A stretch of 29,624 nucleotides of DNA from a virus. The stretch is taken from IMG/VR virus record IMGVR_UViG_3300030106_003149, positions 1 to 29,624 of that record. One strand, written 5' to 3'. Positions 1 to 29,624 of this stretch are shown here, piece by piece (position 1 is the stretch's first letter; each line of letters starts with the position of its first letter). The notes beneath the pieces were generated by a model. It ran no database searches and had not been told where the DNA came from. It saw only the letters and a list, made by a program, of their open reading frames with translations. The position numbers were made by a program, and so were the translations under genes.

Positions 1-1
1 C

Positions 2-181
2 GATGCAATCACACTGGTGCGAGCCTTTGAGCGGGAAACCGACATTGACTGGACCGACCAAGATTTTGCCGCGCAGGTGTTGCGAGTGCTGGACGATCCC
101 CCAGAGGTGACGCAGCGCGCGCATGCAGTCGTTGTCGATCTCGCGGAGCGACTCAGAGAGAACCCAAACAACAAGAATTAG
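2..181 (+). CDS. 3' end of an unidentified protein (partial)
   Basis: An open frame runs in from the left edge and ends at TAG 179-181, giving the last 59 residues of a protein whose start lies outside the window. The visible part is acidic and probably helical, with a run of Leu, Val and Arg (QVLRVLDD, AVVVDLAERLRE), and ends in an Asn/Lys-rich tail. It has no cysteines, membrane segment or motif that I recognise. The next gene starts only 9 bases after its stop, with its ribosome binding site overlapping the stop codon, so the two are very likely co-transcribed. The function is unknown. Confidence 0.6.
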   Translation, partial: DAITLVRAFERETDIDWTDQDFAAQVLRVLDDPPEVTQRAHAVVVDLAERLRENPNNKN

Positions 182-190
182 GAGTATTCG

Positions 191-991
191 GTGTCATCCG
201 GCAACAGCAGTTACGTCGATGCAAGATTTGAATCCTGGAGAGCAACATCCCCCGCAGAGCTGCCTTCGCAGCCAGAGCTGGCGCACAACCTTAGCGTCTT
301 CAGCTATCGGCTCGAGCGGTTGACATATACACGCCTCGGTCACCACGAGTACACCGACGCCGATGGGCAGCGCCTAGGAGATCCATTCGGCGACTCGTCA
401 GGCGTCGAGCAGCAGAGCGAAAGCGAAGGCTACTATCAAGTAAAGAGGTTCTACCCGCCTGACGTGACGCGAACTTTCATGGAGATGAAGGGGCTTGTTG
501 ATCACTACAATTTCCAGCGCCCGGTTGCGACGCGAGTGGAGCATGGAGGCCTGCGGTATTCCCTTCGCGCTTCGCCGTGGGACAGTCCTAGACTCGGAAA
601 AATCGTAATCTTCACCGCCAACACGACCACAAACAGCAAATCGAGCTGGCACCAAGATTTTTTCAAGCGCTGGCAACGGGGCGAGGTGACGCCGCCACCG
701 GCTCGGTTTAGGGGAGACGCGCTCTGGGTGATGGATGTCCGCAACAAAACAGTCGATGAACTGGTCGAGCAGAACCAGCGCGGCGCAGACCTGTTCCGAG
801 GGCGGGCATGTACCGAATTGGTGCGCCAGGTCCTGACAACCGATGCGGTAGAGGCGGCAGAGATCCGCGTCGGTCGAACGGGTCTGCCGTATCAGATGTC
901 GGTTTTTTTCATCTCGGCGCTCGGTCTAATGGTGATTCAGCGCACGCATCTCAGTCGTCTGGCGGATAACAAAGATCATTCAATGTTTTGA
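191..991 (+). CDS. Hypothetical protein, 266 residues
   Basis: This is a full-length frame from GTG 191 to TGA 989-991. The GTG start is supported by GGAG at 181-184, six bases upstream, and by the tight spacing behind the preceding gene. I do not recognise the family. The N-terminal 100 residues are polar and acidic. The middle (about 110-185) has alternating hydrophobic residues and aromatic pairs (RFYPPDV, YNFQRP, WHQDFFKRW) that suggest a folded alpha/beta or beta domain. The segment YQMSVFFISALGLMVIQRTH near residues 235-252 is hydrophobic, but probably a core strand and helix, not a transmembrane helix, because it follows a charged region and is short. No signal peptide is visible. It lies upstream of the recombination operon but is separated from it by a promoter region. 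Confidence 0.7.
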   Translation: MSSGNSSYVDARFESWRATSPAELPSQPELAHNLSVFSYRLERLTYTRLGHHEYTDADGQRLGDPFGDSSGVEQQSESEGYYQVKRFYPPDVTRTFMEMKGLVDHYNFQRPVATRVEHGGLRYSLRASPWDSPRLGKIVIFTANTTTNSKSSWHQDFFKRWQRGEVTPPPARFRGDALWVMDVRNKTVDELVEQNQRGADLFRGRACTELVRQVLTTDAVEAAEIRVGRTGLPYQMSVFFISALGLMVIQRTHLSRLADNKDHSMF

Positions 992-1031
992 TCCCCGAAA
1001 AATATTTTAGTGTATAAAGATATATTTTATG

Positions 1032-1061
1032 TTGATTGTTTGGATTTATTTGTAGCATAAT
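1032..1061 (+). promoter_or_regulatory. Candidate sigma-70 promoter for the recombination operon
   Basis: The 102-base gap 992-1093 is markedly AT-rich compared with its flanks. TTGATT at 1032-1037 and CATAAT at 1056-1061 are separated by 18 bases, and a TG lies upstream of the -10 element, a reasonable match to a sigma-70-type promoter. A/T runs just upstream (1005-1030) could serve as an UP-like element. It precedes the first gene of an operon whose members all overlap or nearly abut. The call rests on sequence resemblance only. Confidence 0.5.
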
Positions 1062-1086
1062 CTCCCCAACGCAAATGTCTGGGGAG
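1062..1086 (+). promoter_or_regulatory. Inverted repeat that includes the ribosome binding site
   Basis: CTCCCCA at 1062-1068 is the exact reverse complement of TGGGGAG at 1080-1086, with an 11-base loop. The right arm is also the purine-rich ribosome binding site (GGGGAG, seven bases before ATG 1094). In RNA this hairpin would hide the ribosome binding site of the annealing-protein gene. In DNA, the same dyad just downstream of the candidate -10 could be an operator. The sequence does not say which, if either, is true. Confidence 0.45.
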
Positions 1087-1093
1087 CATTTCA

Positions 1094-1732
1094 ATGGCCG
1101 ACTCAATGTCGGAAGTCTGGGATAAATGTAGCGCAATAGATCCATATTCTGCGTTCGACATAAAGACCGGACATCGGGACGGTCTGGACTACGTCGAACA
1201 CATGGCTGCACATCGAGAGATGATGCGGTTGTACCCGGACTATAGTTGGACCTTTGACCCGCTCGAGGTCATCAACGACACCGTTCTCGTCACGATCCAC
1301 ATGACCGTCGCTGGCCATACTCGAAGCGAGCGGCTGCACGTTCACCAGGCTGGCAGAGCCGTCAAGCACCCGACCGCTGGTGACATTCAAAGGACGATGC
1401 AGCGGGCGAAGGTCAAGGCCATGGCTTTATTCGGCTTGGGCTACCAGCTCTGGGTCAACGAAGAGCAGACCGTCTCTGCAGATCCAGATCCAGCTCCAGA
1501 TCCAGCTCCCTCAAAACGAAAGCGTGAAGCAGTCGATAAGGAAGCTGCCGATCTGTGGAGCCACTGTCTCGAAACAGCGAAAGAAAAGCAGCATAACTCG
1601 ACCTCTGCCGCGCTCGACGCTCTCTTTGACCGGTACACGAACGCACTTCGATCATCGGGCTGCGCCGTAACAGATGCGGCACTTAAAAAGCAGCGGACGG
1701 AGTTGTTCAAGATTTACGGTATGGCGACATGA
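1094..1732 (+). CDS. Sak3/DUF1071-like single-strand annealing protein
   Basis: This 212-residue protein probably anneals complementary single DNA strands during phage recombination, paired with the exonuclease encoded immediately downstream. The clearest family feature is residues 97-120, where DIQRTMQRAKVKAMALFGLG matches the conserved segment of DUF1071/Sak3 proteins, in which an Arg/Lys-rich helix leads into AMFGLGLYIY. Residues 1-95 hold the preceding alpha/beta part. Residues 128-139 are a DPDPAP-repeat linker, followed by a basic KRKR and a helical C-terminal domain (150-212). The start is ATG 1094 with GGGGAG upstream. The stop overlaps the exonuclease start as ATGA. Position and partner support the assignment; without a profile search it stays a resemblance-based call. 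Confidence 0.7.
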   Translation: MADSMSEVWDKCSAIDPYSAFDIKTGHRDGLDYVEHMAAHREMMRLYPDYSWTFDPLEVINDTVLVTIHMTVAGHTRSERLHVHQAGRAVKHPTAGDIQRTMQRAKVKAMALFGLGYQLWVNEEQTVSADPDPAPDPAPSKRKREAVDKEAADLWSHCLETAKEKQHNSTSAALDALFDRYTNALRSSGCAVTDAALKKQRTELFKIYGMAT

Positions 1733-2271
1733 GCGCGCTGTTCGGAGATATAGCAACAGCTCGATTAGAACAAGGTTCCCCGGAGTGGATCGAGGCTCGA
1801 GCGGCACTAGTAACCGGCACTGGCTGCAGCAGCTTGGAAGCAATCAACCCATACGCAAGCGCGCAAGTGTGGCTACGGAACGCTGTACGCGGACTCGCGA
1901 AAGCCGACAGCGAGATCGCCGTGAACGATGCGATGAGACATGGTACGGCCACCGAACCGGAGGCGATCCAGTGGTACGAGTCTCAAACAGGGACCTCAGT
2001 ACGCGCAGTCGGCCTCGTCAAACATCCTCGATACCCTTTCCTCGCTGCAAGCCCTGATGGCCTTGTTGGATTCGAAGGCGGGATCGAAGTCAAGTGTCCT
2101 TACTTTGCAAAAAAACCTTACAGCGTTTGGGACGCAAGCAAAGCCCACTACCTACATCAATGCAGGCTAGTCATGGAGGTGTGTGACCTCAAATGGATCG
2201 ACTTCGTTTGTTACGTTCAGGCAAGGACTGGACCAATCGCCACGATAGAGAGAGTCAATCGAGACGCCTGA
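1729..2271 (+). CDS. YqaJ/lambda-type exonuclease
   Basis: This is a 180-residue member of the YqaJ viral recombinase family, a toroidal-type 5'-3' double-strand DNA exonuclease that makes single-stranded tails for the annealing protein. Visible motifs in order are QGSPEW (15-20), a Gly/Ser segment TGTGCSS (29-35), HGTATEPEA (71-79, with Glu77 as a likely metal-site residue), SPDGLV (108-113, Asp110) and EVKCP (Glu120, Lys122), which is the PD-(D/E)XK core, then HQCRLVMEV with Gln144. Catalytic positions appear intact. It starts at ATG 1729, overlapping the previous stop by four bases. It is short for the family (lambda Exo has 226 residues): the frame ends soon after the last core strand, so the usual C-terminal helix is missing or replaced by the overlapping downstream gene. 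Confidence 0.9.
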   Translation: MSALFGDIATARLEQGSPEWIEARAALVTGTGCSSLEAINPYASAQVWLRNAVRGLAKADSEIAVNDAMRHGTATEPEAIQWYESQTGTSVRAVGLVKHPRYPFLAASPDGLVGFEGGIEVKCPYFAKKPYSVWDASKAHYLHQCRLVMEVCDLKWIDFVCYVQARTGPIATIERVNRDA

Positions 2272-2474
2272 TCGCGGGACCAGGCCTGCGCGAGGCCGCA
2301 CTGTTAATCACCCTACAAGAGGTTGAGGAAGCCGTGACCGGATCTCAGCGATACCGAGATGCAACCAATCGGCTAAACATGATGACTCACATTCATAGCA
2401 ATCCCGATGATCACGAGATCCTTGATGCCTACGCAAGCGAGGTCTTCGAGCGGCACAGATGGTGGAAAGAATGA
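2193..2474 (+). CDS. Small hypothetical protein overlapping the exonuclease gene
   Basis: This 93-codon frame begins inside the exonuclease gene and ends at TGA 2472-2474, where it overlaps the next gene as ATGA. That coupling is the best evidence that the C-terminal part is translated. The N-terminal third (to about residue 35) is Arg-rich and may simply be the shadow of the exonuclease. From residue 36 on, it looks like a normal soluble helical protein (LITLQEVEEAVT, EILDAYASEVFERHRWW). ATG 2193 has GGAGGT at 2175-2180, at a long spacing of 12 bases. GTG 2334 has GAGGAA at 2325-2330, close by, and would give a 46-residue product. The start is therefore uncertain, and the function is unknown. 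Confidence 0.5.
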   Translation: MDRLRLLRSGKDWTNRHDRESQSRRLIAGPGLREAALLITLQEVEEAVTGSQRYRDATNRLNMMTHIHSNPDDHEILDAYASEVFERHRWWKE

Positions 2475-2731
2475 TCAGAATTGAATCTGGCATTCCGTTG
2501 CCCATGGGACAAAACGGATCCATCTATCCCTGGAGCGAGATGCAGGTTGGCGATTCTTTTTTTTGCGAGAGCGACGAAGAAATGTCGCCAATGCAGCGCC
2601 AGAATTCAGCGCATTCCAGCGTTGCCCACTACCGCATCGTCAACAAGCTCACCAACAACCAGTTCGGCATATTGACTCGTCGCGTGCGCGAGGACGGGAA
2701 AAAAGGGCTTCGAGTTTGGAGGGTCAGATGA
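2471..2731 (+). CDS. Conserved small phage protein (DUF7303-like)
   Basis: This is an 86-residue protein. I chose ATG 2471 because it overlaps the upstream stop as ATGA, has GGTGGAAAG just before it, and starts directly with the conserved-looking MIRIESGIPLP. An in-frame ATG 2459 would add four residues. IESGIPLP, YPWSEMQVGDSFF and a C-terminal RRVREDGKKGLRVWRVR correspond to a small phage family often found in recombination and replication operons and annotated DUF7303 or as a hypothetical protein. The DNA or protein target is unknown. The stop overlaps the following gene by four bases. It is a compact beta-rich protein by composition, without cysteine pairs or membrane segments. Confidence 0.7.
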   Translation: MIRIESGIPLPMGQNGSIYPWSEMQVGDSFFCESDEEMSPMQRQNSAHSSVAHYRIVNKLTNNQFGILTRRVREDGKKGLRVWRVR

Positions 2732-3237
2732 CGTGGCTTGATGAATCTGTTTCGGCCTCTCTTCTCCCTGTTCCTCGAAAGGGTCAGATCAAGCGCGTAG
2801 ATCTGTATCACGCCTGGCATAACCACGCTCACTCTGAGTTTCAGGATCCGGCCACGCTCAAACAGCATCTCGATCCCCTGCAGCCAGATGCCGTAACAGT
2901 TACAGACGATGAGGACCTCAATCAGCTCGACTGCCTTCGCACCCGCCAGTTCGGCATAGAGAGCGAGATCGCAGATCAGCTATCAGAGCTGCAGGAACTC
3001 AAATCCCAGCAGGACGCGCTGAAGAAAACGATTGCACGGAGATACGAGGGCAGTGCAACCAATGGCAGCACGCTCGTCCAAGTGGTTAAGCGCACGGCGC
3101 CACTCGACTACCGGAAAGCCTTTGAATTCTTGGGCGGCGTCGAAGCCGTACTGGAAAAAGACGCAGCGATGGACGACTTCCGTCGAGCGAACAACACACA
3201 ACAAATCACAATTAAGTCAGCAGTAGTAGGAGACTGA
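2728..3237 (+). CDS. Hypothetical coiled-coil phage protein
   Basis: This is a 169-residue protein. The frame is open further upstream, but ATG 2728 is the likely start: it overlaps the preceding stop as ATGA and follows a strong ribosome binding site, GGAGGG at 2718-2723. The first 60 residues are a soluble region with YHAWHNHAHSEF. Residues 75-105 form a predicted coiled coil (IADQLSELQELKSQQDALKK). Residues 106-169 are an alpha/beta tail (LVQVVKRTAPLDYRKAFEFLGG). The helix-pair-then-strand layout is vaguely like Gam-type or accessory recombination proteins, but I see no decisive motif. Its place between the exonuclease and a putative ssDNA-binding protein makes a role in DNA recombination or replication likely. 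Confidence 0.7.
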   Translation: MTWLDESVSASLLPVPRKGQIKRVDLYHAWHNHAHSEFQDPATLKQHLDPLQPDAVTVTDDEDLNQLDCLRTRQFGIESEIADQLSELQELKSQQDALKKTIARRYEGSATNGSTLVQVVKRTAPLDYRKAFEFLGGVEAVLEKDAAMDDFRRANNTQQITIKSAVVGD

Positions 3238-3240
3238 AAC

Positions 3241-3519
3241 ATGGCAGACGTGGAATTTACCGAAGGCATCTATGTCAACGCGCCGAACGACAACGCGCCG
3301 GATTTTGTGAAGGCGCGGATCAGAATCGATATGGCGCAGGCATATAAGTGGCTGGTCAAAAAAGCCGAGTCAGTCGAGAAGGATGAATCGGGGAAGCAAT
3401 GGCTTAACCTGGATGTTAAAGAAGGCAAAAACGGGCGCTGGTACGCGAGCGTCGATAACTGGAAGCCGAGCGGTAAACGCTCGAGCGATCCGTTCGGTGA
3501 TGAGGACGCGCCTTTTTGA
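3241..3519 (+). CDS. Putative ssDNA-binding protein with SSB-like acidic tip
   Basis: This 92-residue protein is preceded by AGGAG at 3228-3232, which supports ATG 3241. The family-like opening EGIYVNAPNDNAPDFVKARI and the beta-rich middle (QWLNLDVKEGKNGRWYASVDNW) match small phage proteins found beside annealing proteins. The last ten residues, DPFGDEDAPF, look very much like the acidic Pro-Phe tip of bacterial SSB, which recruits partner enzymes. Together these suggest a small OB-like ssDNA-binding protein that displays an SSB-type docking tail. The tip is seen directly; the fold and binding activity are inferred from length, strand pattern and operon position. Confidence 0.6.
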   Translation: MADVEFTEGIYVNAPNDNAPDFVKARIRIDMAQAYKWLVKKAESVEKDESGKQWLNLDVKEGKNGRWYASVDNWKPSGKRSSDPFGDEDAPF

Positions 3520-3890
3520 AGCGCACGCACCTTCGCCTGACCAGGAATGTTGGACAACTGACGTACCTTGGCCGCGCTCTCGACACGAAGCGCAAAGAGG
3601 AGACGTTCGAGATCCGGCTCTGGGCAAGGAAGATCAGCGCAGGTGAGAGCCAGGGGCTGATCCTCAACACCCAGACCAAATCCGGTGTCAGCGAAGAGCT
3701 GCTCGTGCAGTTTGGCGACGAGATAACAGCCACTGCCAATGATCTGTCTATCGGGGTGATGCTCATGGGAATCGAGAGCTGGGTCGTGCCTGAATCCAAG
3801 GAGTATCAGGTAGTGCCGAGTGCCTTGATCAGAATCGAGGCGCCCCAGGATTGCAAGATTTTGCGCGGGAATGCGCGGAGAAAATTCTAA
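3516..3890 (+). CDS. Hypothetical phage protein, 124 residues, TTG start
   Basis: The most likely start is TTG 3516, which overlaps the previous TGA stop as TTGA and has GAGGA at 3502-3506 nine bases upstream. No ATG occurs early in the frame. The protein is soluble and rich in beta-type residues (TYLGRALDTKRKEETFEIRLWARK, ELLVQFGDEITATAND, SIGVMLMGIESWVV), consistent with a small beta-barrel or sandwich. The C-terminus is basic (GNARRKF). No catalytic motif is evident. It ends directly against the ATG of the ribbon-helix-helix gene (TAAATG), so the two are probably translated together. Confidence 0.65.
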   Translation: MKRTHLRLTRNVGQLTYLGRALDTKRKEETFEIRLWARKISAGESQGLILNTQTKSGVSEELLVQFGDEITATANDLSIGVMLMGIESWVVPESKEYQVVPSALIRIEAPQDCKILRGNARRKF

Positions 3891-4073
3891 ATGCCAAGAG
3901 CAAAAAAACGAAAGGCAATGCCACATTACACGTTCGTCTGCACGCCGGAGATGGCGAAAAGAATCAACGCTTTCGGGGAGAAGTTTAAGAAAGATCGACC
4001 GGAAGTTTTCGTGAATACCAGCGTCGTACTTAGGCGCCTGATCGAGCTTGGCCTGCAGGCTGAAGAGACTTAG
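3891..4073 (+). CDS. Ribbon-helix-helix DNA-binding protein (Arc/MetJ-like)
   Basis: This is a 60-residue protein with a basic leader (MPRAKKRKAM), a short strand (HYTFVC) that would form the DNA-contacting ribbon, helix A (TPEMAKRINAFGEKFKKD) and helix B (TSVVLRRLIELGL), the typical layout of an RHH dimer. The ending VVLRRLIELGL is characteristic of this fold. GGAG lies about ten bases before ATG 3891. Because it sits immediately before the integrase gene, it could be an excisionase-like or repressor-like regulator of integration. The palindromic and tandem sites behind the integrase (5185-5578) are natural candidates for its operators. The fold is fairly clear; the role is inferred. Confidence 0.7.
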   Translation: MPRAKKRKAMPHYTFVCTPEMAKRINAFGEKFKKDRPEVFVNTSVVLRRLIELGLQAEET

Positions 4074-4088
4074 CAAATAGGGGTTGAT

Positions 4089-5150
4089 GTGAGACAATCA
4101 AACGGCTACGGGGAAGTTGTGTATCACCCACAAACAGGTGGTCACATGACACAAAATAGCAAAGAGGACCTCACCTTCGCGGAAGTAGCCGACAGGTATC
4201 TGGCGTCACTTACGCGTCATGGTGAAAAAAGAGATGACGTAGTAGTTCGCGTCACCAATCGTCTGAAAAGGCGCTACAGGCAAAATGCCCGCACGAGCTA
4301 CAAGCTCATGGACATTGATTGGCTGGAAGAGCGGTTTAACTTGCCGGGAGAACTGAGGACGAAGGGCGACAAATTTGCCCGTCGATCAAGGCCTTACGGG
4401 AAACCACTCTCCAAGGCGTACAGCGAAGCGTATATAAATAAGTACATGGTCATTATCAACTCAATCTTCAAAGTTGCGGCAGAAATGGGCTACCCGTTTT
4501 CGCTCGTGCCGATGCAGAAGATGCCAGAACGCAAGAGGGAGATTTACTTGCAGCCGGATCAGGTGAGTGCATTAGCTGAATCACTCGATCCGCTGAGAGC
4601 GGCGATGGTCCGATTTGGTTTTCAGACCGGGTTGAGAATATCGGGTGTGCTGACAATGACCTGGGACATGGTCGATTTCGGCGACCGGATGGTCTACTAC
4701 CGAGGCTTTCAGACCAAAAACCGCAAACCGTTCGCTTGCGTACTGAACGACTTCGCGTTGCGAATCCTTGAGGAGCGGCGTGCCTGGACCGATGCAAAGG
4801 AAGCAGAGCTTCGCTCGAAGCCCGATCTCCTGAACCCGGAGGGCATTACAGAGATCCCATACGTTTTTGCGAAAGACGAAAACCGCTGGGAGAAATGTAC
4901 GCCTCTTTCCAGGCAAGCGGTGAAGAACAAGCACTGGAAGATGGCCTGTCAGAGATTGAAGATCGATCCCAAAGCCAGCTTTCACACGCTTCGTCATTCG
5001 TTCGCGAGTCACCATGCAAATGCAGGCACGAATCCCAATGAGCTTAAAACACTCGGCGGGTGGAACAGCCTCAACAGCGTCGAAAGGTACGCGCACTTCA
5101 ATAAACAACGACTCGAACTGGTCGTTCACAGGGTCGCAACGGAGGTATGA
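4089..5150 (+). CDS. int: Tyrosine recombinase (phage integrase)
   Basis: This site-specific recombinase would integrate the phage genome through attP. Numbered from GTG 4089 it has 353 residues. The N-terminal core-binding region (about 25-135) is followed by the catalytic domain, with Arg183 in TGLRISG, Lys210 in the beta-hairpin FQTKNRKPF, His299 and Arg302 in FHTLRHSF, Trp325 in LGGW at the second His/Trp position, and the nucleophile Tyr334 in ERYAHF. All six catalytic positions look intact. The start is ambiguous: GTG 4089 follows AGGGG (4079-4083), while ATG 4146 follows AGGTGG (4136-4141) and would give 334 residues starting MTQNSKED. A long helical insertion (220-260) lies inside the catalytic domain. 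The adjacent 5151-5581 region is its probable target. Confidence 0.92.
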   Translation: MRQSNGYGEVVYHPQTGGHMTQNSKEDLTFAEVADRYLASLTRHGEKRDDVVVRVTNRLKRRYRQNARTSYKLMDIDWLEERFNLPGELRTKGDKFARRSRPYGKPLSKAYSEAYINKYMVIINSIFKVAAEMGYPFSLVPMQKMPERKREIYLQPDQVSALAESLDPLRAAMVRFGFQTGLRISGVLTMTWDMVDFGDRMVYYRGFQTKNRKPFACVLNDFALRILEERRAWTDAKEAELRSKPDLLNPEGITEIPYVFAKDENRWEKCTPLSRQAVKNKHWKMACQRLKIDPKASFHTLRHSFASHHANAGTNPNELKTLGGWNSLNSVERYAHFNKQRLELVVHRVATEV

Positions 5151-5184
5151 AAAAAGGGGACGATAGATATTCCATTCGCCGCAG

Positions 5185-5271
5185 GGTTGTAAGAGTTCCA
5201 TTCCTGATTAGGCTGGAACAATTACTTTTCCTGCCAGGGTTGGAATATTTCCGACCTTGCTGGGAACGGAA
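5185..5271 (+). repeat. Tandem 26-27-base degenerate repeats, block 1
   Basis: Three consecutive copies start at 5185, 5211 and 5238, with a possible degenerate fourth at about 5262. Each begins GGTTGGAA or a near variant (GGTTGTAA, GGCTGGAA, GGTTGGAA) and is followed by a TTCC-type half-site. The third copy holds the near-palindrome GGTTGGAATATTTCCGACC (5238-5256, one mismatched pair). The regular spacing of 26-27 bases, about 2.5 helical turns, suggests an ordered protein array. Confidence 0.65.
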
Positions 5272-5382
5272 CCTAGTCCCCAAAGTGACATTTTAAAAAG
5301 GTTGTGAAATAGGGTTAGCGTTAAGAAACAGCCATAAGCTATTCATTCTGCTAATTAAATAGCGGTTTGAAAATGGAAACCG

Positions 5383-5392
5383 GGTTCGATTC
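5383..5392 (+). other. tRNA T-loop-like sequence, possible attP core
   Basis: GGTTCGATTC matches the conserved T-arm/B-box sequence of bacterial tRNA genes, a frequent crossover target of phage tyrosine integrases. The flanking bases do not form a proper T-stem and no full tRNA or CCA end follows, so this is not a tRNA gene. It could be the 3' portion of a tRNA shared between attP and attB, which would extend rightwards towards about 5410. It may also be chance. Confidence 0.35.
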
Positions 5393-5492
5393 GGAGATTC
5401 CATCCTCGGCAAGGTTGGCGAAGCTGTTTCCTTAAATATCAATAAGTTACGCAACTTCCTCAAGCCCTATTCCATATTCCCGAGCGAAAAAA

Positions 5493-5578
5493 GGTTGGAA
5501 CAGTTCCAGTTCCTAGCAGGGTTGGAGCTTTTCCAAGCGAATTAAGGTTGGAACAGTTCCATTTCCTAGCAGGGTTGG
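5493..5578 (+). repeat. Tandem 26-27-base repeats with TGGAAC-A-GTTCCA dyads, block 2
   Basis: Copies start at 5493, 5520 and 5546, with the beginning of another at 5573 (spacings 27, 26 and 27). The first and third are nearly identical over more than 33 bases, with one difference, and contain the perfect 13-base dyad TGGAACAGTTCCA at 5496-5508 and 5549-5561. The middle copy diverges but has its own dyad, TTGGA (5522-5526) with TCCAA (5532-5536). The last repeat start runs into the ribosome binding region of the gene at 5582, so bound protein would also affect that gene. Confidence 0.75.
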
Positions 5579-5581
5579 TAT

Positions 5582-5803
5582 ATGAGTCAGTCAATAAAGA
5601 AGCTATACGAGGATGTCTCAAGGGCATCCGACTACCTCGATGCGCTTTGCATCATGCTTCAGCTCAACGAAGAAGCAGCACTGCAAGAGGTCGATCTACT
5701 CAAGATTAAGCACGCCGCGAATGAGATCGCGCAGGTTATGAGTCCACTCATCGGGCCAGAATTGCACGAAATGGTGGAGGCCAATGCCCACCCTGATTTT
5801 TGA
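5582..5803 (+). CDS. Small acidic hypothetical protein, 73 residues
   Basis: This 73-residue helical acidic protein (LYEDVSRASDYLDALCIMLQ, LQEVDLLKIKHAANEIAQVM) begins at ATG 5582. The only ribosome-binding-like sequence is AGGG at 5571-5574, which is part of the tandem repeat array, so its expression may be tied to whatever binds those repeats. No motif or membrane segment is seen. Its end overlaps the start of the next small gene by about 20 bases. The composition suggests a helical bundle or regulator; I cannot identify it further. Confidence 0.6.
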   Translation: MSQSIKKLYEDVSRASDYLDALCIMLQLNEEAALQEVDLLKIKHAANEIAQVMSPLIGPELHEMVEANAHPDF

Positions 5804-5915
5804 GGTAGAGGATATGCAGCCTGGCCAGACCGTGACCGTCACGCTGCAAGACGATCAGGATGACGCAAAAGACGATGAGCCTGCGTCAGTGTTCGCGATT
5901 CCACGCAAAGAATAA
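5784..5915 (+). CDS. Very small acidic protein, 43 residues
   Basis: A 43-codon frame runs from ATG 5784 to TAA 5913-5915, with GGAGG at 5776-5780 just ahead. ATG 5814, with GAGG at 5802-5805, is an alternative start that would give 33 residues. The product opens as beta-type MPTLIFEVEDMQPGQTVTVTL and continues with a strongly acidic stretch (DDQDDAKDDE). It overlaps the preceding gene, as translationally coupled phage genes often do. The pattern of a strand followed by an acidic tail is compatible with a small DNA-mimic or adaptor, but that is only a guess. Confidence 0.45.
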   Translation: MPTLIFEVEDMQPGQTVTVTLQDDQDDAKDDEPASVFAIPRKE

Positions 5916-6000
5916 ATGGCCTGTCTGGTATGAGGTGTCCATCCCACGGCCCCTGTTCCTTCCCCGTAGCAACCGCAGGGGTCAGGGCATGTCTGCCAGC

Positions 6001-6029
6001 AGGCCATCCTATTGCAGGCCATCCTATTG
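6001..6029 (+). repeat. 14-base tandem duplication at a gene start
   Basis: AGGCCATCCTATTG occurs at 6001-6014 and again at 6016-6029, a tandem unit of 15 bases. Each copy carries an AGG followed at a suitable spacing by TTG, so the duplication doubles the possible start site of the nuclease-like gene. It keeps the reading frame. Confidence 0.8.
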
Positions 6030-6491
6030 ATTGAACTGAATCTCGCTGAGCAAAAGCTGGCGCAATATCTGGCTCAACAGAGATATAGAGCTGGGCGCAG
6101 AGCTGGCATAGAAGACCGGCAGATTGGACCTCAGTCGTCTTACGAGACCGATCTCCAGGGGATCGCAGCCGAGATTGCGGTAGCCAAGACTCTCAACGTC
6201 TACCCCGACCTCGAGGTTGGTCACACCCCCGACGCAGATCTGATGACTCGCGACGGACGGCAGCTCGACGTTAAGGCGACGAAGTATTCAACCGGCCATC
6301 TTCTTGCAGCACCCTGGAAGGATAAAGGTGGGGCAGTTGACGAATACGTGCTTGTTGTCGGCAAATTCCCGCGCTACCGCATCGCTGGAGTAATGAGCCG
6401 GGACGAGCTGCTTCGGGACGAACGACTGAAGGACCTCGGCCACGGCAGGGGATATGCCGCAACACAGGCAGAGCTTCACAGGTTGAAGTAG
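6012..6491 (+). CDS. Putative PD-(D/E)XK superfamily nuclease
   Basis: This protein of up to 159 residues has a compact restriction-endonuclease-like core. Helix residues QGIAAEIAVAKTL carry Glu54, followed by DADLMTRDGRQLDVKAT with Asp74/Asp76 and the Asp86-Val-Lys88 motif, then beta strands (VDEYVLVVGKF, YRIAGVMSRDELL). This E...D...DxK order is that of small phage nucleases and Holliday-junction-type enzymes; no specific family is assigned. There is no early ATG. TTG 6012 and TTG 6027 both lie eight bases behind an AGG, one in each copy of a 15-base duplication, and the second would give 154 residues. A short upstream frame (ATG 5989) ends at the TGA 6028-6030, so its translation could couple to TTG 6027. 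The 3' end overlaps the convergent gene by 16 bases. Confidence 0.6.
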   Translation: MQAILLIELNLAEQKLAQYLAQQRYRAGRRAGIEDRQIGPQSSYETDLQGIAAEIAVAKTLNVYPDLEVGHTPDADLMTRDGRQLDVKATKYSTGHLLAAPWKDKGGAVDEYVLVVGKFPRYRIAGVMSRDELLRDERLKDLGHGRGYAATQAELHRLK

Positions 6492-6928
6492 ATTGCCATG
6501 GCGAATATCGCAACAGCGGTCACGGCACACACGATGCCCATGATCTGCCCGATTTCTTGCCACATCTCACGGCGCTTTTTTAACTTCGCGTTTAGAGCCT
6601 TCATCTCTTTTTCGTGCGCGAGCCTGTCATCCTCCAGAATCTGCTGGTAGTTGCGCCAGACCTCTGGCATTTGCGCCATGAGGCAAGCATCTTTGAGAGC
6701 GGCCTCCATGCTCTTTTGACGCTTGATAAGAAGGCTCATATTAAAAGCCTCTTTCGGAGAGACGCGCTTTCTTTTCTGCTTCGCCTCAAGCGCTCGAATC
6801 TGTGCGCTGGCGTCAGCGAATCTGCCAAGAATTGCTTCGGCGTTTCCGCGACTTTCTCTTAGCGTGGCGATTCCACTATTAATTCCGTTCAGGATCGCAA
6901 TGCCAGCAGTAATCGACTCGATGATCAT
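6476..6928 (-). CDS. Hypothetical coiled-coil protein with C-terminal membrane segment
   Basis: This 150-residue protein is the last gene of the minus-strand block. Residues 1-23 are an amphipathic, hydrophobic leader (MIIESITAGIAILNGINSGI). Residues 25-122 are charged and helical with coiled-coil character (LEAKQKRKRVSPKEAF, DDRLAHEKEMKALNAKLKKRREM). Residues 128-148 form one transmembrane helix (GQIMGIVCAVTAVAIFAMAIYF). A membrane-anchored rod of this type fits a spanin, a holin accessory or an ejected membrane protein. It starts at ATG 6928, overlapping the previous gene by four bases, and ends against the convergent nuclease-like gene with no obvious terminator. The topology is clear; the function is unproven. 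Confidence 0.7.
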   Translation of the reverse strand: MIIESITAGIAILNGINSGIATLRESRGNAEAILGRFADASAQIRALEAKQKRKRVSPKEAFNMSLLIKRQKSMEAALKDACLMAQMPEVWRNYQQILEDDRLAHEKEMKALNAKLKKRREMWQEIGQIMGIVCAVTAVAIFAMAIYFNL

Positions 6929-7149
6929 GCGTCTACCTGTATGGTGGAGTTGGTGATCAAAGACGCAACATCAAGCTTTCCACGCTCAAGCGTGTAGATC
7001 GTGACTTCTTGAATTGTTTCGACGCGCCGGAGTCCGCGTGTCTGGAGGGTCATGCCCTCGTTCTTGCCGGTCGCAGCGACCTCGAGGGTGTCTACTTTGC
7101 GCTGGGCGAGGGTTTGCCAGGAGATGGCAGGCTCAATTTGCCCTACCAA
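6925..7149 (-). CDS. Small hypothetical protein, 74 residues, TTG start
   Basis: This 74-residue frame starts at TTG 7149 (complement), which is preceded by TTTAGGG on the minus strand at good spacing. It ends with an ATGA overlap into the next gene. The protein is soluble and rich in beta-type residues (VDTLEVAATGKNEGMTLQTRG, VETIQEVTIYTLERG). I do not recognise a family. Its place between two membrane proteins suggests it belongs to the same lysis or ejection module. Confidence 0.6.
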   Translation of the reverse strand: MVGQIEPAISWQTLAQRKVDTLEVAATGKNEGMTLQTRGLRRVETIQEVTIYTLERGKLDVASLITNSTIQVDA

Positions 7150-7155
7150 AATGCC

Positions 7156-7470
7156 CTAAACATGTTTGGGGATAAGCCGATTGATGCGCTCCCTCCACTC
7201 GAGTCCTTGAGCATCGCCTTCTCTAGCCTTGCGCCTCACACGATCCGCGAATAACAGCTCATGCGGACTTTCGAGGAACAGCACCGATGCAGCCGTAGCG
7301 TTAAACAGGACCGAAGCGGCGAATCCAAGTCCCATTAGCACTAGCACCGGAATCCTGAAATACCAGCCGTAATCGGTGCGTTGCGTGTGCAGCTCCACAG
7401 CCTTCGCGACAGCGAACACAAGCATGGTGGCAAAGATCGGGATGGCAACGGCCAGGATTAAAATGATCAT
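7156..7470 (-). CDS. Small two-helix membrane protein, conserved phage type
   Basis: This 104-residue protein has transmembrane helices at about 3-24 (ILILAVAIPIFATMLVFAVAKA) and 40-66, with the conserved-looking stretch DYGWYFRIPVLVLMGLGF between and into the second. A positively charged C-terminal tail follows (ADRVRRKAREGD, EWRERINRLIPKHV). Similar proteins with a GWYFRIP motif and an SVLFLE.P..LLF end are common in podovirus structural and lysis regions, but I know of no proven role. A holin-like or inner-membrane ejection role is possible. ATG 7470 overlaps the stop of the giant gene as ATGA, so translation is coupled. Confidence 0.75.
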   Translation of the reverse strand: MIILILAVAIPIFATMLVFAVAKAVELHTQRTDYGWYFRIPVLVLMGLGFAASVLFNATAASVLFLESPHELLFADRVRRKAREGDAQGLEWRERINRLIPKHV

Positions 7471-10400
7471 TTCGCCGCAGTCCTGTATCTGACGTTGAAC
7501 CGGTCGTAGATTGACTCCATTTCCTGGCGAAGTTTTTTGATTCGGTTGCGATTCGCCTCAGTGTTCGGGCTGTCTTGCAGTGTGCGAATTGCATCTCGCC
7601 GCGCCTTCAGGGCCTTGTCTGCCTGCCGCATTTGCAGCGGCATCTCCGTGTAGTAGCGCTGAGATTGCCTCCTCAAGAGCTTTCTACGTTCTTCAGGTGT
7701 GCCTTTTTTCCAGCCCCTCTCAGCCATCCTCAGATCTCGGCGATTGGCGTAATACGTTGTTTGATCCACGTACTCAGAGGGTTCAAAAATAAACTTGCGA
7801 AGGATCGGGGTGTCGCTGAACCGAGCCTCATCGGCTGTTGGCTCAGTCACTTTTGCCGCAGTGTCGAACGCATCGACCGCGAATCGTCCAGCACCACCGA
7901 ATACCCAATCGAAAATGTGCTGAATACGGTCAGGTGAAAAATCAGCCCAACTGTCCTCATATTGAGTGCCGCCGCCCGCCGCATTGGCGAGCTTGCTGAT
8001 AGCCTTAAAGGCCTCGAAGGTCCCTCGCTTTCCGGTCGAAGATGCGGGTTCATCGACATACGGATTTTCCCGCGTGATCGGAGCGCCGAAGAAGTTAAGG
8101 TTTGCGATCTGCTCACCGCCAAATTCTAGGATGTCAGGGAGCAGACCCATTATCGCTTCCCCTGCAGACTGTATAGCCGGAGCGTTTTCGCTTGTGGTGT
8201 GAAGCTCAACCGGAGCAAAGTGCCGCATGCCTGTGCCGACAAGAGCTGCAGCGCCTTCAGCAGCGGTTCGAGTGCCGGTGATCTGTTCTGCTAACACCCG
8301 GCCCAGCGTGTGGAACCAGCCATAGCCGTAAGGCATGGGGATCCCGATAGCATTTTTTCCGTCCGCCATCACCACGTAATTGTGATTCAGGACGTGGGGG
8401 CGAATGTCCTTGTAGATAGGCTCTCCGTCTTCGTCGTCATCAGACAGCATCAGATTGAGCATTGTCTGGCCGAACCCAAGACCGACCAACCCCATGACGA
8501 CTTTCCTGGCGGCATAGACCTTGCCAGCATTGCCTGTCTTACCTTCAGCTCCCTTACGCATCACTGCGTTGAAGAGGTTTACATTGCCCTGAAGCGCAGC
8601 GTTAAAAAACATGTACCCGATGTTGATCAGGCTTGAATATTCACCCTTCCTATTAAAATTAGTGCTTATGTCTTTAGCCAGGGTAGCTGCATCAAGACGC
8701 GGGACTCCCTGTTTCCTCGCCTCGATGTAGCTGCTCAGCCGAAACGAGTTCTCTGTGGCCTGGTTGTACAGCTCTACACCATCGACCACCCACTTGGCAG
8801 CTCGACGCGCCTTAGCCGTTTTCGATTCCCCAACGTCCTTGAGCATGCTTTCGATGCGACCGCGCTGCTCTTCGAGGTCTCGGAATGTGGCCATCCCCGT
8901 CTGCGCGCCGTCCTCGATGAACTCCTTAGCCCATCGGAACATTTCGCGCTTGGATTCTGGGATGGCCTCCTCTTCTTTGCCCTCTCTTCGAGCCTGTCGA
9001 TTCCGCTCTACGTGCCGTTGATAGGCCATGAATCCTCGGCCAGCATCCCACGCGCCGGTCATAATTTTGCTGACGATCCCGTCTGTGCCTTGCAGGCGCC
9101 CGCCGAATACTTCGGTTTCAGATAGCGCGTACACCAGCGCCGTCTGTGCATCCCTCAGCGGATTGATCAGACCCCAACTGGGGTTCCAGTTGATCAACAT
9201 GTTCCTGCGAAAATTTTGGAATTTCGACAGACCGGTCATCACTTTGCCGAAGACCTCGAGCGAGGAGTTAAGCAGCGCAGGGCTGGCTTCTTGCAGCGAC
9301 CTGTTCAGCTCCTCGTCCTTAACTTCGATCCAGTGGCTCAGTCCGTCGCGCTTAATCTCGATGTACCGGGCCGTATCAGGATCTCGAGGATGTCGCTCCG
9401 ATCTCATCTCCGATTCGGATTTGGTGTTAGCCCCCTCATCGACCGGCATGAAACCTGTGTGCCATACATTCCAGGCACTCTCATCCTGGTTTTGTTCCAT
9501 TAGTGCAAGTAGGCGTTGGGCGACTGAATTTCTTTCGCCCCGAATAATTTTCCCTTCGGCGTCCATGATCGATCTGAGGAACGGGCTGGCAGCTTCTGTC
9601 GTCCTGCCCCTCAGCTTGCGGCTTTCTCTGCCCGAAATGTTGAATCCCTGGCTGGTCGCAGCACTGATCTCGGAGCCATCCTGATCGGCAAAACCTTTTA
9701 GAGGAACGTAGTACTGGTACGTTGATTCCCAGCCTGCGCGGCCACGCTCATCGAGTAGCCCCTGATTGACCATGTTCTCGCGCATTTTCGCGAGCATGTT
9801 CCAAACGATCTTGGCAGTCCGCTCAAGACCTTCGTGCTTGCCCTCTTCTTTGAAGGCCTCAACACGAGCATTGGCCTCGGCAGTAGTCACGCCTGACCCA
9901 GTTTCCTGAAATCTGAGAGGAGCATTCTCCTCGGCCTCGAGGCGAGCTTCCTGATTCTCGATCCTTGTCCCAAGCGCCTTGGTGGCAGTCTCATCCGCTG
10001 CCTCCTCGAGCGACCGATTTAGATCCTCGATTTTCTTCTCAATGGCAGCTATGCGCTGAGCCTTCCGTTCGCGCTCATTCGCGGCGACAACGACATTACG
10101 TTCTGGCGCATGCATTGCCAGTAGAAACGCATCGAGGTCTTCAATGGTGAGGTTCTCACGGTTGAGAGAATCCACGACATCCTGCACCGGACCCTTCGCC
10201 AGCTCATCTGTTTGGTTCTGTATTCGAGAATGAGACAAATTTTCTCGATACCAAAAGCTGATCTCTGCTGGCAGCTTCTCGAGGCCCATCTTTTTGGCAA
10301 GATGCTCTTCAATGACCCGCCAGGATCGATACCGGTCAAAAAATTGCCGGAGTTTCGGCGCACTAATGATCTTTTGCGCCTCGATGTCTTGAGCCAGATG

Positions 10401-13400
10401 CTCTGCTGCGTTGAGGCCAGCATCATCTGGATCGTTAGCCTTTATGAATTGCGGGGCTTCGACTTCGACTTCGGCTTCGGCGAATCCGGTGCTATCGGCG
10501 GACTCAGTCGAAACAGCTTCTTCAACAGCATATTCGTTTTCAGTCGCTTCTCTTGTTGCGTTGGCTCTGATCGCCGCATCCAATTTCTCCCTATTGATTC
10601 CTTCGCCTTCGTACCATGGCACGCCCTCCTTGTAGTCCGTTACCTTAAATCCAGGGGGCGTAATTCCGTCTTTTCTCTTGGCCTTCATTTCGCTTAACAG
10701 CGCGTCGAAGCCATTGCGGTCAAATCGATAGACCTGACCCTCCGAGTCCGGGTACAAAAAATACGGAGTGCCATCGGCGTCACGAGCGTAGGTCGTTCCG
10801 TAAGCAAATCGGTTTTGGCGACCTTCGGGTGCGCCGAGGAAGGCATAAGGCGAAGAAGATCCTCGTATTTCTTCGATCAATCCCTTCATCGTCGGGTGTG
10901 CGACGACTTGACCCGACTGTAGGACCCAGGATTCCCAGTGATAGCGGGCTAGACTTGCGTCTTCCGGTCGTCCTAACTTCGCATAAAGCTCAACGATCCG
11001 CCTCTGCATTGAGGTCTCAAGCGCCTCATATCTGGCCAGCCCATGCAGCGCGTCAAACTCCATCGCGATGTCATCATAGATAAGTTTTCCGTACCGGCCT
11101 GCGTCGTACATATGGTTGAGCTGTATTCGATCAAGGACCAGTACGTCGGAACGGCCGGTCATCATCATAATGAAGCTGAAAACTTTATTGTCGATTCCAA
11201 TCGACCGGGTCAGACCCTGGAATTGCCTGCGCGCCTCAGAGGATGGAACGGACCTATCCGCTATCAGATTGTGAATTCTCTCGAGAACGGAAATGCCCTC
11301 GTCATCCTGTTCGCTTAGCTTTTGCATCATCTTGCCGAAATCATTGGCGTTCGAGACGCCGCTACGTCCGAAGCTCCCTTCGGGGATCGCGTCGCCGACT
11401 GCTGATCGCCACCTGGCTACGTCTTCTGTGCCGAAATCCCCATTAAGCGCGCCATCTATCGCCTCATCGACAACGCTTCGGTTTCCACCGCTAGTTAACA
11501 GATCAACGAATGCAGCTTCTTGCGAAGACGCGGTGAGCATTCTCGATAGGCTTCCCCATAGAAGGAGCTTTGCAGTAGCTTCAGGACCGGCCTCCCCGCT
11601 GATGTAGAGATCGCCAAGCTCTGCCGCCATGGCCATCCCCTCGTCAGCCGCAGCACGCTGCTCTTCCGTCAGGGCAGAATGCGTCGTCGCCCATTCGTCA
11701 ATGTCCGCAGTCTGTTCAATTAGTTTGTACGGCGGACGTAGAGTTTGATTCGATCCTGAGAGATCTCGCTCGAACCGCAACCAGTCCCGTTGAGACGCCA
11801 GTGGATCGGGGTGCCTGTCACGTAATTCCTGCAGCGCCTCGAGCTGAGCAGTCGCGTTGCCTGGGTGAATAATTCTAGTGAGAGCCGGTCTGCCACGAAC
11901 ATTCCCCGAAGATCGCCGGAACAGGTACTCCCGCTCAGCAGTGATGTAAAGGATAGGATCGTTGAGCTGCCTCTCGGTCAGAGCCGGGTTAGCGGCCCCA
12001 TAGGAATTGATGTATCGGCCAATCTCGGCCTTGAGCGCGGGAGTCGGATCCCAGAGGTCGATGTCTTCCTCAAAAAAAGCGTCGATTAAATCGCCGACGT
12101 AGTCGAATCCTAGAAACCCTTCGCGATCCAAGGCAGTCCAAAGACGACGCAGGGGAGGAGGTAAATCACCGCGATTTGCGTCGTCATAGGTCTCGTTAGC
12201 GATGCCCGCCTTCTTCAGGTCTGCAATCATTTGCTCCCGAAGATGAGGCGCGTTAGGGAATTGCCGGTATGCGCTTACCCGCGCAGAGTCAGGTCTGTCA
12301 GCCTTAATAAATTGTGGATCACTCGGTTTGCTCCCGAAAACACCGTACTCAGACTTCCTCATCGAGACGATTGAGGCTATGGCCTCGACTTTGTTGTATC
12401 CGCCAGCCAGTTCCTCATTGGTTTCCGCGTCATACCACCATTGATATTGCCGATCATAGAAAATCGACCGGACATCACCGTCCGCAAAATGCAGTTCCCA
12501 TGCCCCGTCGTATGAAAAATTTTCGCCTTTTTTGACCTTTGGATTTTCATCATCCGGCATTGAGACTCGAGGGCTGAACACCTCTTCTGCAGCCGGTTCT
12601 GCCGCGACTTCCGCCACAGGTTCTGCTACACCAATAGCCGAATAGCGCGAGGCGCCATCATCGAAGGAGCGGGAAACCCTGCCCGATGCAATCAAGGAAT
12701 CAAGCGCAGCCTGCGCCTGATCCTCATTCTCGACCTCACCGACACGCTCGACCACATTCTCAAGACTTGTCGCGCCTTCTGCTACCGCGTCAAAGACGGC
12801 GGCGTTTATCGCGTCAAATTGTCCAGGATCGACCCCGTCTTCATCTTCCCTCGGTCGCGCCAACTCGGTATCGGCTGGTTCGACTCGAGGGCTGACTTCG
12901 CCATCGACTCCAGCTCCTCGTCCGTCTTGAACTTCAGCGCCTCCGGGGAGGGGCGGTGGCCGAAGGTCTCCACGTACTTCGCGAGGTTGGGAGGAAGGTC
13001 CACCCGTTTCAGCGTCCGTTTGGCCATCGAAGATTTCCCTCGTAGTTGCAGTCGGATTCTCTCTAATTTCGGTCAAAAGAGCATGTGCCAGCGGGGCATT
13101 TTCTTTTACGAGATCAGGATCGCTGATCATCAGCGTGCCAAGCTGTGCAAAAACCTCTCTCTTCGCTACGTCCACACTAGCCTGACCAGTTCCGCCTGCA
13201 GCCCTCTCGGCTTCCACCTCGGCAAGCAAACTATTGAGCGGATAAGCGAACACTTTGCCTAGAGTTGTTCCGGCTTCCCACTGATCGAACACCTCGGACA
13301 TGATGTCACCCATCTCGACATCAATCGAATCCTCGTCAATCCGCAATGACAGGCCCGGAAGCTGATTCGTGTACCCGTTTGCGTTGTCTGCCGCATGCAT

Positions 13401-15281
13401 GATCTCGTGAGTTACGGCCCATCGAAGACCCGCCTCATCGACAGCGTCGGCAAAGTGCTGAGGCTGAATCGCAATCGTCCCACTCTGCGGGATTAACGCA
13501 GCAACTGCCTCCGCTGGAGCTGACTCACTATCGAGGACATAAGTGCCGTTAACCATCGATAGCCACTGTTCTGGCAAACCCTGGTCAACAGCATCGAGGA
13601 GGCTGGAAAGATAGTTGGTGACAACCGGCTGAGTCACCGATTCCTCTGGGATGCCGGGAATCAGCGGAGCCAGCTCAATCGCGCTACCATCAACCCCTGG
13701 CACGACAGCAGCAGTATCGGCAGGAGTCGCGGCATCCATCGCTGCGAATCCCAGCGGATGTCCAATCACCCTCTGCTCTTTGTCTTTCTGGTTAGCTGCA
13801 GTATTGCCTTGAGCGTCAACATTGATCGCGGGCTGCCATGGCATCCTGCGCTTATAGCCCTTCTCAACCAGCTCAGCTTGATTGACTGGAACGATAGACT
13901 GGAGCTGCAGAGACGCTTTTTCGCGCTCCATTCCTGTTAGTCCGCTGACGGCGTTTTGAATCTCCGACTCAGTGGCAACAGCCATATCGCCAGCCATCAA
14001 CGGTTCGACTTGCGGATCCCGGTTCGACTGGACCCTCATTTGCATTCCCGCGCTAAGACTCGACATCTCAAACATGCGTTCGGGTGCCGAAACAGGCTCT
14101 GGCTCTATTGCCGCTTCTGCTTGAGGGGTCTCTTCTGTCGGATCGACAACGACCTCTTCCGGCTTGTTGTGATTGTCGTTTGCCTCTACGCCAACCTTCT
14201 GGGCTTTCGCCTGATCCTCGAGCTGCTGTTCTGGCAGCTTCCTGGCTTGCTCTTCTATTTGGTCGAGGGCTTGCTTGTCTCCCCGATTCTGGATAAGCCC
14301 GCCAGGGCCACCCATCATTACGCCACCCACCACGCCGCTGATCGCTGAATGCAAATATGCAAGCTGCGCTTCGTTGCTAAGGAGACTGTCCGCAAAGATT
14401 TGTTGCTCGTCCTCCGGCAAAGCGCTATCGGCCCAAATCAAGGCGCTGCGCTGGATAAATTCCTGCATCGCCTCAACGAGGCCTTCTGTTCCGGCAGAAT
14501 CACGGGCCTCTCTTAAAACAGCCTTAAAAGCATTAGGGCGCTTAGAAATATCGTCCCCGATAAATTCTCTAAGCTCATCGACTCGAGATTTATCGCTGCC
14601 CATCCTCTTTAGCAGGCGAATAGGCGCTGCGAATGTATCTAACGCGCCACTTAGCAGACCGGCTGCAGCCGCAACGGCGGGATCCTCAGTGCCGAGTTCT
14701 TCGAAAATTCGGGTAAAGCTCTCACCTGTTGCAAGAGCAGTTCCTCCAGCAAACGTTCCTGCCGCCGCTCCCTTCTGAAAAGGCGTTTTCCCGACTGCCA
14801 GTTCCGCAAACTTTTTGGCGCCTTGTCCCAGTCGCTCAGACAGTAATCGTTTCGAGGCAGTGGACTTTATGTACGCCTCAGCCTGATCTTCGACTGCCTC
14901 CTTGATTAGCTTCTTTCCGACTAGCCCGCCGACACCGCCCGTGCCGACCATCGTAATGAGACTAGGAAGCACGTTACCGGCGGTGTAGGTGACGAAATTC
15001 CAAAAGTCGTCTGTGCTATCAAGCGCATCAACCATTGCCGTGTCAGGCGCGTATTGCGCTGCCTCAGCCATCTGGCGCTGATAGAAGTCCATTCCATCTC
15101 GCACCATTTCGTCGCTGTTAACGACGCTCCCGGCCCATGCGTAAAGACCACCTGCGAGAGCTTGAGTCTGATCTACTCCTGCACCGAAGCCTTTGCTAAA
15201 TTCCGACATGTCGTCTCGAGCTTCCTGACGGAGACGAGCGGGATTAGTGTCATAGGGATCAGCAAAACTGACTAATGGCAT
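7467..15281 (-). CDS. Giant polyvalent internal virion protein with metallopeptidase motif and LPD38-like domain
   Basis: This is a 2604-residue protein, probably ejected with the DNA or packed inside the head. Residues 1-340 hold Gly/Ala-rich helical segments that look membrane-active (NVLPSLITMVGTGGVGGLVG; SAISGVVGGVMMGGPGG). A zinc metallopeptidase-like site follows: H625-E626-I-M-H629, with Glu709 in REVFAQLG as candidate third ligand. Residues 750-830 are a low-complexity acidic/Pro linker that contains the nested frame at 12806-13027. Later parts include a helical region with VFSFIMMMTGRSDVLVLDR, similar to DUF7178-type segments, and a charged coiled coil (about 1720-1790). A long stretch from about 2023 (FRRNMLINWNPSWGLINPLRD) to 2270 resembles LPD38 of phage polyvalent proteins. 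The C-terminus is basic and helical. ATG 15281 lies 13 bases after the previous gene. Domain names are by resemblance; integrity of the frame is certain. Confidence 0.85.
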   Translation of the reverse strand: MPLVSFADPYDTNPARLRQEARDDMSEFSKGFGAGVDQTQALAGGLYAWAGSVVNSDEMVRDGMDFYQRQMAEAAQYAPDTAMVDALDSTDDFWNFVTYTAGNVLPSLITMVGTGGVGGLVGKKLIKEAVEDQAEAYIKSTASKRLLSERLGQGAKKFAELAVGKTPFQKGAAAGTFAGGTALATGESFTRIFEELGTEDPAVAAAAGLLSGALDTFAAPIRLLKRMGSDKSRVDELREFIGDDISKRPNAFKAVLREARDSAGTEGLVEAMQEFIQRSALIWADSALPEDEQQIFADSLLSNEAQLAYLHSAISGVVGGVMMGGPGGLIQNRGDKQALDQIEEQARKLPEQQLEDQAKAQKVGVEANDNHNKPEEVVVDPTEETPQAEAAIEPEPVSAPERMFEMSSLSAGMQMRVQSNRDPQVEPLMAGDMAVATESEIQNAVSGLTGMEREKASLQLQSIVPVNQAELVEKGYKRRMPWQPAINVDAQGNTAANQKDKEQRVIGHPLGFAAMDAATPADTAAVVPGVDGSAIELAPLIPGIPEESVTQPVVTNYLSSLLDAVDQGLPEQWLSMVNGTYVLDSESAPAEAVAALIPQSGTIAIQPQHFADAVDEAGLRWAVTHEIMHAADNANGYTNQLPGLSLRIDEDSIDVEMGDIMSEVFDQWEAGTTLGKVFAYPLNSLLAEVEAERAAGGTGQASVDVAKREVFAQLGTLMISDPDLVKENAPLAHALLTEIRENPTATTREIFDGQTDAETGGPSSQPREVRGDLRPPPLPGGAEVQDGRGAGVDGEVSPRVEPADTELARPREDEDGVDPGQFDAINAAVFDAVAEGATSLENVVERVGEVENEDQAQAALDSLIASGRVSRSFDDGASRYSAIGVAEPVAEVAAEPAAEEVFSPRVSMPDDENPKVKKGENFSYDGAWELHFADGDVRSIFYDRQYQWWYDAETNEELAGGYNKVEAIASIVSMRKSEYGVFGSKPSDPQFIKADRPDSARVSAYRQFPNAPHLREQMIADLKKAGIANETYDDANRGDLPPPLRRLWTALDREGFLGFDYVGDLIDAFFEEDIDLWDPTPALKAEIGRYINSYGAANPALTERQLNDPILYITAEREYLFRRSSGNVRGRPALTRIIHPGNATAQLEALQELRDRHPDPLASQRDWLRFERDLSGSNQTLRPPYKLIEQTADIDEWATTHSALTEEQRAAADEGMAMAAELGDLYISGEAGPEATAKLLLWGSLSRMLTASSQEAAFVDLLTSGGNRSVVDEAIDGALNGDFGTEDVARWRSAVGDAIPEGSFGRSGVSNANDFGKMMQKLSEQDDEGISVLERIHNLIADRSVPSSEARRQFQGLTRSIGIDNKVFSFIMMMTGRSDVLVLDRIQLNHMYDAGRYGKLIYDDIAMEFDALHGLARYEALETSMQRRIVELYAKLGRPEDASLARYHWESWVLQSGQVVAHPTMKGLIEEIRGSSSPYAFLGAPEGRQNRFAYGTTYARDADGTPYFLYPDSEGQVYRFDRNGFDALLSEMKAKRKDGITPPGFKVTDYKEGVPWYEGEGINREKLDAAIRANATREATENEYAVEEAVSTESADSTGFAEAEVEVEAPQFIKANDPDDAGLNAAEHLAQDIEAQKIISAPKLRQFFDRYRSWRVIEEHLAKKMGLEKLPAEISFWYRENLSHSRIQNQTDELAKGPVQDVVDSLNRENLTIEDLDAFLLAMHAPERNVVVAANERERKAQRIAAIEKKIEDLNRSLEEAADETATKALGTRIENQEARLEAEENAPLRFQETGSGVTTAEANARVEAFKEEGKHEGLERTAKIVWNMLAKMRENMVNQGLLDERGRAGWESTYQYYVPLKGFADQDGSEISAATSQGFNISGRESRKLRGRTTEAASPFLRSIMDAEGKIIRGERNSVAQRLLALMEQNQDESAWNVWHTGFMPVDEGANTKSESEMRSERHPRDPDTARYIEIKRDGLSHWIEVKDEELNRSLQEASPALLNSSLEVFGKVMTGLSKFQNFRRNMLINWNPSWGLINPLRDAQTALVYALSETEVFGGRLQGTDGIVSKIMTGAWDAGRGFMAYQRHVERNRQARREGKEEEAIPESKREMFRWAKEFIEDGAQTGMATFRDLEEQRGRIESMLKDVGESKTAKARRAAKWVVDGVELYNQATENSFRLSSYIEARKQGVPRLDAATLAKDISTNFNRKGEYSSLINIGYMFFNAALQGNVNLFNAVMRKGAEGKTGNAGKVYAARKVVMGLVGLGFGQTMLNLMLSDDDEDGEPIYKDIRPHVLNHNYVVMADGKNAIGIPMPYGYGWFHTLGRVLAEQITGTRTAAEGAAALVGTGMRHFAPVELHTTSENAPAIQSAGEAIMGLLPDILEFGGEQIANLNFFGAPITRENPYVDEPASSTGKRGTFEAFKAISKLANAAGGGTQYEDSWADFSPDRIQHIFDWVFGGAGRFAVDAFDTAAKVTEPTADEARFSDTPILRKFIFEPSEYVDQTTYYANRRDLRMAERGWKKGTPEERRKLLRRQSQRYYTEMPLQMRQADKALKARRDAIRTLQDSPNTEANRNRIKKLRQEMESIYDRFNVRYRTAAK
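12806..13027 (-). CDS. Nested (overprinted) 73-residue gene candidate inside the giant gene
   Basis: On the same strand as the giant gene, but in another frame, ATG 13027 opens 73 codons ending at TAA 12806-12808. The product begins MAKRTLKRVDLPPNL and continues with VETFGHRPSPEALKF, ESMAKSALESNQPIPSW and GSILDNL. It has the composition of a natural helical protein, unlike the Arg/Ser/Trp-rich shadows elsewhere. By hand count, about 63 of 73 codons end in G or C, whereas the giant frame in the same bases has mostly A/T third positions. GAGGG lies about nine bases before the ATG. The host frame here encodes only a low-complexity linker (residues 752-826). It could be a true overprinted gene or a captured gene fragment read in a new frame. 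The family is unknown. Confidence 0.5.
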   Translation of the reverse strand: MAKRTLKRVDLPPNLAKYVETFGHRPSPEALKFKTDEELESMAKSALESNQPIPSWRDRGKMKTGSILDNLTR

Positions 15282-15294
15282 ATCGCGTTACCTG

Positions 15295-16971
15295 TCAATC
15301 TTTGAGGTATATCGGTTTCAGACGATTTGAAAAATCCCGTCTCAGATACTCGATCATCTCCCTGGTTTCGGCAGGCGTCGCTTTATCTCCCGCGCTCATA
15401 GCATTGAGGTTACCTATCGCATGCGCTGGCAATGATTGGCCCTCAGAAAGTATGTCCTTGAGCCTGACTTTTTTACTGGCTGAGACCGGGAGACCCCCTG
15501 GAGTTCCGGGGGAATAAGGATCTCGTGTAGCGATCCCCCTTGTCACTGATTGCATAATGTCACTCTGCGTCGGGGTCCCGCCAACCGGCAGCTCGAGATC
15601 CATGAGCGTTGACTCCGTCTGCTTAAACTGCTCCTGGCGCACCGAAATCTGGTGATCTAGCGGCTCGCCGTAAATCGCAATTTGGTTTGCGAGGTCCGTC
15701 ATCATCGAGATTTGCTGAGCATCTGAGATCTGACCTCTCGAAAGACTGCGCTGATATGGAGTCATTAGACTGGCGACATCTGGATAAGCATCTCCCATCT
15801 CAGTGCTACCCTCGACGGACTTGAACCGGTCATCCATCCTTTTATAGATCCGATCCGATTTCGCTTTTATTTCTGGCCTTTTCAAAAGCTCTTGCTCTAA
15901 CGCGCCGACAAAACCCGCATCTTGTTGGATCCAGTTACGGAATCCGTAGACTCCTGCCATGGCCTGAATGCCATCACCGATGTCTATGACCACCACGTCA
16001 GACTTTGGGTCACGTCCCTCCGTCATCATCGGGTAATAGCTGACTTCTCTGCCGTTCGGCAGCCTGTAGCGAACGTCAAGACGCACAGCCACTCCCTCAA
16101 CGGGATTCCCGGCTTCATCGACGGTGTCTTGATGCTCGAGGTCGTGAATCGTGACGCCCACAATTGTTCCACCTCTTGCACCGGCTGGCGCAGCGGGAAA
16201 ATCTTTTTCCGTGATCTTTGTCCCTGGCCGAAACCGCTCAGTTCCCTCGACATACGCCTCATTCGAAATGTTATATCGAGGATTCCCGATGATAAGAGCT
16301 GACTGAATCGCAGCCTTAGCGCCTGCTGACAGCTCATGCTCACCATCGGTTTCTGCCCACTTTTGAACATCGGAACGAAATGCCTCGAGCTGTCCGTCGT
16401 CCTTTTGAAGCGCGTTATGAATGCCGAGAAGCGTTTTGTCGTCCGTCAGAACTTCGGAGTCGCGCACTATCGACATCGCCCGATCAAAATCGCCCTTCGC
16501 GTAGTAGTTAGCAATCGCGGTCCATTCTTCTGCGGCTGTTCTCTCTCTTGCTATCCGTTTTCTCTCCGCTTCGGCGTGATCAGCGGCGTCTTTTTGGCGA
16601 TCAGCGGCGTCATCTAAGCGTCTGTCGGTTTTTTCGTCTCTGCCGCGTTGGTAATCAGCTTGACCTTTCCGCCAATCGTCCGATTTCTGATCTCTGCCCT
16701 GCTGGTATTTACGTTGTTCTTCGCGGTAGTAGTCGGCTAATGCGTCTCTGCCGCCACGGTACGCTTTCTCGTTTTCTCGATCCTGATCCGCTTTTGCGTC
16801 TCTGCCGCGTCGGTAATCACGTTCCTCTATCCGCCACTCATCTTGCTTCTCAGCTTGCTCACGCCGCCACTGATCCTCTTTGTCGAGGCGTGCTTGTCTG
16901 TCGCGACTGTCATACACGTCAGACATCATCCCCCAACCGGCTTTAATTCCCTCAGCGAGACCAAGAGCCAT
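15295..16971 (-). CDS. Internal virion/ejection protein candidate with charged repeat helix
   Basis: This 558-residue protein starts at ATG 16971 (complement), with GGGGT six bases upstream. The frame is open 14 codons further, but without such a site. Residues 1-20 are a short hydrophobic leader (MALGLAEGIKAGWGMMSDVY). Residues 21-145 are extremely charged, with four 18-residue repeats at 53-124 (Tyr-x-x-Gly-Arg-Asp-x-Lys). From 145 on is a helical domain (EEWTAIANYYAKGDFDRAMSIV), then a beta-rich region (about 270-350, GTIVGVTIHDLEHQDTVDEAG) and a C-terminal helical part. Size, position just upstream of the giant protein gene and the coiled architecture fit a podovirus internal core or ejection protein. 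There are no enzymatic motifs. Confidence 0.75.
   Translation of the reverse strand: MALGLAEGIKAGWGMMSDVYDSRDRQARLDKEDQWRREQAEKQDEWRIEERDYRRGRDAKADQDRENEKAYRGGRDALADYYREEQRKYQQGRDQKSDDWRKGQADYQRGRDEKTDRRLDDAADRQKDAADHAEAERKRIARERTAAEEWTAIANYYAKGDFDRAMSIVRDSEVLTDDKTLLGIHNALQKDDGQLEAFRSDVQKWAETDGEHELSAGAKAAIQSALIIGNPRYNISNEAYVEGTERFRPGTKITEKDFPAAPAGARGGTIVGVTIHDLEHQDTVDEAGNPVEGVAVRLDVRYRLPNGREVSYYPMMTEGRDPKSDVVVIDIGDGIQAMAGVYGFRNWIQQDAGFVGALEQELLKRPEIKAKSDRIYKRMDDRFKSVEGSTEMGDAYPDVASLMTPYQRSLSRGQISDAQQISMMTDLANQIAIYGEPLDHQISVRQEQFKQTESTLMDLELPVGGTPTQSDIMQSVTRGIATRDPYSPGTPGGLPVSASKKVRLKDILSEGQSLPAHAIGNLNAMSAGDKATPAETREMIEYLRRDFSNRLKPIYLKD
16600..16815 (-). repeat. Four 54-base repeats encoding an 18-residue helical repeat
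   Basis: Residues 53, 71, 89 and 107 of the 558-residue protein each start a unit Tyr-(Arg/Gln)-x-Gly-Arg-Asp-x-(Lys/Leu)-x-Asp followed by eight charged residues. Eighteen residues equal exactly five turns of an alpha helix, so each unit presents the same face. The DNA copies are related but diverged, which indicates an old duplication under selection for protein sequence. Confidence 0.8.
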
Positions 16972-16981
16972 GTGATTACCC

Positions 16982-17344
16982 CTAATCGAAAATTTTGTTA
17001 AGGAGGTACGCAACCCCCAGAGCTATCGCCACGGGAGGAGCAATCGCCGCAAGAGTAGTACCAGCAGTAGCAGCAGCAGAAGTACCAGCGGCAGCAGCAC
17101 CGGCACCGGCACCGGCACCAGCGGCACCAGCGGCAGCGGCAGTACTACCGCCAATCACCTTTGCCGCACCGATGCTTCCGCCAATCCCTAAAGCAGTGCC
17201 ATATAGCTGCATTTCAGCCGCACGTTCAGCCGCTTCTTGCTGCATCTCGAGACCGACATGCTGTGCTTCTTGTTCAGCCGCTTGCCCTAAGCCAAGAGTC
17301 GCCTGCTGGCGATGGAATTGTCCTGCACCAATAAGTCCGCTCAT
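16982..17344 (-). CDS. Ala/Gly-rich small virion or membrane protein
   Basis: This is a 120-residue protein. The first half is helical and Gln/Ala/Glu-rich (QAAEQEAQHVGLEMQQEAAERAAEMQ). The second half is a long Ala/Gly/Thr segment (about 48-115) ending in PPVAIALGVAYLLNKIFD. The Gly-Ala run (AAGAGAGAGAAAAG) and the C-terminal hydrophobic helix could insert into a membrane, as small ejected podovirus proteins do. The Gly-Ala tract is encoded by GC-rich triplet-like repeats at about 17060-17145 that could change length by slippage. ATG 17344 overlaps the preceding gene by four bases. The function is inferred from context only. Confidence 0.7.
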   Translation of the reverse strand: MSGLIGAGQFHRQQATLGLGQAAEQEAQHVGLEMQQEAAERAAEMQLYGTALGIGGSIGAAKVIGGSTAAAAGAAGAGAGAGAAAAGTSAAATAGTTLAAIAPPVAIALGVAYLLNKIFD

Positions 17345-17886
17345 GTTGCTACCTGCCGTAGTTGCCTACCAACGTCACCGAGTCCACCCGAAAGGAGAGC
17401 ATTACGCCGGTCCTGATCTCGCTGGTAAGTCGCGTTGATTCCTCCGACCAGCGCACCCACTGCTTCGTTCTGGAACCCCTGGATACCTGTAGGATTAATG
17501 CCTAAACGGGAATTACGTCTTTCTAGCGTGCCTTGCATACCAGCCGAGGCCCCAGAAAACGCCGCTCTTGTCCGAGCCAGGTCGTCATCGATGTAGGTCG
17601 TGCCAGTGGGGGTAATCGTCGCTGCCAGCTCGCGCTCAATCGGTGCGAATCTCGTCAGGTAATCCTGTGTCTGAGCAGCGATCACGTCCGCGTAAAGCAT
17701 GTCGCCTGGATATTCTTTTGCGCTGATCCCGCGGTAAGCCAGAGGATCAATGGCCAGATAAGGGTTGCCTTGATGCCCACTTGTCGCGTAAGTCTGGGAA
17801 GCCCCTCCCCTCCCATAGTGGTCCATTACCGCAGATCTCAGGTCCGGCGGAAGGCTATTCATAAACGAGTTCAATTGCCCTCTCAT
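17341..17886 (-). CDS. Hypothetical virion protein, 181 residues
   Basis: This is a soluble, polar 181-residue protein between two other small ejection-type candidates, coupled on both sides by four-base overlaps. The N-terminal part has PPDLRSAVMDHYGRGG and a Tyr/Pro/Gly-rich stretch. The centre holds YADVIAAQTQDYLTRFAPIERELAATI. The C-terminal half is Gly/Arg/Gln-rich (SGASAGMQGTLERRNSRLG, LSGGLGDVGRQLRQVAT) and resembles the Gly/Ala/Gln-rich regions of its neighbour at 17883-18524, so the two may be related internal virion proteins. I recognise no specific family. Confidence 0.7.
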   Translation of the reverse strand: MRGQLNSFMNSLPPDLRSAVMDHYGRGGASQTYATSGHQGNPYLAIDPLAYRGISAKEYPGDMLYADVIAAQTQDYLTRFAPIERELAATITPTGTTYIDDDLARTRAAFSGASAGMQGTLERRNSRLGINPTGIQGFQNEAVGALVGGINATYQRDQDRRNALLSGGLGDVGRQLRQVAT

Positions 17887-18524
17887 GCGTACTGTTGTCC
17901 TCTGTCAAGGTTTGACCTTAGATCGTAAGTTGGAGTTTGCGGTGGCGCCGAATTCGGGTTTTGCATGAACCGATTAAGGCCATAACGGCCTGCCATCCCC
18001 AAGGCAGTGCCGACTGCCTGCCCTCTCGCGGTCCTGTCTGTTATGTCCGCCTGCGCCTGGCTGCGAAGCACACCAGCCCGCGTATTTGCGAGATCGATTT
18101 CCGACCTCATCGTGTCCTGCGCCAGACCCTGACCCATCCGCACAATGTTTTGTTGGCCGATCAGTCTGCGGTCACTTTGATTGAGTCCAGCGTCCGCAGA
18201 TACCTGCCCCATTGCTCGCTCAGCGGCTGATGCCAGAGCGTTACTTTGCGACTGGTAGGCGCCGGAAGAAGGATCGACTCCAGCCCCCGTCATTTTCCGC
18301 CTAGCCGCAGCTATTTCCGGCTCGTAGGCGCCTCTGGCCTGAGACGCTGCACCGCCCATGGCGCGGTCATAGAACCGACCTTCGCCCATTTGCTGTATGC
18401 CCTCGATGTATTGGTTCTCGAGGGGATAGAACACTTCGCCATACATACGCAGATGCGTAGCAGCTCGCTCCGCTAAGGCCCTCTGGCTTTTTCGCTCTCT
18501 TGGACTCCTGCTAGAACTGCCCAT
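17883..18524 (-). CDS. Internal virion/ejection protein candidate, 213 residues
   Basis: This 213-residue helical protein is rich in Ala, Gly, Gln and Arg. A basic N-terminus (SSRSPRERKSQRALAERAA) is followed by YGEVFYPLENQYIEGI, the Gly-rich segment GAGVDPSSGAYQSQSNAL and a long helical region to about residue 185. The pattern FYPLENQYI...A....DPSSG is one I associate with phage ejection-type proteins located before large internal virion proteins, and it fits the order here. The start ATG 18524 overlaps the stop of the GNAT-like gene by one base (TAATG), and its stop overlaps the next gene by four. There is no enzymatic motif. Confidence 0.7.
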   Translation of the reverse strand: MGSSSRSPRERKSQRALAERAATHLRMYGEVFYPLENQYIEGIQQMGEGRFYDRAMGGAASQARGAYEPEIAAARRKMTGAGVDPSSGAYQSQSNALASAAERAMGQVSADAGLNQSDRRLIGQQNIVRMGQGLAQDTMRSEIDLANTRAGVLRSQAQADITDRTARGQAVGTALGMAGRYGLNRFMQNPNSAPPQTPTYDLRSNLDRGQQYA

Positions 18525-18931
18525 TATTTCGACTCCAAGTCTTTGACTAGCACCGTGTACGCCTCTTCATATCCGTACTTCTTCGAAAGCCTGACTAATC
18601 CAGGTCGATGTGTACCGATCTCCATTTGCTGGTGACCGGTTTCTCGAGCCATCTCCTCGAGTTCGTCGTGATAAGTCATAAGAGAGTCCGGCCCCGGATC
18701 AAAACCAATCCACACTAAAAACCTATTGCCTCGAGAAAACGGGATCCCTACCGTCTTCACGATGCAGAATGAATTTTTCCGTGTGTGGTCCCAAAGCAGG
18801 AAAGAGTCGCCATGTACGCAGGACGCGTACACATCTTCGACTCTCCATTCGGCCTTGGAATCCTCTCGGATGCTCTCAAGGCCGGGACGGATGACATCCC
18901 AAAGTTCTCGGATGTCTGCGTGTTGCAACAT
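18524..18931 (-). CDS. GNAT-like acyltransferase family phage protein
   Basis: This 135-residue protein has the strand-rich pattern of a small acyl-CoA N-acyltransferase: the helix ELWDVIRPGLESIRE, strands around FLLWDHTRKNSFCIVKTVG and RFLVWIGFDPG, the helix YHDELEEMARETGH, and the C-terminal HRPGLVRLSKKYGYEEAYTVLVKDL, which resembles the (R)GWxxL...GF/Y end of phage GNAT-like proteins in podovirus structural operons. The classical acetyl-CoA loop (Q/RxxGxG/A) is not obvious, so activity is doubtful and a structural role is possible. It starts at ATG 18931 after AGGGTTGG on the minus strand. The 37-base gap upstream is one of the few in this block. Confidence 0.6.
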   Translation of the reverse strand: MLQHADIRELWDVIRPGLESIREDSKAEWRVEDVYASCVHGDSFLLWDHTRKNSFCIVKTVGIPFSRGNRFLVWIGFDPGPDSLMTYHDELEEMARETGHQQMEIGTHRPGLVRLSKKYGYEEAYTVLVKDLESK

Positions 18932-18968
18932 ATTCTACCAACCCTATTGACATGAACAAAACTAGTCT

Positions 18969-19331
18969 CTAAGAGGGCGGGTCAGGAAATCTCACCTCCG
19001 ATACAGTTAGGTGATGGCCCTGCGTGTCGGTCAAGTCCCGCAACTCCTTGCGGTATCTCGCCCACTCCGCTCGCTTATCCGCTGTAAGCGGAGAATCTGG
19101 CGACTGTGTCCAGTCAGACTGATCGAGCAACCCTTTACGACGTTCTCGAATCCAGTCTCTGACATCGATTTTGGGTTCCGGTTTTGGGACGGGCTTCCCG
19201 TCGATGATTAAAAAGCGGTCTGGATCAACCGCCCCATCAAAAGCAGCCTCACCAGCCCGCAAGTTTGCTGCGACATCGAATGTCCCGACAGCGCGGATTG
19301 ACCCGCTCGACTTGTCGTAAATCGTTTTCAC
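18969..19331 (-). CDS. Tail fibre/tail assembly chaperone-like protein
   Basis: This is a 120-residue protein. Residues 64-100 (RRKGLLDQSDWTQSPDSPL and then RAEWARYRKELRDL) closely match the phage tail assembly chaperone family PF16778, in which a DWTQ-PDSPL motif is followed by a Trp-x-x-Tyr-Arg helix. The N-terminal part holds a short beta region ending in a Pro/Lys-rich linker (DGKPVPKPEPKI). Such proteins assist folding or assembly of the fibre encoded next to them, here the 1228-residue J-like protein directly upstream, whose stop overlaps this start by four bases. Confidence in the motif is high; the precise partner is inferred from adjacency. Confidence 0.8.
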   Translation of the reverse strand: MKTIYDKSSGSIRAVGTFDVAANLRAGEAAFDGAVDPDRFLIIDGKPVPKPEPKIDVRDWIRERRKGLLDQSDWTQSPDSPLTADKRAEWARYRKELRDLTDTQGHHLTVSEVRFPDPPS

Positions 19332-22300
19332 GAGGTTTTGTGAATCCTGAAAACTTGAATGAATGCGCCCTGCCAGCCCCTCTTGCCGCTCGCTAAGTTA
19401 ATTCCCGAAATGAACCCGTAAGCCGTGAAGCGGTACGCCTTGTCCTTCTCCAACTCATGGCTCGCAACGTCAAAAAACCCAGTGAGAGGAAGGCTGTTGT
19501 TTTGCTTAATTGTTCCTGATGTCGCAACAATCTGATTCCAAGTGCCGTCAGTCTGTAGTTTCTCAACAACAAAGACGGTGAACGCCTGATTCGTATTACC
19601 AGCAGACGCAGACCCGACAACATGCCCCCCAAAGTTAAAAAAGTAATCCCCTCCCTCTTGAATTTGATCTGCCGTTACCTGAACTTGAGCAATATTCGTC
19701 AGAGTTCCTCCACCTCCAAAATCAGGACCGCCAACAGAGGATTCTTCATACGGAATGCTTCCAACGAAATGAGCTTGAGTTAAGTTCATGTGCAAGTTTG
19801 CAGCGGCTACATACCCACCCTTAACGAAGGCCATCGTCCCCACCGCGTCATTGCTGAGGTTTTCGACCTTTATTCCATTCGACCCGTCGCTGGTTATGAG
19901 TTGCAGTTGTCCGTTTGAATCCTCGCTCAAAAACTGATTACTGATCTTTAGCTTGGAGGCCTGAATCGTGTTTGCGTCAATTCGGTTCGAAACATCAAGC
20001 GTGCCAGTTGTAATGACATCTGCGTCAACACTGTGAATCTTCGCGCTGGTAATCGAGGCATCTGAGATCATAGCCTTTGCGATGTAGACGCCAGGCGGCA
20101 CAGTGACTGTCGTGCCGTCGCTAAGCGTTACATTTTGATTCGCCGTCTGAACCACGAATGGCAGCGCCATTTTGCTTTGATCCGTAGTCCAGGCTGCAGG
20201 ATCCGCTTCCGCATCCCAGTAATAAATTAAGCCATTCGATAGTAAACGGAACGGCTGGCCTTGATAGTCGCCTGTGGCTGGCAGAGACCCGCCGGAAGCG
20301 GTGGTCGATGGAACAAACGCAAACTGATCTGCCGTAACGATGAACGACGACAAAGGGGTAGACCCAGAATGGGTAGACGCTAGACCAATCCCAGCAACAT
20401 GGCCTGCGTTATCGATCTTGAGCGTGTACTGACCTTCCAGGCCCTCGGTGTCGCTTGCGATGGCACTGAACTTTTGCTCGAGCGTGACGCCATTCTGATC
20501 ATCCAGTCGAGCGGACACCTGAAACGTGTTTGTCGCAGCCGACAAAATTATTCCGCCGACAGAGTCATGCTTTCCTATGTTCTTCCAGGTCGAGTTCGAA
20601 CCAGTTTCAGGAGGTCCAAAGTTTGGGGCATTTGACCCCGCATATGACGTATGCGCGAGCTGACTGAGATAGATGTTGCCGTAACGCTTGACCGGATCAT
20701 CAACCGCGTAGGCCGTCTGCGATGCCCAGTCAGGTACATCCGTCAGGATGGTTGAGAAGGTATTTGCCTGGTCAACAATCCTCGAGAGAGCTTCCGGGTC
20801 ATACAGGTAAGCCTCGAAGTTGCTGATGTGGACCTGAGCTGAGTGCGTTTGCGTATCGTGGTAGTCGAATAGGAGGGTTAGTGATCCGTACTGCACATTA
20901 GCTAAGGTCGCAGCAGGAAACGTCACCACACCCGTGTAATCCACCCACTGTCCTGCGGTGTAGCTTTCAGCCAAATTGCTGAGGCCACTGTGATCCCAGT
21001 CAACATAAACGTAATCGCCCACCAGACTGTAGGACGAGTTCATGCGAGCCAAAGCCACTCGAATCTTCCCGTAGTATCCCGTTCCAATATTGGCGCGCAG
21101 GTGGACTCGCAGCTTACGGCCTTCTTCCCAAGCGAACCGGTTGAGGCTCGAATTTCCGCTGGTGCCGTCTGGTGTACGTGGCCTCAGAATCCGGCGAGTA
21201 AATGCCAGAGAGGTCCCATCACCGGTAAAAATTACCGCAGGGCAATCTTCATTCGCTCGCGTCTTTCCAGCAGTGTCACTGTGAGTGATGTCTGCATCGT
21301 GAGTGGCATAAACAGACGCACCGGCACTGGTTGATATGCCTTTGACGAAGCCGGGATCGGTAATGACCTGACCAATTCGCGAGTAGACTGTGCTAACAGT
21401 GTCATCGACTCGACGTGTTTGGGCCGCGACATTATTCGCATTATTGGTCACCGACTGCTGCATACTCGAAATCGAGTCGGCGTTACCGGCCACCCCATTA
21501 TTTCTGACGAAGTCCCATACGGATGCAGAAGCAGCCGGACTATTTGACGAATTCGCTGTATGGTTTTCTTCTGCCGAATACACCTTGTTGTCGGTGTATA
21601 CGACTTTGTCGCCAACAGAATAGGTCTTCCCGTCTGTCCAGGTTCCGGTGACCTGATCAGAGAATACGGCAGAGTTCAGGGCGGTCATTTGCAGACCGTG
21701 GGACGTGACCGTGCCGTCAGTTGCGGTGGTACTGGTTGTCAGCGCATCAACCGCAGTACCAGTTGAATCAACCTTATCGACAACGTACTTCCACTTCGCA
21801 TTATCGCTTGCTGATCCGCTTGGACCGTTAGTCCCATCGGAAGTGTGGGCGCTTAGCGCCATATACAGCAGCGAGCTGTGCTTTACGAGATCATTCGTTT
21901 GGTAGCTCTGTCCGGTTGCCCATGACTCGGTCACTCCTCCAAGATACAGAGACTGACGAAGATCAGTCATTTGACTTGATTGGATTGTGATGCTCCCAGA
22001 GTTTGCGTTTACCGTATTCGTCAGACTCGTAATTGCACCGGCATTTGCAGTTAACCCGGTAGAGGAATTAGTGACCGCGGCTTCCAGCTCAGCAATTTTG
22101 CTGGCTGCGGCAGAAGTTGAGGAGGAATCGATGTTGTTTATCGCGGTGATCGATGACGTATTGCCGGACACCGCATCAGCCAAACTGGTGTACTCGCCGA
22201 CGTATTTCCAGTACGCGGTATCAGAGGTAGTGCCAGACGGAGCATTGCCTGTGGTTGACTGCAATGCGCGATACAGATTGCCACTGTGAGTGACCATCGT

Positions 22301-23014
22301 GTCCGTCGCATAGTTCGCGCTCGAGCTGTACTCATCTACCTCGGTGATTGCCGCAACATCTGTTCGGATCTGATTGAGTTCATCCGTCGTATTTGAAGGC
22401 AAGTTTGAAATAGGCGTAGCCAACGCTGATGCAAGCTCACTGCTTGTGATTGAATTGGCTAAAGCGCCCTGCAAAAAAGCAAGGTTTGGCTGCGTGGTGC
22501 CGCTCGTTCCGCTGGTGGAATTGAACGGACCTTCAACTCCGTTCTGGTTAACGGCCCTTATCCAGTAGAAAAACGTCTTGTCCCCGCCAACCTGGTCTGC
22601 ATACAGCTTCTGGTAACCACCCAGTTGCGCGTGCATTGTTGCCGCCGCAAGAGAGTCAGACGTATGCCTCCATAGCTCGAAGTGAGAATGGCCCTGATAT
22701 TGAGTTAGTTCCCACGTCAGAGAGATAATTTCAAAAGCCCCGGCTGCTGTAAGGCTGGTAGGGGCTGGAGGCGTAAGCAGGTTCGGAATGACCTGAGACG
22801 AGCTGAACTGACTGGCCGTGCCTGAGAAGACCACGTTATCTGGCAGCGTTACCACACCCGCTTCAACTAAATCCCTAAACGTTACAGCCCGATCCAACGC
22901 CTGCCCACGGTGGCCAATGAGAACGTCTAGGTTCTCTTTCACCGACTCGAAAAACTTCCGTTCCTGACCAGAAACGCCAGACGGAATTGAGAGATTGGCC
23001 TTGCGGTCAGCCAT
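19328..23014 (-). CDS. J-like host-specificity/tail fibre protein with carbohydrate-binding-like modules
   Basis: This 1228-residue fibre starts with a helical head-proximal segment (VSGQERKFFESVKENLDVLIG) and a fibronectin-III-like domain at about 85-170 (PPAPTSLTAAGAFEIISLTW; YWIRAVNQNGVEG). Four modules follow, near residues 222-270, 359-412, 453-505 and 757-814. Each has the pattern Trp/Tyr-x-x-Gly/Ala-x-x-Tyr...Asp-x-Val...Tyr-x-Ala...Trp, as in small chitin/carbohydrate-binding (CBM5/12-like) domains. A lambda gpJ C-terminal-like (DUF1983) region is suggested by LSAATNTFQVSARLDDQNG and the helices before it. The C-terminal 150 residues form a beta-rich tip. It probably recognises surface polysaccharide. 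The start overlaps the preceding gene by eight bases and the stop overlaps the assembly chaperone gene. Confidence 0.8.
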   Translation of the reverse strand: MADRKANLSIPSGVSGQERKFFESVKENLDVLIGHRGQALDRAVTFRDLVEAGVVTLPDNVVFSGTASQFSSSQVIPNLLTPPAPTSLTAAGAFEIISLTWELTQYQGHSHFELWRHTSDSLAAATMHAQLGGYQKLYADQVGGDKTFFYWIRAVNQNGVEGPFNSTSGTSGTTQPNLAFLQGALANSITSSELASALATPISNLPSNTTDELNQIRTDVAAITEVDEYSSSANYATDTMVTHSGNLYRALQSTTGNAPSGTTSDTAYWKYVGEYTSLADAVSGNTSSITAINNIDSSSTSAAASKIAELEAAVTNSSTGLTANAGAITSLTNTVNANSGSITIQSSQMTDLRQSLYLGGVTESWATGQSYQTNDLVKHSSLLYMALSAHTSDGTNGPSGSASDNAKWKYVVDKVDSTGTAVDALTTSTTATDGTVTSHGLQMTALNSAVFSDQVTGTWTDGKTYSVGDKVVYTDNKVYSAEENHTANSSNSPAASASVWDFVRNNGVAGNADSISSMQQSVTNNANNVAAQTRRVDDTVSTVYSRIGQVITDPGFVKGISTSAGASVYATHDADITHSDTAGKTRANEDCPAVIFTGDGTSLAFTRRILRPRTPDGTSGNSSLNRFAWEEGRKLRVHLRANIGTGYYGKIRVALARMNSSYSLVGDYVYVDWDHSGLSNLAESYTAGQWVDYTGVVTFPAATLANVQYGSLTLLFDYHDTQTHSAQVHISNFEAYLYDPEALSRIVDQANTFSTILTDVPDWASQTAYAVDDPVKRYGNIYLSQLAHTSYAGSNAPNFGPPETGSNSTWKNIGKHDSVGGIILSAATNTFQVSARLDDQNGVTLEQKFSAIASDTEGLEGQYTLKIDNAGHVAGIGLASTHSGSTPLSSFIVTADQFAFVPSTTASGGSLPATGDYQGQPFRLLSNGLIYYWDAEADPAAWTTDQSKMALPFVVQTANQNVTLSDGTTVTVPPGVYIAKAMISDASITSAKIHSVDADVITTGTLDVSNRIDANTIQASKLKISNQFLSEDSNGQLQLITSDGSNGIKVENLSNDAVGTMAFVKGGYVAAANLHMNLTQAHFVGSIPYEESSVGGPDFGGGGTLTNIAQVQVTADQIQEGGDYFFNFGGHVVGSASAGNTNQAFTVFVVEKLQTDGTWNQIVATSGTIKQNNSLPLTGFFDVASHELEKDKAYRFTAYGFISGINLASGKRGWQGAFIQVFRIHKTS

Positions 23015-24656
23015 CTAATACCTCTGCCGCACTCTCATATATACAGATCTCATTGATCGGCGTTGTTCCCTCGACCTCTATCTCGAATTCATTTCCTTTG
23101 TAACCCGAGGGAAGCCGGAACAAGGCTGAGCTAGACACTGATTGAGTGTGCTTGGCCCCGGCTGCACCATCGACAAACAATCGGAAAACAGGTTGATCAG
23201 CTTGAGCCGAGGGATAGCTATCACAATCCACTTTCGCTACACCGGGATTGATCGGGCGAGATGTATAGAACTTTTTGCTTCTCCACTTGAACGTGTTATT
23301 CGTTGTGCCTTCAGCAAACTTGACGACGCTGCCTCCGACAACGAGGTACAGCTCATCATTCTCGAGATCGTTGAATCCTGCTGTAGCGTGAAAATCCAAC
23401 TTGACGTAGCTGTTGCGCCCACCTCGAGGGTCAAAAATAAACCCCTTAGACTCAGTTCCGTCAGCGTAAAAGCAGACGTACTGGCCTTCCCATGGAAACG
23501 CGACCATCGTGCTGGGAACCAGGTCTTGCCACTGGTCTCTGCTCAGCAATCCAGCCGTCATTAACTGCAACCCGTTATCGCTTGCCTGCACCAGCCCATC
23601 AGGGCTGGCATAGATAACATACGGCCCCATGTCCACGACGGAGCGCTTAGACTCACAGGACAGGTTTGAATCGATCTCCGACAAGCTCATGCTGGCCGGG
23701 TCCTGGCCCTGGATGACAACTGGCTTTTCTTTCGTCAGGACCAACACGCCGCTGGGAAGCGGTGCTATCGCCACTATCTCGCTTCGAACGGAAAACTTAT
23801 AAGCGTCCGGCCACGCATGAGGCTGGAATGCCTCACTGAAACAAACTGTCTGCCCTACAAACCCAGCGAGAAACCCGTTTGGCAGCGCGATCAATCCCTG
23901 CAACGCGCCATCTTTGTGGTCAGCCGTGTCTTCATCGGGAGCTGCTTCCCAGGTTGCACTGGGAATTGCTTCGCCCAAGTTAGCTTCAGTCACGCTGTCG
24001 TTATACGTTGCGGTCGCAAGAGGCACATCCGCAAGGAACCGAAACGTCCCATCTGTGTCAGTCCGATAAACCCGCTTCTGTGTCACCTGATATTCGCCAC
24101 TCAGAGATGTCGGCAGCGTCACGTCCACTGTCTGATTGCTTGTGACCGTTATGACCGAAGACGCATCACTTGGCTCGCCTTCTTCACCGTACTGGGAAAC
24201 AAACGAATAAATGTAGCTTCTTGCTGTTGGAGTCTCTGTCGTTGAGGCCGTCCCGCTGATGCTCGTAGAAGGTGCAGGAGTTGGTTTCGGCAACCCAAGC
24301 CTCTTGTAGCTGAAAGTTCCGCCTGCCAATGCGCGCATTCTTGGGTACGTCGTCCCACCCGTCTCATAGATCCGGTCCCACGGATCTTCCGCAAGCGGAC
24401 TACGCACCATGTTTACGTCGTTATCACTTCCAAACCAGATCGTAGAGCTATATCGAAACAGCGTTTTCGTATTTGCCGAAACAGAGTAACTGTCCTGCAA
24501 ACCAGACAAGGTCACGGAGGCGTTCGCTTTCCACGGCTCCAACCGACCGGAATCCAGCCTGGTAGACGTTGCGACCTGGGCCATGTCATCGGGCAGCAGG
24601 CGAGGAGTAACCTGCGGGGCCTTTCCGCCAAACGCTCTTAATCTGAAACCACTCAT
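23007..24656 (-). CDS. Podovirus-type tail/structural protein, 549 residues
   Basis: This is a beta-rich 549-residue protein. The opening FRLRAFGGKAPQVTPRLLPDDMAQVATSTRLDSGRLEPWKA is of a type common in podovirus tail or head-tail structural proteins, typically annotated only as structural. Residues about 134-235 form a fibronectin-III-like sandwich (ARSYIYSFVSQYGEEGEPSDAS). Residues 240-470 contain repeated blade-like segments (LIALPNGFLAGFVGQTVCFS, IAPLPSGVLVLTKEKPVVIQG, VIYASPDGLVQASDNGLQLM) consistent with a beta-propeller. It overlaps both neighbours (four bases upstream, eight downstream). It would sit at the tail, adjacent to the J-like fibre. No enzymatic motif is visible. Confidence 0.75.
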   Translation of the reverse strand: MSGFRLRAFGGKAPQVTPRLLPDDMAQVATSTRLDSGRLEPWKANASVTLSGLQDSYSVSANTKTLFRYSSTIWFGSDNDVNMVRSPLAEDPWDRIYETGGTTYPRMRALAGGTFSYKRLGLPKPTPAPSTSISGTASTTETPTARSYIYSFVSQYGEEGEPSDASSVITVTSNQTVDVTLPTSLSGEYQVTQKRVYRTDTDGTFRFLADVPLATATYNDSVTEANLGEAIPSATWEAAPDEDTADHKDGALQGLIALPNGFLAGFVGQTVCFSEAFQPHAWPDAYKFSVRSEIVAIAPLPSGVLVLTKEKPVVIQGQDPASMSLSEIDSNLSCESKRSVVDMGPYVIYASPDGLVQASDNGLQLMTAGLLSRDQWQDLVPSTMVAFPWEGQYVCFYADGTESKGFIFDPRGGRNSYVKLDFHATAGFNDLENDELYLVVGGSVVKFAEGTTNNTFKWRSKKFYTSRPINPGVAKVDCDSYPSAQADQPVFRLFVDGAAGAKHTQSVSSSALFRLPSGYKGNEFEIEVEGTTPINEICIYESAAEVLDG

Positions 24657-25030
24657 TTCTTCCTCATATTCATCAGACCTTTTGCGCCTCGGACCCCAAA
24701 CGCGGCACTAACGCATAAGAACAGCAAATACTGATACCACTCTGGCAACTCACCCAACACTTCAAACGCATAACTAACGCGATCAAGGATCATGGGATCG
24801 TCCACTACGATTGCATACGTGATAGCAAAAACCGGGAGCGCCAATACGACAGTCCAGAATTCGTCTTTCCACGAATCCTTTGAGGCGTCCGCCATTGACG
24901 CCTCCCAGTTGGCGGTGTTCTTTATCACCTCCATTTTTGCCTTGTGCTTGGCCTGACCCTTTTCCGAGCGCTGCTTCATCCACTGACCAGCTAAATCGGA
25001 GACCGGGCCGACAAGCGCTTTGAGGATCAT
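24653..25030 (-). CDS. Holin-like membrane protein (GTA holin 3TM-like)
   Basis: This is a 125-residue protein. The soluble N-terminal part has NWEASMADASKDSWKDEFWT, a signature of the 3TM holin family PF11351 found in gene-transfer agents and phages (W.EA...S..SWKDE). A first transmembrane helix follows at 58-76, PEWYQ at 96-100 and a second at 98-113 ending in FGVRG. A holin would permeabilise the inner membrane to time lysis. No endolysin is recognisable next to it, so lysis may rely on a gene outside the window. ATG 25030 overlaps the upstream gene and its stop overlaps the structural protein gene, four bases each. Confidence 0.75.
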   Translation of the reverse strand: MILKALVGPVSDLAGQWMKQRSEKGQAKHKAKMEVIKNTANWEASMADASKDSWKDEFWTVVLALPVFAITYAIVVDDPMILDRVSYAFEVLGELPEWYQYLLFLCVSAAFGVRGAKGLMNMRKK

Positions 25031-25254
25031 GCGGCCTCTTCCTCCTTGTTCATTTCCTCAATGCCATGCTCGATCTGTGATGCTATGTTCTGCGCTGCCA
25101 TCTCATTGATAGCAAGTTCCCGGCGTGCATTGAGTACCCTTCCTGCAGACTCCTGATAGATGACACACAGCTCTTGAATCTGTGGAGGAAGATTTTCGAT
25201 CACGTAGTTTTCGCCACCAACATTAATCGAAGGCTTAGCTTGTTCTTCTGACAT
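25027..25254 (-). CDS. Small acidic protein (DUF6447-like)
   Basis: This 75-residue protein starts at ATG 25254, chosen because GGAG lies seven bases upstream. An in-frame GTG 25269, which overlaps the previous stop as GTGA, would add five residues. The pattern INVGGENYVIENLPPQIQEL followed by a helix (CVIYQESAGRVLNARRELAI) and a second helix (AAQNIASQIEHGIEEM) resembles small marine phage and cyanophage proteins of the DUF6447 type, whose role is unknown. It lies between two small membrane proteins in the putative lysis segment and overlaps the holin-like gene start. Confidence 0.65.
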   Translation of the reverse strand: MSEEQAKPSINVGGENYVIENLPPQIQELCVIYQESAGRVLNARRELAINEMAAQNIASQIEHGIEEMNKEEEAA

Positions 25255-25265
25255 GTGGTTCTCCG

Positions 25266-25490
25266 TCACAATAAAAATTTAGTCAGTAGGGCGAGGCCTG
25301 ATGCCAGAACCGTACCGACGATCAAAAAAGCCACCCGTTCCCACCTCTGAGAATGTGCTTCTGTCAGCTTTGCGAGTGCCTTAATCTCTTGCGTGCATTC
25401 AGCCCAGCGTTTTCCGCACTCGGCTTCATGCCTGCTAATTTGCTCTAGCGCCTCTACGGCCATTTGCGTTGCTGTTTTTGCCTTAGCCAT
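25266..25490 (-). CDS. Small protein with C-terminal membrane anchor
   Basis: This is a 74-residue protein. The N-terminal 50 residues form a charged helix (VEALEQISRHEAECGKRWAECTQEIKAL), and residues 53-72 are one transmembrane segment (VAFLIVGTVLASGLALLTKF). Similar short helix-plus-anchor proteins of the XhlA/holin-accessory type occur in phage lysis modules and often carry a pair of Cys near an HEAEC-like motif, as here (Cys25, Cys32). It ends with an overlap into the DUF6447-like gene. The topology is clear; the role as a holin accessory is inferred. Confidence 0.65.
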   Translation of the reverse strand: MAKAKTATQMAVEALEQISRHEAECGKRWAECTQEIKALAKLTEAHSQRWERVAFLIVGTVLASGLALLTKFLL

Positions 25491-25493
25491 CGT

Positions 25494-25808
25494 CTACGCC
25501 CAAGGCTTACCATTTTTATAAGCAGGAGTTACCTTTGCAGTTACTTCCGCCGCTACTCTTGTTTCGATCTCGGCCTTATCTACTTTCTCATGCACCCACT
25601 CTAAGCACTTCGCTTCAGTCAAATCGGTGTAAGCAATAAATCCAGAAGCGTCAGCTTTTATATCGTCAAAAGCTACAGCCCCGTAGGTGCTTGAGGTGTA
25701 TGTCTCTCCGTTTGCCTCTTTTGAGTCCTCATATCGCCAATGTGCTTGGATAACGATTTTGTCTGAGTCATTTGTATAGTTGAGGGTTTCAATATTCCAT
25801 GTAGCCAT
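25494..25808 (-). CDS. DUF7936-like small phage protein
   Basis: This is a 104-residue beta-rich protein beginning MATWNIETLNY. Recognisable pieces are VIQAHWRYEDS, TYTSSTYGAVAFDD, FIAYTDLTEAKCLEWV and the C-terminal NGKPW. This order matches small proteins (DUF7936 in current domain catalogues) that follow tail fibre genes in marine phages. It may be a fibre-associated or assembly factor. It starts three bases after the S74 fibre stop, which supports joint expression and probably joint function, and ends three bases before the next gene. Confidence 0.7.
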   Translation of the reverse strand: MATWNIETLNYTNDSDKIVIQAHWRYEDSKEANGETYTSSTYGAVAFDDIKADASGFIAYTDLTEAKCLEWVHEKVDKAEIETRVAAEVTAKVTPAYKNGKPWA

Positions 25809-25811
25809 TAT

Positions 25812-28800
25812 TTATTTCTCCAATTCCTCGACACGTTTCATGAGGGCATCAATGTGCGTTTGTTGCTCTTTAATCGCCTCAACGAGTAGGCCCACCGTGT
25901 TGCCATACCGGAGCGCGAGAAAATCATCGCCTTCTTTGAGGGCAGGCGCGGTGTATACAACTTCAGGTAGAACTTCTTGGACCTCTTGTGCGATAAGGCC
26001 GGTCCCAGCCTTCCCGCTTTCCTTAAACTTAAACGTCACGCCGCGAAGAGATTTGATCTTTTCTATCGCATCGGGGATGACCGAGATGTCTTCTTTAAGC
26101 CGGATGTCTGAGCTGGAGGCGCTCTCGGTCAGATCCCCACGGATCGACACATCGCCATCTCCGTTGATCATCCACTCGTCATTGCCCGAGTTATTCTTGT
26201 TGAACCGGAACGTGTCATCGGTATGGGTGTACGCGACCCAGTACTGAACCTGATCGTCTGTCGTGTAATATTTCAACTTGCCGAAAAGCTCTAGCGCTCC
26301 AGAGCCTGATCCTTCGGTAGGGGTGATGCGGATGTAGTTGCCTTTCCCGTAGATGAAATTCTCTGTCCCGGTCGTTTCAAACCTCATGTCGAAGTCGTCG
26401 CTGTCAGGGCGCGACAGATCAATGTATGCCCCCGCTTCCCCGCCGACTTCTAAGCGACCATACGAGCCTGAGGTGTCATCTCTTACGAGTAGAGCGCCGT
26501 CTACCTCGGCTGTACGACTTGCAACGTCTAGGTATAGATAGCGTTGCCACTCCCCCCAAGTACCAGTGTAGCGAGTGCGAAGACTCAGCGCAGATTTGTT
26601 GTAGCTACCGCTTGCTCCTCGAAAATAAGGGATTGCTATTTGAGTAAGACTCCCAGAACCATTTTTACTGGAGTACTCAAAATTCATGTTGTAGTAGTAA
26701 GCTCCACCGCCGCTTGAAGCCAGCCCATCCTGTAGCTCCGGCCCGTTTGTGTCGCCTCCTTGCAGCAGTGTGTAGCCCATCCCCGGACGAGAGTTCGTGA
26801 CGTGGTCGTAGTCCAGAGTTCCACTGGTTGTAGTGGCACCGAAACCGCCCGTGATTAAATTGGCAAACTGGACATTCTGCGACGTATCAATTGTTACTGC
26901 GCGGGTACTATTACTGAACAGCCCTAAATTGTGGTTGCTATACGTTCCTACGATTGATTCGCTGTCCTGTGAGTAAGCCAACAGCTTGCAGTTATTCGTC
27001 GTATCTTTAATCGTTAGAGTGGGCGAAGAGCCAGTCTCCAGATGCAACGTACTTTCGGGTGCCGTTGTGCCTATACCGACCTCTGTAGGCTCAATGGTCA
27101 TAACAGGATTGGAAGAACCTGCGCCGAGAATCAGCTTGCTGCTCGTCCCCCATATGTCGGGAGAGGTTCCTGATCCACTTCGCTCCATCTCCAAAGCGTA
27201 GAAGTTGCTGTTGTTAGCACCGTTGACATCTAGGGTTCCGGCAAACGTAGCGTTCTGAGAAGCATTAATTGTTAGTGCATCAGTCGGATCTTGATTCCCG
27301 TCCTGTGTCGTAGAGAAAATTAAGCTACCCGGCATATCGTCCGTACCCGGAGCGCCGTTCACTTGGCTACGAATCATCGCTGTTGCTGGGTAGCGGTTCC
27401 CGCCATCTGCTCCCGCAAATACAATATGACCTATTCGGTCACCATCTTGAACGATAGTGTTGGACCCTTTACTCGTGCCTCGGCTTTTTCCGAGGATTAA
27501 GTACCCGCCATAGGCGCTATTTGCGTTACGAGTAAGTGACAACGCTGAGTTGCTGGCGTCTGTTCCTTCAATTTGAATCGCCGGGGTAGTACCGAATCCA
27601 CTAGAAACACTGGTCGTATAACCAACTAAAAGCCGCCCAGAGCTGTCAATACGAGCTTTTTCGACTGACGCAGTGCCGAAGGCCAGAGAATCATCAATGT
27701 GGCTATACTGCAGGAAACCACGGTAGCGATCTGTGCCTGTGTAGCCGTCGCCGAAACTTACTGAATGAGCTGATGCACTGGGGGACCACAGAGTAAGACC
27801 GCCCGTGTAATTTGTGCTACCTACCGATAGATCTAGGGTTCCGGCAGTCCCCACGTTGTTACCACTTCCGATGGTGACATCTCCACCGGACGTTATACGC
27901 ATGTGATCTACGCCACCGGTGCGAAACCGCATCGAGTTGTTTACGTGCGAATATTCAATCAACCCCGCGTACTTTTCAGTGCCTGAAGTCCCATCGGCAA
28001 AAGCGTAGTAGCCTGTTCCATCGTCAGCCGAAAGTACGGTCACATGTGCGTTATTTGAACCCGAACCCACCACTAATTCTGGGCCAGTATCAAACGAATA
28101 GTCACCCGGAGCAGTGTTGCCAATCCCAACGCTGCCAGTAGCATCTTGAATAAACATTCTAGTGCCAACGCCGCCCTCAATAAATTTGAGACCGTTGGCT
28201 CCCGTGTCATACATTATTGAAAATTCGTCAGCGCCACCGTCACTAAACTGTAGCTCTGGACTACCTGACGTTGCGTTGATCTCAACGACTGGAGAGGCAC
28301 CTGCAACTTCAACGATACTGCCAGGAGACGCTGTGCCAATCCCGACTTTACCGTTACCTATAATCGTGAAAAGGGCATTGAGTTGATAATCTGCTACTTT
28401 AAGGGCGTACTCCCCATTGCTTGATCCCCCACCGACGTAAAGACCGTACCCACCGGAATTTGAGTTGCGGAAGTCTGCAACATTAGTGGTGCTGTTTTCT
28501 TGTATTCTCAGACCAACGCCAGCTACTGATGCGTTTCCAATACCGACTGCACCGCCAAACTGCGCGCCAGAAGTAAATGTAGCGTGTCCGGCTGCGCTTG
28601 TGTCCAGCGTAAGAAAGTTGGCGTTAGTGCCACCATCGTTTCCTCGGAAGATGATGTCCGAGTCCTGCTTTACGGCTTGAATGTAATTGCTCGTACCGTC
28701 GTGGTAGAAGATAAAATCTCCGTCAGCGCCGAGCTTTAAATACTTGCTATCGGGAAGCTTGACGTGACCGACAAACGTAGCGTCAGCACTGGAATCTAAG

Positions 28801-29624
28801 CTCAATGCCGTTAATTGACCACCGCCGTCGTTTTCTAGGACGTAGAAGTTGTGCGAACCTCTAGTGCTGCCATCAGCACCCCGCGCCCAGTAGCGCGCTG
28901 CCCCTGAGTAGTAATCAATAAGTACTGAGCTAGTGCCAGATGCGGGGGATGAAATATTGCCCAGAATTTGCAATCCGCCGCCGCTAATATCTACCTTTTG
29001 CGCGGGAGACGCTGTGCCTACCCCTACGTTTGTGGACGTAAGCGTCAGCGGACCTGACGTGATGCCTCCGCTGGTCGCAGGCCCGACATGAATAACGTCT
29101 GAGCTTCCGCCCCGAGCAATGCCGCCAATCCAGTTATCTGCATCGTTGTTTGGGAAGAGAAGCCCGTTTTTGCCGATGTATGCTTGGTTCTGTCCAGCAA
29201 AATTGCTGGCGGTGTTGGGGAACGCAGAGACATCGACCGCCAACGCTACCGAGCCGCCGTTGTTATCGGGAGCGCCAATCATGATGCTGCGATACGAGCT
29301 ACTGTAGCCGTTCACTTTGAGCTGTGCGGCGGCATAGGTTCCGACTTTGAAAATCCCGGCGGCATCGACGTTACCGGCAAATGAGGCGTCCTGCGTATCT
29401 TCCAGCGTCAGCGCAAGGGTCGCATCTGTATAAAAGAAAAGCTTACTGGCAGCGTTAGAACCGCTGATTCTTTCTCCGTAGTCTCCAAAGCCCAGCCAAT
29501 TCGTGCTAGTCACGCTCAGATTCGGGACTGTCAGATTGCCCGTCATGGTATCGCCCGATAGCGAAACCGATTCGGTGTCAGCAGCCGACGCGATGTCATC
29601 TAAAGCTGCCGCAACAAGCCGTGA
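25812..29624 (-). CDS. Tail fibre/spike with C-terminal S74 intramolecular chaperone (5' end outside window)
   Basis: The frame stays open to the right edge, so the first methionine in the window (29546) is probably internal: the preceding residues read SLSGDTMTGNLTV, a common fibre motif. About 1270 residues are visible. Most consist of recurring short beta modules: ALTLD..S..ATFAG-type segments alternating with VGIGT.xP....V..-type segments, as in trimeric fibre shafts. The last 100 residues (about 25815-26117) are an S74 chaperone-of-endosialidase domain: SSDIRLKEDI, LRGVTFKFKE, GLIAQEVQEVLPE and a terminal coiled coil EAIKEQQTHIDALMKRVEELE. In the family, the domain trimerises the fibre and cuts itself off at the Ser just before Asp-x-Arg-x-Lys, here around 26109-26117. 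It is the first minus-strand gene seen. Confidence 0.9.
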   Translation of the reverse strand, partial: SRLVAAALDDIASAADTESVSLSGDTMTGNLTVPNLSVTSTNWLGFGDYGERISGSNAASKLFFYTDATLALTLEDTQDASFAGNVDAAGIFKVGTYAAAQLKVNGYSSSYRSIMIGAPDNNGGSVALAVDVSAFPNTASNFAGQNQAYIGKNGLLFPNNDADNWIGGIARGGSSDVIHVGPATSGGITSGPLTLTSTNVGVGTASPAQKVDISGGGLQILGNISSPASGTSSVLIDYYSGAARYWARGADGSTRGSHNFYVLENDGGGQLTALSLDSSADATFVGHVKLPDSKYLKLGADGDFIFYHDGTSNYIQAVKQDSDIIFRGNDGGTNANFLTLDTSAAGHATFTSGAQFGGAVGIGNASVAGVGLRIQENSTTNVADFRNSNSGGYGLYVGGGSSNGEYALKVADYQLNALFTIIGNGKVGIGTASPGSIVEVAGASPVVEINATSGSPELQFSDGGADEFSIMYDTGANGLKFIEGGVGTRMFIQDATGSVGIGNTAPGDYSFDTGPELVVGSGSNNAHVTVLSADDGTGYYAFADGTSGTEKYAGLIEYSHVNNSMRFRTGGVDHMRITSGGDVTIGSGNNVGTAGTLDLSVGSTNYTGGLTLWSPSASAHSVSFGDGYTGTDRYRGFLQYSHIDDSLAFGTASVEKARIDSSGRLLVGYTTSVSSGFGTTPAIQIEGTDASNSALSLTRNANSAYGGYLILGKSRGTSKGSNTIVQDGDRIGHIVFAGADGGNRYPATAMIRSQVNGAPGTDDMPGSLIFSTTQDGNQDPTDALTINASQNATFAGTLDVNGANNSNFYALEMERSGSGTSPDIWGTSSKLILGAGSSNPVMTIEPTEVGIGTTAPESTLHLETGSSPTLTIKDTTNNCKLLAYSQDSESIVGTYSNHNLGLFSNSTRAVTIDTSQNVQFANLITGGFGATTTSGTLDYDHVTNSRPGMGYTLLQGGDTNGPELQDGLASSGGGAYYYNMNFEYSSKNGSGSLTQIAIPYFRGASGSYNKSALSLRTRYTGTWGEWQRYLYLDVASRTAEVDGALLVRDDTSGSYGRLEVGGEAGAYIDLSRPDSDDFDMRFETTGTENFIYGKGNYIRITPTEGSGSGALELFGKLKYYTTDDQVQYWVAYTHTDDTFRFNKNNSGNDEWMINGDGDVSIRGDLTESASSSDIRLKEDISVIPDAIEKIKSLRGVTFKFKESGKAGTGLIAQEVQEVLPEVVYTAPALKEGDDFLALRYGNTVGLLVEAIKEQQTHIDALMKRVEELEK

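Follow-up and report, generated by a model that had tools for sequence, protein, structure and literature searches.

The best-known phage gene that is fully embedded in the +1 frame of another gene is Rz1, which lies within Rz (PMC6139136). The two products of lambda Rz/Rz1 are partners, and embedded genes of this type often escape gene callers (PMC6139136). Beyond the spanins, overlapping genes of dsDNA phages have seldom been shown to be deeply conserved. Polyvalent proteins are the second described system that is relevant here. Some of them contain a zincin-like metallopeptidase (MPTase), which is thought to process the giant protein or to act in the host (PMC5512222). The phage-type MPTase is defined by an HExxH motif, an Asp three residues downstream, and a Glu in the following conserved helix (PMC5512222). 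The text of that survey contains neither "overlapping" nor "alternative frame", and we found no description of a nested gene within polyvalent proteins in the literature searched.

The window, by which we mean the whole stretch of DNA analysed (29,624 nucleotides, a 29.6-kb viral record), combines features of both systems. Like Rz1, the ORF at 12806-13027 on the minus strand is a small gene enclosed, in the +1 frame, by a larger one of a tailed dsDNA phage, and standard gene callers would be expected to overlook it. It comprises 73 codons and a stop, runs from ATG to TAA, and lies wholly within a 2604-aa ORF at 7467-15281 (-). The preliminary description had reported a 73-codon ATG-TAA frame inside the giant gene and in another frame, and its position proved exact. 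The encoded protein, P0002, includes the peptide YVETFGHRPSPEALK. Our comparison of sequences indicates that the overlapping gene at 12806-13027 is ancient, conserved and fully nested, neither a chance frame nor a recent insertion. It differs from Rz1 in its product, which lacks cysteine and therefore a lipobox, and for which a soluble helical structure is predicted; the lack of cysteine rules out an o-spanin (Rz1-like) identity. The host gene also differs, being a polyvalent protein of 2,400-2,700 aa rather than a lysis gene.

The giant host gene resembles the polyvalent proteins with a zincin-like MPTase and LPD38 (PMC5512222), as it has both HExxH with the downstream Asp and a C-terminal LPD38 domain. 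The latter maps to 7803-8414 (-) (PF18857, E 4.7e-30; E 2e-26 in another search). The polyvalent criterion of further LPD/effector domains joined in a single very long polypeptide is fulfilled by LPD38 and, in the relative L081, by DUF7178. The DUF7178 domain of L081 (giant gene 3982-12144, residues 1123-1290) is similar to free-standing genes, of which some carry a glycosylase annotation, located close to the end of Mycobacterium phage genomes. The C-terminal third of the window giant is homologous to giants of Vibrio and Stx phages. The homologous region spans ~950 aa at 28% identity in Vibrio phage 1.205.O and Stx phage P27 (phrog_14770/616), but these giants have neither the peptidase-domain type of the window nor the nested gene.

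Upstream of the nested gene, a metallopeptidase-like domain of the giant occupies 13065-13547 (-), assigned by a profile and by HExxH with an Asp at +3. The codons of its HEIMH motif, CAC GAG ATC ATG CAT, can be read directly in the sequence at 13395-13409 (-). HExxH and the Asp three residues downstream are present in 31 of the 31 carriers of the nested gene that were compared, and a conserved Glu stands further on, in a (K/R)xExFxQ segment. By these residues the domain matches the phage-type zincin MPTase of polyvalent proteins, with catalysis inferred only. The domain stops just before the nested gene begins, its end coinciding with the nested start, and the nested gene fills the linker behind it. 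In the giant frame this linker (12806-13028, -) is rich in Asp, Gly, Pro, Arg and Glu, is under relaxed amino-acid constraint, and is kept free of stops.

Searches with P0002 as a single sequence gave no match in phages, plasmids, viral contigs or genome contigs. Pfam, PHROGs and NCBIfam contained no match to the nested protein at a meaningful score, and pattern scans from two-sequence alignments returned L081 only, or nothing. Relatives were reached by collecting distant relatives of the giant protein with its conserved C-terminal part and then searching them in six frames. The first homologue was found in L081, within its own giant gene and likewise in the +1 frame. Its Smith-Waterman score against P0002 was 93, compared with 22.7 ± 4.3 for shuffles and 46 for the runner-up of 18,981 ORFs. 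A second collection around L081, combined with an iterated profile search, gave a set of 38 members, one of them the window, at E values of 1e-18 to 1e-32; all 38 are wholly covered by a giant ORF and all are in the +1 frame. In a separate scan of viral contigs with only the nested profile, 23 of 23 loci were nested and four contigs were new. In total, 41 contigs besides the window, from uncultured phages, carry the nested gene.

The homologues diverge to ~25% identity, and the giant proteins of the carriers share only about 25-30%. The nested protein is common to the window and its marine relatives; the sequence of the giant linker is not. Whole records hold one nested copy per phage record and none outside the giant. 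Sequence searches of viral contigs, phages and plasmids yielded no stand-alone homologue, no isolate phage of the phage collection has the nested gene, and it is absent from the whole records of the Vibrio and Stx phages. Matches to Pseudomonas phage Rembedalsseter (E 6) and to Serratia and Bacteroides phages were dismissed as chance. The nested protein is not among the domains of the polyvalent-protein survey (PMC5512222), as far as this can be tested. It is a new family with no known relatives, found solely as a nested gene; embedded +1 phage genes as such are already known. Just past the nested stop, the giant sequence varies among carriers (TTGQVVGAPEG, TSLLDFIKQ, KIVGAPPGVDN and NYIxIGEL; segments L107 6730-6860, L115 8320-8450, L117 4459-4600 and L104 6535-6650), as if domains had been swapped at that boundary, an impression taken from the sequences.

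The proof of the nested gene is comparative and comes from these homologues, the codon-position substitution pattern and the selection ratios. We aligned 12 marine giants by codon and compared the rate of differences at positions 1, 2 and 3 of the giant frame. The rates follow the usual pattern upstream (0.459, 0.368 and 0.585) and downstream (0.376, 0.298 and 0.544) of the nested segment; within it they are 0.436, 0.338 and 0.258. Of 840 alignment windows, 28 have a lower rate at position 3 than at position 1, and every one of these overlaps the nested gene. The wobble position of the giant is its most conserved position solely within this segment. This inversion suggests a practical search route for more nested genes, and the linkers of polyvalent proteins can evidently harbour second genes.

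For the selection ratios, changes were classed by their effect in both frames, using 23 representatives, 85 pairs and a bootstrap over columns; dNN/dSN is a measure that we simplified from that of OLGenie (PMC7531306). The dNN/dSN of the nested frame is 0.30 (95% CI 0.19-0.43) and the dNN/dNS of the giant frame is 1.22 (0.95-1.57). Therefore, the nested protein is under purifying selection, and the giant amino acids there are mostly not. The giant-frame ratio is 0.87 in the first 30 columns versus 1.41 in the rest. A short conserved giant-frame motif at the start of the segment in the marine group fits these tighter first columns.

Both frames are kept open across the relatives. When the nested proteins are recoded with ordinary codons, 5-10 giant-frame stops arise per relative, and recoding the giant in the same way produces 1-5 nested-frame stops (mean open probability 0.04). 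None was seen in either frame in 31 relatives. In the window alone, the nested frame stays open with P 0.39 when the giant is recoded, which is not significant; for the window, it is homology that carries the argument. By sequence, the locus qualifies as a same-strand nested overlapping gene in having a complete ORF in another frame, both frames open, and purifying selection on the alternative frame, with translation inferred only.

These data strongly support one reading given in the preliminary description, in which the nested frame truly codes for protein and is overprinted in a linker of the giant. They speak against its other reading, a small gene recently inserted there, because the same junction and frame recur in 42 contigs with very divergent giants; the absence of a stand-alone copy from the collections searched also opposes it. 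Of the outcomes that had been named as refuting a nested gene, the decisive one, relatives that keep the linker while the nested frame is not conserved, clearly did not occur. Another of them, a lack of stand-alone homologues, was indeed obtained.

The original argument for coding was the G/C content of third positions, put at about 86 percent. Our value of 0.85 is close, and the figure is real, but it is largely a mechanical result of the frame relation. GC at codon positions 1, 2 and 3 is 0.55, 0.43 and 0.85 in the nested frame, and 0.85, 0.55 and 0.44 in the giant frame over the same bases. As the third nested position coincides with the first giant position, the two values of 0.85 are one observation, and GC3 alone is silent on which frame codes. 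A GC of 0.85 at giant position 1 is extreme for the giant gene, where stretches outside the nested gene do not exceed 0.76. In addition, nested codon usage is atypical in AT-rich relatives. GC3 was set aside as evidence of coding.

The start of the nested gene carries signals of its own. Its ATG is invariant across members. Upstream Shine-Dalgarno matches of at least 4 nt accompany 65% of nested starts versus 21% of the other out-of-frame ATGs in the same giants. In the window, a putative Shine-Dalgarno sequence, GAGGG, lies at 13037-13041 (-), 9 nt upstream of the nested ATG, which is a long spacing. We infer independent initiation at an internal Shine-Dalgarno sequence from these features; the invariant ATG and the Shine-Dalgarno enrichment are the only evidence of translation and are indirect. 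That the nested gene is real and expressed seems to us very probable, with expression inferred in the absence of expression data. A mostly helical protein of 73 aa would then be translated from its own ATG on the mRNA of the giant gene, in the +1 frame, and ribosomes in the giant frame would read the same bases on through as a flexible linker.

AlphaFold models the nested protein as small and all-helical, with pLDDT 70 for the window and 80 for the relative L116. Searches of PDB and viral folds with the nested models gave no significant match. The best viral fold match of the L116 model is BFVD entry A0A8S5MVT4, a 58-aa protein of Siphoviridae sp. ctsBB38 (probability 0.99, E 0.12, TM 0.55/0.65, 25% identity). 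Judged from the models, this protein could possibly be a stand-alone relative of the nested protein. A match of residues 46-61 to PF21631 (A9CJY8-like_N, E 0.11) scored 12.4 bits against a curated cut-off of 27 and was treated as chance; no other member of the nested family matches PF21631.

What the nested protein does can only be inferred. The nested gene and the upstream HExxH domain occur together in 38 of 38 cases, and both are absent from the other giants examined. Because the nested gene occurs exactly where the peptidase domain does, our leading idea is that the small protein may be a dedicated partner of the zincin-type metallopeptidase domain upstream. It might serve as an inhibitor, chaperone or processing cofactor, produced in excess over the giant, and would hold or direct self-processing around packaging or injection. 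A role as partner or regulator of an upstream self-processing peptidase domain is unproven, and we put it forward tentatively, judging it somewhat more apt to be wrong than right. The full form of the proposal, in which a self-processing metallopeptidase is controlled by a small helical protein whose +1-frame gene occupies the linker directly behind it, we regard as rather unlikely. If it were true, protease and regulator would be inseparable by recombination and both would come from one mRNA. The nested protein is at any rate a concrete candidate for the control of polyvalent metallopeptidase domains, the regulation of which is unknown.

Alternatively, the nested gene may be real and its product unrelated to the peptidase. 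A small protein of the virion, of assembly or against the host, for instance, could have arisen by chance in a linker that tolerated it and be inherited along with that linker. We would give this explanation an even chance, and such a role is at least as likely as that of a partner. The carriers are all homologous giants, so the linkage is explicable by descent, and the co-occurrence may reflect nothing more. A profile of the 220 aa that precede the nested gene picks out the 38 carriers exactly, and none of the remaining giants examined; it was built from carriers and is biased toward finding them. The unconstrained giant linker is an easy site for overprinting, and no structural or family match points toward the peptidase. 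An unrelated role leaves unaccounted for a co-occurrence without exception, and the absence of the nested gene from the other giants examined, some of which are closer neighbours of the window in the C-terminal tree.

The origin of the arrangement is a separate matter. Rather than arising de novo by overprinting, the small gene may once have stood alone between two others and been swallowed when read-through in a different frame joined its neighbours into one; this is possible but doubtful. A constrained, globular-looking nested product within a relaxed, low-complexity linker would suit such a fusion, as would the variation past the nested stop and the weak structural match (E 0.12) to a phage protein of 58 aa that is encoded on its own. 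The lack of a stand-alone sequence homologue in viral contigs, phages and plasmids tells against it. In addition, the giant frame of the marine set, with a codon-usage z of -2.1, is far closer to the norm than the nested frame (z -7.3). This difference favours overprinting onto an older giant frame, as far as codon statistics allow, but constraint between the frames weakens the test. In the C-terminal tree the marine carriers form one clade; the window lies elsewhere among non-carriers, at an unstarred position on a long branch. Horizontal transfer of the module to the window was considered and not adopted, as this position is not firmly supported and the AU test does not exclude a tree in which all carriers, the window among them, form one clade (p-AU 0.33).

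Programmed +1 frameshifting from the giant, yielding a truncated peptidase with the nested sequence as its C-terminus, would be consistent with the shared strand, the +1 frame and the location directly behind the peptidase domain. However, the nested frame of L117, L118, L119 and L081 opens at the ATG, immediately after a stop, and in the other members except the window it opens within 1-4 codons of the ATG. This leaves almost no room for frameshift entry, the window excepted. The invariant ATG and the enriched Shine-Dalgarno matches also speak for a separate start, and we consider frameshifting very improbable. That the frame is open by chance, its conservation a mere shadow of giant-frame conservation and base composition, is extremely improbable: nested GC3 does equal giant GC1 and the window frame could be open by chance (P about 0.39), but the giant frame over the segment is unconserved (about 1.2) and the nested frame conserved (0.30), the codon-position pattern inverts solely there, and the window shares with its marine relatives the nested protein and not the giant linker sequence.

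The nested gene thus described lies in the genome of a temperate phage with its own recombination module, as judged from the genes at 1094-5150 (+) in the left part of the window, which encode a Sak-type annealing protein, a YqaJ recombinase and a tyrosine integrase. The minus strand carries the virion and tail-fibre genes, with the giant gene at the end. Among its products, the tail protein encoded at 19328-23014 (-) has a CBM_5_12 carbohydrate-binding module and a phage tail-tip domain.
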